From contig JAJTGK010000002.1 of assembly GCA_021297815.1 (NCBI GenBank), forward strand, positions 1 to 63,325: DNA of 63,325 bases, written 5' to 3'. The notes under the pieces were generated by a model that ran no database searches, was not told where the DNA came from, and saw nothing but the letters and a program-made list of their open reading frames with translations. This DNA comes from Planctomycetaceae bacterium. GTDB lineage: Bacteria; Planctomycetota; Phycisphaerae; Phycisphaerales; SM1A02. The first letter of the stretch is position 1, and every line of letters begins with the position of its first letter. The translations under genes were made by a program, and so were the position numbers. Below are positions 1-63,325 of the stretch, in pieces.

Positions 1-651
1 CGTCGGATCGCGCGCGCAGGCGAGCTCCGTCCGGCGGCGGCTGCGCCCGCTGCGGCATCGACCGTGGTGCAGCGCGCCGCGCCGATGCCCGCGATCGTCG
101 CGCTTGGCGCCTCGACGGGCGGGCCTGCCGCGGTCGCCGAGGTGCTCGCCTCGCTTGCGCGGCCGCTGCGTGCGTGCGTCATCCTCGTGCAGCATGTCTC
201 GCCGCACTTCGTCGCGGGATACTGCGAGTGGCTCCAGTCGAAGACGGGGCACCGCGTGCGCATCGCGCGAGCAGGCGATGCGCCTGTCGCGGACGAGGTC
301 CTCGTCGCAGGCGAGGACCGCCATCTCGTGCTCACATCCGCAGGAACGCTCGCCTACCGCGAGGAACCCGCGGATCTCGTGCACCGCCCCTCGGTCGACG
401 AACTCTTCCTGTCGCTTGCGCGGCACGCGCGCCCTGGCGTCGCGGCGCTGCTCACGGGCATGGGCCGCGACGGCGCCGAAGGGCTGCTCGCGCTGCGACG
501 CGCGGCGTGGCACACGATCGCGCAGGACGAGGCGACGAGCGTCGTGTGGGGCATGCCCGGCGCCGCGCACAGGCTCGGCGCGGCCTGCGAGACGCTCGCC
601 CTACCCGAGATCGGCCGCGCCGTCGCCGCGCGGCTCGCGCCACATCGCTAG
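1..651 (+). CDS. cheB: Chemotaxis protein-glutamate methylesterase CheB, catalytic domain (5' end outside window)
   Basis: The reading frame is open from the first base, so the gene starts upstream; 216 residues are visible. The catalytic domain is recognisable: GASTGG carries the serine nucleophile (near nt 112), QHVSPHF supplies the histidine (near nt 193), and GMGRDGAEG supplies the aspartate (near nt 469). CheB removes methyl groups from (or deamidates) glutamyl residues of chemoreceptors in the cytoplasm and so resets adaptation. Full-length CheB has an N-terminal receiver domain of about 120 residues, which would lie off the left edge; the Pro/Ala-rich first 20 visible residues look like the interdomain linker. 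The gene ends 16 bases before a response regulator, so the two may be co-transcribed. Confidence 0.9.
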   Translation, partial: RRIARAGELRPAAAAPAAASTVVQRAAPMPAIVALGASTGGPAAVAEVLASLARPLRACVILVQHVSPHFVAGYCEWLQSKTGHRVRIARAGDAPVADEVLVAGEDRHLVLTSAGTLAYREEPADLVHRPSVDELFLSLARHARPGVAALLTGMGRDGAEGLLALRRAAWHTIAQDEATSVVWGMPGAAHRLGAACETLALPEIGRAVAARLAPHR

Positions 652-667
652 CACCGCGGAATCCACC

Positions 668-1882
668 ATGTCGAACGCCACGCCACAGCCCACCGAAGCC
701 GCGACCACCGACCGTGTCCTGCTCGTCGACGACCAGGCGATCGTCGGCGAGGCCGTGCGGCGCATGATCGCCGCACAGGGCGCCTGCGAGTATCGCAGCG
801 TGCAGGACCCGCAGCAGGCGGTGGCGGCGGCGCTCGAGTTCCGCCCGACCGTGATCCTGCAGGACATCGAGATGCCCGCGATCAACGGGCTCGACCTGCT
901 CGCGCGATACCAGGAGCACGCGGGGCTCCGCGATGTGCCCGTGGTGATGCTCACGGGCAAGGAGGACCCCGCGGTGAAGGCCGACGCGTTCGCACGCGGG
1001 GCGAGCGACTATCTCGTGAAGCTGCCGCACCCCGTCGAGCTCGTCGCGCGCATCCGCCACCACTCGCGCGGCTACCGCATGGAGCTCGAGCGCAACGCCG
1101 CCTACGAGGCGCTGCGTGCGAGCGAGGCGCACATGAAGGCCGAGATCCAGCGCGCGGCGTCGTATGTGCGCTCGCTGCTCGACGAGCCGATCGACGGCGC
1201 GGTGCGCGCCGACTGGCGCTTCGTGCCGTGCGAATCGCTCGGTGGCGATGTGTTCGGCTACCACTGGATCGACGACGACCATCTTGCGGCCTATGTGATC
1301 GATGTGAGCGGCCACGGCGTCGGACCCGCGCTCATGGGCGTGTCGGCGATGAACCTCATCCGCTCGGGCTCGCTCGAGCGCCCGCAGCTGCTCGACCCGA
1401 CGCGCGTGCTCGCGGCGCTCAACGCGGCGTTCCAGATGTCGCGCCACGACGGCATGTACTTCACGGTGTGGTACGGCGTGTACAGCCGCGTCACGCGCGA
1501 GCTCGCGTGGTCGGGCGGCGGCCACCCGCCGTCCTTCCTCGTGCGAAACGGCGTGCTGCGGCAGCTCGAGTCGACGACCTACATGGTCGGCGTGAGCGAC
1601 GACTACGATGCGCCCACCGAGCGCGTGACCATCGAGCCGGGCGACCGCCTGTATCTCTTCTCGGACGGAGCGTTCGAGATCCAGCAGTCCGAGGGGCGGG
1701 GGATCTGGGGCCTCGACGCGTTCCGCACGCTGGTCGAGGGCCTGCCCGCGGAGGGCGTTCTCGATGCGGTCGTCGTCGAAACGAGGCGGATCATGGCCGA
1801 AGGGCGTGGCATCGCGCCCTCCGAGGCGGCCTCCGCGACATGGGACGACGATTTCTCGCTCATCGAGTTCCGCTTCAACTGA
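668..1882 (+). CDS. Response regulator with receiver domain and C-terminal PP2C/SpoIIE-type phosphatase domain
   Basis: 404 residues. Residues about 15-135 form a receiver domain: LLVDDQ holds the acidic pair, VILQDIEMP holds the phospho-acceptor Asp, and a Thr and Lys follow in VVMLTGKED and YLVKL. A helical linker leads into an RsbU/SpoIIE-like serine phosphatase domain with metal-binding acidic motifs GGDVFG, DVSGHG, LFSDGAFE and a terminal WDDDFS. Such proteins dephosphorylate an anti-sigma-factor antagonist in partner-switching cascades or act in chemotaxis-linked signalling; the real target is not visible here. ATG 668 was chosen because the receiver domain starts about 12 residues later, while upstream codons in the frame overlap cheB. 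The position directly after cheB suggests a shared sensory operon. Confidence 0.88.
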   Translation: MSNATPQPTEAATTDRVLLVDDQAIVGEAVRRMIAAQGACEYRSVQDPQQAVAAALEFRPTVILQDIEMPAINGLDLLARYQEHAGLRDVPVVMLTGKEDPAVKADAFARGASDYLVKLPHPVELVARIRHHSRGYRMELERNAAYEALRASEAHMKAEIQRAASYVRSLLDEPIDGAVRADWRFVPCESLGGDVFGYHWIDDDHLAAYVIDVSGHGVGPALMGVSAMNLIRSGSLERPQLLDPTRVLAALNAAFQMSRHDGMYFTVWYGVYSRVTRELAWSGGGHPPSFLVRNGVLRQLESTTYMVGVSDDYDAPTERVTIEPGDRLYLFSDGAFEIQQSEGRGIWGLDAFRTLVEGLPAEGVLDAVVVETRRIMAEGRGIAPSEAASATWDDDFSLIEFRFN

Positions 1883-1965
1883 GGCGGCCCGCACGGCCGA
1901 TCAACCCTGCCTACCCTTGCGCCCCCGCAGGGGATTGACGCGTTTCCAGAACCGTGAGGCAGCAC

Positions 1966-3045
1966 ATGAAGACCGTGGCGATCATCGGAGCAGGCAAGAT
2001 CGGGCGCATGGCGGCGCACTTCCTCGCGAAGTGCGGCGACTACCGCGTGCATGTGGTCGATGCGCACGAGCCCTCGTGGCGCGAGTCGATCTCGGGTCTC
2101 GCGGGCGCGACGGGCGCGACGGTCGATTTCTCGAGCGCCGCCGACATCGACGCCGCGCTCAAGGGCGCGTGGGCGCTGATCTCGTGCGCGCCGTTCTTCT
2201 GCAACCCGCTCATCGCCGAGCGCGCGAAGGCCGCGGGCGTGCACTACCTCGACCTCACCGAGGATGTCGCGGTGACGAAGAAGGTGATGGACCTCGCGAA
2301 GGGCGCTTCGACGGCGTTCATCCCGCAGTGCGGCCTTGCGCCCGGCTACATCACCATCGCCGCGAACCATCTTGCGAAGCCGATGAGCGAGATCCACGAG
2401 CTCCGCTGCCGCGTGGGCGCGCTGCCGCGCAATCCCACGAACCAGCTCAAGTACAACATGACCTGGTCCACGAACGGGCTCGTGAACGAGTACTGCAACC
2501 CGTGCGAGGCGCTCGTCGACGGCAAGATCACGCTGCTCGCGCCGCTCGAGAACCTCGAGGAGTTCACGCTCGACGGCATCGAATACGAGGCGTTCAACAC
2601 CTCGGGCGGCCTCGGCTCGCTCGGCGAGTCGCTCGCGGGCCGCGCGCGCAATGTGAACTACAAGACGATCCGCTACCCGGGGCACTGCAGGCTCATCAAG
2701 TTCCTGCTGCATGACCTTGGTTTCGTCGACCATCGGCAGGATCTCTGCGACATCCTCGACCGCTCGGTGCCGACGACGAAGGACGATGTGATCGTGATCC
2801 TGTGCGTGGCGATCGGCATGGAGAACGGCAGGCTCGTCGAGAAGATCGACGCGCGCCGCGTTCCCGCAAAGACGATCGACGGCAAGCACTGGACGGGCAT
2901 CCAGATCACGACCGCCGCGGGCGTGTGCGCGGTGCTCGACCTGCTGAAGGACGGCAAGGTGCCCGAGAAGGGCTTCGTGCGCATGGAGGATGTGCGCTAC
3001 GAGGACTTCATCGCGAACAGGTTCGGCCGCGAGTACGCGGTGTGA
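1966..3045 (+). CDS. Saccharopine dehydrogenase family protein (lysine dehydrogenase-like)
   Basis: 359 residues. The N-terminus is a Rossmann nucleotide-binding fold with GAGKIGR at residues 7-13. The remainder matches the saccharopine dehydrogenase catalytic arrangement, including a conserved-looking YITIAANHL stretch and a C-terminal alpha/beta domain. Family members are NAD(P)-dependent and act on lysine-derived imines, saccharopine or carboxynorspermidine; which substrate applies here cannot be told from sequence. ATG 1966 is preferred over GTG 1954 because a GTGAGG ribosome-binding sequence lies at the right distance upstream and the Rossmann strand then starts immediately. The gene is 83 bases after the response regulator and converges on the DUF1080 gene 24 bases downstream. 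Confidence 0.82.
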   Translation: MKTVAIIGAGKIGRMAAHFLAKCGDYRVHVVDAHEPSWRESISGLAGATGATVDFSSAADIDAALKGAWALISCAPFFCNPLIAERAKAAGVHYLDLTEDVAVTKKVMDLAKGASTAFIPQCGLAPGYITIAANHLAKPMSEIHELRCRVGALPRNPTNQLKYNMTWSTNGLVNEYCNPCEALVDGKITLLAPLENLEEFTLDGIEYEAFNTSGGLGSLGESLAGRARNVNYKTIRYPGHCRLIKFLLHDLGFVDHRQDLCDILDRSVPTTKDDVIVILCVAIGMENGRLVEKIDARRVPAKTIDGKHWTGIQITTAAGVCAVLDLLKDGKVPEKGFVRMEDVRYEDFIANRFGREYAV

Positions 3046-3069
3046 CGCCGCGCGGCGCGGAGAAGCGCG

Positions 3070-3783
3070 TCACTTCGCCTTCGGGGCGTCGAGCTTCTTC
3101 ACGCGCAGGTTGCGGAACGCGACACGGTCGCCGTGCCCGCAGAAGCCGATGTGCCCCTGCGTGCGCGCGAGGCCCTCGACCTTGCTGCCGCTCACGGTCT
3201 TGCCGTCGGGCGCGACCTTGTCGAGGTCGATGTCGACGATCACGACGCCGTTGAGCTCGATCTTCACGGTGCGGCCCCTCATCGTGATGGTCTCGCTGTT
3301 CCACTCGCCGACGGGCCTGAGCGCCGTCGCGGTCGCCGCGGCGATGCCGTAGAGCGAGCCGTGGTACTGCCACTCCTTCAGGCCCTTGTACTGCTCGGCG
3401 GTGTTGTCGAGGACCTGCGACTCGAAGCCGACATACGCGGGGTCGCCCTGCGGCGGGCAGCGCAGCGCGATGCCGTTGTTCGCGCCAGGCGTGAGCATGA
3501 ACTCGAAGCGGAACTCGAAGTCGGCGTACTCGTCCTTCGCGAAGAGGTTCGTGCCGCCCGGCTGGCACACGATGGCGGGCGCGCCGCCGATCTCCTCGAC
3601 CTTGTAGCCCTTCGTGTCGCCGACCCAGCCGTCGAGGTCCTTGCCGTTGAAGAGCGTCGCGAAGCCGTCGGACTTCTCTCGCGCTGCATCGACAGCGACG
3701 GACTTTGGCGCGACCGCCGCGGGAGGCGCGATCGCACAGGTGGCGGCGAGCATGGACAGCGCGGTCAGGGCGATGGTCTGCAT
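3070..3783 (-). CDS. Secreted DUF1080 (3-keto-disaccharide hydrolase-like) protein
   Basis: 237 residues. The first 20 residues are a signal peptide (MQTIALTALSMLAATCAIAP). The mature part begins with the DUF1080 signature FATLFNGKDLDGWVG, followed by a concanavalin-like beta-sandwich (DFEFRFEF, NNGIALRCP, FESQVLDN) and closes with HIGFCGHGDRVAFRN. DUF1080 proteins are abundant in Planctomycetota and Verrucomicrobiota; characterised members hydrolyse 3-keto-glycosides in the periplasm. The ATG at 3783 is the first start giving a signal peptide. The gene is divergent from the PQQ-type sugar dehydrogenase, with about 90 bases between the starts that must hold both promoters, so the two may be co-regulated in sugar oxidation. 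Confidence 0.85.
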   Translation of the reverse strand: MQTIALTALSMLAATCAIAPPAAVAPKSVAVDAAREKSDGFATLFNGKDLDGWVGDTKGYKVEEIGGAPAIVCQPGGTNLFAKDEYADFEFRFEFMLTPGANNGIALRCPPQGDPAYVGFESQVLDNTAEQYKGLKEWQYHGSLYGIAAATATALRPVGEWNSETITMRGRTVKIELNGVVIVDIDLDKVAPDGKTVSGSKVEGLARTQGHIGFCGHGDRVAFRNLRVKKLDAPKAK

Positions 3784-3872
3784 GCGCGAAAGTGTACGGA
3801 TTCCCCGAGGCGGACCGAAGGTGGCCATCGGTACCATTCCGTTTCCGCGGCCGTTCCGCGGCAGGAGAACCC

Positions 3873-5159
3873 ATGCTGACCTCGATCGCACTTTCCCTCG
3901 TCGCGCTTCCGTTGCAGTTCGCCGCGCCCACCGCGCAGGAGGCGAAGCCCGCCGCACCCGCGGGCGCACCGCAGGCGGCACCGCAGCGCGGGAAGGCGCG
4001 TCCGCGCGCCACGGCGCAGGAGCCCGAGCGTGGCTACGCGGAAGGCCCTGCGATTCCGAAGCTGCGCTTCGCGCGCATCCTGCCCGAACTGCCGCTCGTG
4101 CGGCCCGTGCAGACGCTGCAGCACCCGAAGGACGCGACGAAGCTCTACATCGTCGAGCAGCCCGGGCGGATCCTCGTCGCCGACCCTGCGAAGGCCGACG
4201 CGAAGGAGGCGCCCGTCGCCCTCGACATCCGTGAGCGCGTGAACGATGGCGGCAACGAAGAGGGCCTGCTTTCGATCGCGTTCCACCCGAAGTTCCCCGA
4301 GAAGCGCGAGTTGTACGCGTACTACACGGCCGCCAAGCCGCGGAGGTCGGTGCTGTCGCGCTTCACGGTGGCCGAGGACGGGATGACGGTGGACCCCGCG
4401 AGCGAACAGGTCGTGCTCGTCCAGTCGCAGCCGTACTCGAACCACAACGGCGGCTCCGTGGTGTTCGGCCCGGACGGGTACCTCTATCTCTCGTTCGGCG
4501 ATGGCGGTGCGGCCAACGATCCGCACCACTACGGGCAGGACATGTCGAGCTGGCTCGGCAAGGTGATCCGCATCGATGTGAACGCGAGCGCCGCGGACGG
4601 AACTCCGTATTCCGTGCCCGCCGACAACCCGTTCGTCGGCAAGCAGGGCGCGAAGCCCGAGATCTGGGCGCTCGGCACGCGCAACATCTGGCGCATGGCG
4701 TTCGACCCGAAGACGGGCGATCTCTGGGCGGGCGATGTCGGGCAGAACGAGTGGGAGGAGATCTCGCTCATCGTGAAGGGCGGCAACTACGGGTGGAACG
4801 CGCGCGAGGGATTCCATCCGTTCGCGGGCGGAAAGGGCGAAGGACCGTTCATCGAGCCCGTCGTCGAGTACCACCACCGCGAGGGCATGTCGGTGACGGG
4901 TGGCCGCGTGTACCGCGGCAATGCGATTCCCGCGCTGCACGGCGTCTACCTGTACGCCGACTTCGTGTCGGGCAACCTGTGGGGCATCCGCATGGTCGAT
5001 GGAAAGCCGACCAAGCCGTTCGTCTGCGCCCGCAAGGGCGGCCTGATGATCGCGTCGATCGACGAGCTGCTCGACGGCACGCTCGTCGTGAGCGGGTTCG
5101 ACGGCGGGCAGGAACGGAGCAACCCAGGCTCCTTGTGGGTTCTGCGCGCGGCGGAATGA
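3873..5159 (+). CDS. PQQ-dependent sugar dehydrogenase (glucose/sorbosone dehydrogenase family), secreted
   Basis: 428 residues. A signal peptide (about residues 1-20) is followed by a Pro/Ala/Gln-rich linker and then a six-bladed beta-propeller of the soluble glucose/sorbosone dehydrogenase type. Diagnostic stretches are VEQPGRILVAD, NDGGNEEGLLSIAFHP, NHNGGSVVFGPDGYLYLSFG and GDVGQNEWEEI. Family members oxidise aldoses in the periplasm with pyrroloquinoline quinone and calcium. The ATG at 3873 is preceded by CAGGAGA at a suitable distance. No PQQ biosynthesis gene is in the window, so cofactor use is inferred from the family. The divergent DUF1080 neighbour fits extracytoplasmic sugar oxidation and 3-keto-sugar hydrolysis. 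Confidence 0.85.
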   Translation: MLTSIALSLVALPLQFAAPTAQEAKPAAPAGAPQAAPQRGKARPRATAQEPERGYAEGPAIPKLRFARILPELPLVRPVQTLQHPKDATKLYIVEQPGRILVADPAKADAKEAPVALDIRERVNDGGNEEGLLSIAFHPKFPEKRELYAYYTAAKPRRSVLSRFTVAEDGMTVDPASEQVVLVQSQPYSNHNGGSVVFGPDGYLYLSFGDGGAANDPHHYGQDMSSWLGKVIRIDVNASAADGTPYSVPADNPFVGKQGAKPEIWALGTRNIWRMAFDPKTGDLWAGDVGQNEWEEISLIVKGGNYGWNAREGFHPFAGGKGEGPFIEPVVEYHHREGMSVTGGRVYRGNAIPALHGVYLYADFVSGNLWGIRMVDGKPTKPFVCARKGGLMIASIDELLDGTLVVSGFDGGQERSNPGSLWVLRAAE

Positions 5160-5202
5160 CGCCGTGGCGCGCCGCGCGTGAAACCGCCACAATGCGCGAC
5201 GC

Positions 5203-6369
5203 ATGGGCAAGCCACTCCGCTACCAGACCGCAGGTGAATCGCATGGTCCCGCGCTTGTCGCGATCGTCGACGGCTTGCCGAGCGACCTCGCGGTCGACGC
5301 GTCGCGCGTGAACGCGGAGCTCGCGCGGCGGCAGGGGGGCTATGGCCGCGGCGCGCGGCAGAAGATCGAGACGGATGTCGCGGAGTTCCTCGGCGGATTG
5401 CGTCAGGGCCGCACGATCGGCTCGCCCGTCGCGCTGCGCATCGTGAACCGCGACAGCCGCATCGACGACCCTGCGAAGACGCCGCCCGTGACCAGGCCGC
5501 GTCCTGGCCACGCGGATCTCGCGGGAAGCCTGAAGTATCTCGTGCCCGACTGCCGCGGCACGCTCGAGCGCGCGAGCGCGCGCGAGACGGCGGCGCGCGT
5601 CGCGGCGGGCGCGGTTGCGCGCAGCGTGCTCGACGCGTTCGGAATCCGCGTGTTCGGCTTCGTGCGCGGTGCGTGCGATGCGTGGAGCGCGCGAGAAATC
5701 CGTGAACAGGACCTCGATGCGCTCGTCGCCGCGCGCGACGCGAGCGAGGTGTACTGCCCCGATCCCGAGACCGACGCGCGCCTCGTCGACCTCATCCACC
5801 GCGCGAAGACCGAGAAGGACACCGTGGGAGGCTGGTGCGAGGTGCATGTGTTCGGCTGTCCGCCGGGCCTCGGTTCCTGCATGAACTGGGACGACCGCCT
5901 CGATGCGCGGCTCGCGTTCGCGGTCATGGGCATCCAGGCGTTCAAGGCCGTCGAGATCGGGCTTGGCCGCGAATGCGGCGCGCGTTTCGGCAGCGGCGTG
6001 CATGATCCGATCATCTACGACGCCGCGTCGCGCGGCGCGAGCCACCTCGGCTACGCGCGCCCCACGAACAACGCGGGCGGCCTCGAGGGAGGCATGACCA
6101 ACGGCATGCCGATCGTCGTGCGCGGCACGATGAAGCCGATCTCGACGCTCTTGCGCGGGATGCCGAGTGTCGAGTTCGGAAGCCACGAGCCGCAGCAGAG
6201 CGCGTACGAGCGCAGCGATGTGAGCGCGGTGGCGGCGGCGAGCGTGGTCATGGAGAACGCGGTGGCGTTCGAAGTGGCGCGGGCGTTCCTCGACAAGTTC
6301 GGCGGCGACTCGATGCGCGAGGTCCGCGGGGCGTACGAGGCGTACCTCGCGGCGGCACGGGAGATCTGA
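5203..6369 (+). CDS. aroC: Chorismate synthase
   Basis: 388 residues, slightly above the usual 350-390. It converts 5-enolpyruvylshikimate-3-phosphate to chorismate using reduced FMN, the last common step of aromatic amino acid synthesis. Diagnostic motifs are GESHGPAL at residues 12-19 (first family signature), RPRPGHADLAGS, a central cysteine-containing GSCMNWD, and the FMN/phosphate-binding stretch NNAGGLEGGMTNG. The C-terminus with DKFGGDSMREV is typical. The gene stands 43 bases after the sugar dehydrogenase, in the same direction. A repeat-bearing gap of 310 bases follows. Confidence 0.96.
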   Translation: MGKPLRYQTAGESHGPALVAIVDGLPSDLAVDASRVNAELARRQGGYGRGARQKIETDVAEFLGGLRQGRTIGSPVALRIVNRDSRIDDPAKTPPVTRPRPGHADLAGSLKYLVPDCRGTLERASARETAARVAAGAVARSVLDAFGIRVFGFVRGACDAWSAREIREQDLDALVAARDASEVYCPDPETDARLVDLIHRAKTEKDTVGGWCEVHVFGCPPGLGSCMNWDDRLDARLAFAVMGIQAFKAVEIGLGRECGARFGSGVHDPIIYDAASRGASHLGYARPTNNAGGLEGGMTNGMPIVVRGTMKPISTLLRGMPSVEFGSHEPQQSAYERSDVSAVAAASVVMENAVAFEVARAFLDKFGGDSMREVRGAYEAYLAAAREI

Positions 6370-6418
6370 ACGGCAAGGTGGCGACGGAAACGGCGGTCTG
6401 CCCTGCGCCCCCGGCAGG

Positions 6419-6469
6419 TGCCTGGCACGTGCCAGGCAGTGCCAGGCACTGCACGGCACGTGCCAGGCA
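6419..6469. repeat. 51-bp palindromic repeat, copy 1
   Basis: The unit opens with the perfect 20-base palindrome TGCCTGGCACGTGCCAGGCA (6419-6438), then a second short inverted element and a partial palindrome ending GGCACGTGCCAGGCA. A copy with one mismatch lies 142 bases downstream in the same gap between aroC and the NagB/PIG-L gene. It resembles REP-type intergenic palindromes. It carries two of the only five ACGT tetramers seen in the window. Apart from these two repeats the gap at 6370-6679 holds no gene that I can support. Confidence 0.85.
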
Positions 6470-6560
6470 CGCCCGCCTTCCGCAGGGCAGCTCGACGGAA
6501 ACTCTGCGCAAGCCGCGGGAATCAGGCCGTTTAGGCGGCTGCAGCGTCGGCCCGACTTGG

Positions 6561-6611
6561 TGCCTGGCACGTGCCAGCCAGTGCCAGGCACTGCACGGCA
6601 CGTGCCAGGCA
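6561..6611. repeat. 51-bp palindromic repeat, copy 2
   Basis: Second copy of the element at 6419, identical except for one base (CCAGCC in place of CCAGGC) that spoils the first palindrome. It is in the same orientation, with a 91-base spacer of unrelated sequence between the copies. It ends 68 bases before the start of the NagB/PIG-L gene, so it lies within or just upstream of that gene's promoter or leader. It also holds two ACGT sites. Confidence 0.85.
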
Positions 6612-6679
6612 CCGTTCGGATGGGGCGGATTCGTCCACGGTGCGACGCATTCCTCCGATAGCATCGCAACCGCACCACC

Positions 6680-8671
6680 ATGGCCACCATCGAGACCAAG
6701 CCCGCTTCGTCCACCGCTTCCCGCAAGCCCGAGTATTGGCAGATCGCCTCGCCCGCCGAGCGCATCTCCACCCGAGTCCTCGAACGCGCGAAGGATGTCT
6801 CCGCCACCGTCGCCCGCGAGATCGCCGATCTCATCCGCGCGAAGGCCGCGAAGGGCGAGCGCTGCGTGCTCGGTCTCGCCACCGGCTCCACGCCCACGGG
6901 TGTCTACGAAGAGCTCGTTCGCCTGCACACGGACGAAGGCCTCTCGTTCCGCAATGTCGTCACCTTCAACCTCGACGAGTACTGGCCCATGCAGCCTCAC
7001 GAGCTGCAGAGCTACCACCGCTTCATGCGCGAGTACCTCTTCGACCGCATCGACATCGACCCCGCGAACACGAACATCCCCGACGGCACCGCCGCCGAGG
7101 AGGAAGTGCGCACGATGTGCGAGCGCTACGAGCAGCGCATCCGCGAGATGGGCGGCGTCGACCTCCAGCTCCTCGGCATCGGCCGCACGGGCCACATCGG
7201 CTTCAACGAGCCCGGTTCGTCGCGCACGAGCCGCACGCGCCTGATCACGCTCGACAGCGTGACGCGCAAGGACGCGGCCAGCGACTTCTTCGGCGAAGAG
7301 CATGTCCCCACGCGCGCCGTCACCATGGGCGTCGGCAGCATCCTCGAGGCCAAGCGCGTGATCATGATGGCGTTCGGCGAAGGCAAGGCCCCTGTGGTCG
7401 CGCGCGCCGTCGAAGGCCCCGTCACGAACGCCGTCGCCGCGAGCTTCCTGCAGGAGCACGCGAACGCGCAGGTCTACCTCGACCTCGCCGCCGCCGCCGA
7501 GCTCGAGCGCTGCAAGGCGCCATGGTGCAGCGCGAACCACGACCTCGAGTGGTGCGACGCGATGACGCGCAAGGCCGTCATCTGGCTCGCGCGCACGACG
7601 AAGAAGGCGATCCTCAAGCTCACCGCCGAGGACTACAACGAGCACCACCTGCAGGATCTCCTCGCAGGCCGCGGCAAGGCGTACGACCTCAACATCTCGG
7701 TGTTCCGGCAGCTGCAGCGCTCGATCACGGGCTGGCCCGGGGGCAAGCCGCGCGACCGCAAGCAGGCGGGCGACATCGACCGCCCGGGCGACGAGGTCTT
7801 CCCGAAGCGCGTCCTCATCTTCAGCCCACATCCCGACGACGATGTCATCTCGATGGGCGGCACCTTCATCCGCCTCGTCGACCAGGGCCATGAGGTGCAT
7901 GTCGCCTACCAGACCTCGGGCAACATCGCCGTGTTCGACGCCGAGGCGCTGCGCTTCCTCGACTTCGCCGCCGACTTCAACGCGCATTTCGGCTTCGAGG
8001 GCGCGAAGACCGAGCGCCTCGAGCACGACATCGCACGCCGCCTGCGCGACAAGAAGCCCGGCGAGGTCGACCCGCCCGAGGTGCAGCGCCTGAAGGGCCT
8101 CATCCGCCGCGGCGAGGCGAAGGCCGCGGGCATCTACTGCGGCGTGCCCGAGGACAGGCTGCACTTCCTCGACATGCCCTTCTACGAGACGGGCCGCGTG
8201 CGCAAGAAGCCGCTCGCGCAGAACGACATCGAGATCGTGAAGTCGCTGCTGCGCCGCGTGAAGCCGCATCAGGTCTACGCCGCGGGCGACCTCAGCGACC
8301 CGCACGGAACGCACCGTGTGTGCCTGTCCGCGATCTTCCGCGCGCTGAAGGAGTGCGCGGCCGCGGGCGACGAGTGGCTGCGCGACTCGACGACCTGGCT
8401 CTACCGCGGCGCGTGGCAGGAGTGGGATGTCGAGCAGACCGAGATGGCCGTGCCGCTCTCGCCCGACGAGGTCGCACGCAAGCGCGCCGCGATCTTCAAG
8501 CACCAGTCGCAGAAGGACCGCGCGCTCTTCCCTGGTGCCGACGAGCGCGAGTTCTGGGAGCGCGCCGAGCAGCGCAACGCGAACACCGCGCGCATCTACG
8601 ACGAGCTCGGCCTCGCCGAGTACGCGGCGATCGAGTCGTTCGTGCGCTGGGACGGCCGTCCGCTCGACTGA
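6680..8671 (+). CDS. NagB-like deaminase domain fused to a PIG-L-family deacetylase domain
   Basis: 663 residues. Residues about 25-290 resemble glucosamine-6-phosphate deaminase/isomerase: LGLATGSTPTGVYEEL binds phosphate and FNLDEYWP carries the proton-transfer Asp. The motif that reads GVGNDGHIAFNEP in classical NagB is GIGRTGHIGFNEP here, so the Asp that opens the sugar ring is replaced by Thr. From about residue 375 a PIG-L (GlcNAc deacetylase) domain begins with the zinc-binding LIFSPHPDDDVISMGG near residue 380; a later DPHGTHRV matches the second metal site. The pairing suggests deacetylation and then deamination/isomerisation of an amino sugar in one cytoplasmic polypeptide, but the changed catalytic residue leaves the substrate open. 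The FG-GAP gene starts 7 bases after its stop. Confidence 0.85.
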   Translation: MATIETKPASSTASRKPEYWQIASPAERISTRVLERAKDVSATVAREIADLIRAKAAKGERCVLGLATGSTPTGVYEELVRLHTDEGLSFRNVVTFNLDEYWPMQPHELQSYHRFMREYLFDRIDIDPANTNIPDGTAAEEEVRTMCERYEQRIREMGGVDLQLLGIGRTGHIGFNEPGSSRTSRTRLITLDSVTRKDAASDFFGEEHVPTRAVTMGVGSILEAKRVIMMAFGEGKAPVVARAVEGPVTNAVAASFLQEHANAQVYLDLAAAAELERCKAPWCSANHDLEWCDAMTRKAVIWLARTTKKAILKLTAEDYNEHHLQDLLAGRGKAYDLNISVFRQLQRSITGWPGGKPRDRKQAGDIDRPGDEVFPKRVLIFSPHPDDDVISMGGTFIRLVDQGHEVHVAYQTSGNIAVFDAEALRFLDFAADFNAHFGFEGAKTERLEHDIARRLRDKKPGEVDPPEVQRLKGLIRRGEAKAAGIYCGVPEDRLHFLDMPFYETGRVRKKPLAQNDIEIVKSLLRRVKPHQVYAAGDLSDPHGTHRVCLSAIFRALKECAAAGDEWLRDSTTWLYRGAWQEWDVEQTEMAVPLSPDEVARKRAAIFKHQSQKDRALFPGADEREFWERAEQRNANTARIYDELGLAEYAAIESFVRWDGRPLD

Positions 8672-8678
8672 GCTCCAC

Positions 8679-9941
8679 ATGCGGCGCGATGCGACACTCT
8701 TCCTCGTGCTTCTCGCCATGTCGCTCGCCGCCGCCGAGCCGCCTGCGAACACGCCGCCCGCATTCACCAAGCGCACGCTCAGCAAGGAGTTCGTCGCCGA
8801 AGGCTGCACCGCGGCCGACTTCAACCGCGACGGCGCGACCGACATCGCCGCAGGCCGCTTCATCTGGCTCGGCCCCAAGTACGCCACGCGCGTCGCCTTC
8901 ACACCCGAGCGCAAGAACCCCGACGGCACGAGCCGCGAGCCATACCGCGCCGACACGGGCTACTCCGACTACTTCGAGCAGTTCGCCCACGACTTCACGG
9001 GCGACGGCTGGACCGACATCCTCGTCTACGGCATCCCTGGCGCCGCCGCGAGCGTGTTCGTGAACCCCGCGACGCGCGACCTCGCCGCGCACGGCGACTG
9101 GCAACGCAGCGACATCTTCGATGTGGCGAACGGCGAGTCGCCCGACCTCGTCGACCTCACGGGCGACGGGAAGCCCGAACTCCTCTGCCACACCGACGGC
9201 CGCTTCGGTTTCGCCGAGATCGACTGGTCGATTCCGCCCGCAAGCACCCTTGCGAAGGCGCGATTCCGCCCGATCACCGCGAAGTCCGCCGAGGGCGATG
9301 CGGCGATCCACCGCTACACGCACGGCTACGGCGCAGGCGATGTGAACGGCGACGGCCGCATCGACATCCTGACGAACGCGGGCTGGTACGAGCAGCCCGC
9401 CGACCGCTCGACCGACGCGCCCTGGCCCTTCCACGCCGCGAACTTCGGCGAGGGCGGCGCGCAGATGTACGCGCTCGACGCGAACGGCGACGGCCGCAGC
9501 GACATCGTCACAAGCATCAGGGCGCACGGCTACGGCATCTCGTGGTTCGAGCAGAACGCCGACCGCACCTTCGCCGAGCGCGCGATCCTCGGTCGCACCG
9601 CGCAGGAGAACGCGAACGGCGCGGGCTTCAGCCAGCCTCACGCGCTGCGCATCGCCGACATCAACCAGGATGGCCTGCCCGACATCGTCTCGGGCAAGCG
9701 ACGCTGGGCCCACGGTCCGCTCGGCGACGAGGAGCCGATGGCGCCGCCCGTCCTCTGCTGGTTCGAGCTGCGTCGCGAAGTCGATGCTTCAGGTCAGCCC
9801 ACCGCACGCTTCGTCAAGCACACGATCGACGACGACAGCGGCGTGGGCACGCAGTTCTGGACGGGCGACCTGAACGCCGACGGAAAGCCTGACATCGCCG
9901 TCGCGAACAAGCATGGCGTGTTCGTCTTCGAGCAGCGGTGA
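8679..9941 (+). CDS. Secreted FG-GAP/VCBS-repeat beta-propeller protein
   Basis: 420 residues. A signal peptide (about residues 1-20, ending AAAEPP) precedes repeated calcium-binding blades built around D-x-N/D-x-D-G-x-x-D: ADFNRDGATDIAAG, HDFTGDGWTDILVYG, VNGDGRIDILTNAG, DANGDGRSDIVTS, INQDGLPDIVSG and LNADGKPDIAVAN. Such integrin-like propellers are common secreted proteins in planctomycetes and usually bind ligands or polysaccharide; no catalytic residues are evident. The ATG at 8679 is 7 bases after the stop of the NagB/PIG-L gene, so the two are likely one operon. Confidence 0.85.
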   Translation: MRRDATLFLVLLAMSLAAAEPPANTPPAFTKRTLSKEFVAEGCTAADFNRDGATDIAAGRFIWLGPKYATRVAFTPERKNPDGTSREPYRADTGYSDYFEQFAHDFTGDGWTDILVYGIPGAAASVFVNPATRDLAAHGDWQRSDIFDVANGESPDLVDLTGDGKPELLCHTDGRFGFAEIDWSIPPASTLAKARFRPITAKSAEGDAAIHRYTHGYGAGDVNGDGRIDILTNAGWYEQPADRSTDAPWPFHAANFGEGGAQMYALDANGDGRSDIVTSIRAHGYGISWFEQNADRTFAERAILGRTAQENANGAGFSQPHALRIADINQDGLPDIVSGKRRWAHGPLGDEEPMAPPVLCWFELRREVDASGQPTARFVKHTIDDDSGVGTQFWTGDLNADGKPDIAVANKHGVFVFEQR

Positions 9942-10107
9942 GCCCCTTCGCTCTTGCTGGATCGGGAATCACGCAGAAATCCGATCCTTCTCCGAAAGCA
10001 AGTCTCGGAAATCGCCGAAAACCTGACTGTCTGCGATTCCATCGCGCTCAAGGCGCGACCGTTGTGAAGCGTCTCCTCGCTTCCGGACGAAACGGTCGCC
10101 TCTGCGG

Positions 10108-10127
10108 GGCGGCCTTTCACGGCCGCC
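10108..10127. terminator. Hairpin between converging genes (possible terminator)
   Basis: Perfect 7-bp stem GGCGGCC/GGCCGCC with a six-base loop, in the gap between the converging FG-GAP gene and the zinc-ribbon membrane protein gene. A short TTTT lies 10 bases downstream on the + strand, so it is a weak intrinsic terminator candidate that could serve either side. Confidence 0.4.
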
Positions 10128-10149
10128 TCGCGCGCGTTTTCACATCGCG

Positions 10150-11763
10150 TCAGTCGATCACCTCGCCCATGTCGTTCTCGACCGAGAACTCCTCGGGCTC
10201 GCGGTCGATCGCCTGCGCATCCGCCGCCGCCGTGAACGACACCGCGCGCCCAGGTCGCCCCGTGCGATCGAAGTCCACCGTCCAGAGCCCCGCGACATAC
10301 GCGTACTGCGCGGGCCCTTCCGACGCGGGCCCACGCGGCACGCCCGTCAGCCGCAGCTCGAACGGCCGTGCGCCGTCGAAGCCAGGCGCTCGAAACTCAG
10401 GCCGCGCGCCCTGCGTGTACGGATCGAAGTCCGCGGGCTCGCTCCAAGTCCGTCCATCCTGCCGCAGCTCTGCGCGTACGGCCGCAATCACGCCGTTGAT
10501 GCGGCCCATGGCGCCAAGTTCGATGCGCACCTTGGACTCGTCGCCCGCGCCGGTCACGCGCACGCTCGCGTCGCGAGCCTTCTCGCCAACCCACTCGGTG
10601 AGCATCCTTCCACCCGCGGCGATCACCGTCGGCTCGCCCGCTTCGCGCGCGGCGAAGACGATCGTCCACTCGTGCTCGAATGGTTCCTCGACGCCCTCGC
10701 TGCCGTCGATCTGCGCGCCCAACTCGCGCGCAGCCACGGTGCCCACCGTCGCCCGAATGCGAACCTGCCCGTTCCACGCAGGGTCCGCGCGCGCGGCACC
10801 GATGTCGATGTTCGTGCCGAAGGTACCGCTCGCCCGCAGGCGCCCGAAGGGGCTGCGGACCTCGACCTCCGTCCCATCGTTGCGCAGGTAGTACGCGCGC
10901 GCTTCCCCGAACGCGAGCGACCGCCCGAACAGCTCGAATCCAGTCGAGATCAGCCGCACCGTGCGAACCTCGGTCGGCGAACCGCGTCGTGTGGCGCGCG
11001 TGCGCGGCTCGTCATCGAGCGTCATGCGCAGCTTCGGGCCGCGGAGAAACGCCTTCTTCGCCGCCGTGCTTGCAAGGACAGGCTCCGCGATGTCGACAGG
11101 AAGCCGGCCCATCGACGACATGGGATCGCCGAACAGCGCCTCGGCGGCGCGCGGCTCGCGCGTGAGCAACGCTGCGAGTGCATCGCCGAACGCGCGCTGG
11201 CGCTCGGTGCTCGCGGCGAAATGCAGCGTTGCGCCTGCCGACGCCGATTGATACGCGATCTGGACGATCGCCTCGCAAATCGCCTTGCGCACGCTGGCAT
11301 CGGTCGCAAATCGCTCGGTGGCGACGCGCCACGCCTCTTCGGTCTCGTTCGATGCGGCTCCACCGAGCAGGTACTGAAGGTCGTACGCCGCCGTCGCGTC
11401 GCCTCCCGCGCTCGCGTCGATCAGCGCCCCCGTGGCCTGCGGCCGTGCAAGGCGCTGCGGACCGCCAGAATTCATGTGCAACGCGACGATTCCAGCGGGC
11501 ATCAGGACAAGCAGCGTGAGTGAGATCGCGAGCAGGCCTCGCCTAAGGCGCCAGGTTCCCGCGACCAGCGCATCGGGCCTCGTCAGATCCGCGCCGCAGT
11601 CGGAGCACCGCGCAGGCGGTTCGGCAGTGCGCGGGAACTGGTGCCGACACCTTCGGCATCGCACATCGATTCCCACGCGGCGCCCTGCGAGCGCCAAACC
11701 GAGCAGGAACAGGCCTGCAGCAACCGACAGCGTGAGGAAGATTCCGAGAAAGTTGCCGATCAC
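10150..11763 (-). CDS. Membrane-anchored zinc-ribbon protein of unknown function
   Basis: 537 residues, unrecognised. A membrane helix at about residues 3-25 is followed by a short zinc ribbon with two Cys pairs (CRRC and CSDC, residues about 36-55), then a second membrane helix (about residues 72-93), leaving some 440 residues outside or inside as one large globular domain. The start is the GTG at 11763: AAGGAG lies 8 bases before it, and it puts the first helix at the N-terminus. A GTG at 11802 would add 13 residues with an extra CVSC. The gene follows another hypothetical gene by 66 bases on the same strand. Codon choice is less biased than in most of the window. Confidence 0.65.
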   Translation of the reverse strand: MIGNFLGIFLTLSVAAGLFLLGLALAGRRVGIDVRCRRCRHQFPRTAEPPARCSDCGADLTRPDALVAGTWRLRRGLLAISLTLLVLMPAGIVALHMNSGGPQRLARPQATGALIDASAGGDATAAYDLQYLLGGAASNETEEAWRVATERFATDASVRKAICEAIVQIAYQSASAGATLHFAASTERQRAFGDALAALLTREPRAAEALFGDPMSSMGRLPVDIAEPVLASTAAKKAFLRGPKLRMTLDDEPRTRATRRGSPTEVRTVRLISTGFELFGRSLAFGEARAYYLRNDGTEVEVRSPFGRLRASGTFGTNIDIGAARADPAWNGQVRIRATVGTVAARELGAQIDGSEGVEEPFEHEWTIVFAAREAGEPTVIAAGGRMLTEWVGEKARDASVRVTGAGDESKVRIELGAMGRINGVIAAVRAELRQDGRTWSEPADFDPYTQGARPEFRAPGFDGARPFELRLTGVPRGPASEGPAQYAYVAGLWTVDFDRTGRPGRAVSFTAAADAQAIDREPEEFSVENDMGEVID

Positions 11764-11829
11764 GAGACGCGCTCCTTCGCCGCAAGATACGCACCGCGCC
11801 ACTCGAAATGACCTCTGCCGCTCGCCGAA

Positions 11830-12784
11830 TCAGCCGAGCGGCGTCTCCAGCTCCACGCGGTCCACGACGACCGCAGCAGGCTGGAGCACGACGGTCGACC
11901 GGGGCGCACCCGACGCGTCCTTCAGCCGTCGCGAGGTGAACACGAGCCCGAGCGAACCGCGGATCTCGACCTCAAGCGACAGCAGATCGACGGCACCGCC
12001 AAGCGTGAACTCCGCGCGCGTGCCGTTCGCGACGAGAGCAAGCGGCCGCGGCTCGCGCTCGCCGCGCACGAGCGTGCAGGAAACCTGCGAAAAATCCATC
12101 GTCGCCACCTCGGCGGCGCGCTCCGACGCCATCTGCACGCCGCAGGGCTTCGTCGGGTCGACCGCGAGCGCAAGCCCCGCCTGCGTCGCAGCGACGGGCT
12201 TCGTGTCGTCGCCGAGGCGGTCGAAGTCGAACAGCCTTCCCTTGATGCGCGCGTCGAACGCAAGCGCAGGCTCGAGCACGATCGCATCCACCACGCAGTC
12301 CTTGGCAAGCGCGATCTGCTCGGGCGAAAGCCGCGACACGCCTTGTACGCCGTACGAGCGCACCGAATCGAGCACCGAGATCGCCACCACGAGCGCCGTC
12401 GCGCGCGTCGACGCATCCTCGACCGCCGCATGCAGCGCCTCGAGCCGAGGCGTCGAGGCCCAGTACGCGTTCTCCGCCACGGGAAACGCGTCGGGGTACA
12501 CCCACTCCTCGAAGCGCGGTTCACTTGCGGCGTTCGCAAGCATCGTGCGCACGAAACGCTCGGGCGAGATGCGCGCGGGCTTCGCGTCCTTCTCGCAGCC
12601 CTCGATCACCCACCAGCCGCGCGTCAGCACGATGCGTCGCGCAGGTGCGCCGCTTGGGCAGCTTTCGCCCAAGGACCACGCCCCACACGGCCAGCACCGA
12701 TCCGCCCAGAACCGCAAGACACCCCGCGCTCGCGATCGCCGTGAGCAACCAGAGGGGAGAACCGAGGACAAGCGCCGACTGCAT
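11830..12784 (-). pseudogene. Hypothetical membrane-anchored protein, apparently frameshifted near its N-terminus
   Basis: Two frames seem to be parts of one gene. From ATG 12784 a strongly hydrophobic N-terminus reads MQSALVLGSPLWLLTAIASA and continues to VLGRKLPKRR, a typical membrane anchor plus basic stop-transfer. Past about 12650 that frame degrades, while the neighbouring frame becomes protein-like (ARRIVLTRGWWVIEGCEKDA) and runs to the stop at 11830. One extra base near 12640-12670 would explain this. Without the anchor the downstream frame would need to start in unlikely sequence. The body is about 270 residues with no family I recognise. It may be a real pseudogene, a sequencing error or frameshifting. 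It sits upstream of the zinc-ribbon membrane gene and is divergent from the GAF gene. Confidence 0.5.
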
Positions 12785-12830
12785 GACCGATCGCGCGCAG
12801 TGTATCGCGCTTCACGGCTATCCTCGGCGC

Positions 12831-13247
12831 ATGCACCACGCCGAGTCCGACCAGTCGCTGCTCGAGGCCGTTATCCGCGAGTTCCGCGCCGAAAGCGGCA
12901 CGCTGCACGCGCTCGGCGCCGACGGCGCGCTGCACCTGCGCGCCGCGATCGGCATTCCCGCGCCCGTCCTCGACATCGTGCGCGTGGTGCCGCTCGGCAA
13001 GGGCATGGCGGGCCTTGCCGCCGAGCGACGGTGCCCCGTGAACTCGTGCAACATCCAGCAGGATTCGTCGGGCGATGTGCGCCCGGGCGCCCGCGCCACC
13101 GGGCTTGCGGGCAGCGTCTGCGTGCCAGTGCTCGCCGCATCGGGCGAACTGCTCGGCACGCTTGGCATCGCCACGCGCGCCGAGCGCACCTTCACGCCCG
13201 ACCAGGAGCGCGCGCTCATGCAGCGCGGGCTCGCGTTCTTCGCGTAG
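12831..13247 (+). CDS. GAF-domain protein
   Basis: 138 residues, essentially one GAF domain. It shows the usual order: LEAVIREFRAESGTLHAL, LHLRAAIGIP, then LGKGMAGLAAERRCPVNSCN and SVCVPVLAASGELLGTLGIA. GAF domains bind small ligands (cyclic nucleotides, tetrapyrroles) or sense redox state; here the Cys within VNSCNIQ could be a redox or ligand contact, which is only a guess. No output domain is attached, so it would work through a partner. ATG 12831 is the natural start, diverging from the gene ending its 5' side at 12784. It converges on the glycosyltransferase gene 22 bases downstream. Confidence 0.75.
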   Translation: MHHAESDQSLLEAVIREFRAESGTLHALGADGALHLRAAIGIPAPVLDIVRVVPLGKGMAGLAAERRCPVNSCNIQQDSSGDVRPGARATGLAGSVCVPVLAASGELLGTLGIATRAERTFTPDQERALMQRGLAFFA

Positions 13248-13268
13248 CGCGCGCCACGCGCGCCGCAG

Positions 13269-15122
13269 TCATCGCGCGATGTGGATCACCGCGTGGTCGA
13301 CGGGGTCGCCGTCCGAGTAGTTGAACCCGCGGAGTTCGCCGACCTGCATGCCAAGCTGCAGGAACTCCTGCGCGTTCGCACGCGGCACGACGAGGTACGC
13401 GCCCTTGTTCTCCGCGCACCACGCGAGGATCCGCGGCCGCGTCTCGTCGGTGACCTTCTCGCCGAGCCGGTCGAGCCTGTCGCGCGTCGTCCAGAGCAGC
13501 GAGTCCTCGCCGTAGCCGACGCCGCCGATCCGCGGGAAATCCGCGTCGCGCGGCGTCTTGCCCGACGCGTCGGCCACGATGCCCACGATGCGCGGCGTGT
13601 TCCAGATCCAGTGCATCGAGGGAATCCACGCGCCGAACAGCGCCATCTCGGCAAGCGCCGTCGCGGGAATCGCCAGGATCACCGCCGCGGCGAACCGCGT
13701 CGCGAGCGCGTACCGCCACGCCTTCACGACCATGAGCAGCGCCAGCAGCGTCGCGACCGACGCGACGGCGATCGCGAGCGCCGACGACTCGCCAAGCGCA
13801 GGCCACGAAGGCTGCGCGCCCACCGTGCGCCCCGTCGCGCCAAGCCAGATCCAAAGCCCAGCACCCGCGGCCGAAAGCACGCAGCCGACCACCATCCACG
13901 CGGTCATGCCCGCGCGGTCGCCCGCGTTGATCGGCTTCGGCAGCGCGCGCAGCCCGCCAAGCGCAAGCCGCGCGCCCATGAGCGCAAGCGCGGGGTACAC
14001 GGGCAGCACATAGTGCGGGAACTTCGTCACGATGAGCTCGAACGCGAGCCAGGTCGGCACGATCCAGAAGAAGAGGAAGAGCTCGGCGTCGCGCCCGCGC
14101 ACGCTGGCGAAGCGTGCCCTCATCCGCGCCACGAATCCCGTCGCGGGCGCATGCCGCACCGAGAACGCGCGCTTCACCATGCGCTCGAAACCGAGCAGCA
14201 CGAGCAGCGATCCTGGGAAGAAGAACGCGAACACCGTGATCAGGTAGTACCCGGGCGGCGCACCGTGGCCTTCGGCGCCCTCGCGCGCCCGCTGCAGCAC
14301 CTCGCGATCGAACGCCGCCTTCAGCGTGTCCCACCCGACCTCGCGCACCGCAAGCAGGATCCACGGCGCCGCAAGCGCGGCCAGCACCACGAGCCCCGTG
14401 ATCGGCCGCAGCCGCCACAGGAACCGCCACTCGCGCCGTGCCGCCGCGCAGCCGAGCGCGCAGGTTCCCGCGACGAACGGCGTGATCGGCCCCTTCGCCA
14501 GGATGCCAAGCCCCACGAACGCCCAGAAGAGGACCACCGTGCCGAGCGGCAGCCCGCCGCGCGCCGCGGGGTCGCGGCGATGCGTGCTCCACAGCGCCCA
14601 CAGCGCGCACATCGCGAGCGTCGTCGTGAGAAGCAGCAGTTCGTCCGCGCGCGCCATGTGGGTGTCGGTCACCACCACGGGCGAGACCACGATCAGGCAC
14701 GCGGCAAGAAGCCCCGTGTTTCCACCCAGCATGCGGCGGCCGAGCCACACCGTGCACAGCGCCGCCGCGAGCGCCGCGAGGGCGCTCGGCAGGCGGTACA
14801 TCCAGATCGCGTCGTTGCGCGGCTCGCCACCTGTCATCGCAAGCACCGTCGGCGCCTGCGCCCAGTAGATCAGCGGCGGCTTCTTCAGGCGGATCTCGTC
14901 GCCCACGCGCGGAATCACCCAGTCGGCGAGCCGATCGCTCTCCGCCATCTGCCGCGACGCCTGCGCGAACCGCGGCTCGTCGCGGTCGGTCACGGGCACC
15001 GCGGCGATGCCGACGAGGAATGTGCAGGCCGCCAGCAGGCAGACGATCGTCGCGGAGAGGATCCACGAGTCGCGCTTGCGGAAGCCGCTTTCCGCGCCCA
15101 GTTGCTGCAGCCATCGAGCCAT
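13269..15122 (-). CDS. ArnT/PMT-type glycosyltransferase (GT-C fold), polytopic membrane protein
   Basis: 617 residues with about a dozen hydrophobic segments. The first extracytoplasmic loop has the family's acidic signature TDRDEPRFAQASRQM (about residues 48-62), and a KPPLIYW motif follows, as in 4-amino-arabinose or dolichyl-phosphate-mannose transferases. These enzymes move a sugar from an undecaprenyl-phosphate donor to lipid A, glycan or protein on the outer face of the inner membrane; donor and acceptor are unknown here. The C-terminal 150 residues form a soluble domain. ATG 15122 is used because the next upstream codons are charged and the first helix starts about residue 22. It diverges from the DUF4239 gene, about 150 bases away. 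Confidence 0.8.
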   Translation of the reverse strand: MARWLQQLGAESGFRKRDSWILSATIVCLLAACTFLVGIAAVPVTDRDEPRFAQASRQMAESDRLADWVIPRVGDEIRLKKPPLIYWAQAPTVLAMTGGEPRNDAIWMYRLPSALAALAAALCTVWLGRRMLGGNTGLLAACLIVVSPVVVTDTHMARADELLLLTTTLAMCALWALWSTHRRDPAARGGLPLGTVVLFWAFVGLGILAKGPITPFVAGTCALGCAAARREWRFLWRLRPITGLVVLAALAAPWILLAVREVGWDTLKAAFDREVLQRAREGAEGHGAPPGYYLITVFAFFFPGSLLVLLGFERMVKRAFSVRHAPATGFVARMRARFASVRGRDAELFLFFWIVPTWLAFELIVTKFPHYVLPVYPALALMGARLALGGLRALPKPINAGDRAGMTAWMVVGCVLSAAGAGLWIWLGATGRTVGAQPSWPALGESSALAIAVASVATLLALLMVVKAWRYALATRFAAAVILAIPATALAEMALFGAWIPSMHWIWNTPRIVGIVADASGKTPRDADFPRIGGVGYGEDSLLWTTRDRLDRLGEKVTDETRPRILAWCAENKGAYLVVPRANAQEFLQLGMQVGELRGFNYSDGDPVDHAVIHIAR

Positions 15123-15270
15123 GCGCGCGATGGTACCGTCCGTGTGCGCCGCTGGGCCGCGCGGCGATATCGCGCCTTCCATGCCGAGCGCAGCAAATGC
15201 GCGCTGCATTGGTCGCGGCTGCATGGCCCTCCATCCCATGGTGGTACCTTCCGCACGGAGCCCGCCAAAC

Positions 15271-16038
15271 ATGTTCCGCCTCTTCGAGTCGTTCCTCTCG
15301 CTTCCCGCGCCCGTCATCGCGCTGGTCATCTGCGCGCTGTGGGCGCTGGTGGCGCTCGCGGTCCATCGCCTCGTGGTGCCGTGGCTCTGCGGGCGCGATG
15401 GCCGAAAGCTCGTGCGCTTCGAGTCCGAGGTCACCTCGCAGATCGCGCTCGCATTCGGCCTGCTGCTCTCCTTCAACGCGGTGTGGCTGTGGGACCGCTC
15501 CGACCGCGTGCAGTCTGCGGTCATCGAAGAGGCGGCCGCGATGCAGGCGCTGCTCGACGACGCCGACCTGCTCGACGACGCGACGCAGGCGTCCGCGGTG
15601 CGCGTTGCCGTGCGCGACCACGCGCGCTACATCGCCGACACCGAGTGGCCCACGCTCGCGGATTCATCCACGGATCCCTCGCGGCCCGAGACCGCGGTCG
15701 TCCTTCGCAAGGTCGCGCACAGCGCGGGCGGCGCGCCGCTCCTCGATATCGTGAAGGCGGCCGAGGCTGCGCGTGACACGCGCATCCGCGCGGGACTCGC
15801 CTCCATGTCATCCGCACGGTGGGGAGTCGTGCTCATCCTCGGCATCCTGCTCGTCGTCTCGATCGGCGCGCTGCACGGCGAATGCCCGCGAAGCCGCAAG
15901 CTCGCGCTCACGCTCGTCACGCTCGCGATCGGATTCTGCTTCTCGGTGCTCCTCGTGCACGCGCGGCCGTTCGTCGGCGAGTACGCGATCAAGCCCGACG
16001 CGCTGCGCGCGGTCGCCGAGCGCGCCGTCGCTCCATGA
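15271..16038 (+). CDS. DUF4239 (bestrophin-like) membrane protein
   Basis: 255 residues. Two N-terminal membrane segments (about 12-34 and 48-68) with SEVTSQIALAFGLLLSFNAV, a cytoplasmic helical region and two C-terminal segments (about 185-205 and 212-232) give the four-helix layout of DUF4239, a family distantly like bestrophin channels. Function is not established; ion transport is possible. ATG 15271 has GGAG 10 bases before it. It ends 15 bases from the converging clpB stop. Confidence 0.7.
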   Translation: MFRLFESFLSLPAPVIALVICALWALVALAVHRLVVPWLCGRDGRKLVRFESEVTSQIALAFGLLLSFNAVWLWDRSDRVQSAVIEEAAAMQALLDDADLLDDATQASAVRVAVRDHARYIADTEWPTLADSSTDPSRPETAVVLRKVAHSAGGAPLLDIVKAAEAARDTRIRAGLASMSSARWGVVLILGILLVVSIGALHGECPRSRKLALTLVTLAIGFCFSVLLVHARPFVGEYAIKPDALRAVAERAVAP

Positions 16039-16053
16039 ACCGTCGCGCGCCGA

Positions 16054-18675
<2,622 letters not shown>

Positions 18676-18693
18676 GGTGTGGGGCTCTTCCTG

Positions 18694-18708
18694 CCTCCGA
18701 CTCGGAGG
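18694..18708. promoter_or_regulatory. Palindrome in the clpB leader (possible operator)
   Basis: CCTCCGACTCGGAGG is a perfect inverted repeat of 7-base arms around one base, 18 bases upstream of the clpB start codon. It could be a protein-binding site or a small leader hairpin near the ribosome-binding region. Only the symmetry supports it; no known regulator motif was recognised. Confidence 0.3.
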
Positions 18709-18839
18709 TGGCCGCGCAGCGCAAAGGCCGCGCCAGCCCTGGGAGCGCGCGACACGCGCGGCGCGTTGCCAACCCGTGCACGGCGGCGTGCAGCGCTGCC
18801 GAATGGGCAGATGGTCCAGGTTGTGCGGCGGCGCGCCCG

Positions 18840-19757
18840 TCAGCGGGCCAGGTATTCGACGGGAAACGCCGTGGGAACGAGCTCGTCGCGCCCGCTCAGC
18901 CAGCCCACCAGCCACTCGAACGCGTCGACCAGCCGCGGGCCAGGCCTGTTGAACATCTGGTTTCCGTCGACGAGCGCGACTGCGCCCGCGCGGCCCTCGA
19001 GCACCGCAGGCAGGAGCGGCCACCATCGCGTCCGCTCGAGCGCCGCCAGTTCGCGGCGGACGCGCTCCATGTCGAAGCCGCATGGGCAGATCACCACGCG
19101 TTCGGGCGCGGCCTCGAGGATCTCCTCGGGCGTCGCCCTGCGCGACTTCGCGCCGCCCGCGTTCAGCGAGTGCCGCGCGCCCGCCGCCTCGATGAGCGAC
19201 GGCGTCCAGTGCCCGCCCACGAACGGCGGGTCGCACCACTCGAGGAAGAGCACCTCGGGCCCGGGCACATAGGGGTTCACATAGTCGATCGCGCTCCAGT
19301 AGCGCGCGCGCAGGTCGACCATCGCGGCCTCCGCGCGCACGCCGAGCCCCGTCGCGTCGCCCACGCGCAGCAGGTCGTCGAACACATCGAACACGCTCTT
19401 CGGGTTCAGGTTCACGATGCGCGGCGGTTTCGGCAGCCTGGCCGCGACGCGCTCCACCGAACGGAGGTCGATCGAGCACACCTCGCAGAGATCCTGCGTC
19501 AGGATCACATCGGGCGCGAGCTCGGCAAGCAGCCGCTCGTCGAGTTCATACAGGCTTTCGCCTGCGGCGAGCGCCGACGAGACCTCGGCATCGATCGCCG
19601 CCGAGTCGCCGCCATGCGTGCGCGCGCGGGTGAGCACGGGCACATGCCCGAGATCCGCGGGGAAATCGCACTCGTGGCTGCGGCCGACGAGCAGCTCGCG
19701 CCCGCCCGCGGCGACGAGCAGTTCGGTGGCGGATGGAAGCAGGCTCACGACGCGCAT
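18840..19757 (-). CDS. BtuF-like cobalamin/iron-siderophore-binding protein
   Basis: 305 residues of the Peripla_BP_2 type: [19 protein letters not shown] at the start, [13 protein letters not shown] in the middle, a long linking helix, and [16 protein letters not shown] later. Members bind vitamin B12 or ferric siderophores for ABC importers. There is no signal peptide and no membrane anchor, and no permease or ATPase gene adjoins it, so it may belong to the cytoplasmic cobalamin-binding subgroup rather than being a transporter subunit. ATG 19757 is chosen over a codon 9 bases upstream because the first beta strand starts right after it. It diverges from the PEP-CTERM-like protein gene. Confidence 0.75.
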
Positions 19758-19999
19758 CGCGGCCAAGGGTAGCGGCGGAACGGGGCAGCGGGGGCGGCGC
19801 TCCGCACAGGCCGCGCAGACCGAACCCCCGCGCCGCCGTGCGCCCGCACAGGCCGCACGCGCCGCGCGCCCTGACCCGCGAAATCACGCAGCGCACGCAA
19901 GTCGCTTTGTTTCCGCGCGGCGCATCGCACAGTGAAGTTGTCCAGCGCGGACGGCCCCGGGGGCCACGAGCGCACGGACCCGAAAGGACAACCGAAAAC

Positions 20000-20782
20000 A
20001 TGCATCGCACCACCATCGCCACCGGTCTGTTTGTCGCCTTCGCCTCGAGCGCCGTCGCGTCGGCCAGCATCTCCGCCTCGGTCGGCACGATCAAGCAGAT
20101 CCTGCCGCGCCCGACCATCGAGTACCAGGGCGCGTTCGGCGCGCACATCGCCTCGCGCGTCGACGCGAGCGGCGCACGCACCATCTCGAGCCTCGACCTC
20201 TTCGGCATCGCCACCCAGCTCGGCGGAAACCTGTCGCTCGTCGGCCTGCGCATCTACGACACGGGCGCGAACACCTACGGCTCGTGGAGCCCCGGCGCCG
20301 ACATCGACCTCGTGCGCATCGTGGGCGGCGCCACCGACGGCAGCATGAGCTGCGGCTACACGGGCATCGTGGCGCAGCACCTCGGCGAGGCCGAAAGCGT
20401 CATCGCGGCGCGCGTCGCCGACTGCGACGCCGTGAGCGGCGACCAGCACTACAACAGCCAGCACTTCCTCTCGCTCGGCCTCGGCGGCGCGATGACCATG
20501 TCGTTCAACGGCTACTACCACGGCAGCACGGGTGGCTCGGGCTCGTCGTCGGGCGGCGCGGGCGGCGGCCCTGGCAGCTGGACGGGCGGGTCGGGCGGCG
20601 ATGGAAGCACCCCCGTCTTCGGCGGCATGCTCGTCACCCAGGGCATGCGTCTCGAGATCGGCGAGGCGGGCACGGGCGAGTCGTACGGCGTCGAGCTCGT
20701 CTTCGAGCAGGCCGCGGTGCCCGCGCCTGGAGCGGTCGCGCTGCTCGGACTTGCGGGCCTGATGGCGCGTCGCCGCCGCTGA
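20000..20782 (+). CDS. Secreted protein with PEP-CTERM-like C-terminal sorting tail
   Basis: 260 residues. A signal peptide (about 1-23, ending VASAS) is followed by a beta-rich domain with four cysteines, then a Gly/Ser-rich low-complexity stretch (about residues 174-202). The last 22 residues are a tripartite tail: VPAPGA, a hydrophobic helix (VALLGLAGLMA) and RRRR. That is the layout of PEP-CTERM proteins sorted by exosortase-like enzymes in planctomycetes. AAAGGA lies near the start codon. It is unrecognised beyond this architecture. It sits directly before the type II secretion genes, separated from gspF by a strong hairpin. Confidence 0.75.
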   Translation: MHRTTIATGLFVAFASSAVASASISASVGTIKQILPRPTIEYQGAFGAHIASRVDASGARTISSLDLFGIATQLGGNLSLVGLRIYDTGANTYGSWSPGADIDLVRIVGGATDGSMSCGYTGIVAQHLGEAESVIAARVADCDAVSGDQHYNSQHFLSLGLGGAMTMSFNGYYHGSTGGSGSSSGGAGGGPGSWTGGSGGDGSTPVFGGMLVTQGMRLEIGEAGTGESYGVELVFEQAAVPAPGAVALLGLAGLMARRRR

Positions 20783-20882
20783 AACACCAGAAACACCACG
20801 CAGACCCGAACCGCGGCCCGCGCAAGGCGCGCCCGAAGGTCCGCGTACCGCGCGAGATGTGCGGAAACGATCGATGCATGTG

Positions 20883-20912
20883 GCCGCGCGCGCCGGAGAC
20901 GGCGCGCGCGGC
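20883..20912. terminator. 13-bp GC hairpin before gspF
   Basis: Perfect stem GCCGCGCGCGCCG / CGGCGCGCGCGGC closed by a GAGA tetraloop, followed on the + strand by TTTA. It is about 100 bases after the PEP-CTERM-like gene and 14 bases before the GTG start of gspF. It can end the upstream transcript; its closeness to the gspF start could also limit or gate gspF translation. Confidence 0.6.
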
Positions 20913-20926
20913 TTTACGATTGCGGC

Positions 20927-22105
20927 GTGCCGACCTTCGCCTACATCGCCCGCGATCCCGCCGGCCGCCGCGTCAAGGGGCGCGTCGACGGCGCCAGCGA
21001 GTCGGCGGCGCTCGCCGATCTCTCGGCGCGCGGGCTCTCGCCGATCCGCATCGACGCCACGCGCGCGTCGCGCAGGCGCGTCGGCGTGCGCGCGCTCGCA
21101 TCGAGCTACCGCCAGCTGTCGGAGCTCCTCCGCTCGGGCGTGCCGCTCCTGCGCGCGCTGCGGCTCCTCGGCCGCGGAAAGTCGAACCCCACGCTCGCCG
21201 CCGCGTGGTCGGGCGTCGCCGATGCGCTCGCCGCGGGCGACAGGCTGGCCGACGCGATGGAGCGCCAGCAGGGGATCTTCGCGCCCGTCCACATCGCGAT
21301 GGTGCGCGCGGGCGAGCGCGGCGCGTTCCTCGAGGCGGTGCTCGCGCGTCTCGCGACGCTGCTCGAGCAGCAGGCCGACCTGCGCGCGCGCGTCATCGGA
21401 AACCTGCTCTACCCCGTGGTGCTTCTCCTCGTCGGCCTCGGCGTCGTGGTGGCGGCGCTCGTCTTCTTCGTGCCGAAGTTCGAGGATTTCTTCTCGAAGA
21501 TGCCCGACCTGCCGCTCGCGACCGAACTTCTCCTCGCGACGAGCCGCGTGTTCACGGCGCACCCCGTGGTCGCGAGCGCGCTCGTCCTCGGCGCGGTGCT
21601 CGGACTCATCGTCGCGGCCCGTAGCGCCGCGGTCCGCTCGCTGGCGGCGCGGCGCATCCTGCGCGCTCCGTTCCTCGGACCACTGATCGCGTCGATCGCG
21701 GTCGCACGCTTCGCGCGCATGCTCGGAACGCTCCTCGAGAACGGAATCCCCATGCTGCAGGCGCTCGAGATCGCGCGTTCCTCCGCAGGGAACCCCGTGC
21801 TTTCCGACGCGCTCGCGCGCAGCGCCGACGCGGTGAAGCACGGCGAGCCGCTCTCGAAGCCGCTCGAGGAGAGCGGACTCTTCGCGGAGGATGTCGTCGA
21901 GATGATCTCCGTCGGCGAGAGCGCGAACAACCTGCCGAGCGTCCTCGTGCGCCTCGCCGACACGCTCGAGGCGCGCATCGACCGCGCGCTCTCCACGCTG
22001 CTCCGGCTCATGGAGCCCGCGATGCTTCTTGTCATCGCGGCGGTGGTGATGTTCATCTTCCTCGCGCTCGTCGTCCCGATGATGCAGCTTTCGTCGCAAC
22101 TCTGA
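20927..22105 (+). CDS. gspF: Type II secretion inner-membrane platform protein GspF
   Basis: 392 residues, GTG start. It opens with PTFAYIARDPAGRRVKGRV, typical of GspF/PilC, followed by two copies of the T2SSF helical domain (about residues 65-185 and 265-385) and membrane helices near 165-185, 212-232 and 365-388. GspF is the polytopic core of the inner-membrane assembly platform and is contacted by the GspE ATPase, whose gene is not in this window. No clear Shine-Dalgarno sequence precedes the start, and a strong hairpin ends 14 bases upstream. It is the first gene of the secretion cluster; gspG follows after 95 bases. Confidence 0.92.
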   Translation: MPTFAYIARDPAGRRVKGRVDGASESAALADLSARGLSPIRIDATRASRRRVGVRALASSYRQLSELLRSGVPLLRALRLLGRGKSNPTLAAAWSGVADALAAGDRLADAMERQQGIFAPVHIAMVRAGERGAFLEAVLARLATLLEQQADLRARVIGNLLYPVVLLLVGLGVVVAALVFFVPKFEDFFSKMPDLPLATELLLATSRVFTAHPVVASALVLGAVLGLIVAARSAAVRSLAARRILRAPFLGPLIASIAVARFARMLGTLLENGIPMLQALEIARSSAGNPVLSDALARSADAVKHGEPLSKPLEESGLFAEDVVEMISVGESANNLPSVLVRLADTLEARIDRALSTLLRLMEPAMLLVIAAVVMFIFLALVVPMMQLSSQL

Positions 22106-22200
22106 GCCAGCTCGCGGGCCGATAAGCCCCCAACTTCCAGAGAAGGCCCGACGACGCGCGCCGAACGCGTTAGGATTGCCCCTCCCCAAGGAGCGAACCC

Positions 22201-22722
22201 ATGCGGCACCACGCGCGACGCGGCTTCACCATTCTCGAACTCCTCATCGTGATCGGCATCCTGCTTGCGATCGGCAGCCTCGTGCTCGTGAATGTGCTCG
22301 GTGCGAGCGAGAAGGCCGACCTCAAGCTCGTGCGCGCCCAGCTGCAGGCGTTCGAGAACGCGCTCGAGACCTTCCGCGTCGAGGTCAAGCGATGGCCGAC
22401 CGAAGAGGAGGGCCTCGCGGTGCTCTGGTCGAAGGACGCCGTCGCCAACGAGGACGACAAGGCGAAGTACGGCGGCCCGTACCTGAAGGAGCCGAAGCCG
22501 AACGACACCTGGGGCAACGCGTGGATCTTCCGCGCGCCGAGCACGATCGTCGAGGGTGCGAACTTCGACATCGTGTCGGTCGGCCCCGACGGGCAGGAAG
22601 GCACCGAGGACGACATCACGAACCACGATGGCCGCAAGGAGTCGGGCAACGACGACTTCAGCGACTTCTCGGGTGGTTCGGGCGCGGGCGGCTCGTCGTC
22701 GGGCGCCGCGTCGGGTGGCTGA
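22201..22722 (+). CDS. gspG: Type II secretion major pseudopilin GspG
   Basis: 173 residues. The prepilin cleavage site is RRG/FTILELLIVIGI with Glu at +5 and a long hydrophobic helix. The globular part has the GspG hallmarks RWPTEEEGLAVLW, KYGGPYLKEPKPNDTWG and an acidic calcium-loop region ending GPDGQEGTEDDI. GspG forms the bulk of the periplasmic pseudopilus that drives substrates through the secretin. It carries an unusual C-terminal Gly/Ser tail of about 25 residues (SGGSGAGGSSSG), which standard GspG lacks. AAGGAG lies 9 bases before the ATG. Confidence 0.95.
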   Translation: MRHHARRGFTILELLIVIGILLAIGSLVLVNVLGASEKADLKLVRAQLQAFENALETFRVEVKRWPTEEEGLAVLWSKDAVANEDDKAKYGGPYLKEPKPNDTWGNAWIFRAPSTIVEGANFDIVSVGPDGQEGTEDDITNHDGRKESGNDDFSDFSGGSGAGGSSSGAASGG

Positions 22723-22793
22723 TCGGGACTTCTCCTGAATCGTGCGGGCGCGTGCAGCGCGCGCGGACCGCGCGCCGATGAGGTGCGAGAGAG

Positions 22794-23546
22794 ATGCGAC
22801 GGAACTGGCGACACCTTCGGTCACGCGCGCGCGGGTTCTCGTTCCTCGAGATCCTCGCGGCGCTTGCCATCGTGATCGCGATCGCGGCGGTCGCCGTGCC
22901 GTGGACCTTCGGCTGGCTCGGAGGCCGCGAGCTCGACAACGCCGAGGACCAGCTGGCCATGCAGCTCGTGATGGCCCGTGCGGCCGCGCGCGAGGAAGGG
23001 CGACCCGTCGAGGTGGTGGCCACGCTTGCCGCGGGGCGCAGCACGATCCAGGCGCGATGGATGCAGGATGTGCTCGAAGGCGAGGAGCCGGGCGAGCCGC
23101 GGCGTTCGACCGAACGCGACAGGCCTGAGGCGGCCGACGCGATCTCCGCGAACTGGGCCGAGATGGATCTTCCCGCGGGCGTCGAGCTGTGGCTCGACGA
23201 CGACATGCCGGGCGATGCATCCGACGGCGCCGCCGGCGAGTCGTGGGATGACGCACGCGCCGAAGCGCCCGCGGAAGCGGAGAGGTCGGAGGCCGACGCC
23301 GCGATCGCCGCGATGGGCGACGCGGGCGAAATCGCCGCGCGTCCCGCGCAGGTGCTTGCGATCTTCCTGCCCGACGGCACCGCGATCGTGGCGCCCGTCC
23401 TCATGCTGCGCACCGATGCGGGGCTGCGCCGCGCGCTCCAGATCGACCGCGTGACGGGCCGTCCGCGCGCGGCCGACGAGCCGAAGCAGGCCGAGCGGCC
23501 CGTGGTTCGCCCCGATTTCGACGCGCCTGCCGACACGAACGGCTGA
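22794..23546 (+). CDS. gspH: Minor pseudopilin GspH-like protein
   Basis: 250 residues. The N-terminus RARG/FSFLEILAALAIV is a prepilin signal with Glu at +5, and the order after gspG fits GspH. The body is longer than usual (GspH is about 150-200) because of an acidic, Glu/Asp/Ala-rich insertion at about residues 95-185. GspH is a minor pseudopilin at the pseudopilus. GAGAGAG precedes the ATG. The gene is 71 bases after gspG and 13 bases before gspI. Confidence 0.75.
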   Translation: MRRNWRHLRSRARGFSFLEILAALAIVIAIAAVAVPWTFGWLGGRELDNAEDQLAMQLVMARAAAREEGRPVEVVATLAAGRSTIQARWMQDVLEGEEPGEPRRSTERDRPEAADAISANWAEMDLPAGVELWLDDDMPGDASDGAAGESWDDARAEAPAEAERSEADAAIAAMGDAGEIAARPAQVLAIFLPDGTAIVAPVLMLRTDAGLRRALQIDRVTGRPRAADEPKQAERPVVRPDFDAPADTNG

Positions 23547-23559
23547 CGGGAGCTTCTTC

Positions 23560-23985
23560 ATGCCGCGCGCAGAGACGGATGCCACGCGAGGTTCGCCACG
23601 CAGGGCAGGCGGCATCCTGCTCGAGCTGCTGCTTGCGATCGCGCTGTTCGCCGCCGCGGCGGCGTTCACCATGTCGGCGCTGCGCAGCGCGACCGACGGC
23701 GTGCGACGCGCCGACCTGCGCGCGCGCGCCGCCGATCTCGCCGAAAGCCGCCTGGCCGAGCTCGACGCAGGGCTCGTGAGCGCGGGCGAACTCGGCGAGG
23801 AGTCGCGGGGCGAGGACGAGTCCGAACTCGCCGTGTCGGTCGAGATCGTGCAGAGCCCGACCGCGTCGCTCGCCCGCGCGCGCGCGACGGTGCGCGACAT
23901 GACCTCGGCCGACCGCACGGTGGTCGCGGTCGCCGATCGAACGGTCGATCTTGGAGATGTCCGTCGCGAGGAGCCCGCGCGATGA
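23560..23985 (+). CDS. gspI: Minor pseudopilin GspI-like protein
   Basis: 141 residues. RRAG/GILLELLLAIALFAAAA is a type IV prepilin signal with Glu at +5 and an uncharged helix; small size and position fit GspI, which with J and K caps the pseudopilus. The globular part is short and Asp/Glu/Ala-rich. Its stop codon overlaps the gspJ start in an ATGA arrangement, so translation is coupled. Confidence 0.75.
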   Translation: MPRAETDATRGSPRRAGGILLELLLAIALFAAAAAFTMSALRSATDGVRRADLRARAADLAESRLAELDAGLVSAGELGEESRGEDESELAVSVEIVQSPTASLARARATVRDMTSADRTVVAVADRTVDLGDVRREEPAR

Positions 23986-24656
23986 TGCGTGCGCGCCGAG
24001 GTTTCTCGCTGCTCGAGGCGATCGTCGGCGTCGCGATCGCGACGGCGTTCGTCGGCGCGATCGCCGTGTTCGCGTCGAATCTCGGCGATACGCGCGCGCG
24101 GCTCGGGCGCTCCGCCGCGGAGCTCGAGACCGCCGATGCCGTCTTCGCCGAGGTCGAGCGGGCGTGTGCGACGGCGGTGGTCGACGATGCGCGGCTTGGC
24201 GCTGGGATCGCGGGCAACGAGTCGTCGCTCTCGCTCGTGCGCTGCGCGGTCGGGCTCGGCGAAGGGCGCGATGAACTCCTGTCCGACCGCAGCATGGTTC
24301 GCGTCGAGTTCGACGGAGCGCGCGGTCGCATCGCCCTTGCCCGCGGTTCGCTGCGCGACGAGCTGCCTGCGCCCGTGCGCGCGATGCGCGTGCGCTACCT
24401 CGCCGACGATGGATGGGTCGATGCGTTCGACAGCGCCGAGCACGGGGCATTCCCCGCGCTGCTCGAGGTCTCGATCTGGTTCGAGCGCGGAGAAGCGAGC
24501 GCTGCGGAGGCGCCCCAGCCGCCGGCCGAGGTCGAAGGCGACGCCGCGCCTGCCGAGGAAACCCGCGCCGACCGCGTGCGCGTGTTCCGCATCGCGGGCG
24601 CACCGCGCATCGACCCGCTTGCGATCCGCAGGCTGCGCGAGGAGCGTGGGCCATGA
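23982..24656 (+). CDS. gspJ: Minor pseudopilin GspJ-like protein
   Basis: 224 residues. RRG/FSLLEAIVGVAIATAFVGA is a clear prepilin signal. The length and the region FDGARGRIALARGSLRDEL followed by MRVRYLADDGWVDAF match GspJ, which reports a residual strain in a parsed sequence. GspJ forms the I-J-K tip complex of the pseudopilus. It overlaps gspI at its start and gspK at its end by 4 bases each. Confidence 0.8.
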   Translation: MMRARRGFSLLEAIVGVAIATAFVGAIAVFASNLGDTRARLGRSAAELETADAVFAEVERACATAVVDDARLGAGIAGNESSLSLVRCAVGLGEGRDELLSDRSMVRVEFDGARGRIALARGSLRDELPAPVRAMRVRYLADDGWVDAFDSAEHGAFPALLEVSIWFERGEASAAEAPQPPAEVEGDAAPAEETRADRVRVFRIAGAPRIDPLAIRRLREERGP

Positions 24657-26224
24657 GGCGCGTGCATGCCTCGGCGCGCACACGGGGCTTCGTGCTCCTC
24701 GCGGCGCTCGTCGTCGTGGGCGCTGCGATCCTGGTCGCAACGGGCGCGATCTTCGCGGCGCGCGCCGCCACGGCGGCATCCGCGTCGGCGGTCGCCGAGC
24801 GCACGCTTCGCTCGGCCGCGCTCGACGGCGTCGCGATGGCGGCCGACCAGCTCGCGTCGCAGCGCGCGGCGCTTCTCGCGGGCGGCACGCCTCGCCTCGA
24901 GCCGAAGCTTCTCGATGTCGCGTCGGGCGGCGACACCATCGAGGTCGTGCTCGTGCCGCTGCGTGACGGAGAGTTCGTCGAAAGCGAGTCCGCCAAGATC
25001 GACCTCAACGACGCCGACGACGCGACGGTCGTGCGGCTGCTCGCCGATGCAGGCGACGAGCTCGGTGCGCTCGTCGCGGCCGCACGCGCAGCGCGGCCGC
25101 TTGGCTCGGTCGACGGAGCGGCGGGCCTCGTGGCCGCAGGGGAACGCGAGCGTGCGCTCATCGCCGCGCTTGGCGCTCGGCGGTCGCTCGGAGATCTCGA
25201 GACACCGCGAGAGGATTCCACGCCCTCGCTCGTCTCGCTGTTCACCGTGCATGCACGCGAGGCGCTCGTCGCGAGCGACGGCGCGCCGCGCATGGATCTC
25301 GTCGCGGCCGCGGGCGAAGATGGCGCCGAGCGCGCCGACGCGTCGCTTGCCCAGTTCGACGACGCGGTGCGCGAGGTACTCGAGGAAGTCGCGCGTGCGG
25401 CCGCGCGCGCTGCGACGAACGACGACGGCGCCATCGCGCGCGCGCTCGTCGAACGCGGCGTCTCGACCGAGGACATGCTTGCGGTGCTCGACCGCTGCAC
25501 GCTGCTCGCAGGCGAGCTCGCGCCCGCGCGCCTCGACATCCAGCGCGCCGACATGCGCGTGCTCGCGTCGGTCGAAGGCATCGGCGCCGAGCGCGCCTCG
25601 CGCATCGTCGACCTGCGCGACTCGCTCGACGCCGAGGAGCGCCGGTCGACCGCGTGGCTCGTGTCGCGGCGCGTCATGGATTCGGCCGCCCATGGCGCGA
25701 TCGCCGCGCGCATCACGCACAGGTCGACCTCGTGGCGCATGCGCGTCGAGGCGCGCCTTGTCCGCGCAGGTTCCGAGGAGGCAGGCGAGACCGCGGCCGC
25801 CGAACCGACCGCGGCGTTCGACTGCATCGTCGATCTCTCGGGCGAGCGGCCGCGCCTGGCCTACCTGCGCGAGATCACGCTGCTTCCGACCGCGCGGCTG
25901 CTCGCGCGCAAGGCGCAGGAAGAATCGATGCTGTCGCGGCAGATCGACGAACCCGCGGCGGAACGCGGCGCGCCTTCCGACGAAGGCGAGGCAATGGTTG
26001 ACGGAGTGGTCGACGAAGTGGTCGATGAAGCGAGCGCGCGCGACGACGCTGGCACCGGCGACGATGCGATTTCGCAACCGTCCGCGCGCTCGCCGTTGGA
26101 ATCGGCCCCGTCGTCTGCGACACTGGGCGACCCTGGCCCGCGCCGACCTGCGCGCGGGCAGACCGCGCCGTTCGGGCGCGATGTTGGAACGCGCGGCTCC
26201 GACCGCGCGCAAGGACCGAGATGA
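24653..26224 (+). CDS. gspK: Minor pseudopilin GspK
   Basis: 523 residues; typical GspK is about 320. RTRG/FVLLAALVVVGAAILV is its prepilin-like N-terminus, and as usual for GspK the Glu at +5 is absent. KIDLNDADDATVVRLLADAG and the helix-hairpin-helix-like VLASVEGIGAERASRIVDLR are the alpha-domain features. The last ~95 residues are an acidic and then Pro/Arg-rich disordered tail not found in standard GspK. GspK is the likely tip cap that regulates pseudopilus length. ATG 24653 overlaps the gspJ stop (ATGA), and its stop overlaps the gspL start. Confidence 0.85.
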   Translation: MRRVHASARTRGFVLLAALVVVGAAILVATGAIFAARAATAASASAVAERTLRSAALDGVAMAADQLASQRAALLAGGTPRLEPKLLDVASGGDTIEVVLVPLRDGEFVESESAKIDLNDADDATVVRLLADAGDELGALVAAARAARPLGSVDGAAGLVAAGERERALIAALGARRSLGDLETPREDSTPSLVSLFTVHAREALVASDGAPRMDLVAAAGEDGAERADASLAQFDDAVREVLEEVARAAARAATNDDGAIARALVERGVSTEDMLAVLDRCTLLAGELAPARLDIQRADMRVLASVEGIGAERASRIVDLRDSLDAEERRSTAWLVSRRVMDSAAHGAIAARITHRSTSWRMRVEARLVRAGSEEAGETAAAEPTAAFDCIVDLSGERPRLAYLREITLLPTARLLARKAQEESMLSRQIDEPAAERGAPSDEGEAMVDGVVDEVVDEASARDDAGTGDDAISQPSARSPLESAPSSATLGDPGPRRPARGQTAPFGRDVGTRGSDRAQGPR

Positions 26225-27768
26225 GCGAAGCGAAGCCCGCCACGAACTCCCTGCAACGACTCTCGCGTTCGCCCGCGCGCACGGCGGAGGCGCGAGGCGT
26301 CGCGGTCGAGCCGTTCGACGGTGGCGTGCGCGCGGTGCGCTGCACGCGTGCGGGCGAGCGGCTTGCCGTCGCAGGTGCGGTTTCCGTGGCCATGGATGCG
26401 GCTGGAACGGCCGCAGCCCTGCTCGAGGGCGCGGGGGTGTTCGCGAACGGCGCCGCATCGAGGGATGTCGTGGCCGTGCTGCCGCGCGAGCACGCGCTCG
26501 TCGGCACGATCGAGCTGCCCACCGACGACGAGGCCGAGATGCGCAGCATCGCGCGCATGGCGCTCGCGCGCGACTATTCGCCCGAAGGCGTGGATTCGCA
26601 GGGAGATTTCCAGGTCTACGAACTCGGCGGCCGCACGAAGGCCGTGCTTGCCGCCACGCCGCGCGCGCGCCTCGACACGGTGCGTTCGGCGCTCTCGGGG
26701 CTCGCTTGCGCGCGCATCGGCGTGCGGGCGCTCGGCATGCTTGCGCTGGTGCGCACGAACCCCTTGTGGGCGCAGGGCACCACGCTGGTCGTGGATGCGC
26801 CGCGCGGCGCCGTCGAGATCTCGCTCGTCGCAGGCGGCGAACTGCTCCACTCGCGCGGAACCTCGCTTGTCGCCGCGTCGCCCGAGGCGTTTGCCGCGCA
26901 GGTGGTGGCCGAGTCGCGCCGCGCCCTGGCGATGCTGCGCGCCTCGATGCCGTCGCTCGCCATCGCGCGCGTCGTCGTTGCCGCGGAGCCCGTGGCCGCG
27001 CGCGTGATCGCCGAGCAGGTCGCGGCCGCCGCGGCGTGCGCGGCCGAACGGTTCGAGTCGCATCCGCTGGTCGATGTTCCTGCAGGCCAGGTGGGCGAGA
27101 CGCTGTGCGCCGAATGCTGGCCGCTCGCGGGCCTGCTTCTCGAGGACGCGCGCGTCGCGCAGCGCGCGGGCCGCGCCATCGATCTCGCGCATCCCACGCC
27201 GCCCATCGATGTGGCGGCGCGCGCGCGGCAGCGCATGCTTGCCGCCGCGGGAATCCTGGTGGTCGCCGCGCTCGCGGGCTGGACGCTCGGCGCGCGCAGC
27301 TTCCGCGCGCTCGAGGAACGCCGCGACGACCTCAAGGACAAGGCGACCAGCGCGCTCCCCGAGGTGCGGCGCATGAAGCGCGACGAGCTCAAGCTCGCCC
27401 ACATCGACGCCGTTCGCGCGATGCAGCCCGCGTGGCTCGACCACTTCGAGGCGCTGCGCCGCTTCGCGCCCGATCCTGCGAGCGTCGTCCTCGACGGGCT
27501 GAGCGCGCAGATCGCAGGCACCGAGGTCGAGTTCACGCGTGACGGAAAGTTCATGGCACGCCCCGAGATCCGCTTCGTGCTCGACGGCGAGGCCAAGGAC
27601 CGCGAGACGGCCGACGCGCTGCGCGATGTGCTCGTGAAGGAGAGGTCCTACACCCTCAGTTCGTCGGGCGCCGATGCGCGCGGCGGGCGCAGGCTGCCGT
27701 ACCCGTTCGCCTACACGCTGCGCACGGTGGAGCTCGCGCCGAAGCAGCCCGCGGGAGGCGAACGATGA
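26221..27768 (+). CDS. gspL: GspL-like (PilM/PilN-like) assembly platform protein
   Basis: 515 residues. Residues about 25-310 form an actin-like cytoplasmic domain as in PilM and GspL (VVAVLPREHALVGTIELPTD, ALARDYSPEGVD, LVVDAPRGAVEISLV). A single membrane helix (about 339-358) leads into a periplasmic ferredoxin-like domain resembling PilN (RRFAPDPASVVLDGLSA). GspL recruits GspE from the cytoplasm and pairs with GspM. Sequence similarity is low, as usual for this family; position, domain order and coupled start (ATGA overlap with gspK) carry the call. Confidence 0.8.
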   Translation: MSEAKPATNSLQRLSRSPARTAEARGVAVEPFDGGVRAVRCTRAGERLAVAGAVSVAMDAAGTAAALLEGAGVFANGAASRDVVAVLPREHALVGTIELPTDDEAEMRSIARMALARDYSPEGVDSQGDFQVYELGGRTKAVLAATPRARLDTVRSALSGLACARIGVRALGMLALVRTNPLWAQGTTLVVDAPRGAVEISLVAGGELLHSRGTSLVAASPEAFAAQVVAESRRALAMLRASMPSLAIARVVVAAEPVAARVIAEQVAAAAACAAERFESHPLVDVPAGQVGETLCAECWPLAGLLLEDARVAQRAGRAIDLAHPTPPIDVAARARQRMLAAAGILVVAALAGWTLGARSFRALEERRDDLKDKATSALPEVRRMKRDELKLAHIDAVRAMQPAWLDHFEALRRFAPDPASVVLDGLSAQIAGTEVEFTRDGKFMARPEIRFVLDGEAKDRETADALRDVLVKERSYTLSSSGADARGGRRLPYPFAYTLRTVELAPKQPAGGER

Positions 27769-28829
27769 GCGCTGCGGCGCGGGCAGATCGCGTGCAGGCC
27801 GTGCGCCGCTTCGTGGCGCGGCGGTGGCTCGCGCTGTCGGTCGCGGCGGGCGCACTCGCCGTGGGCGCCGTCGGCTACCTCATGGGCGAGGGCCGCTTCG
27901 GCGCCGAGCGCGAGGCCGCGCTCAAGGAAATCGACACCTATGTGGCCGTGCTCACCAAGGCTCGCAGCGACCGAGAGAACCGTCCGAAGATGGACGCCCG
28001 GCTGCAGGCAGTCGCCGACCGAACCCTCGGCTCCTCGGTCGAGAGCGTCGACAGCGAGTTCCGCCGTCGACTGAATCGCATGTGCGAGGAACTCGGGCTC
28101 TCCGAGTTCTCGGTCACGACCGGCGTATCTATGGGGCGTGCCACGCCGGCGAAACGAGAATTTAGTCGCCCCTCCGAGCGGAGCCTGCGCGACGAACCTG
28201 ACTTCTTCGAAGTCCAGGGAACCGTCAGTGCCAGTGGCGGGGTGGACCAGCTGCTTGGTCTCGTGTTCCGAGTCGACGCCGATCCGTGGCTGAAGCGAAT
28301 GGAGTCGATCCGACTAGATCCGAACACGGACGGGACAAAGGTCAGAATGACCCTAAAGGTCTCAACGCTGTTCATGCCAGGCCGCAATGCGTCGAAGCCG
28401 CTAGTCCTTGATCCAAAGGCACTTGCGGCGGCGAACCGCTATTCGGTGCTGTTCGCAGCCAATCCGTTCCGGATCCCTGAGGCGCAGGTCGTGACCGTTC
28501 CGACGGCACCCGTCGCGCCGTCGAGCACCCCGCCGCAACCTCCCGCGGCAGCGCCTTCCGCAAACACCGCGGCACCTCCCGCGCCCAATCCTGGCTTCCC
28601 GTACGGTGAGTGGTTGGTGACAGGAGTCATCGAGGGCCCCGCGGGCCCCGAGGCGTGGTTGCGTCATGTTCCGACTGGATCGCAACTTACGCTGACGCCT
28701 GGTGTGGCCGTCGGCGAATTGGTTTTCCGCTCCGTGCGGTACGATTTCGCTGAGTTTGACGCTCCCGCTGGATCCTGTCGGATCCAGATCGGGAACAACC
28801 TCACCCAGCGCATCGGAGGCGCTGGGTAG
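27765..28829 (+). CDS. gspM: GspM-like platform protein with a C-terminal GspC/PilP-like HR domain
   Basis: 354 residues. A membrane helix (about 23-42) precedes a periplasmic coiled stretch and a ferredoxin-like region, as in GspM/PilO. After a Pro/Ala linker (about residues 248-280), the last ~70 residues (WLVTGVIEGPAGPEAWLRH, then LTPGVAVGELVFRSVRYDF) look like the homology region of GspC or PilP, which contacts the secretin N0 domain. No separate gspC is in the cluster, so this protein may combine both roles. From about nt 28040 the codon use changes: CTA, AGA, AGT, TTT and TCT appear, unlike the neighbours. It overlaps gspL by 4 bases; gspD starts 117 bases later. Confidence 0.7.
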   Translation: MSAAARADRVQAVRRFVARRWLALSVAAGALAVGAVGYLMGEGRFGAEREAALKEIDTYVAVLTKARSDRENRPKMDARLQAVADRTLGSSVESVDSEFRRRLNRMCEELGLSEFSVTTGVSMGRATPAKREFSRPSERSLRDEPDFFEVQGTVSASGGVDQLLGLVFRVDADPWLKRMESIRLDPNTDGTKVRMTLKVSTLFMPGRNASKPLVLDPKALAAANRYSVLFAANPFRIPEAQVVTVPTAPVAPSSTPPQPPAAAPSANTAAPPAPNPGFPYGEWLVTGVIEGPAGPEAWLRHVPTGSQLTLTPGVAVGELVFRSVRYDFAEFDAPAGSCRIQIGNNLTQRIGGAG

Positions 28830-28946
28830 ACCCGTCTCCGCGCAGAGCAAGGCGCTTGGCTGTGGAAGGCCCGTTGGCCCCACGGTGAGTTCCGCTCCCT
28901 CTGCGTCCAACCATCGGTGCCAAGCACCAAGGCAAGGACCCCGCTG

Positions 28947-31900
28947 ATGCCGAAGCGGCCGATCGACTCGACCCATGTTGTGACGCCGCTGATCCTCGCG
29001 GCGGTTTCGGTCCAGCCCATCGTGATTGCCGCGTCTGCAGATACGCCGGTCCAGGATGCCGCACAGTCGGCGCCCGCACCCGCCGCGCAGTCCGCACCCG
29101 CGCCGCAGTCCGCACCCGCGCCGCAGTCCGCCCAACAGCCCCCGCGCATCCGCTTCAACTTCAAGGGGCAGACCTACGACCAGATCCTCGACTACTTCTC
29201 GCGCACGACGGGCTACCCCGTGGTTCGCGAAACCGAGGTCCCGAAGGGCACCGTCGACTACATCTTCCCGAAGGACTACTCGCTCGACGAGGCGCTGCAG
29301 ACGCTGAATGTCCTCCTCCAGACGCAGAACTGCATGCTGCGCGTCGAGGGCGGCAGGATGTTCCTGCAGAAGCTCGACGACATGAAGCGCGAGAATGTGC
29401 CGACCTATGTGGGCATGCTTCCCGCGCAGGTGAGCGACGACCAGGTCGTCACCGTGCTGCTGCCGCTGCTCAACGCGCAGGCGAAGCCCGTCGCCGAGCA
29501 GCTCAAGAACCTCATCGCGACCTACGGCTCGGTGACGGCGCTCGAGCAGCAGAACGCCGTGCTCGTCGTCGAGACCGCCGCGCAGATCCGCCGCCTGCAG
29601 AAGCTCATCGATGAGCTCGACCGCCAGGATGTCGAGAACATCATCGAGTTCATCCCGATCCGCAACACGAAGGCGTCGCTCCTCATGCAGAGCCTGCAGG
29701 CGCTGATGGGCGAGCGCGTCGTCGAGTATGTGGTGAACCCCGCCGACGGCAAGCGCGTGAAGATCGAGGAGAACCGCGTGGCGGGCCTCGTGATCGCGGC
29801 CGACGACCGCACCAACTCGATCGTCGCGCGCGGCGCGAAGGCGAAGATCGACCAGCTGCGGCAGACGATCGACCTCCTCGACATTCCCGCGGCCAACGAC
29901 GCGGCGCCCACCGCCTCGGGCGGCCGCGGCATGAAGACCTTCGAGGTGCCGAAGGTGAAGGCCGCGTCGGCGAAGGAGCGGCTCGACCAGCTGTTCGCCG
30001 CGTACCCCGCCGACAAGAAGCCGACGATCGTCGCGCTGCCCGAGGCGAACCGCGTGACCGTGGTCGGCGACCTCGGCTCGATCGACGACGCCGAGCGGCT
30101 GGTGAACGAGATGGAGGGCTTCGACCCCTCGCGCGCGCCCGCGAAGCCGTCGGCGACCGTGCGCGAGCGCCTGCGCGGCGACCGCGCGGTGGCCGCGCTC
30201 GAGCTCGAGAGCGCGTCGCCCGAGGCGATCCTTGCGGCGGTGAAGTCGCTGCTCTCGAAGCGCCAGCAGGACGAGATCGCGCTCGTCGCGGGGCCCGACG
30301 GCCGCACGCTGCTTGTCGCGGCCGATTCCGCCGACATCACGGGCGTGCGCGCCATCGTCGAGACGCTCGACCGCCCGCAGAACATCGAGCGCCAGGTGCG
30401 CCTGATGCGCGTGACGAGCGCCGACGCCGAGGCGAGCGTCTCGCGCGCGCGCGAGCTGTACGAGCAGCAGACGCCCGCGGCCGACGCGTCGCGCAGCCTG
30501 CGCATCGAGCTTGACGCGAAGAGCCGCGAGCTCGTGCTCGTCGGCAGCGCGCAGGGCATCGCGCGATTCACCGAGCTCCTGAACCAGGTCGACGCCACGC
30601 GCGCCATCGAGCGCGAGACGCGCCAGGTCGCGCTCCTCAACACGCTGCCGAGCACGGTCGCGCCGCAGCTGCGCGAACTCGCGAAGCAGGTCCTCGACCC
30701 GCGCGACGGCACCGTGTTCACGCCGCCGTCGATCGAACCCGTCGACGCGCTGAAGCAGGTCATCGTCTCGGGCACGCCCGCGCAGGTCGCGCAGGTGCAG
30801 CAGCTCGCCGCGGGCCTCGACAGGCCGAACCGCGATGCATACGCGTTCCGCGCCATTCCCGTTCCTGGCGTCGATGCGGCGCGGCTCGTCGAGCGCGCGG
30901 CCGCCGTGTACGCGCAGCTTGCGAAGGGTGCGCCCGAAGGCGAGCGCGATCTTCCGCAGGTCGAGGTCGATGCGTCGAGCGGCGCGCTGCTCGTGAGCGG
31001 CCGCCGCGAGGCCGTGGCTGCGTACGAGCAGGCGCTCGCGCAGGCGCGCCTGCTGCTTCCGCCGCCGCGCACCGCGAAGCTCGTGCCGATGAAGGCCGCG
31101 CTTGCCGCCGATGTCGCCGCGAAGCTCGGGCCGCTGCTCGCATCCGCCGCACCCGTCGATCCGTCGCGCACGGTGCCGCCCGCCGAGATCCGCGTGGTCG
31201 AGCCGACCAACGCGCTCTATGTCGTGGGCGAGGCGCCGCAGGTCGCGATGGTCGAGTCGTTCATCGCCGACCTCGATGTCGCGTCGGCCGAGGCGCTGCC
31301 GCCGCTCCGCCTGCTGCAGCTCCGCGGCGGCGACGCGCCGCAGATCGCAACGATGCTCACGCAGCGCTACGGCGCGCGCGCCCCCGACGAGCGCCGCGCG
31401 AAGCCCGTGCGCGTCGAGGCCGACGCGACCACGAACACGCTCGTCGTGACCGCGCACGCCGATGTGTTCGACGAGATCCGTTCGTTCGTCGAGGACATCA
31501 ACCGTGCGGGCGAGAACGCGGGTGCACCCGCGCGCGAGACCTTCGTCGTCGCGCTCAAGGCCGCGAAGGCCGCCGACCTCGCCGCGGCGCTCGACCGCCT
31601 GTACCCCGCGCCGCCCGTGCCGCTCGACGCGCGCGGTCGGCCGCTGCCGCACCTCCAGAAGCCGAAGGAGGTCTTCGTCGCCGCCGACGCGGTGACGAAC
31701 TCGCTGATCGTCGAGGCGCCGACCGAGCGCCGCGCGAGCTTCGTGCAGCTCGTCGAGACGCTCGACCGCACGCCGCTGCCGCCGCAGGCGGAGCTGCGCA
31801 CCTACCGCGTCGAGAAGGGCGACCTCGAGCGCATCGCGGGAAGCCTGCGCGACCTCGCCGCGCGCGGCATGCTTGCGAAGCCGTCGACCGACGGCGCGAA

Positions 31901-34900
31901 GCCCGTCGAGGTGCTCGTTCAGACCGAGGCCGCGAGCCGCACGCTGATCGTCGCGGGCGACGCGACGACCTTCGAGAAGACCGAGGCGCTGCTCAAGCAG
32001 CTGCAGGCCGTGCCCGTGAAGCGCGGCGTGCGCGTCATCGACGCGGGCGCCGCCGACCCCGCGCAGGTCGTCGCGAAGGCGATGAAGCTCGCGGGCATCG
32101 AGCCGCCCGCGGAAGGCGCCGACCCCGCGGTCGCCACCGAGATCGACGCCGCGAACGGCACGATCGTCGCAAGCGGCGAGGAGGAGCCGCTCGCGCGCTT
32201 CGCCGAGTCGTGCCGCCAGCTGCTGGCCGCGACCTCGCCAAGCGCCGATGTGCGCGTGGTCGCGCTCACGCACGCGAAGGCCGCCGACGCGAAGGCGTAT
32301 CTCGACGGACTTGCGAACAGCCGCCTCGGCCAGAGCGCGGGCTTCGCGCGCGAACCTGCGATCGAGGTGCTCGAGCGCACGAACTCGCTGCTCGTCGCCG
32401 CCGATGCGCGCCAGCACGAGCTGCTCGCGGTGCTCGTCCGCAACCTCGATGTGCCGTCTGGCACCACGCCGCCGCTGCGCATCCTGCAGCTTCGCACCGC
32501 CGACGCGGCCACGCTCGCGCAGGCGCTCAACGCGAGCTACATGCAGCGCTCGCTCGAGGAGAAGGCCGCGAAGCCCGTGCAGGTGTCGTCCGAGCCGCAG
32601 ACGAACGCGCTCATCGTGGCCGCGCACCCCGATGTGCTGCCCGAGATCCAGAAGATCGTCGAGGAGCTCAACGGTTCGTCGCGCCAGTCGGCGAGCGACC
32701 GCGAGATCCGCATCTTCTCGCTGAAGGTCGCGCGCGCCGCCGAGCTCGCGAAGACGATCGACGAGATGTACCCGCAGCCGCCCGTGCCCGTCGACCCCCG
32801 CGGTCGCGCGCGCCCCGAGCTGCAGCCGCCGCGCGAGGTGGTCGTGCGCGCCGATGTGCAGACGAACTCGCTCATCGTCGACGCGCCCGTCGGCCGCATG
32901 GCGGGCTTCGACAAGCTCGTCGAGCAGCTCGACCGCGCGCAGGCGACGCCCGAGGCCGAGATCCGCACCTGGCGGCTCGCCGACAGCAGCCTCGAGACGG
33001 TCGCGAAGACGATCAAGGACCTCGCGGCCGCGGGGCAGCTCGGCAGCGAGGGCGCGACGACGGTCGTCTCGGTGGAACCCGTGTCGAAGACGCTCGTCGT
33101 GAGCGGCGTGCCCGCGGTCTTCCCGAAGATCGAGCAGGTCGTGCGCGGCGTCGAGGGCGCGGCGCAGCCCGCGACCACGCTGCGCGTGTTCAAGCTGAAG
33201 TCTGCGAGGGCCGAGTCGCTCGCACCGATCGTGCGAAGCGCGCTCGAGGGCCGTCTCGCGCAGATCGATCCCACGCTTGCGTCGAAGCCTGGCCGCGTGC
33301 TCGATGTCGCCGCCGAGCGACGGTCGAACGCGCTCATCATCAGCGCGCCCGATGCGCTCATGCCCGTGGTCGAGGAGCTTGTTCGCCAGCTCGACGACGG
33401 CAGCGCGAGCGCGGGCGACCCCGTGGTGCGCGTGAAGCCGCTCGCGTACGCCGATGCGGCGCAGGTCGCGGCGAGCCTCTCGCAGGCGCTCGCCGCAGCG
33501 ACGAATCCCGCGACGCGCGAGCCGCTCGCGGTGAAGGTGATTCCCGCGGCGGGCGCGAACGCGCTTCTGCTCGTGGGACCTGCGACCGATCTCGACGAGG
33601 CCGAGAAGCTCATCACGCCGCTCGACGAGCGGCCCGCGCTCGACGCGGTCGACGCGAAGACCTTCGCGCTCAAGAACGCCGACAGCACGCGGCTCGCGCC
33701 GCTCGTGCAGCGGCTGCTCAGCGACCAGCAGGAGACCGATCCTCGCATCGTGCTCGAGCGCATGCGCCGCAACCGCGGCCAGGCCGACTCGGTGCCACCC
33801 GTGCGCGTCGAGCCTGATCCGCGCACGAACTCGCTCATCGTGTCGGGCGCGTCGCGCATCATGGCGGTGGCCGAAGGGCTGATCCGCGAGCTCGACCGCG
33901 ACGGCGACGCCGCGTCGCGCACCTGGAGCGTGTTCACGCCAAGCAAGGCGCCCGTCACGCAGCTCGTCGACGAGGCGCGCCGCGTGCTCGACGCGACGCT
34001 GCCGCAGGGTGGCGCGCGGCTCGAGCTGTCGGCGCTGCCGCAGTCGGGCACGGTCGTCGTCGTCGGCACCGCCGAGCAGGCCGAGCGCGCGAAGGCGCTG
34101 CTCGCCGAGCTCGACGGCAAGGCGTTCGCCGCGCCCGAGGCCGATTTCCGCGTGGTGCAGCTCAAGCATGTCGCGCCCGATGTCGCGGTGTCCGCGCTCA
34201 ACGGCGTGCTGCTCGACCGCTCGCGCTGGCCCGCGTCGCTCGTCGCCGCCGCGAAGGCGGGCGCGCCCGTGATGGAGCCGAAGGTCGTCGCCGACCCGCT
34301 CAACGCGCGCGTCGTGGTCACGGCGCCGTCGGCGCTCATGGCCGTCGCCACGCAGGTCGTCGAGCAGCTCGACCGCCCGCGCGAGGGCGATTCGCCCGCC
34401 GAGATCCGCGTGTATCCGCTGTCGCAGGCGGGCGCGGCCGATGTCGCGAAGGCCGTCGAGCAGGCGCTCGCGGCGCGCAGCGCGTCGCGCCCGAACGCGC
34501 GCAAGGCGTCGGTGAGCGCCGAGCCGACGAGCAACTCGATCGTGGTCGCCGCCGATCCCGCGCAGCTCGACGAGGTCGATGCGGTCATTCGCGCGATCGA
34601 TGTGCGCGGTCCGCGCGATGCGGCGCGCGTGCGCACGGTGTTCCTGAAGCACGCGCGCGCCGAGCAGATGGCGCCGCTCGTCGAGCAGCTGCTTGCTGGC
34701 GAGGCGAAGCGCGCCGAGCGCGCGCGGCCTTCGGCGGGCGCCGCGGTGGCCGCCGAGCCCGAGCTGCGCGTGATCGCCGACGCGCGTCTGAACGCCGTCG
34801 TCGTGAGCGCGACGCCCGGCGCGCTCGACGCCGCCGAGCAGATGCTCGCGCAGCTCGATGTGGCGCCAGGGCAGGGCGTCGAGCGCGCGGTGCGCGTCCT

Positions 34901-37900
34901 CACGCTGCGCAACGCCGACGCCACCGAGATCGCGCGCAACCTGACCGACCTCTTCGAGACCGACGACGGAACCGAGACGCCGCCGATCATCCGCGTCAGC
35001 GCCGCGAGCAACAGCCTGCTCGTGCGCGCCACCGACCGCCAGTTCGAGACGATCGAAGGCGTGGTGTCGAAGCTCGATGGCGCCGCGATCGGCGGCGCGC
35101 GCACGCTTCGTTCGGTGCCGCTCGACCCGTCGCGCGGCGATGCCGAGGAGATCGCGCGTCTGCTGCGCCGCATGCTCGAGGAGGGCGCGGGCGAGGTCGA
35201 GGTGATCTCGGTCGAGGAACTGCTGAAGCGCTACGACGCGCCGAAGCCCGAGGGCAAGACGCAGGGCCGCGCGCTGCCGCGCACGGGCGACTTCGGCATG
35301 CCGTCGTGGCCGCCCGCGCTGCCTGCGAGGCTTGCGGCCGTCGTGACGGCGGCATTCGCGCAGGTTCCGCCCGCCGATGCCGCGGCGGCGGGCGGTGACA
35401 CGAAGAGCGGCGACGGCGTGACGGTCGCCGTCGACAAGGATTCGAACTCGCTTCTCCTTCTCGGTTCTCCGCGCGAGATCGAGCGCGCGCTGCGGCTCGT
35501 CGAGCAGGCGGCGCGCACGCTGCCCGTCGAGGGCTCGCGCATCCGCGCGGTGCGGCTTCCTGCGTCGAGCGATGCCGCGAAGCTCGCGTCGCTTGTGAAC
35601 GGTGCCCTTGCGCGCATGACGCCCGCGGGCGGCACGGCGGGCGACCTCGCGAAGCGTGTGGCGGTCGTCGCCGACGAGGAGACGCGCTCGCTGCTCGTCG
35701 TCTCGAACGACCGCGACTTCGAGGCCGTGGGGCAGCTCATCGCGACCGTCGCGCGCGGACAGCAGTCGGAGCAGCTCGTCGTGAAGAGCTATGTGCTGCG
35801 GAACGCGGGCGCGTCGCGCGTCGCCGAGGCGCTGCAGTCGGTGGTCGCGCAGGGCGCGGGCGCGAAGCTGCGCTCGCTCGCCGTGACGATCGTCGGCGAC
35901 GGCGCGCCCGACCCGGCGGCCGCCGAGCGCGCGTTCGATCCGTCGCGGCTCCGCGTCGTGGCCGAGAAGGACGCGAACGCCGTCACCGTGATCGGTTCGC
36001 CCGAGGCGGTCGCGTTCGCCGACCGCTTCATCGCGTTCGCCGACCGCGAGGAACGCGCGGTGGCGCCCGAGATGCGCCTCGTGCCGCTCAAGCACGCGAA
36101 GGCCGCGGAACTTGCGAGGAGCCTGCAGGCGATCTTCGCCGCGCGCGGCCGCGCGCTGTCGCAGCAGGGGATGGTGGTGTCGATCCCCGAGTTCGCGCCC
36201 GACGAGCGCACGAACATGATCGTGGTCGCGGGCGGCGCCGAATCGAGCGCCGAGATCGAGCGGCTCGTCGGCATGCTCGACCAGCCCACCGCGAGCGGCG
36301 CGCAGCCGCTCGAGACGATCGCGCTCGCGTCGGCGGTGCCGAGCGTGGTGGCGACGACGATCGACAAGGTCGTGCTCTCGGTCGACGCGACGCGCCGTGC
36401 GTCGACGCAGGTCGTGGCCGACGACGCCGCGGGCGTGCTGCTCGTGCGCGCGGAGCCCGCGGTGCTCGAGGAGATCCGCGCGGTGGTCAAGGAGACCGAC
36501 CGTGCGGGCGCGCGGCAGTACGCGATCCGCCAGATCAAGCTCGAGCGCGCCGATGCGTCGCGCGTCGCGACGGCGGTGCAGAAGCTCTTCGACGACCGCG
36601 CGGCGATCGCCTCGGGCGGCCGCGCGCGCGGCGCGCGCAGCGTGTCGATCGTGGGCGACCCGCGCAGCAGCACGCTGTTCATCGCGGCGAGCGACACCGA
36701 TCTCGCCGAGATCACCGAGCTCGTGAAGGGCTTCGACGCCGCCGACGCCGCGCCCGCGTTCGACTTCAAGGTCTTCGCGCTGAAGGAGGCGCGCGCGGGC
36801 GAGCTCGCGCGCACCGTCGAGCAGATGGTCGGCGACATGGGTCGCGGCGGCGCGCCCGCTGGCGACGACGCCGTCAGCGTGCGCGCCGACGAGAAGCGCA
36901 ACCTGCTCGTCGTCGCGGGCCGCGGCGACCGCTTCGCGCTGGTCGCGCAGATCGTCGAGATGCTCGATGTGAAGCCCGCGGAGGGCGAGCAGCGCCTCGT
37001 GCGCACCTACCCCGCGCCCGCGGGCGAGCTCGATCAGGTCGCGGGCCTCGTGCGCGACGCGATCGGCGAGCGGCCGCAGCGGCCGTGGGAGTCGCAGGCA
37101 CCCGCAGGTGCGGGCGGCGCCTCGCGCGTCATCCCCATCGCGCGCTCACGGCAGATCGTGGTGCGCGCCACCGCCGCGCAGCACGACGAGGTCAAGTCGC
37201 TCCTCGAGGCGCTCGGCAAGACGCTCGTCCAGGAAGGCCGCCAGACCGCGGTGATCCCCGTCGAGTTCGCGTCGCCCGCCGAACTCGCCTCGACGCTGCG
37301 CCAGTTCCTCGACGACCGCGCCGCGGGCAACGGCGGCGCCGCGAGCACCGCGACGATCGTCTCGTCGGCGTCGGGCGGCGCGCTCCTCGTCGCAGGAAAC
37401 GCCGATGAAATCGCCACGGTCCGCGACCTCGTCGCGCGCCTCGACCAGCCGCAGACGGGAACCGACCGCCGCAGCGACATCATCGTGCTGCGCAAGGGCC
37501 AGGCCGGCGACATCGCGCGCATGGTGGGCGAGCAGTTCAAGGCGCGCGGAGGCACGGGCGGCGTGGCCATCACGCCCGATGTGCGCACGAACAGCGTGCT
37601 CGTGTCGGCACCCGCCGCGCAGTTCGAGCAGGTGCGCGCGCTCATCGACCGCCTCGATGCGCCGTCGAGCGCCGAGGAGTCGATCATCCGCACCTTCACG
37701 CTCTCCTCCGCGAAGGCGGACGACGCGGTGAAGGTGCTCACCACCGCGCTGCAGCTCGACGCGAAGGGCCGCACGCAGGGCGTCGCGGTGAAGGTCGACG
37801 AGGCGGGTCCCGCCGTGCAGGTGAACGCGCGCATCGTGGCCGACCGACGGTCGAACTCGATCGTGGTCACCGCGACCGCCGAGAGCTTCCCCGTGATCGA

Positions 37901-40900
37901 GAAGCTCCTCTCGCAGCTCGAGCAGTCGCCGTCGCGCGTGCAGGTCGAGTACCGCATCATCGCGCTCAAGGCCGCGAACGCGACCGAGGTCGCGGGCACG
38001 CTCGACAGGCTGGTCGGCACCGAGATCAAGAGCGACGGCACCGAGCCTGCGCGCATCGAGGCCGATCTCGCCGAGAACCGCCTGATCGTCGCGTCGACGC
38101 CCGAGCAGTTCGAGACGATCCGCAAGGTCGTCGAGGCGATCGATGTGGCGCCGCTCTCGAAGCGCATCACCGAGTTCGTCGCGCTGAAGGCCGCGAAGGC
38201 CCGCGGCGTGCAGGAGGCGCTCGGCTACTTCTACGGCCGTGGCGCGCTCGACACCGATTCGCCCGCGAAGAAGTCGGTGCGCATCGTGGCCGACGAAGGC
38301 ACGAACTCGCTCGTCGTCTCGGCCGAGGAATCGGAGTGGCCCGCGATCCGCGAGCTCGTCGCCAAGCTCGACGACGAGCAGTACGACGGCTCGCGCCAGC
38401 TGCGCGTGGTCGGGCTCAAGCACGCCGACGCGAAGTCGGTCGCCGCGGCGATCAACGAGGCGTTCAAGCCGCAGCCGATCGTGGCGCCGCCCGCGCAGCG
38501 CGGTGCGGAGCAGCAGCCGATCGTCGTGCAGCAGAAGACCGAGGAGCTCGTCACCGCGAGCGCCGACGCGTTCTCGAACAACCTCGTCATCGCGGCAAGC
38601 CCCGCGAACATGCGCAAGATCGACGCGATCATCGCGCAGCTCGACCAGCCCGACTTCTCGCAGCTTCCGCCGCCGCAGCTGATCCAGGTGCGCTACGGCA
38701 ACCCCGAGCAGCTCGCGCGCGCGATCGAGCGCGTGTACGGCCCGGGCCGCGAGGCGGGCCGCGACCGCGGGCTGCGCATCGTGGGCGACGCGACCAGCAA
38801 CGCGCTCATCGTGCGCGCGTCCGAGGAGGACTTCGCGCAGATCTCGGCCATCGCCGAGGCGCTGCAGCAGCAGGCGGGGGAGCAGGGGCTGCAGGTGCAT
38901 CTCCTGCGCCTGAAGAGCGCGCCCGCGCCGCGCGTGGCCGCCGCGATCCGTGAGGCGTTCGTGCAGCGCGCGCGGCAGGCGAACCTTCCGTTCTCGATCC
39001 AGATCGACACCGTGTCGAACAGCCTGGTCGTCGCGTCGACGGGCCCGCTCTTCGACGAGGTGAAGTCGCTCGTCGAGCAGATGGACGCGCTCGCGCCCGA
39101 CGCGTCGAAGGGCATCTTCATCATCGACCTCACGAACACCTCGCCCGAGGCCGCGAAGAAGGTGATCGAGGACATCGGCCTCGACCGTCCGCAGCCCGCG
39201 GACAGCGTGTCGAAGGTCGTGTCGGAGCCGATCAAGGTCTCTGTCGCGACGGGGCGCGCGGCGCTCGTCGTGGTGGCGAACCCCGCCGACCGCGACACCA
39301 TCCTGTCGCTCCTCAAGTCGATCGACGCGGAGCCGCCAGGGGCCGACGCCGATGTACGCATCGTGCGCATGAAGAACGCGGCCGCCGCGGGCGTGGCGCA
39401 GATCATGAACGCGATGGTCGCGCAGGGCACGCAGCCCGCGGGCGCGGCGGGCGCGTCGCGCCAGGCCGATCTCGCGCGCGCGCTGCAGGAGCAGGTGCGC
39501 CGCCTGCGCATCCAGCCCGACGGCGCGGGTTCGCCGATCGCGCTCGACCTGCAGAAGCCGATCCGCATCCTCGCCGATGCGACGAGCAACTCGATCCTCA
39601 TCTCGTCGACCAAGGAGAATGTGGCGGCGCTCGAGGAGGCCGCGCGCCTCTTCGACACGCTGCCCGTCACCGAGGCGGCCGTGGTGCGCGTCTTCCCGCT
39701 CGAGAACATCCAGGCGACGCAGTTCATGCGCATCGTGCGCGAGCTCTTCACGCAGGGCAAGCAGATCGGCGCGCTCACGGGCACGCAGGTGAAGGCCGTC
39801 GCCGAGAGCGCGACGGGCGCCGCGCTTGCGCAGGACATCGCGATCTCGGTCGACGACCGCACGAACACGGTGGTCGTGGCGGGCAAGGAGGAGGCGGTCG
39901 CGCTCGTCGAGGTGCTGCGCGAGCGCCTCGACTCGCAGCTTTCGGTCGGCTGGATCGAGCCGCGCATCGTGAAGCTGCAGTGGGCCGACGCGCGCGAGAT
40001 CGCCGACACGCTGCGCGCGGTGCTCGTCGAAGGCTCGACGAAGCTTCCCGAGAGCGCGCCGCTCCAGAAGCAGGTCGGCCGCATCCGCATGGCGCGCGAA
40101 GGCGCGGCCGCGGGGCAGGGTGCGATCGAGAGCGATGTGTTCGTGCCGTTCTCGCAGCTCGTGGTTCGGCCCGACCTCGCGACGAACTCGCTCGTCCTCG
40201 TGGGCAGCGTGCAGAACCTCGAGATCGTGGGCGAGCTCATCCGTCAGCTCGACACCGAGGCCGCGGCGCCTGGTTCGCTCGTGCGCATCTATCCGCTCGA
40301 GAACGCGAGCGCGTCGCGCATCGGGCCGCAGATCGTGACGCTCTTCGAGCAGCAGTTCACGGCGAAGGTGATCCGCGCCGAGGACCGCGTGCGCGTGATT
40401 CCCGACGAACGCCTGAACTCGCTCGTCGTCTCGACGAGCCCGCGCAGCTTCGCGGTGATCGAGGAGCTCCTCAAGACGCTCGACCGCAAGGTCGCGCCAG
40501 AGTTCCGCGAGATCCGCACGATCGATGTGAAGAACGCGAGCGCGCCGCGCCTCGCCGCGATCCTGACGCGCATGATGGACGCGCGCGTCGAGCGGCTGAA
40601 GCGCACCAACCCCGAGACCGCCGACCTCGAGCGCGCCGTGATCACGGCCGACGAGCGCACCAACCAGCTGCTCGTCGCCGCGGGCGCCGACGCGTTCGAT
40701 GTGATCCGCTCGCTCGTCGGCGACCTCGACAGCGAGCGCCTCATGGAGGAGTCGTCGGTCGAGGTCGTGCCCGTCCGCAAGACGAACATGGAGCGCCTCG
40801 CGGGCGCGATCGGCCAGATCCTCGACCGCCGCTACGCCGAGCTCACCCCCGAGGTCGCGAAGCGCGTGAAGCCGCTCGTGATCGCCGATCCGCGCACCTC

Positions 40901-43271
40901 GAGCCTGCTCGTCGCGGGCGGCCCCGAGGACGCCGCGATCGTGCGGCAGATCGTGGCGAAGCTCGACGAGATCCCGTCGAACCCCGCGATCGGCGTGCAT
41001 GTGCTGCCGCTGGCGGCGGCGCGCGCCGAGGTCATCGCGCCGCGCCTCCAGTCGCTGATGCGCGACCGCGCGAATTCGCTCGGCACCAGCGAGACGCCCG
41101 CCGACGCCGTGTCGATCGCGCCCGACATCGCGTCGAACTCCCTCATCGTCGCGTCGAGCGAGGAGAACCTCGAGGTCGTGAAGGGCCTCGTCGAGCTCCT
41201 TGCGAAGGCCGCGAAGGACCAGCTCACCGACAGGCCGTTCGAGATCATCGTGCTCGCGAAGTCGACCGCGGTCGACATGGCGCGCATGCTCGACGAGATG
41301 TATGTGGCCGAGGAGAACCGCCGCCGCGGCGAGAACACCGTGCAGGTCTCGGCCGACCAGCGCATCAACGCGATCATCGCGAGCGGCCCCGAGGCCGATG
41401 TCGCGGCCATCCGCCGCCTCGTCGCCCAGCTCGACGGCGCGAAGCCGAGCACGGTCGTCGAGATCAAGTACATCCCGCTCCAGGGCGCGAATGTGCAGGA
41501 GACGGTCGGCCTGATCCAGAGCGTGCTGTCGGGCAACACGCTCGGCGGCCGCAACGCGCAGCAGGCGACCGTGCTCAAGTACCTGCGCGAGATCGAGGGC
41601 GGCGACGGAGGCGAGGTCGAGATGGAGATCTCGGCGGCGACGCGCGCATCGATCTCGCTCACGCCCGATGTGCGCACGAACACGGTGATCGTGCGCGCGC
41701 CGCGCGACTCGATGGCGCTCATCGAGAAGATGATCAAGGACCTCGACAGCTCGACGAGCGGGTCGCAGAACATCCGCATCTTCAAGCTGGCGAACGCCGA
41801 CGCGAGCGCGATGGCGCGCATCCTGAAGGAGCTCTTCAACCTGCGCCAGTCGGGCAACCTCTATGTGCTCAAGCCGCGCGAGGCGGCCGAGGGCGCAGCG
41901 CCCGCGCCTGGTGCCGCGGCGACCGAAGGCACGCTCGGCGCCGACCTCACGCTCGTCCCCGACGACCGCCAGCAGCTCTCGATCACGGTCGACGACCGCA
42001 CGAACTCGCTGCTCGTCTCGGGCACGCCGAACTATCTCGAGCTCGTCGGCAAGGTCGTCGAGGAGCTCGACGCGCAGGAGGCGAATGCGCGCGAGACCAC
42101 GGTGTACAAGCTGAAGAACGCGGCGGCCACCGAGGTCGCGCGCGTGGTGAACGAGTTCGTGAGCGAGGACCAGCGCAAGATCCTGCAGACGCTCTCGGCC
42201 GAGGAGCTGCCGAGCGCCTCGAAGCTGCTCGAGGGCGAGGTGACGGTCGTCGGCGACCAGAAGTCGAACACGGTGCTCGTGACCGCGAGCCCGCGCTATC
42301 TCGAGAAGGTGCGGGCGATCATCGACGAGCTCGATGTCGATCCGCCGCAGGTGCTGATCCAGGTGCTTCTCGCCGAAGTCTCGCTCGACTCGACCGAGTC
42401 GCTCGGCGTCGAGTTCGGCCGCGGCCGCATCGACGATGTCGCGGTCGCCGCGGGCATGGGCAACCTTCCTGGCATCGGAAGCCGTGCGGGCACGCAGCTG
42501 CTCGGCTCCCTCTTCACGAACTCGGGCACGCCCAATGTGGCGATCGGCGCCGAGGACTTCGAGCTCCTCATCAACGCGCTCGCGTCGCAGAGCCGCGTGC
42601 AGGTGCTGTCGAACCCGAGCGTGATGGTCGAGAACAACTCCGAGGGCTTCCTGCAGGTCGGCGAGACGATCCGCCTGCCGTCGGGCGTGAGCTTCTCGAG
42701 CGCGGGGCAGCAGTCGAGCGTGACGCCCGAGGACATCGGCATCCTGCTCAAGGTCACGCCGTCGATCAACCCCGAGGGCTTCGTGCGCATGGAGATCGAG
42801 CCCGAGATCTCGCGCCTCTCGCTGCAGACCACGCAGATCTCGGAGAACTTCAACTCGCCCGTGGTCACGCGGCGCCGCGCCACCACGACTGTCACCGTGA
42901 AGGACGGGCAGACCGTCGTGATCGGCGGCCTGATCAGCGACCGCTTCGAGCGCGTCGACAAGAAGGTGCCGCTGCTCGGCGACATTCCGCTCGTGGGCGC
43001 GCTGTTCCGGCAGTTCAAGGAGAACACCTCGAAGACCGAGCTCCTGATCGTGCTGACGCCGCATGTGGTGCGCTCGCCCGCGTCGGGCGGCGTCGAGCGC
43101 GCGAAGGAGCTCGCCGAGGAGCAGCTGCGCAAGCTCAACCTGCCGCCCGCGCTGATCGACCAGATCCGCAAGGGCGAGCTCGACGGAACGGGCTCGCGTG
43201 TCGACGACGGCCGTCGCACGAATGTCGAGCGCTCCGCGCCCGCCGATCCCGCGACGGAGCCGAAGCCATGA
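28947..43271 (+). CDS. gspD: Giant type II secretion secretin (GspD) with about 52 tandem N-domains
   Basis: 4,774 residues; ordinary GspD is 600-800. In order: a signal peptide-like segment (about 10-30), a Pro/Ala/Gln linker, an N0 domain (IRFNFKGQTYDQILDYFSRT), then about 52 N-domain repeats, then the secretin barrel domain. Each repeat is about 85 residues and centres on a strand such as TNSLIVSA followed by a helix ending LVxxLD. The barrel shows VQVLSNPSVMVENN, VKDGQTVVIGGLISD, VPLLGDIPLVGALFR and LIVLTPHVV. A ~65-residue helical, charged tail may be a pilotin-binding S domain. The oligomer would form the outer-membrane channel plus an extremely long periplasmic tube. ATG 28947 is chosen (AAGGA 8 bases upstream); GTG 28917 would add 10 residues. 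A block of about 390 residues is duplicated internally. The frame is intact throughout. Confidence 0.93.
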   Translation: MPKRPIDSTHVVTPLILAAVSVQPIVIAASADTPVQDAAQSAPAPAAQSAPAPQSAPAPQSAQQPPRIRFNFKGQTYDQILDYFSRTTGYPVVRETEVPKGTVDYIFPKDYSLDEALQTLNVLLQTQNCMLRVEGGRMFLQKLDDMKRENVPTYVGMLPAQVSDDQVVTVLLPLLNAQAKPVAEQLKNLIATYGSVTALEQQNAVLVVETAAQIRRLQKLIDELDRQDVENIIEFIPIRNTKASLLMQSLQALMGERVVEYVVNPADGKRVKIEENRVAGLVIAADDRTNSIVARGAKAKIDQLRQTIDLLDIPAANDAAPTASGGRGMKTFEVPKVKAASAKERLDQLFAAYPADKKPTIVALPEANRVTVVGDLGSIDDAERLVNEMEGFDPSRAPAKPSATVRERLRGDRAVAALELESASPEAILAAVKSLLSKRQQDEIALVAGPDGRTLLVAADSADITGVRAIVETLDRPQNIERQVRLMRVTSADAEASVSRARELYEQQTPAADASRSLRIELDAKSRELVLVGSAQGIARFTELLNQVDATRAIERETRQVALLNTLPSTVAPQLRELAKQVLDPRDGTVFTPPSIEPVDALKQVIVSGTPAQVAQVQQLAAGLDRPNRDAYAFRAIPVPGVDAARLVERAAAVYAQLAKGAPEGERDLPQVEVDASSGALLVSGRREAVAAYEQALAQARLLLPPPRTAKLVPMKAALAADVAAKLGPLLASAAPVDPSRTVPPAEIRVVEPTNALYVVGEAPQVAMVESFIADLDVASAEALPPLRLLQLRGGDAPQIATMLTQRYGARAPDERRAKPVRVEADATTNTLVVTAHADVFDEIRSFVEDINRAGENAGAPARETFVVALKAAKAADLAAALDRLYPAPPVPLDARGRPLPHLQKPKEVFVAADAVTNSLIVEAPTERRASFVQLVETLDRTPLPPQAELRTYRVEKGDLERIAGSLRDLAARGMLAKPSTDGAKPVEVLVQTEAASRTLIVAGDATTFEKTEALLKQLQAVPVKRGVRVIDAGAADPAQVVAKAMKLAGIEPPAEGADPAVATEIDAANGTIVASGEEEPLARFAESCRQLLAATSPSADVRVVALTHAKAADAKAYLDGLANSRLGQSAGFAREPAIEVLERTNSLLVAADARQHELLAVLVRNLDVPSGTTPPLRILQLRTADAATLAQALNASYMQRSLEEKAAKPVQVSSEPQTNALIVAAHPDVLPEIQKIVEELNGSSRQSASDREIRIFSLKVARAAELAKTIDEMYPQPPVPVDPRGRARPELQPPREVVVRADVQTNSLIVDAPVGRMAGFDKLVEQLDRAQATPEAEIRTWRLADSSLETVAKTIKDLAAAGQLGSEGATTVVSVEPVSKTLVVSGVPAVFPKIEQVVRGVEGAAQPATTLRVFKLKSARAESLAPIVRSALEGRLAQIDPTLASKPGRVLDVAAERRSNALIISAPDALMPVVEELVRQLDDGSASAGDPVVRVKPLAYADAAQVAASLSQALAAATNPATREPLAVKVIPAAGANALLLVGPATDLDEAEKLITPLDERPALDAVDAKTFALKNADSTRLAPLVQRLLSDQQETDPRIVLERMRRNRGQADSVPPVRVEPDPRTNSLIVSGASRIMAVAEGLIRELDRDGDAASRTWSVFTPSKAPVTQLVDEARRVLDATLPQGGARLELSALPQSGTVVVVGTAEQAERAKALLAELDGKAFAAPEADFRVVQLKHVAPDVAVSALNGVLLDRSRWPASLVAAAKAGAPVMEPKVVADPLNARVVVTAPSALMAVATQVVEQLDRPREGDSPAEIRVYPLSQAGAADVAKAVEQALAARSASRPNARKASVSAEPTSNSIVVAADPAQLDEVDAVIRAIDVRGPRDAARVRTVFLKHARAEQMAPLVEQLLAGEAKRAERARPSAGAAVAAEPELRVIADARLNAVVVSATPGALDAAEQMLAQLDVAPGQGVERAVRVLTLRNADATEIARNLTDLFETDDGTETPPIIRVSAASNSLLVRATDRQFETIEGVVSKLDGAAIGGARTLRSVPLDPSRGDAEEIARLLRRMLEEGAGEVEVISVEELLKRYDAPKPEGKTQGRALPRTGDFGMPSWPPALPARLAAVVTAAFAQVPPADAAAAGGDTKSGDGVTVAVDKDSNSLLLLGSPREIERALRLVEQAARTLPVEGSRIRAVRLPASSDAAKLASLVNGALARMTPAGGTAGDLAKRVAVVADEETRSLLVVSNDRDFEAVGQLIATVARGQQSEQLVVKSYVLRNAGASRVAEALQSVVAQGAGAKLRSLAVTIVGDGAPDPAAAERAFDPSRLRVVAEKDANAVTVIGSPEAVAFADRFIAFADREERAVAPEMRLVPLKHAKAAELARSLQAIFAARGRALSQQGMVVSIPEFAPDERTNMIVVAGGAESSAEIERLVGMLDQPTASGAQPLETIALASAVPSVVATTIDKVVLSVDATRRASTQVVADDAAGVLLVRAEPAVLEEIRAVVKETDRAGARQYAIRQIKLERADASRVATAVQKLFDDRAAIASGGRARGARSVSIVGDPRSSTLFIAASDTDLAEITELVKGFDAADAAPAFDFKVFALKEARAGELARTVEQMVGDMGRGGAPAGDDAVSVRADEKRNLLVVAGRGDRFALVAQIVEMLDVKPAEGEQRLVRTYPAPAGELDQVAGLVRDAIGERPQRPWESQAPAGAGGASRVIPIARSRQIVVRATAAQHDEVKSLLEALGKTLVQEGRQTAVIPVEFASPAELASTLRQFLDDRAAGNGGAASTATIVSSASGGALLVAGNADEIATVRDLVARLDQPQTGTDRRSDIIVLRKGQAGDIARMVGEQFKARGGTGGVAITPDVRTNSVLVSAPAAQFEQVRALIDRLDAPSSAEESIIRTFTLSSAKADDAVKVLTTALQLDAKGRTQGVAVKVDEAGPAVQVNARIVADRRSNSIVVTATAESFPVIEKLLSQLEQSPSRVQVEYRIIALKAANATEVAGTLDRLVGTEIKSDGTEPARIEADLAENRLIVASTPEQFETIRKVVEAIDVAPLSKRITEFVALKAAKARGVQEALGYFYGRGALDTDSPAKKSVRIVADEGTNSLVVSAEESEWPAIRELVAKLDDEQYDGSRQLRVVGLKHADAKSVAAAINEAFKPQPIVAPPAQRGAEQQPIVVQQKTEELVTASADAFSNNLVIAASPANMRKIDAIIAQLDQPDFSQLPPPQLIQVRYGNPEQLARAIERVYGPGREAGRDRGLRIVGDATSNALIVRASEEDFAQISAIAEALQQQAGEQGLQVHLLRLKSAPAPRVAAAIREAFVQRARQANLPFSIQIDTVSNSLVVASTGPLFDEVKSLVEQMDALAPDASKGIFIIDLTNTSPEAAKKVIEDIGLDRPQPADSVSKVVSEPIKVSVATGRAALVVVANPADRDTILSLLKSIDAEPPGADADVRIVRMKNAAAAGVAQIMNAMVAQGTQPAGAAGASRQADLARALQEQVRRLRIQPDGAGSPIALDLQKPIRILADATSNSILISSTKENVAALEEAARLFDTLPVTEAAVVRVFPLENIQATQFMRIVRELFTQGKQIGALTGTQVKAVAESATGAALAQDIAISVDDRTNTVVVAGKEEAVALVEVLRERLDSQLSVGWIEPRIVKLQWADAREIADTLRAVLVEGSTKLPESAPLQKQVGRIRMAREGAAAGQGAIESDVFVPFSQLVVRPDLATNSLVLVGSVQNLEIVGELIRQLDTEAAAPGSLVRIYPLENASASRIGPQIVTLFEQQFTAKVIRAEDRVRVIPDERLNSLVVSTSPRSFAVIEELLKTLDRKVAPEFREIRTIDVKNASAPRLAAILTRMMDARVERLKRTNPETADLERAVITADERTNQLLVAAGADAFDVIRSLVGDLDSERLMEESSVEVVPVRKTNMERLAGAIGQILDRRYAELTPEVAKRVKPLVIADPRTSSLLVAGGPEDAAIVRQIVAKLDEIPSNPAIGVHVLPLAAARAEVIAPRLQSLMRDRANSLGTSETPADAVSIAPDIASNSLIVASSEENLEVVKGLVELLAKAAKDQLTDRPFEIIVLAKSTAVDMARMLDEMYVAEENRRRGENTVQVSADQRINAIIASGPEADVAAIRRLVAQLDGAKPSTVVEIKYIPLQGANVQETVGLIQSVLSGNTLGGRNAQQATVLKYLREIEGGDGGEVEMEISAATRASISLTPDVRTNTVIVRAPRDSMALIEKMIKDLDSSTSGSQNIRIFKLANADASAMARILKELFNLRQSGNLYVLKPREAAEGAAPAPGAAATEGTLGADLTLVPDDRQQLSITVDDRTNSLLVSGTPNYLELVGKVVEELDAQEANARETTVYKLKNAAATEVARVVNEFVSEDQRKILQTLSAEELPSASKLLEGEVTVVGDQKSNTVLVTASPRYLEKVRAIIDELDVDPPQVLIQVLLAEVSLDSTESLGVEFGRGRIDDVAVAAGMGNLPGIGSRAGTQLLGSLFTNSGTPNVAIGAEDFELLINALASQSRVQVLSNPSVMVENNSEGFLQVGETIRLPSGVSFSSAGQQSSVTPEDIGILLKVTPSINPEGFVRMEIEPEISRLSLQTTQISENFNSPVVTRRRATTTVTVKDGQTVVIGGLISDRFERVDKKVPLLGDIPLVGALFRQFKENTSKTELLIVLTPHVVRSPASGGVERAKELAEEQLRKLNLPPALIDQIRKGELDGTGSRVDDGRRTNVERSAPADPATEPKP

Positions 43272-43822
43272 GGCGCGCCGTGCTGGCCGCCGTGGCGGCC
43301 GCGTGCAGCGCGCTCGCGGCGTGCGAGACCACCGTGACCACCGCCGACGGCACGCCGCCCGTGCCGAAGCCGACCGCGCCCGCACCTGCGCCCGAGGGCG
43401 CGGTGCCGAACGCGATCGCGATCACCTTCGCGCCGAAGCCCGCCGACACGAACGGCAACCTGCTGCCCGATTCGCTGCAGGTGACGGCGTATCTCTTCGC
43501 GCGCCCGCACCCGACGCCCGTCTTCCACGACGGCGAGTTCCACTTCGCGATCTACCGCTCGGGCGAGGCGGGCAGCGCCGACACGCCAGGCGCGACCCCG
43601 CTGCGCGCGTGGACGATCTCGCGCGACGGCGTGCGCTTCGCGCGCTCGATGGCGCTCGCGGGGCCGTGCCATGAGTTCACGCTGTCGCTGCTCGCCAACG
43701 GCGGCACCGACGAACTGCCCGTCGAGAGCGTCGATCTCGTCGCGTGGTTCGTGCCCGAGGGCGGCGAGCGCGTGTGGATGCGCGGCGTGCGCGGCGTGCA
43801 GTTCGCGCGGCCTGAGCGCTAG
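43268..43822 (+). CDS. Small lipoprotein coupled to the secretin gene (candidate pilotin)
   Basis: 184 residues. The signal peptide ends in a lipobox, CSALAAC, with the lipidated Cys at about residue 19; a Pro/Ala/Thr linker follows, then a beta-rich domain of about 130 residues (AITFAPKPADTNGNLLPDS, LQVTAYLFARP, FHFAIYRSGEAG, VDLVAWFVPEGGERVWMRG). I do not recognise the family. Its ATG overlaps the gspD stop by 4 bases (ATGA), so it is translationally coupled to the secretin. Many secretins need an outer-membrane lipoprotein (pilotin) for targeting, so a pilotin role is a fair inference from position and lipobox, not from homology. The operon terminator follows 34 bases later. Confidence 0.75.
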   Translation: MRRAVLAAVAAACSALAACETTVTTADGTPPVPKPTAPAPAPEGAVPNAIAITFAPKPADTNGNLLPDSLQVTAYLFARPHPTPVFHDGEFHFAIYRSGEAGSADTPGATPLRAWTISRDGVRFARSMALAGPCHEFTLSLLANGGTDELPVESVDLVAWFVPEGGERVWMRGVRGVQFARPER

Positions 43823-43856
43823 CCGCGGCGCATGCAACCACGGGCGAAAAACGAGA

Positions 43857-43881
43857 AAGGCCGTCCTGTTCGGACGGCCTT
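43857..43881. terminator. Strong hairpin terminator after the secretion operon
   Basis: Perfect 10-bp stem AAGGCCGTCC / GGACGGCCTT around a five-base loop. The arms begin with AA and end with TT, so it works in both directions: it can stop the gsp transcript on the + strand and the tRNA-Gln transcript arriving on the - strand, whose 3' end is 10 bases away. Confidence 0.85.
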
Positions 43882-43891
43882 CCGCGTCAAG

Positions 43892-43962
43892 CTGGGGATC
43901 CTAGATTCGAACTAGGACAAAGTGAACCAGAATCACTTGTGCTACCGTTACACCAATCCCCA
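43892..43962 (-). tRNA. tRNA-Gln (CTG anticodon)
   Basis: Read on the minus strand, a 71-base cloverleaf forms: a 7-bp acceptor (TGGGGAT / ATCCCCA), a 4-bp D stem, an anticodon stem AGTGA/TCACT with loop TTCTGGT giving anticodon CTG, and a T arm CCTAG-TTCGAAT-CTAGG. The discriminator base is G, and no CCA is encoded. A strong bidirectional hairpin lies just beyond its 3' end. Confidence 0.93.
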
Positions 43963-44060
43963 AAGGTGTCGCGCCATCGTAGCCGCGACGCCGCATTCTT
44001 CAAGTCGGTTGCACGCGGGCGGGGGCCGAATGGTTCGTGGATTTCCGCGTCCGCGCGCGA

Positions 44061-45155
44061 TTATCGCGCCGTCAGGGCCGCGTGTGCCGCACCCGTCGCG
44101 GGAGCGGAGGCCCTGGTGGGGCTCGACGCGGGCAGGAACCGCTCGGCGATCTGGATCGCGTTCAGCGCCGCACCCTTCCTGATCTGGTCGCCGCAGACAA
44201 AGAGCGCCGCGCCGCGCGCGCCGGGCACGCTCTGATCCATGCGGATCCGCCCGACGAGCACATCGTCGCCGCCCGCCGCATCGAGCGGCTCGGGGAAGCG
44301 GTTGGCCGCGCGGTCGTCGACCACGCGAACACCTGGCGCGGCCGCGAGCAGCGCGCGGATCTCGCCTTCGCTCGTCGCGCGCGCGAACTCGAGGTGGATC
44401 GCCTCGGCGTGGGCGCGCAGCGTGGGCACGCGCACGCAGGTCGCCGCCACGCGCACCGCGTCCGACTCCCACATGCGGCGCGTCTCGGTGAGAAGCTTGC
44501 GTTCCTCCTCGTTCGAACCGTCGTCGCCGACGGCCGAGTTGTGGCTGAACACATTGAACAGGTACTGCCGTCCGAAGATGGTCGTGTCGAGCGGGGTTCC
44601 CGCGGCGAAGGCGCGCGCCTGCGATTCGAGCTCGGCCATCGCCGCGGCGCCCGCGCCCGACGCGGCCTGGTAGGTCGCGGCCACCATGCGCTCGACGCCG
44701 AGCGCGCGGTGAAGCGGCGTGACGGCGACCAGCGCGATGATCGTCGAGCAGTTCGGGTTCGCGATGATCGCAGGGCTACGCACCGCCTCGAGCGCGTGCG
44801 GGTTCACCTCGGGCACGACGAGCGGGCATGCGGGATCCGCGCGGAACGCGCTCGAATTGTCGACGACCAGCGTGCCCGCCTCGCGGAATCGGGGGCCCCA
44901 CTCCTTCGAGATGCCCTTGCCCGCCGAGAACAACGCGAGGTGGATGCCCTCGATCGCCGCGCCCGAGTCGAGCGACTCGACGACCACCGAGCCTCCGCGG
45001 AAGGGAATGCGCATTCCCGCCGAGCGCGGCGACGCGAACAGCCGCAGCGAACGCGCAGGAAACGCGCGCTCCTCGAGGATGGCGAGCATCTCGCGTCCGA
45101 CGGCACCCGTGGCGCCGACGATCGCGACGACAGGGTCGTGTGGCAACTGCATCAT
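44061..45155 (-). CDS. asd: Aspartate-semialdehyde dehydrogenase
   Basis: 364 residues. It reduces aspartyl phosphate to aspartate semialdehyde with NADPH, the branch point to lysine/diaminopimelate, threonine and methionine. VAIVGATGAVGREML (residues 9-23) binds the nucleotide; NPNCSTI holds the catalytic Cys; DNSSAFR and SNEEERKLLTETRR are further family blocks; RVPTLRAHAE holds the substrate Arg and catalytic His. The C-terminal 20 residues are Ala/Pro/Ser-rich. The start is one of two adjacent ATG codons (45155 or 45152). It diverges from apaG, with about 50 bases between them. Confidence 0.95.
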   Translation of the reverse strand: MMQLPHDPVVAIVGATGAVGREMLAILEERAFPARSLRLFASPRSAGMRIPFRGGSVVVESLDSGAAIEGIHLALFSAGKGISKEWGPRFREAGTLVVDNSSAFRADPACPLVVPEVNPHALEAVRSPAIIANPNCSTIIALVAVTPLHRALGVERMVAATYQAASGAGAAAMAELESQARAFAAGTPLDTTIFGRQYLFNVFSHNSAVGDDGSNEEERKLLTETRRMWESDAVRVAATCVRVPTLRAHAEAIHLEFARATSEGEIRALLAAAPGVRVVDDRAANRFPEPLDAAGGDDVLVGRIRMDQSVPGARGAALFVCGDQIRKGAALNAIQIAERFLPASSPTRASAPATGAAHAALTAR

Positions 45156-45203
45156 GGCGGTGGAGGATATCGCGCGCCGCGCGTCGCGCCTATCCTGCGC
45201 GCC

Positions 45204-45608
45204 ATGACGACTGCCACCACCGCGGCACCCAAGCACGGGTCCGACACCGTCACTGAGGATGTCCGCGTGACGGTGCGGCCTGAGTTCATGCCGCTGCAGT
45301 CGTCGGTCGGCGAAGGCCGCTACCTGTTCGCATACCATGTTCGCATGGTGAACAACGGCGCTTCGCGCATGCGGCTCGCGTCGCGCTTCTGGCGCATCGT
45401 CGATGCCGACGGCGAGGCGCGCGTGACCGAGGGTCCGGGCGTGGTGGGCCAGCACCCCGAGCTCGGCCCCGGCGACAGCTTCGAGTACTCGAGCTTCTGC
45501 CCGCTCGGCACCGCGTGGGGCACGATGGAAGGCCACTTCCTCTTCGAACGCGAGGGCAAGCCGCTCGCCGTGCAGGTCGGGCGCTTCTACCTCGTCGCGC
45601 GCGCGTGA
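45204..45608 (+). CDS. apaG: ApaG domain protein
   Basis: 134 residues. The ApaG fibronectin-like fold is clear: VTVRPEFMPLQSSVGEGRYLFAYHVRM, then LASRFWRIVDADG, GPGVVGQHPELGPGDSFEYSS and GTMEGHFLF. ApaG proteins are small cytoplasmic proteins linked to cobalt/magnesium resistance and dinucleotide polyphosphate metabolism in enterobacteria, but the biochemical role is unsettled. Its start diverges from asd; it converges on trpS, with only 7 bases between the stops. Confidence 0.9.
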   Translation: MTTATTAAPKHGSDTVTEDVRVTVRPEFMPLQSSVGEGRYLFAYHVRMVNNGASRMRLASRFWRIVDADGEARVTEGPGVVGQHPELGPGDSFEYSSFCPLGTAWGTMEGHFLFEREGKPLAVQVGRFYLVARA

Positions 45609-45615
45609 CGGCAGC

Positions 45616-46695
45616 TCAGCGGTAGCCGAGCGTTCGCGGCCAACACACGAGGTTCGCGTGGTGCTTCACGCGCTCGAGCGTCGCCTCGGCGAGCTTGTTC
45701 GCGCGCTCGCAGCCCGCCTTCAGGATCTCGAGCACCAGGTCGTCGCGGCCCTCGTACTTCGCGCGCCGCTCGCGCATCGGGGCCAGCAGCTCGTTGATCG
45801 CGGCCGCGACCTCGAGCTTCACATGCCCGTCGCCGATGTTGTCGCCCTTCGCGTACCGCTCCTCGAGCTCCTTCATGCGCGCCTAGGCCTTCATGAAGGT
45901 GCGCACATACTGGAAGAGGACATTGTTCACATCGCCGGGCTCGGTGGGGCTCTGGCGACCCGTGAAGATCTTCTTCACCTTCTTCTCGACCTCCTTCGGA
46001 TCGTCGGCGATGAAGATGGCGTTGTTGAGCGACTTCGACATCTTGTTGACGCCGTCGATGCCCGCGAGGCGCCCGACCGCGCCGACATCCGCGCGCGGAA
46101 TCGGGAACACGCCGCCGAGCTTCACATGGTCGTCGTCCTCGGCGTGCTCGTCGACGCCGCAGAAGATCTGGTTGAAGCGCCGCGCGACCTCGCGCGTGAG
46201 CTCGAGGTGCGGCACCTGGTCCTCGCCCACGGGCACGCCCACGGGGCGGAACGCCAGGATGTCGGCGGTCTGCCCGACCGCGTACAGCGGGAAGCCGAAC
46301 GAATAGGTGTCGCCGAGGCCCTTCGTCTCGATCTCGGTCTTCAGCGTGGGGTTGCGCATCACGCGGTTGAAGGGCAGCAGCATCGCGAAGAGGAAGGTGA
46401 GCTCCGCGATCGCGGGCACCTCGCTCTGCAGGAAGATCGTCGTCTTCTCGGGGTCGATGCCCATCGCGAGGTAGTCGCGCACGATCGCGACCGAGTCGCG
46501 CTTGATGTCCTCGCTCTTCGCGAGCCGCGTGGTGTACGCGTGCATGTTCGCGATGATGAAGTAGCAGTCGTGCGTGTGCTGCAGCTCGACGCGGCGCTTC
46601 ACGCTGCCGACCCAGTGGCCGAGGTGGAGCTGGCCCGTGGGCGTGTCGCCCGTCAGGATGCGTGGCTTGCCTGCGATCGCGTCGGCGGTGCTCAT
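45616..46695 (-). CDS. trpS: Tryptophanyl-tRNA synthetase, interrupted by an in-frame TAG
   Basis: The frame from ATG 46695 encodes 270 residues with the class I signatures TPTGQLHLGHWVG (HIGH-like, near residue 18) and NKMSKS (near residue 205), then stops at TAG (45883-45885). The same frame continues immediately as ARMKELEERYAKGDNIGDG and runs 88 more residues to the TGA at 45616; this tail is the normal C-terminal helical region (VKLEVAAAINELLAPMRERR). Joined, it gives 359 codons, the usual TrpS size. One base (TAG in place of, for example, GAG) separates the two states. It could be a sequencing error, a nonsense mutation, readthrough, or two polypeptides, since an ATG lies 6 bases after the stop. 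The CPBP gene precedes it by 55 bases. Confidence 0.8.
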
Positions 46696-46750
46696 GGGGA
46701 TGGGAAGATACGGCCTTTCGCGGCGGAATGGCCGCGAGCGGCCGCGCGCC

Positions 46751-47644
46751 TCACGACATCGCCAGCCCGACATTGGCCGCGTTGAAGAGTCCGTGCGCGA
46801 CGGCGGGAGCAAGGATTCCTCCCGTGTGCTCGCGCAGCAGGCCGAGCGCGGTGCCGAGCAGGAAGAGCATCGTGAGCCCCGTGATGCGGCCATCGGGGGA
46901 GAGCACCGACCAGTGGACGAGCGCGAAGAGCGCGGCCGTCGCCACAGCCGAGGCGAGGGCGGGAAGGCCCGCGCGCCGCATGGCGGGCTGCATAAGGCCG
47001 CGCCAGGCGGCCTCCTCGGCGAATGGCACGAGCACCGCGACCTGCGCGAGCGTGAGCGCCGTGAACAGCGCGTCGTCCTTCGCGCGGAGGATGGCGAGGG
47101 TCTCGTGCGAGACCTCGGGCGCTGGAGGATGACCGAGGAAGGTCAGGAGCGCCTGCACCACGAGCGCGCTCGCGAGCACGACGGGCGCCGCGAGAAGGAG
47201 CGAGAGGATGCCCGCGACAGCCGCGGGGCCCGCGCGCATCGCCCGCCGCGGCGCGTCGATGAAGAGCGGCGAGGCGATGATCAGCGCGACGGCGCCGAGC
47301 TGCAGCGCGTTCGCCGAGACCCCGCGCACAAGCCGCGCCCAGGCCTCGTCGCCAATGCCCGCGGCCGACACGACCGAGGCGCCGATCGTCGCGCCCACGG
47401 CACCGATCACGATGTAGCCGAGCATCGACAGCGCGCCGAGCACGGGGTCGCGCGGAAGCCTGCCCGCGGGTTCGCGTGGCGGCAGGAAGAGCCCGCGCAG
47501 CAACTCCGACGAGGGCGGGAAGAGCAGCGCGAGCACCACGAGCACCACGAACCCGAACGCCGCCTGCTCGAGCAGCGTCATGCCGCCCGCCGCATCGCTC
47601 GCCGGCGCAGCCGATTGAAGAAGGACCGCGATCCCGTCGATCAT
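46751..47644 (-). CDS. CPBP-family intramembrane metalloprotease (CAAX/Abi type)
   Basis: 297 residues with about seven hydrophobic segments. The three family motifs are present in order: EEAAWRG (paired Glu plus Arg), FALVHW (first His) and HGLFNA (second His and Asn). Bacterial CPBP proteins are membrane proteases or bacteriocin-immunity-like proteins; the substrate here is unknown. ATG 47644 starts 48 bases from the divergent trpC start. It may be co-transcribed with trpS. Confidence 0.85.
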   Translation of the reverse strand: MIDGIAVLLQSAAPASDAAGGMTLLEQAAFGFVVLVVLALLFPPSSELLRGLFLPPREPAGRLPRDPVLGALSMLGYIVIGAVGATIGASVVSAAGIGDEAWARLVRGVSANALQLGAVALIIASPLFIDAPRRAMRAGPAAVAGILSLLLAAPVVLASALVVQALLTFLGHPPAPEVSHETLAILRAKDDALFTALTLAQVAVLVPFAEEAAWRGLMQPAMRRAGLPALASAVATAALFALVHWSVLSPDGRITGLTMLFLLGTALGLLREHTGGILAPAVAHGLFNAANVGLAMS

Positions 47645-47692
47645 GTCGCACAGGGTACGATGCGCGGCCATTCGCGGCATCGCGGCAGCACC

Positions 47693-48499
47693 ATGACTCC
47701 TGTTCTCAAGGACATCCTCGACCGCAAGGCCATCGAGGTGGCGCGCGCCCGCGAGGCCGTGCCGCTCGAGGTCCTGAAGGAGCGCATCTCGGAGCTCGGG
47801 CGCCCGCGGAACTTCTTCCAAGCCGTGGTCGACCGCAGGCACCCGAACGCGACGCATGTCATCGCCGAGGTGAAGCGCAAGAGCCCGTCGGCGGGCGTGA
47901 TCCGCGAGGACTTCGACCCCGTGGCGATCGCGAAGGCCTACGCCGCGAACGGCGCCGCCGCGATCTCATGCCTGACCGACGAGGAGTACTTCGGCGGAAA
48001 GCTCGAGTACATCCATGCGATCCGCGACGAGGTGCCGCTGCCCGTCCTGCGCAAGGACTTCATCGTCGACATCTACCAGGTGTGGGAATCGCGCGCGGCG
48101 GGCGCCGACGCGATCCTGCTCATCGCCGAGGCGCTTCCCGAGCGCGACATCATCGACTTCCAGATCCTCGCGACCGAGCTCGGCATGACCACCTTGCTCG
48201 AGGTGCACGATGTCGAGCACCTGCTGCGCATGGTGAATGTCGTCGGCTTCCCGCACGCGAGCTACTCGCTGCTCGGCATCAACAACCGCGATCTTCGAAC
48301 GATGAAGACCTCGCTCGAGCATTCAATGCGGCTCGCCGAGATGCTCGAGGACACGAGCGTGCTCGTGAGCGAGTCGGGCATCCGCACGCCCGCCGACCTC
48401 GCGCGCCTGCGCGCCCACGGCATCCACATCGTGCTCGTCGGCGAGCACCTGATGAAGCAGCCCGACCCCGGCATCGCGCTGCGCGAATTGCTCGCGTAG
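47693..48499 (+). CDS. trpC: Indole-3-glycerol phosphate synthase
   Basis: 268 residues, standard for the TIM-barrel IGPS. It closes the indole ring in tryptophan synthesis. VIAEVKRKSPSAG holds the first catalytic Lys, PVLRKDFIVD the second, YSLLGINNRDL the Asn region, and VSESGIRTP the Ser/Glu site. No other trp gene adjoins it, although trpS (tryptophan use) lies on the opposite strand close by. It ends in the repeated hairpin block that separates it from the converging flagellar operon. Confidence 0.96.
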   Translation: MTPVLKDILDRKAIEVARAREAVPLEVLKERISELGRPRNFFQAVVDRRHPNATHVIAEVKRKSPSAGVIREDFDPVAIAKAYAANGAAAISCLTDEEYFGGKLEYIHAIRDEVPLPVLRKDFIVDIYQVWESRAAGADAILLIAEALPERDIIDFQILATELGMTTLLEVHDVEHLLRMVNVVGFPHASYSLLGINNRDLRTMKTSLEHSMRLAEMLEDTSVLVSESGIRTPADLARLRAHGIHIVLVGEHLMKQPDPGIALRELLA

Positions 48500-48510
48500 C
48501 CGGTGCGCAC

Positions 48511-48766
48511 GCGCCGCCAGTCGCGAGTGCTCAAACACGCATCCCAGAACGCCGCGCGATTCACTCGCGCGGCGTTCCACCAAAGTGAGCGAAGGCGGCG
48601 CTCGCGGCCTCTTCGAGGCCGCCGCGCCGCCAGTCGCGAGCGCTCAAACACGCCACGCATCCCAGAACGCCGCGCGATTCACTCGCGCGGCGTTCCACCA
48701 AAGTGAGCGAAGGCGGCGCTCGCGGCCTCTTCGAGGCCGCCGCGCCGCCAGTCGCGAGCGCTCAAA
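48511..48766. repeat. Tandem duplication of a 113/118-bp block
   Basis: The block starting GCGCCGCCAGTCGCGAG recurs at about 48630 and again (partial, third start) at about 48743. Spacings are 113 and 118 bases; the difference is a 5-base CACGC insertion in the middle of the array. The copies are otherwise almost identical, indicating a recent duplication. Each full copy holds two hairpins. It fills the whole gap between the converging trpC and flgH genes. Confidence 0.9.
48547..48740. terminator. Four hairpins in the trpC-flgH gap
   Basis: Hairpin A (48547-48577, copy 48665-48695) has a perfect 12-bp stem GAACGCCGCGCG / CGCGCGGCGTTC with a 7-base loop. Hairpin B (48604-48622, copy 48722-48740) has an 8-bp stem GCGGCCTC / GAGGCCGC with a TTC loop and can extend outward through GGCGGCG / CGCCGCC. 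Lying between converging genes, they are plausible two-way terminators, although no long T run follows. Confidence 0.65.
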
Positions 48767-48767
48767 T

Positions 48768-49538
48768 TTAGAAGGCGAAGATCGCGTCAAGCACCTGCGC
48801 CACGATGCCCTTCTCGCTCGCGTCGCGCAGCTGGCCCGTGGTGGTCTTCTTGATCACCGCGTCGGCGATGCGCTGCGACTGGATCTGGTTGTTCGAGTCG
48901 ACATCCTCGGGCCGCACGATGCCCGAGAGGACGATGACCTGCGTCTCGCCGTCGTTCACGATCTCGCGGCGCGCCTCGACGACGAGCAGCCCGTTCGGCC
49001 GCACCTCGACGATCTCGGCGGTCACGCGCGCGGTGAAGTCGTCGCTGCGCGCGAAGTTGCCCTTGCCCTTGAACTTCTTGTCGGCGCCCACGCCGACCGC
49101 GGGCAGGTCGCCCGAATCCATCGGCGCCAGGAAGCCGTCGCCGAAGCTCGTGGGGTCGAGGCTGATGAACGCGTCGGCCTCGGCCGACATGTCGTAGCTC
49201 TTCTCGGCCTTCGCGTCGGCGGAGCTCTTCGACTTGCTCGACTCGCTGATCACGATGGTGACGAGGTCGTGCACCGCGAAGGCCTTCGGCTCGGGCGGCT
49301 GCACGGCGAACAGGCACCCGCGGTCGGGCGATTCGCCCGCGCGCGCGGGCTGCGCGGAAGCGGCCTGGGACTCGAGCGCGGCGGCGGTGACCGAGCGCGT
49401 GGCGCGCATCGTCGACTTCTCGTCGTCGCGCAGCACGCGCTTCGCGCTTGCGGGCGCCGACTCGGGCAGCGGCGACGAGATGGGAGCGTCGGGCGACGCG
49501 AGGCAGACGGCGAGGGTGATGAAGAAGGTGCTCGTCAT
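48768..49538 (-). CDS. flgH: Flagellar L-ring protein FlgH
   Basis: 256 residues. The central FlgH signature is visible as VHDLVTIVISESSKSKSSADA, then KFKGKGNFARSDDFTARVTAEIVEVRPNG and DVDSNNQIQSQRIADAVI. FlgH assembles the outer-membrane L-ring around the flagellar rod. The N-terminus is hydrophobic with a Cys at residue 12 (LAVC), where FlgH is normally lipidated; the lipobox is imperfect because Val precedes the Cys. It is the last gene of the operon, 28 bases after flgA; flgI, which usually follows, is missing here. Confidence 0.92.
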   Translation of the reverse strand: MTSTFFITLAVCLASPDAPISSPLPESAPASAKRVLRDDEKSTMRATRSVTAAALESQAASAQPARAGESPDRGCLFAVQPPEPKAFAVHDLVTIVISESSKSKSSADAKAEKSYDMSAEADAFISLDPTSFGDGFLAPMDSGDLPAVGVGADKKFKGKGNFARSDDFTARVTAEIVEVRPNGLLVVEARREIVNDGETQVIVLSGIVRPEDVDSNNQIQSQRIADAVIKKTTTGQLRDASEKGIVAQVLDAIFAF

Positions 49539-49566
49539 GGCGTGTGTCCTGCGTTTCGTCGTCTGT

Positions 49567-50592
49567 TCAGCGGATGACCGCGCGTCCGTGGCCTGTGATC
49601 TCGGCGTTCACGCGGCGCTGGTCGCGCACACGGCGCGAGCCCGTCGTCTCGAGGGCGATCGTCTCGCCCGCGGCGCCGTCCTCGAGGGCGACCGCCTCGA
49701 GCTCGATGGCGACCATCCCGATCTCGCGGCGCACGAGGACGCGGTCGTTGCGGCGCACGGCGATTTCCTTCGTGAGGTGATCGGCCCGGATCGCGGTGCC
49801 TGCGGGCACGGTCTGCGCGAGCGCGCGGCCTGCGACCGACGCGGGGTCGGCGAGGCGTGCGGCCTCGGTGGGCGACACCAGGCGCTTCTCGATGCGGAAC
49901 GACGCCGAGGAGAGCGTTGTGCCACGGCGGTTGTCACCTTCGGCGACGGCCACCTCGCGCTCGAACTTCGGCGACAGGCGCACGCGGTTGCGCGAGACGA
50001 CCTCGTGGTCGCGGTAGCCGACGACCTCGAGCTCGACGCGCTCGGCCGCGAGCGACGACTTCGCCACGATCTCATGCCGCAGGCCTGCCGCGGGCGCGAG
50101 CTCGTCGAGGTCCTCGCGCGAGATCTCGATGCGCAGCACGCTGCCCGCGTCGGCGTGCGCGTTGCGCACGAGCTCGCACGCGATCGCAAGCGGCGTGGCG
50201 TTTCCTGCGTAGAGCGACGGGTCGACGACGGTGATCGCGTCGCGCTCGATCGCCGTCGTGGCGATGCGCGCGGGCGGCTCCTTGACGAGCGCCGCGGGGC
50301 GGACCACGGTCTTCTCGCCGCGCACCTCGAGCGTGCGCAGGTCGGCGCCCGCATCGACGAGGCGCTGCCGCACCTTCTCGAGCGAGATCTCGAACGCGCC
50401 CGAATCGGCGCGCACGATCACGGTCGCCGCCAGTTTCTCGGCGGCCGCGCCGTCGAGCGTCGCGATGTCGGCGAGCACCACATCGCGCCCCGCGGCCACG
50501 CGCACCGAGGTGCGCAGCGTGACCGAGTCGGCGGCGGCGGTTCCCGCGAGGACCGCGGCGAGGGTGGCGATGAGAAGTCGTGCGATGCGCAT
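49567..50592 (-). CDS. flgA: Flagella basal-body P-ring formation chaperone FlgA
   Basis: 341 residues, longer than the usual 220-240 because an extra N-terminal domain precedes the SAF-like region. A signal peptide (about 1-21) leads in; the C-terminal half contains RRGTTLSSASFRIEKRLV, VAGRALAQTVPAGTAIRAD and RRNDRVLVRREIG, matching the SAF/FlgA domain, with VRDQRRVNAEITGHGRAVIR at the end. FlgA acts in the periplasm as chaperone for the P-ring protein FlgI. ATG 50592 is chosen; a GTG 12 bases upstream is possible. It lies 17 bases after flgG. Confidence 0.85.
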   Translation of the reverse strand: MRIARLLIATLAAVLAGTAAADSVTLRTSVRVAAGRDVVLADIATLDGAAAEKLAATVIVRADSGAFEISLEKVRQRLVDAGADLRTLEVRGEKTVVRPAALVKEPPARIATTAIERDAITVVDPSLYAGNATPLAIACELVRNAHADAGSVLRIEISREDLDELAPAAGLRHEIVAKSSLAAERVELEVVGYRDHEVVSRNRVRLSPKFEREVAVAEGDNRRGTTLSSASFRIEKRLVSPTEAARLADPASVAGRALAQTVPAGTAIRADHLTKEIAVRRNDRVLVRREIGMVAIELEAVALEDGAAGETIALETTGSRRVRDQRRVNAEITGHGRAVIR

Positions 50593-50609
50593 GGCGTGCG
50601 TCACTCCGA

Positions 50610-51419
50610 TCAGTAGGCGCGGATGTTCGAGATCTTCTGCAGCGTTTCGTTGGCGGCCTGGATGACCTGGCTGTTCATCTCGAAGACGCGCTGCGTCTTG
50701 ATGAGCGTGACGAGCTCGGTCACGGGGTCGACATTCGACGCCTCGAGGAAGCCCTGGCGCAGGCCGCCCATGCCTTCGAGCGTGGGGTCGCCTTCGATCG
50801 GCTCGCCGCTCGCCTCGGTGGGCAGGTAGATGTTGTTGCCGACGGACTCGAGCCCCGACGGGTTCACGAAGCGCGCGAGCAGGATCTGCCCGAACTCGAC
50901 GCGGTCGGTCGAGCCGGGCACCGAGCCCGTCACCGTGCCGTCGACGCCGATCGAGATGTCGCTTGCGTCCTGCGGGATCTGGATCTCGGGGATCATGCGG
51001 AATCCCTGCGAATTGCCGAGCACAAGCTGCCCTTCGGCGTTGCGCACGAAGTTGCCCGCGCGGGTGTAGCCGACGCCCTCGCCCTGGTCGGGCGAGATCT
51101 CGACCTGGAAGAAGCCGTCGCCCTCGATCATCATGTCGAACGGCTGGCCCGTCTCCTGCGCGGGGCCCTGCGCGAAGTTGAGCTGCGTGCCCGAGATCTC
51201 GGTGCCGAGGCCGACATAGAGGCCCGTGGGGCGCTGCGCGCCCGCGTCGCTCGGCAGGCCCGGCTGCGCCATCTCCTGATAGAAGAGGTCCTCGAAGTTC
51301 GCACGCGCGCTCTTGAAGCCCGTCGTGTTCGCGTTGGCGAGGTTGTTCGCCGTCACATCGAGCGCGGTCGAGAGCGCCGAAAGGCCTGTGGCTGCGGTGT
51401 TGAGTGCGATGTAGCTCAT
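50610..51419 (-). CDS. flgG: Flagellar distal rod protein FlgG
   Basis: 269 residues, close to the typical 260. The N-terminal rod signature LDVTANNLANANTTGFKSAR and the C-terminal EASNVDPVTELVTLIKTQR plus QAANETLQKIS are canonical; a GDGFFQV block lies in the centre. FlgG forms the distal rod that passes through the P and L rings. It is 42 bases after flgF and 17 before flgA, within one operon read leftwards. Confidence 0.97.
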   Translation of the reverse strand: MSYIALNTAATGLSALSTALDVTANNLANANTTGFKSARANFEDLFYQEMAQPGLPSDAGAQRPTGLYVGLGTEISGTQLNFAQGPAQETGQPFDMMIEGDGFFQVEISPDQGEGVGYTRAGNFVRNAEGQLVLGNSQGFRMIPEIQIPQDASDISIGVDGTVTGSVPGSTDRVEFGQILLARFVNPSGLESVGNNIYLPTEASGEPIEGDPTLEGMGGLRQGFLEASNVDPVTELVTLIKTQRVFEMNSQVIQAANETLQKISNIRAY

Positions 51420-51461
51420 GTCGTGTCCTCGAAGAGAGGTTTCGGTGTCTGGTGCGTGGCG

Positions 51462-52235
51462 TCAGGCGAAGCGGCCGAAGGTGTCGATCAGCCGTCCCGT
51501 CATCTGGTCGTGCTGCTGCATGAGGCGGGTCGAGAACTCGATGCCGCGAGAGACCTTCACGAGCTCGGCGAGCGCGAGCACGGGGTCGACGGTGCTTTCC
51601 TCGAGCGCGCCCTGGACGACGCGGGTCGCGGCGGGTGCGTCGGCGGCCTTGCCACCAAGCAGCCGAATCTCGGTCTGGCCTTCCTTGCGGAGGTTCGCGC
51701 TGTCCTGCGGCACGACCACGCGCAGGCGGCCGACCTCGTCGCCGCCCTCGAACACGCGGCCATCGCCGTCGACGCGCAGCGCACCGTTGCCTGAGAGCGC
51801 GATCGGGCGGCCATTGGCGCCAAGGAGCGCCGCGCCCGTGTTCGCCATGACCAGGTTGCCCGCGCGGTCGCGCGTGAGCTGGCCCGCGCGGGTCAGGAGC
51901 AGGTCGCCCGAGCGCGGGCCCTTCTCCTCGACGACGAAGAATCCGTCGCCGTCGATCGCGAGGTCGAATTCGCCGCCCGTCTGGCGGAACGAGCCCTGAG
52001 AGAGGTCGATGTGGTTCTGGCGGAAGAGCGTGCCGCCGCCGAGCTGGTCGAGCAGGGCATTCGTGTCGGCCACGGTGCCGCCGCGCTCGATGTTCTCGGG
52101 CCTTCGGGCGACCATGGAGAGCATGTCGGCCTTGAAGCCGACGGTCGACGAGTTCGCGAGGTTGTTCGCGACGGTGTCGAGCCGGCGCATGCCGGTCATT
52201 GCTCCTGCGGTCGAGAGGTGGAAGCCGTAGTTCAT
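51462..52235 (-). CDS. flgF: Flagellar proximal rod protein FlgF
   Basis: 257 residues. It shares the rod-protein ends with FlgG: LDTVANNLANSSTVGFKAD near the N-terminus, GDGFFVVEEK in the middle and EESTVDPVLALAELVKVSR near the C-terminus. It builds the proximal rod. Its ATG overlaps the stop of the preceding small gene (ATGA), so the two are translationally coupled. Confidence 0.93.
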   Translation of the reverse strand: MNYGFHLSTAGAMTGMRRLDTVANNLANSSTVGFKADMLSMVARRPENIERGGTVADTNALLDQLGGGTLFRQNHIDLSQGSFRQTGGEFDLAIDGDGFFVVEEKGPRSGDLLLTRAGQLTRDRAGNLVMANTGAALLGANGRPIALSGNGALRVDGDGRVFEGGDEVGRLRVVVPQDSANLRKEGQTEIRLLGGKAADAPAATRVVQGALEESTVDPVLALAELVKVSRGIEFSTRLMQQHDQMTGRLIDTFGRFA

Positions 52236-52603
52236 GCGCAGTTCCCCCGCTCGTTGGCAATCGCCGCGCCAACGGGGGCAGGTGCCGCGTGGAAGCGCCA
52301 CACGAAGCCGCCCGTGGCGCCCGTCGCGGGGATCACGCGGCCTTCATCCTGGTTGAGGTCCTCGAAGAGCGCGTCCATCTCGCGGCGATCGGCCTTCAAG
52401 AGCCCCGCGGCCTGCGTGTTGGCGAGGCCGAGGCGTGGAAGGCGCGCGCGGTGGTCGGCGGCGGCAAGGCGTGCGGCGCGCGCAATCGCTGCGCCCACAA
52501 GGTCGAGCTGCGGCAATTCCTGCGCGGAGGCGCAGGATGGCGTGTTCCGCCCGCAAATCGCGGCGTGGACGAGCTCGAGGGCAGGTTCGTTCGGCTGTGG
52601 CAT
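52232..52603 (-). CDS. Hypothetical 123-residue protein leading the flagellar operon
   Basis: 123 residues, no family recognised; not FlgF-like. Mostly helical and Ala-rich, with LLKADRREMDALFEDLNQDE in the middle and a C-terminal VWRFHAAPAPVG. It is supported by AAGGAG six bases before its ATG, a 4-base coupled overlap with flgF and a sigma-54 promoter match 64 bases upstream. A flagellar accessory role (for example a small chaperone or regulator) is suggested only by context. Confidence 0.65.
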   Translation of the reverse strand: MPQPNEPALELVHAAICGRNTPSCASAQELPQLDLVGAAIARAARLAAADHRARLPRLGLANTQAAGLLKADRREMDALFEDLNQDEGRVIPATGATGGFVWRFHAAPAPVGAAIANERGNCA

Positions 52604-52666
52604 GCGGCACTCCTTGCCGTGTTTTCCGTGCGCATGGCCTCCTGCCGTGCGCGTCGAGGGTGGAAT

Positions 52667-52682
52667 GGCAACCCCCGTGCCA
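52667..52682 (-). promoter_or_regulatory. Sigma-54 (RpoN) promoter for the flagellar operon
   Basis: On the minus strand TGGCACGGGGGTTGCC matches the -24/-12 consensus TGGCACRNNNNTTGCW at 15 of 16 positions, with the required GG-N10-GC spacing. Transcription would start about 12 bases downstream (near 52655), giving a leader of about 50 bases before the first gene. RpoN control of rod/ring operons is well known in several phyla. Confidence 0.75.
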
Positions 52683-52753
52683 GCCGTCCATGGCCGCGCG
52701 CGGGCAGGCGAAGACCCCGCCGCGCGATTCACAGTCGCGAAAGGAACGCGCCG

Positions 52754-53128
52754 ATGTCCGATGGCTTCACGACCTGTCCGCGCCTCGAGTCGGGAGATCC
52801 CCGCTGCGAGGCGCGTCTGCGCCTCGGCAACCTCGACGATGTCCTCCGATTCTGCACCGCCGACCACGAGTCCTGCCCCGTCTACGGGTGCGGAGCGGTC
52901 GGCTGCCGCGAAGCCGCCGAGGAAGTCGCGGTTCGCGCCGCGGGCCGCTTCGGCTGCTGCGACGGAACCCCGAGCGGCGACGCCGTCGGGCAGGGCGGTG
53001 GGCAGGGCCTCGATGAAGCCGCGCGGCCGCGGCTCCGCCTCGTCGAGCTCACCGTCGGACGATCATGCTCCCGCGGCGCCGAAGGGCGCGGCGGCCGCCG
53101 AGGCGGGCTTCAGCGCGCCGCTTCGTGA
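52754..53128 (+). CDS. Small Cys-rich hypothetical protein overlapping xer
   Basis: 124 residues if read to its stop. The first ~45 residues look real: CPRLESGDPRCEARLRLGNL, then DDVLRFCTADHESCPVYG, a spacing of cysteines like that in short planctomycete proteins I believe occur elsewhere (recollection, not checked). AAAGGAA lies 8 bases before the ATG. After about residue 45 the sequence becomes Gly/Arg-rich and overlaps the xer frame, so the true product may be shorter or end by a frame change. It diverges from the flagellar operon. Confidence 0.45.
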   Translation: MSDGFTTCPRLESGDPRCEARLRLGNLDDVLRFCTADHESCPVYGCGAVGCREAAEEVAVRAAGRFGCCDGTPSGDAVGQGGGQGLDEAARPRLRLVELTVGRSCSRGAEGRGGRRGGLQRAAS

Positions 53129-54014
53129 CTTCATCGCCTACCTGCGCATCGAGTGCGGCCTCGCGCCTGCGTCGATCGCGGCGTACGGGCGCGACCTCGA
53201 CGATCTCGTCGCGTTCCTCGCCGACGAAGGCGTGCGCACGCCGCGCGAGGTGAAGCCCGCGCATCTCGCCGAGCATGTGCGCTTCCTTTCGCGCGAGCGC
53301 GGCCTCGACCCCGCGAGCACGGTGCGGCATGTGTCGACGGTGCGCGTCTTCTTCCGCTTCCTGCACGCGGTGCGCGCGATTCCCGACGACCCCGCGCGCC
53401 TGCTCGAGCGCCCGACCAAGTGGCGCAAGATCCCCGACACGATCTCGCCGTCGCAGATGCGCCGCCTCGTCGAGGCGCCCACGCCCGACCACGGCGAGCT
53501 CTGGGTGCGCGACCGCGCGATCCTCGAGCTGATGTACGCCGCGGGCCTGCGCGCAAGCGAGGTCGGCTCGGTGCGGCTCAACCAGTGGCACCCCGTGCTC
53601 TCGTCGATGCATGTCGTCGGCAAGGGCTCGAAGCAGCGCATCGTGCCCGTGGGCGTGCCCGCGGCGCAGGCGATCGCGCGCTGGCTCGAGGAGCTTCGCC
53701 CGCAGCTCGTGGGCGCCGACGAGACGCGCGCCGACCACCGCCTCTTCGTCTCGAACCGCGGCAAGCCGCTCGAGCGCGTGGCCGTGTGGGGGCTCGTCAC
53801 CAAGTACGCGGCCGTCGCGGGCATCCACGGCGTGCATCCGCATGTGCTGCGCCACTCGTTCGCCACCGACCTCCTGCGCGGCGGCTGCGACCTGCGCACG
53901 GTGCAGGAATTCCTCGGCCACACGAGCGTGGTCACCACGCAGATCTACACACATGTCGACAAGTCGAAGCTGCGCGAGACCGTGTCGCGCTGCCATCCGC
54001 GATTCGACCGCTGA
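53013..54014 (+). CDS. xerD: Tyrosine recombinase of the XerC/XerD type
   Basis: 333 residues from ATG 53013. After a Ser/Pro/Ala-rich leader (about 1-40) come the core-binding domain (FIAYLRIECGLAPASIAAYG) and the catalytic domain with all active-site residues: Arg in AAGLRASEVGS, Lys in VVGKGSKQRIVPV, HVLRHSFATDLLRGG (His-x-x-Arg), the second His in LGHTSVVTTQIY, and Tyr in TQIYTHV. Xer enzymes resolve chromosome dimers at dif or serve integration; no dif site was recognised nearby, so the housekeeping role is inferred. The start is uncertain: ATG 52839 would add 58 low-complexity residues and overlap the small Cys-rich gene further. Confidence 0.9.
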   Translation: MKPRGRGSASSSSPSDDHAPAAPKGAAAAEAGFSAPLRDFIAYLRIECGLAPASIAAYGRDLDDLVAFLADEGVRTPREVKPAHLAEHVRFLSRERGLDPASTVRHVSTVRVFFRFLHAVRAIPDDPARLLERPTKWRKIPDTISPSQMRRLVEAPTPDHGELWVRDRAILELMYAAGLRASEVGSVRLNQWHPVLSSMHVVGKGSKQRIVPVGVPAAQAIARWLEELRPQLVGADETRADHRLFVSNRGKPLERVAVWGLVTKYAAVAGIHGVHPHVLRHSFATDLLRGGCDLRTVQEFLGHTSVVTTQIYTHVDKSKLRETVSRCHPRFDR

Positions 54015-54044
54015 ACGCGCCGCGCGCGAAGGTACCTTTCCGCC

Positions 54045-55556
<1,512 letters not shown>

Positions 55557-55585
55557 GGCGCGGCGGCATCGTGTAGTCTGTGCGC

Positions 55586-56380
55586 ATGGCCGACGGCACC
55601 GAGGACACCTACAGGCTGCTCGACGACATGCCGCCCGTGCCGCGGCTGCCGGGGCATGTCGTCCTGAGCGAGGACGCCGACGCCGCGCTCGACGCGGTGG
55701 GGCTCGACCTCGTGTCGCATGCGAAGGCGTGCGTGCGCGCGTTCGGGGATTTCCACCTCGCGCTGTCGGGCGGCTCGACGCCGATGCCGCTCTACGAGCG
55801 GCTGATGATCGACCCTGCGTACCGCGACCTGCCGTGGCGGCGCACGCACCTGTGGATCGTCGACGAACGCTGCGTGCCGTTCGGGCACGAGAAGTCGAAC
55901 TTCGGGCAGATCCGCGAGGTGCTCTGCGACCACTCCGACATCCCGCCGTCGCAGGTGCATCCGATCCACGCATACGACGACGACGCCGACACGCGCTACG
56001 AGGCGGAGCTGCGCGAGGTGCTCGGATGGCGCGAAAAAGGCCACGACCGGCTCGACTTCGTGCTGCTCGGGATGGGCGACGACGGGCACACCGCGAGCCT
56101 CTTCCCGCATTCGCCCGCGCTCGCCGTCGACGACCGCTTCGCGTGCTTCAACCGCGGCCCCGCGGTCACGCCGCCCGACCGCGTGACGATGACCTATCCG
56201 CTCATCAACAGCGCCCGCTTCATCGGCGCGCTCGTCATCGGCGCGAAGAAGGCGCACATGCTGCACCGCATCGCGACGGGCGCCGAGCCCACGAGCGAGA
56301 TCCCCATCAAGGGCATCACCCCGATCGGCGGCGAGTTCCGCTGGTACCTCGATGCGGCGGCGGCGCGCTGGCCGCAGTAG
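55586..56380 (+). CDS. pgl: 6-Phosphogluconolactonase
   Basis: 264 residues. LALSGGSTPMPLYERL binds the phosphate, THLWIVDERCVPFGHEKSNF and GMGDDGHTASLFPHSP are the catalytic NagB-like fold motifs of the SOL/DevB family. It hydrolyses the lactone made by Zwf. ATG 55586 is chosen; a GTG six bases upstream is possible. It is the last gene before the long repeat array. Confidence 0.94.
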   Translation: MADGTEDTYRLLDDMPPVPRLPGHVVLSEDADAALDAVGLDLVSHAKACVRAFGDFHLALSGGSTPMPLYERLMIDPAYRDLPWRRTHLWIVDERCVPFGHEKSNFGQIREVLCDHSDIPPSQVHPIHAYDDDADTRYEAELREVLGWREKGHDRLDFVLLGMGDDGHTASLFPHSPALAVDDRFACFNRGPAVTPPDRVTMTYPLINSARFIGALVIGAKKAHMLHRIATGAEPTSEIPIKGITPIGGEFRWYLDAAAARWPQ

Positions 56381-56416
56381 CGCTGCCGCCGTGCGCTCGA
56401 CGCGCGGGATTCGCGT

Positions 56417-57212
56417 TCCCACCAGGCTCCGCATGGTGGCACCCGGGGTGGGCTGAGTGTGGTTGTGGGGATTGCAGCCACGGCTACGCCGTGAGTTGGA
56501 GCACAACCACCAGGCTCCGCATGGTGGCACCCGGGGTGGGCGGGGTGTGATTGTGGTGATTGCAGCCACGGCTACGCCGTGAGGTGGAGCACAACCACCA
56601 GGCTTCGCATGGTGGCACCCGGGGTGGGCGGGGCGTGGTTGTGGGAGTTGGGGCCACGGCTACGCCGTGAGGTGGAACACAACCACCAGGCTTCGCATGG
56701 TGGCACCCGGGGTGGGCGGGGTGTGATTGTGGTGATTGCAGCCACGGCTACGCCGTGAGGTGATGCTCAACCACCAGGCTCCGCATGGTGGCCCCCGGGG
56801 TGGGCCGAGTGCGGTTGTGGGGATTGTGGCCACGGCTACGCCGTGAGGTGAAGCACAACCACCAGACTCCACATGGTGGTACCCGGGGTGGGCCGAGTGC
56901 GGTTGTGGGGATTGCAGCCACGGCTACGCCGTGAGTTGGAGCACAACCACCAGGCTCCGCATGGTGGCACCCGGTGGGGGCGGGTTGTGATTGTGGTGAT
57001 ATTGGCCACGGCTACGCCGTGAGGTGATGCACAACCGCCAGGCTCCGCATAGTGGCACCCGGGGTGGGCCGAGTGTGATTGTGGTGATAGTGGCCACGGC
57101 TACGCCGTGAGGCGATAAGCCACCAACAGGCCTATCTCACGGCGTAGCCGTGGCGGTGAACGTTGTGCGACGGAGAGCCTCCCCCCGGGTGCCACCATGC
57201 GGAGCCTGGTGG
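56417..57212. repeat. Array of eight 88-bp imperfect tandem repeats with a terminal inverted copy
   Basis: The motif CCACGGCTACGCCGTGAG recurs at 56478, 56566, 56654, 56742, 56830, 56918, 57006 and 57094: eight copies at exactly 88-base steps. Each unit holds two small hairpins: CACGGC-TAC-GCCGTG and CCACCA-N9-TGGTGG, joined by a GGGTGGG-rich, GTGATTGTGG-rich stretch. Copies differ by scattered substitutions. At 57137-57212 both motifs reappear in reverse complement, so the array ends in an inverted partial copy. It fills the gap of 867 bases between pgl and the helicase gene, which holds no gene I can support; 57213-57247 shows nothing further. Confidence 0.92.
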
Positions 57213-57247
57213 GAAAGCGTGCGGTCCTGCAGCGCTTCGTTCAGTGG

Positions 57248-59218
57248 TCACGCGCGGCGTGCGGCGCTTGTTGGTACACCCAGCGCGTCGCGCAGGAAGC
57301 GGGAGCGCGCGCTGTCGTCCCCGCAGCTCACGATGCACGCGGTGCGTGCGCGGGTGATCGCGACATAGAAGAGGCGCCGCTCGCTCTCGATCGCGGGGCT
57401 GCGGTCGATCGTCCGCGACGCGTCGCCTGCGTCGAAGCAGCCGCTCTCCTCGTCGCCTGGAAGCGGCATCCAGCCTTCGTCGCATTCGGGAATGAACACG
57501 AAGTCCCACTCGAGGCCCTTCACGCGGTGGATCGTGGTCACGCGCACGCAGCGCTCGCGCGGCTCGCCCTGCGTCGGGTCGACCGACGCGAGCCGCGGCT
57601 CGAGCTCGGCGAGCGTGCAGCGCTCGGCGCGCGCGAAGTCCTCGAGCACCTCGTACGCGCGCAGGCACTCGGCCACGCTCGCCTCGCTGCGGTGGTCGGC
57701 AAGCGCGCCGCGCAGGTCGATCTCGGTGCGCAGCAGTCGCAGCGCCTGCGCCGCGCCGCCTGCATCGGCACCGCGCTTCATCGCCTTGAGGAGCGTCGCG
57801 CCGAGCTCCTTCAGCTCGCCGCGCGCGCCCCCATGAAACCCCGCGAGCTTGTGCAGGTCGTCGTCGAAGCAGAGGTCGCCGAGCGACAGCCCCTCGCGCT
57901 GCGCATCGCGCAGCAGGAGGTCGATGCCCTTGCGCGAAAGCCCGCGGAACGGCCTGTTGACGATGCGGTTCGCGTTGCGCGCAAGCTCCTCGTCGAGCGG
58001 CGTGCGCAGCGTGCGTGCGGCGCGCGCGTATGCGAGGAGGAGCGACAGCGAAGGATCCGCCGCGAACGCCGCATGCTCGTCCATCGCGAACGGAATGCGC
58101 GCCGACAGCATGCGCCACTCCATCGCGAGAAGCTGCGCCCACGAGCGCCCGAGCACCACGATGTCGGCGGGCGGCGTGCCCTCGGCAAGCAGCCGCGCGA
58201 GCTTCTCGACCAGCGGATCGAGCGCGGCGGGGGAGTGCGAGCTGGCGGTGACCACCTCGAGCCGCGTGTCCTGCTCGGCGTCCCACGCGACGATGCGCTT
58301 GGCCACGCGGCCCTCGGCGCACGAGATGGCGCGCTCGGCCGCCTCGGCGAGCGCAGGTCCGAAGCGGAAGCTCGTCGACAGCGTGAACGAGCGGTGCGGA
58401 TGCGCCGTGAACCGCCGCGCGAACTCGCCGCGGATGAACGCGCTGCGCGCGCCGCGCCACTCGTGGATCGTCTGGTCGTCGTCGCCCACCACCGTCACGC
58501 GCGCGCGCGCACCCGCGAGCAGCTCGAGCAGCCGCACCTGCGCGTGGTCGGCATCCTGGAACTCGTCGACCACGAGATGCTCGAAGCGCCCCGCAAGCCC
58601 GAGCTCCTCGCCGCGCTCCTCGAGCGCGCGCACCGCGTCGCCGACGAGGTCGTCGAAGGTGCGGAACCCCTCCTGCGCGCGCAGCCGCTCGAACCGCGCG
58701 TACACCGCCACGAGGAACGCATCGGCCGCGTGCCCCGCGCGTGCGGGCGGCACCAGCATCGACTTCCATTCGCGGATCGCCTCGAGGCAGCTCTCGGCGT
58801 CGCGGCCGTCGTCCTCCTCGGGCCGCTCGGCGCGGTCGGCGAACTCGGCCCGCACCGCATCGCCCACCGCGCGCAGCACCTCGCCGCCCTCGGTCACGAG
58901 CCGCATGCGCGGCAGCGCGCCGCGGCCCTCGAGGTGCCGCACGATGCCGTACGCGAGCGCGTGCCAGGTCTGCACGCGCAGCTCGCGCACATCGACGCCC
59001 GTCGCCGCGAGCCGCGCCTCGAACGAGCGCTGCGCCGCCTTGTTGAACATCACCGCGCGCATGTGCGCAGGCCGCACGCCGCGGATCGCAAGCTCGGCGA
59101 GTCGATGCACCATCGTCGTCGTCTTGCCGCTGCCCGCGACCGCGAGCACCGTGAGATGCGCGTCGTCGGGCGCCTCGACCACGGCGCGCTGCTCGTCGGT
59201 CAGATGCACGCGGCTCAC
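57248..59218 (-). CDS. UvrD/Rep-family superfamily 1 DNA helicase
   Basis: 656 residues. The SF1A motifs are in order: Q-motif/Walker A (LTDEQRAVVEA and VAGSGKTTT, near residues 27-34), motif II VDEFQDAD, motif III GDDDQTIHEWRGA, motif IV/V TIHRVKGLEWDFVF and motif VI RLFYVAITRAR. It is an ATP-driven 3'-5' helicase for repair or replication restart; it is shorter than UvrD (about 720), so I do not assign uvrD itself. GTG 59218 is chosen because it overlaps the ruvX stop (GTGA), so the two are coupled. Its 3' end abuts the 88-bp repeat array. Confidence 0.88.
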   Translation of the reverse strand: MSRVHLTDEQRAVVEAPDDAHLTVLAVAGSGKTTTMVHRLAELAIRGVRPAHMRAVMFNKAAQRSFEARLAATGVDVRELRVQTWHALAYGIVRHLEGRGALPRMRLVTEGGEVLRAVGDAVRAEFADRAERPEEDDGRDAESCLEAIREWKSMLVPPARAGHAADAFLVAVYARFERLRAQEGFRTFDDLVGDAVRALEERGEELGLAGRFEHLVVDEFQDADHAQVRLLELLAGARARVTVVGDDDQTIHEWRGARSAFIRGEFARRFTAHPHRSFTLSTSFRFGPALAEAAERAISCAEGRVAKRIVAWDAEQDTRLEVVTASSHSPAALDPLVEKLARLLAEGTPPADIVVLGRSWAQLLAMEWRMLSARIPFAMDEHAAFAADPSLSLLLAYARAARTLRTPLDEELARNANRIVNRPFRGLSRKGIDLLLRDAQREGLSLGDLCFDDDLHKLAGFHGGARGELKELGATLLKAMKRGADAGGAAQALRLLRTEIDLRGALADHRSEASVAECLRAYEVLEDFARAERCTLAELEPRLASVDPTQGEPRERCVRVTTIHRVKGLEWDFVFIPECDEGWMPLPGDEESGCFDAGDASRTIDRSPAIESERRLFYVAITRARTACIVSCGDDSARSRFLRDALGVPTSAARRA

Positions 59219-59655
59219 GCGCCCGCCTCGCCGCCGCGCCGCGCGCGCAGGTAGTCCTCGAGGATCGCGCACGCCGCGAGCGCGTCGCGCAGCGCCTTCT
59301 TCTCGCCGTGCGTGCGCCCCGTGTTCTTCAGGCGCTCCTCGGCCTCGAAGCTCGACAGCCGCTCGTCGTGGAAGTCGATCGCCACCTTCGGCCGCGCGGG
59401 CAGGCGCGCCGCAAGCTCCGCCGCGAACTCGCGCACGAGCTTCGCGCGCGGCCCCTCGGTGCCGTCCATGTTGTAGGGCAGCCCGAGCACCACGCGGTCG
59501 GGCCCGTACTCGTCGATCGTCGAAAGCGCCGCCTTCAGTTGCAGCGCGCGCGTGGGCGCCTCGGCGACGCGCAGCGGCTGCACGATGCCCAGCACATCGT
59601 CGCCCGAGGCGAACCCCGTGCGCCTGTCGCCGAGATCGATCGCAAGGCAGCGCAT
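59215..59655 (-). CDS. yqgF: Putative pre-16S rRNA nuclease / Holliday junction resolvase YqgF (RuvX)
   Basis: 146 residues. MRCLAIDLGDRRTGFA opens the RNase H-like fold with the first catalytic Asp; VVLGLPYNMDGTEG and FHDERLSSFEAEERLK are the other family motifs. YqgF is known to trim the 5' end of 16S rRNA and has been proposed as a Holliday junction resolvase. It overlaps the helicase by 4 bases and follows manC by 11 bases. Confidence 0.9.
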   Translation of the reverse strand: MRCLAIDLGDRRTGFASGDDVLGIVQPLRVAEAPTRALQLKAALSTIDEYGPDRVVLGLPYNMDGTEGPRAKLVREFAAELAARLPARPKVAIDFHDERLSSFEAEERLKNTGRTHGEKKALRDALAACAILEDYLRARRGGEAGA

Positions 59656-59666
59656 CGCGCGCGCGG

Positions 59667-60764
59667 CTAGCGCCACGCCTCCGGCACGCGCTCGGCGACT
59701 TCCTTCACGCGTTCGGCCGCGGCGCGCGTCGTGACCAGCGTCGCGTCCTTCGTGTGCACGATGACCAGGCCCTCGCAGCCCGCGGTCGCGACGACATGCG
59801 TCGGATCGTCGGACACCACGAGCATGTCGCGCGATCCCGCGTCGACCCAGTGCGCGTTCGAGCGGTTGCCCGCGTCGTCGGCGGCGACCGTCTCGGCGTA
59901 GCTCGTCCAGCTGCCCACATCGAGCCACGAGAGCTCCATCGGCAGCGTGCACACCGTGAGCGCCGCGTCGCGCCCCGCGGGCTCCATCACGCCGTAGTCG
60001 ATGCTCGTCTTCGGCAGCGTGGGGTAGACGCGCGCCATCGTCTCGGCGCGCGCGGGCGTGTCGTACGCCGCGGCGATCTCGGCGAGGCCCGCCGCGCACT
60101 CGGGCTTGAAGCGGCGGATCGCGTCGCACATCGTGCGCGCGTGGAAGACGAACATGCCCGAGTTCCACGCGAAGGTTCCCGCCGCGAGGTACTCCTCGGC
60201 GCGCACGCGGTCGGGCTTCTCGACGAAGCGCTTCGCGCGGAACGCCTGCGCGAAGCCCGCGATCTCCTCGCCGCGCTCGACATAGCCGTAGCCCGTCGCC
60301 GCGTAGGTCGGTCGGATGCCGAAGGTCACGAATCGCGACGGATCGGCCTCGACCACGCGGTAGCCCTCGACGAGCCGCGCGCGGAACGCGTCGGCGGGCT
60401 CGATGAGATGGTCCGCCGTCAGCACGCAGAACACCGCATGCGGATCGCGCGAGGCGAGCACGAACGCGATCAGCCCGACCGCGTTGATCGTGTCGCGCCC
60501 CACGGGTTCGCCGAGGTAGTTGTCGTCGGAAAGCCCGCGAAGCGCGCCGCCGATCACGCCGCGGAATCCCTCGGCCGCGCACACGATGCGCCGCTCCGCG
60601 GGCACCACGCCGTCGACGCGGTGCCACGCGTGCTCGAGCAGCGACATGCCGCCCGCGACGGGCAGCAGCTGCTTCGGCCGCGCCTTGCGCGAGTACGGCC
60701 ACAGGCGCGTGCCTGAGCCGCCTGCGATGATGCTCGAGTACCTGTGCGCGTTCACATCGCCCAT
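59667..60764 (-). CDS. manC: Mannose-1-phosphate guanylyltransferase
   Basis: 365 residues, the short single-domain form without the phosphomannose isomerase domain. The nucleotidyltransferase signature is IAGGSGTRLWPYSRKARPKQ (residues 13-32); VFCVLTADHLI is the metal-binding strand, and GYGYVERGEE and FVEKPD follow, with WNSGMFVF and SIDYGVME as later blocks. It makes GDP-mannose for cell-surface glycans. The gene lies between ruvA and yqgF on the same strand, 16 bases after ruvA. Confidence 0.92.
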   Translation of the reverse strand: MGDVNAHRYSSIIAGGSGTRLWPYSRKARPKQLLPVAGGMSLLEHAWHRVDGVVPAERRIVCAAEGFRGVIGGALRGLSDDNYLGEPVGRDTINAVGLIAFVLASRDPHAVFCVLTADHLIEPADAFRARLVEGYRVVEADPSRFVTFGIRPTYAATGYGYVERGEEIAGFAQAFRAKRFVEKPDRVRAEEYLAAGTFAWNSGMFVFHARTMCDAIRRFKPECAAGLAEIAAAYDTPARAETMARVYPTLPKTSIDYGVMEPAGRDAALTVCTLPMELSWLDVGSWTSYAETVAADDAGNRSNAHWVDAGSRDMLVVSDDPTHVVATAGCEGLVIVHTKDATLVTTRAAAERVKEVAERVPEAWR

Positions 60765-60780
60765 CGCATCGCCTTTCGGT

Positions 60781-61431
60781 TCACTGGACGCCGCGCGTCC
60801 GCAGCGCGCGCGTCACGAGCTCGTCGGCCGACAGCTCCGCGCCGCCCGCCGCTGCCAGCACGCGCTCGACCCGCGCGCGCGCCTGCGCACGCTGCTCGCC
60901 GAGCTGCGTGAGGATCTCCTCGGCGTCGCCCGCAGGCCCCGCGGGCACCGTCGCCGCGGCCACGGGCACGGCGATCGCCGCACGCGCCGCGCCAGGGTTC
61001 TTCAGGAACGGATCGAGCTTCCCCTTCAGCTCGACGATCGTGCTCTCGGCCGTGCGCTTGCCGATCTCGGGCAGCGACGAGAGGAACCGCGCGTCGCCCG
61101 CGTGGATCGCCTCGGCCATGCGCGCGTGCGACACCTGCATGGCGCGCAGCGCCTTGCGGTTGCCGATGCCTTTGACCGTGGTCAGCAGCTCGAAGAACGC
61201 GCGCTGCTCGCGCGACGAGAACCCGATCAGGCGCGGCACGAAGTGCGAGCCCTGGCCCTGCGACTCCATGTAGTGCAGCGTGTGGAAGCCGACATCGCCG
61301 CCGACCTGCATGAGCAGGTCGCCCGCGTCGCACGCAGGCACGAGCACCTCGTACACGAGGCCGCCCTGCGTGCGGATCTCCGCGACTCCGTCCGCGAGCT
61401 CGATCAGCGTTCCTTCGATCCTCGAGATCAT
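60781..61431 (-). CDS. ruvA: Holliday junction branch migration protein RuvA
   Basis: 216 residues. An N-terminal OB fold (MISRIEGTLIELADGVAEI), then two helix-hairpin-helix motifs (LLTTVKGIGNRKALRAM and LSSLPEIGKRTAESTIVELKGKL) and a C-terminal RuvB-binding domain with EEILTQLGE. RuvA tetramers hold Holliday junctions for the RuvB motor. No ruvB or ruvC is in the window. The linker (about 145-165) is Ala/Pro/Val-rich. Confidence 0.95.
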   Translation of the reverse strand: MISRIEGTLIELADGVAEIRTQGGLVYEVLVPACDAGDLLMQVGGDVGFHTLHYMESQGQGSHFVPRLIGFSSREQRAFFELLTTVKGIGNRKALRAMQVSHARMAEAIHAGDARFLSSLPEIGKRTAESTIVELKGKLDPFLKNPGAARAAIAVPVAAATVPAGPAGDAEEILTQLGEQRAQARARVERVLAAAGGAELSADELVTRALRTRGVQ

Positions 61432-61463
61432 CGGCGGCCATCCTACGCCCGCGCGGGGCGCGC

Positions 61464-62300
61464 TCAGCCGTGGTTGCCGTACGCGCGCAGATTTCGCTCG
61501 ACCGTCTCGGGGTCGACCGCGCCCATGGGCGATTCGTTCACGGGCCAGCCCGTCTCCTTGCGCAGGAGCTCGAAGATGCGGTCCGACGCGTCCTTGCCGT
61601 GGCCCGCGGCGGGCGGCTCGATGAGCGCGAGGAACCGCATGCTTGGGTGCGTGCGCGTCCAGAGCGCCGCGTACGCGTTCTCGACCGCGTGTCCGGGATC
61701 GATCGCCACGACGAGCACGGGCGCCTTCGTGCGAGAGAGAATGAGCCGCAGCCCGCCGACGAACGGCCGCAGCTGCCGAGGCGGCCGCTCGATCGCGCCT
61801 TCGGGGAAGATCCCAAGCACGCCTCCCGACGAGACATGTGCGATCGCGGCCTTCAGCGCCGCAGCGTCGCGCGCGTCGTAGCAGACGGGAATGATCCGCA
61901 GCCGCCGCCAGAGCCAGACGAGCGACGGCAGCATCATCTCGGCCGACATCATCCAGCGGATCGGGTGCGGCACGAGCGCCTGCAGCGACACGGGGTCGAG
62001 CCCCGCGACATGCGTCGACACGATCACGAGGCCTTCGGGGCCGATCGTGCGGGGAATGAGGTGCGTTCCCTCGACCTTCAGGCCTTGGAAGCGCCGCGAG
62101 TAGATGCGCGCCACCACGCGCAGCCAGCCCAAGATCGCATCCTCGCGGTGCATGGAGAACCCGAAGCGGATCGCCCCGAGTACCGCCAGCGCAGGAACGA
62201 CCGCAAGCACCCCGACGATCAGCGCGGCCGCCGCCCATGGCGGCAGCGAACCCAGCCATCCGAGGGTCGCGTCGGTGTCGGCGATTGCGGCGGGAACCAT
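61464..62300 (-). CDS. PlsC-like 1-acylglycerol-3-phosphate acyltransferase family protein
   Basis: 278 residues. A membrane helix (about 22-45) precedes the PlsC domain with HX4D as [11 protein letters not shown] and the glycerol-phosphate site as [13 protein letters not shown]. It transfers acyl chains in phospholipid or related lipid synthesis at the inner membrane; the exact acceptor is not clear. ATG 62300 is used; an alternative TTG at 62336 would add 12 residues. No ribosome-binding sequence settles it. It stands 32 bases upstream of ruvA on the same strand and diverges from carB. Confidence 0.82.
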
Positions 62301-62517
62301 CGCCGCGAGGGTCGCCGCCCGCGCCGCGCATGTCAACCTCGGCGCCGCATGTTTCGCCCTCGGAAGGCCGCGCGGAAGCGGCCTTCTCGCTACACTGTTC
62401 GGGATTTGCCCGACCCGCGCCCGCGGGTCCCGACCGACAGCCCAGCCGCCCCAGCCCGCGTCCGCAGGAAAGGACTCGGGTCATCCCACAGGACGGTCAC
62501 GACGACCGACGACGCGC

Positions 62518-63325
62518 ATGCCTCGCCGCGACGACATCCACACGATCCTCATCATCGGTTCCGGCCCCATCGTGATCGGCCAGGGCTGCGAGTTCGACTA
62601 CTCGGGCACGCAGGCGTGCAAGAGCCTGCGCGAGGAGGGCTACCGCATCGTCCTGATCAACTCGAACCCCGCGACGATCATGACCGATCCGGCGTTCAGC
62701 GACCGGACCTACATCGAGCCGATCACGCCCGAGGCCGTCGAGAAGATCATCGTCCGCGAGAAGGAGCTGGGCACGCCGATCGACGCGATCCTGCCCACGC
62801 TCGGCGGTCAGACCGCGCTCAACTGCGCATGCCGCCTGTTCGACGACGGCGTGCTCGAGCGCCACGGCGTCGAGATGATCGGCGCCGACCGCCGCGTCAT
62901 CCACCGCGCCGAGGACCGCGAGGAGTTCCGCCGGATCGTCGAGGGCCTCGGCCTGCGCCAGCCCAAGGCGAAGACGGTCACCAACCTCGACGACGCGCGC
63001 AGGTTCCTCGAGGAGATCGGCCTGCCCGCGATCATCCGCCCCGCGTTCACCCTCGGCGGCACGGGCGGCGGCATCGCCTACAACCGCGAGGAGTTCGACG
63101 AGATCATCCGCCGCGGCCTCGCCGCCAGCATGATCGGCCAGGTGCTCATCGACCAGTCGGTGCTCGGCTGGAAGGAGTACGAGCTCGAGGTCGTGCGCGA
63201 CACCCGCGACAACTGCATCATCGTCTGCGGCATCGAGAACATCGACCCGATGGGCGTCCACACGGGCGACTCGATCACGGTCGCGCCGATCATGACGCAC
63301 TCCGACAAGGAGTACCAGCGCATGC
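62518..63325 (+). CDS. carB: Carbamoyl-phosphate synthase large subunit, 5' part (runs off window)
   Basis: The first 269 residues are visible and the frame is open at the window end. [20 protein letters not shown] (residues 10-29) is the canonical CarB start; TEA-type blocks include [24 protein letters not shown], and the ATP-grasp glycine loop [18 protein letters not shown]. CarB makes carbamoyl phosphate for arginine and pyrimidines with CarA. GGAAAGGA lies about 45 bases upstream, and no strong Shine-Dalgarno sequence directly precedes the ATG. Confidence 0.95.

Follow-up and report, generated by a model that had tools for sequence, protein, structure and literature searches.

A giant GspD-type secretin with 52 N1-type domains in one open frame of a planctomycete genome, and the long periplasmic tube that it may form

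The window (the whole stretch of DNA that was analysed, 63,325 nucleotides) carries a giant gspD gene whose product consists of an N0 domain, 52 N1-type domains and a GspD barrel in one open frame. Its features, with the evidence for each in brackets, are:

28947..43271, plus strand: giant gspD (4,774 aa from the ATG; 4,784 aa from a GTG at 28917)
28947..29039, plus strand: N-terminal hydrophobic signal-like segment, residues 1-31 (hydrophobicity windows)
29148..29411, plus strand: N0 domain, approximately residues 68-155 (phmmer to XcpQ N0-N1-N2 structures)
29412..42359, plus strand: array of 52 N1-type (Secretin_N) domains, residues 156-4471 (iterated profile, Pfam, AlphaFold2, Foldseek)
31281..32021, plus strand: domains 9-11, near copies of domains 14-16 (pair scores)
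32454..33176, plus strand: domains 14-16, partners of domains 9-11 (pair scores)
35079..35537, plus strand: domain 25, an interrupted N-domain, residues 2045-2197 (split profile match, AlphaFold2)
35226..35417, plus strand: insert of 64 aa that interrupts domain 25, residues 2094-2157 (mostly modeled at a pLDDT of about 40-50)
35316..35360, plus strand: signal-peptide-like hydrophobic stretch, residues 2124-2138, then Q (hydrophobicity)
42576..43073, plus strand: secretin barrel domain PF00263, residues 4544-4709 (Pfam)

Positions 28917 (GTG) to 43271 form a single listed open reading frame, and translation from the ATG at 28947 gave 4,774 residues with zero internal stops, so the single intact frame described in the sequence-only reading of this DNA stands. 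The signal-like start proposed in that reading is present as a hydrophobic segment, residues 1-31, judged by hydrophobicity alone; the six most hydrophobic 15-residue windows of the protein all begin at residues 11-16. Residues 57-309 were aligned by phmmer to the XcpQ N0-N1-N2 structures 4e9j, 4ec5, 5ngi and 5mp2 (E about 1e-5), which supports the N0 domain that had been placed at the start. The secretin barrel claimed for the C-terminus was matched by Pfam at residues 4544-4709 (161 bits against a cut-off of 27.5). The NCBIfam identity of the giant was GspD, with model TIGR02517 scoring 1,260.7 bits against a cut-off of 351.35, although this score is inflated by the 28 stretches matched, the best of which spans residues 4274-4712. 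Together with relatives bearing planctomycete titles, the GspD match supports the view that this is a GspD-type secretin in a planctomycete.

In the giant, Pfam matched Secretin_N in 44 stretches and the Secretin barrel once, and the NCBIfam GspD model matched 28 stretches. A profile iterated on the repeats returned 53 rows, with about 83 residues per domain. Two of these rows, at residues 2045-2110 (E 7e-4) and 2094-2197, belong to the same domain, which a long insert divides in two, and the count is therefore 52 N1-type domains, with domain E-values from 1.6e-12 to 8e-25. The profile behind this count was built from the repeats themselves, and the independent counts are the 44 stretches of Pfam and the 28 of the GspD model. 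The earlier estimate of about 52 N-domains thus agrees with the iterated profile (52 at residues 156-4471), and the Pfam count shows that there are not just a few of them. Linkers between domains are short, as matches of the iterated profile overlap or sit at most 3 residues apart. AlphaFold2 prediction of residues 2363-3241 (40 sequences; alignment A2, 39 of 76 relatives, those with the full orthologous 11-domain stretch) gave 11 consecutive beta-alpha-beta-beta-alpha modules with a mean pLDDT of 78.3, that is, 11 N-domain-like modules in series. All 17 of the 17 best PDB matches to this model by Foldseek were secretins, and the top-ranked chains were of GspD type, including ExeD, EpsD, PulD and XcpQ. 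The 11-domain monomer model had a pTM of 0.40 and its multi-domain Foldseek matches an rmsd of about 10-42 Å, so it does not provide the geometry of a ring stack.

Within the array, domains 9-11 are the closest copies of domains 14-16 (pair scores 167, 239 and 134, versus a mean of 51.7), a likeness that we read at the sequence level as a five-domain block duplication. A DNA tandem-repeat search with periods of up to 500 found four short arrays in the gene (periods 16-28 bases, 1.9-3.2 copies) and no tandem array of the domain period of about 250 bases, which indicates that the domain copies are old and diverged and not the product of a stuttered assembly. Separately, the penultimate N-domain, domain 51 (residues 4268-4383, positions 41748-42095), has a loop, NLYVLKPRE...DLTLVPD, that recurs in several relatives and is a candidate binding site close to the barrel.

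Domain 25 differs from its neighbors in being interrupted. AlphaFold2 prediction of domains 23-26 (47 sequences; alignment A3, with 46 of 47 used and L093, which contains X, left out) showed beta-alpha, a low-confidence insert, and then beta-beta-alpha. The insert of the window protein holds ALPARLAAVVTAAFA, then Q. Long loops in domain 25 far exceeded the remaining long loops in hydrophobicity (median 1.92, n=31, versus 0.45, n=387) and were signal-like by a simple ad hoc rule in 27 of 31 cases versus 27 of 387, in a comparison of 77 proteins from one collection plus the window, 31 of which had domain-25 loops that were long enough; the relatedness of these proteins inflates the significance of the contrast. 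The stretch in the window protein itself is moderately hydrophobic (1.64), and two other windows in the array are equally so. What appears to be new here is an insert in domain 25 with a signal-peptide-like stretch, at the very point where genus g29 splits the gene (f and g numbers are the family and genus labels of our genome search, and the window's family is f1).

The genes ahead of the giant are those of a type II secretion system (T2SS) cluster:

20927..22105, plus strand: gspF (PF00482, E 8e-57; best model TIGR02120, 299.9 bits, under its cut-off of 424)
22201..22722, plus strand: gspG, major pseudopilin (PF08334; TIGR01710, 104.9 bits, over its cut-off of 88.85)
22794..23546, plus strand: gspH-like pseudopilin (TIGR01708, E 2e-5, under cut-off)
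23560..23985, plus strand: gspI-like pseudopilin (TIGR01707, E 9e-6, under cut-off)
23982..24656, plus strand: third minor pseudopilin-like gene, in the gspJ position (N_methyl PF07963, E 2e-4, 21.1 bits versus 21.2)
24653..26224, plus strand: gspK-like gene (13-sequence profile matching T2SS protein K, 5vtm)
26221..27768, plus strand: gspL, a PilM-PilN type fusion (profile versus PilM and PilN structures)
27765..28829, plus strand: gene at the gspM position with one N-terminal membrane segment (position and topology only)

Several of these assignments fall under curated cut-offs and rest on gene order and weak matches. The gspK-like profile matched 5vtm with an E-value of 0.0028, and other helix-hairpin-helix proteins scored higher. 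The gspL profile matched PilM structures (E 8.5e-18) and PilN (E 0.007); PilM_2 was identified in 9 of 17 gspL members, with the window's member absent from the matches listed. PDB and Pfam searches with the gene at the gspM position gave no confident family match, and no gspE was found in the giant's cluster. Matches to T2SSE above the cut-off numbered 12 on other contigs of the genome, none of them assigned to the giant's cluster, and the window itself has a weak, sub-cut-off match on its minus strand (16636-16875). The "normal gspF-M operon" of the sequence-only reading was therefore found as regards gspF, gspG, three pseudopilin-like genes, the gspK-like gene and gspL, but without a family match for gspM and without gspE. 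Genes related to the K, L and M genes again precede the giant in relatives (19, 21 and 19 hits, respectively, among the loci searched; 12 of 19, 16 of 21 and 13 of 19 were used with the window's own in alignments A4, A5 and A6).

The giant and its cluster are gained and lost together. A relative of gspL was present in 64 of 101 sampled genomes of the family, and at least 58 of these 64 carry a giant frame; the six gspL-positive genomes with no listed giant are assemblies of 360-630 contigs. Among gspL-negative genomes of the family a giant frame was listed in 1 of 37, and 36 of the 101 had neither the gspL neighbor nor a listed giant frame. These counts were made over related genomes and hence are not independent. 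The co-occurrence (58 of 64 versus 1 of 37), with the mostly low pN/pS values described below, supports the suggestion that the giant is probably the working channel. The same genome also encodes a 658-aa secretin with one weak N-domain match and a 952-aa secretin with at least four N-domains, which indicates that the envelope does not oblige every secretin to be giant. Several f1 relatives of 2.2-2.6 Mb (G001, G004, G005, G007 and others) had no gspL neighbor and no listed giant frame, and may be streamlined lineages that have lost the entire system.

Family searches scored part of the candidates in each genome, so that the numbers of matches are minimum values. Secretin frames of 1,200 aa or longer were found in at least 59 of the 101 sampled genomes of the window's family, counting as not giant the 3 genomes that had no listed row. 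In the class, which we infer to be Phycisphaerae from the titles of relatives, homologues above 3,000 residues proved to be common: 43 of 198 sampled genomes had a barrel frame that measured 3,000 aa or more, and in 30 of these it reached at least 4,000 aa. A further 31 genomes had frames of 1,200-2,999 aa, some of them cut by contig ends and some of them split genes. Five genomes bearing giants (G009, G032, G132, G102 and G138) are single contigs, with giants of 4,484-4,856 aa. The longest array found, of 62 domains, is in a gene of family f15. The named relatives (80 loci, 4 of which gave no barrel frame) are planctomycete metagenome-assembled genomes (MAGs), many of them titled Phycisphaerales or Phycisphaerae and others Planctomycetaceae, Planctomycetia or Planctomycetota; the species names in some of the titles, e.g., Chitinophaga, are plainly mistaken.

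Among the best matches listed in a survey of the phylum (294 genomes), frames outside the class were nearly all shorter than about 1,520 aa, with one of 2,701 aa. In another class (59 genomes), listed N-domain frames, which may or may not end in a barrel, measured 2,138-2,442 aa in f112 and about 3,270 aa in f113, and five genomes of that class had barrel proteins of 1,302-1,413 aa with 6-9 N-domains (ten stretches were read, G239 and G156 being without a frame of at least two N-domains). These secretins and longer N-domain frames indicate that moderate expansion is wider than the class. Two barrel-less N-domain proteins were also observed in genomes of another planctomycete class, one of 2,701 aa with about 30 N-domains (L143, genome G431) and one of 1,246 aa with about eight (L152/L153, genome G333); both have an LTEDQ-type start region and, at the other end, a half domain with an RG-rich tail.

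Comparison of 18 complete f1 genes, the window's included, showed arrays of 30-56 domains, with 51 or 52 in 8 of the 18. In four relatives all 52 domains paired one-to-one with the domain of the same number as reciprocal best matches, with mean identities of 48-78%. The 14 other f1 genes, one of them cut by a contig end, had 26-52 reciprocal pairs with the order kept with few exceptions, and shifts in pairing among f1 genes correspond to whole domains missing or extra. Two genomes of another family in the same order have 50 domains each, 38 and 42 of which paired with the window's, and the order was kept in 36 of 37 and in 41 of 41 steps. Based on these collinear pairs, an array of about 50 domains probably predates the split of these families. 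Pairing was poor outside the order: the 62-domain gene had 22 pairs (16 of 21 steps in order), and three f18 genomes had 15-18 pairs with the window array. Relative to L028, of the same genus, the median pN/pS per domain was 0.21 and the highest value 0.45, so that all 52 domains were below 0.5, in keeping with purifying selection. The corresponding median and maximum were 0.42 and 0.72 relative to L042, and 0.52 and 1.07 relative to L027, also of the same genus, with 4 of 52 domains above 0.8.

In all three species of genus g29 the array is broken at domain 25 into two proteins: the first ORF stops after the first half of the domain, and the second comprises a signal-like start and the other half. 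Half-domain profiles (44 and 68 rows; the 68-row set contains duplicates, as some genomes entered through two collections) placed the g29 break at domain 25 with 55-67 bits versus at most 19 for the next-best place. Arrays in f16, f18 and f20 are also encoded in pieces, with the break inside an N-domain at 15 of 15 visible junctions, some read by eye (12 junctions come from a set of 13 loci, the remaining locus being truncated at a contig end, and three further junctions make up the rest). In these families ORF A has a terminal half domain, mostly with a basic tail after it, and ORF B has a hydrophobic start that a linker connects to the complementary half domain. The terminal first half was matched by the profile in 9 of 15 ORFs A and read by eye in the other six; the matches of the initial second halves in ORF B were weak (E-values 0.0003 to 4). 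In one locus (L176, genome G131) the array extends across three consecutive ORFs with 10, 14 and 14 N-domains, the last with the barrel. We also considered whether the f16, f18 and f20 breaks were at the domain-25 site, and rejected this, as their terminal halves were not the best match to the half-domain profiles; a 270-aa fragment of G264 was the exception, at a meaningless 0.2 bits. Since these halves are not specifically domain-25-like, two possibilities are left, old joints that have diverged or a design that originated repeatedly, and one shared junction is not claimed.

The segmented relatives suggest that a single chain is not required for the array. We propose that the window gene represents segments fused at domain 25, or else that an originally single gene was split there in g29. 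It is also conceivable, although we consider it unlikely, that exported segments join into a tube by completing the split N-domain, with beta1-alpha1 coming from one chain and beta2-beta3-alpha2 from the next, and that the fused window protein is still cut, so restoring the two-chain joint. Against a simple joint of this kind, the barrel-less proteins of G431 and G333 likewise end in a half domain, and no barrel gene was present in the 7.7 kb read downstream of the former. If the segmented reading is true, a tube longer than any known secretin would be built in sections.

The giant resembles the GspD of T2SSs (PulD, XcpQ, EpsD and ExeD) in its barrel, N0, N1-type domains and T2SS gene cluster. 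Canonical GspD has three N1-type domains, N1-N3, and the giant differs in having 52 and an interrupted domain 25; the eight best PDB GspD chains are 524-657 aa in length versus its 4,774 aa. As judged from these features, the giant is a GspD that departs from the three-domain arrangement, with an array many-fold longer. The type IV pilus PilQ model TIGR02515 scored 437.7 bits, passing its own cut-off of 284.35 through repeated stretches but well under the GspD model. The split giants of f16, f18, f20 and g29 are like the window gene in having many N-domains (34-44 in total where all ORFs are complete) and a GspD-like barrel end, and unlike it in being two, once three, proteins, the barrel-bearing one with a signal-like start. 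The PilQ of Thermus thermophilus also has more N-domain rings than usual (excerpts of PMC5745081 and PMC4463427), but this type IV pilus secretin has 757 aa, six rings and a length of about 35 nm, compared with 53 predicted rings for the giant. The excerpt of PMC5745081 calls this six-ringed PilQ one of the largest such systems characterized. Among the matches listed from the open-licence PMC literature we recognized no description of a giant or many-ringed planctomycete secretin, and in the part of PMC6461901 available giant genes are mentioned only in the introduction.

Our favored reading, which we consider probable though far from assured, is that the giant is a T2SS secretin whose protomers would form one ring at each N-domain, the approximately 53 rings stacking into a periplasmic guide tube roughly 130-210 nm long. 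Solved secretins have 12-15 protomers. The length is that of 53 rings of 2.5-4 nm each; the smaller figure is a known ring height, and the larger derives from the length of Thermus PilQ minus 10 nm for the secretin barrel. The N0 domain would meet the platform in the inner membrane (GspF, GspL) and the barrel would open in the outer membrane, with the pseudopilus and folded substrates presumably running inside the closed tube. The array would have grown at least partly by block duplication, its length differing between genera by whole domains, and in some lineages separate segments would meet inside an N-domain. Stacks of N-domain rings have a precedent in Thermus PilQ, whose six rings, at 350 Å, span most of a wide periplasm (excerpt of PMC5745081) of about 70 nm (excerpt of PMC4463427). 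A link between the giant and a deep, invaginated periplasm, as suggested in the sequence-only reading, may or may not hold: the planctomycete periplasm can be greatly enlarged in other genera, but crateriform structures there are located where the membrane is not invaginated (both from an excerpt of PMC5394234), and the window's genome also encodes the shorter secretins described above. The available part of PMC6532946 yielded no ring heights, and TamB, sought as an independent gauge of periplasm width, had no match in 41 of 41 genomes of the family.

Other readings of the array were weighed against the stacked tube. The last few N-domains might form rings while the 40 or more others are a flexible chain that reaches or tethers the inner membrane, like beads on a string. 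AlphaFold2 gave no confident inter-domain arrangement, and N0 and N1 were disordered in earlier secretin structures (excerpt of PMC6882859), both in keeping with such a chain. However, the identity and order of individual domains are conserved beyond the needs of a linker, the linkers between domains are short, and a single-chain tether does not explain the separate-chain arrays of relatives; we regard the flexible chain as unlikely. The giant could instead be a precursor cut at the domain-25 stretch into N0, 24 domains and half of domain 25, and the other half, 27 domains and the barrel, two proteins held together by the shared domain. The far more hydrophobic and more often signal-like loops of domain 25, its low-confidence insert and the g29 genes, which in three of three species encode precisely these two parts, all point toward cleavage, which would be compatible with ring stacking. 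An old gene-fusion fossil would nevertheless look identical, and the stretch in the window protein is short, only moderately hydrophobic and matched by two other array windows, and so we think a cut precursor quite improbable.

The machine might also be type IV pilus-like, with the giant acting as a pilus guide instead of a protein-secretion channel. The gspL of PilM/PilN type would fit this, as would the pili-like fibers on crateriform pits in planctomycetes of other genera (excerpt of PMC5394234). Against it, the GspG model scored above its cut-off, the GspF model outscored the PilC models, GspD exceeded PilQ by 1,260.7 to 437.7 bits, and no AMIN domain was among the Pfam matches listed. PilM/PilN-type components are common to T2SSs and type IV pili, and in GspL the PilM and PilN parts are joined in one protein, as they are here. 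We consider a pilus guide improbable. Finally, the fragmented state of the MAG that holds the window (180 contigs, 88% complete) could raise the suspicion of an assembly artifact, with repeats collapsed or duplicated, or of a pseudogene in decay. The giants in five single-contig genomes, the collinear orthologous domains of relatives, the lack of DNA repeats at the domain period and a pN/pS below 0.5 in every domain relative to L028 led us to reject both artifact and pseudogene, whose probability we consider close to nil.

The stacked tube, if correct, would mean that genomes across a bacterial class, with about 30-60 N-domains compared with the six rings of Thermus PilQ, encode very long closed protein conduits inside the cell envelope. 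The domain count, which varies by whole domains between genera, could then act as a genetic ruler of the debated geometry of the planctomycete periplasm. In addition, the split and fused forms represent a natural experiment on ring stacking without a continuous chain, and give a testable assembly rule for the tube.

Other repeats were observed elsewhere in the window. Positions 6413-6612 hold short repeats based on GGCACGTGCCA and a related unit, and positions 48510-48766 hold 2.2 copies of a 118-bp unit with 95% matches. At 56419-57112 a GC-rich unit of 88 bp occurs about eight times head to tail, and two copies of it, as DNA, fold somewhat better than shuffles (z -2.9; 5 of 200 shuffles did as well).
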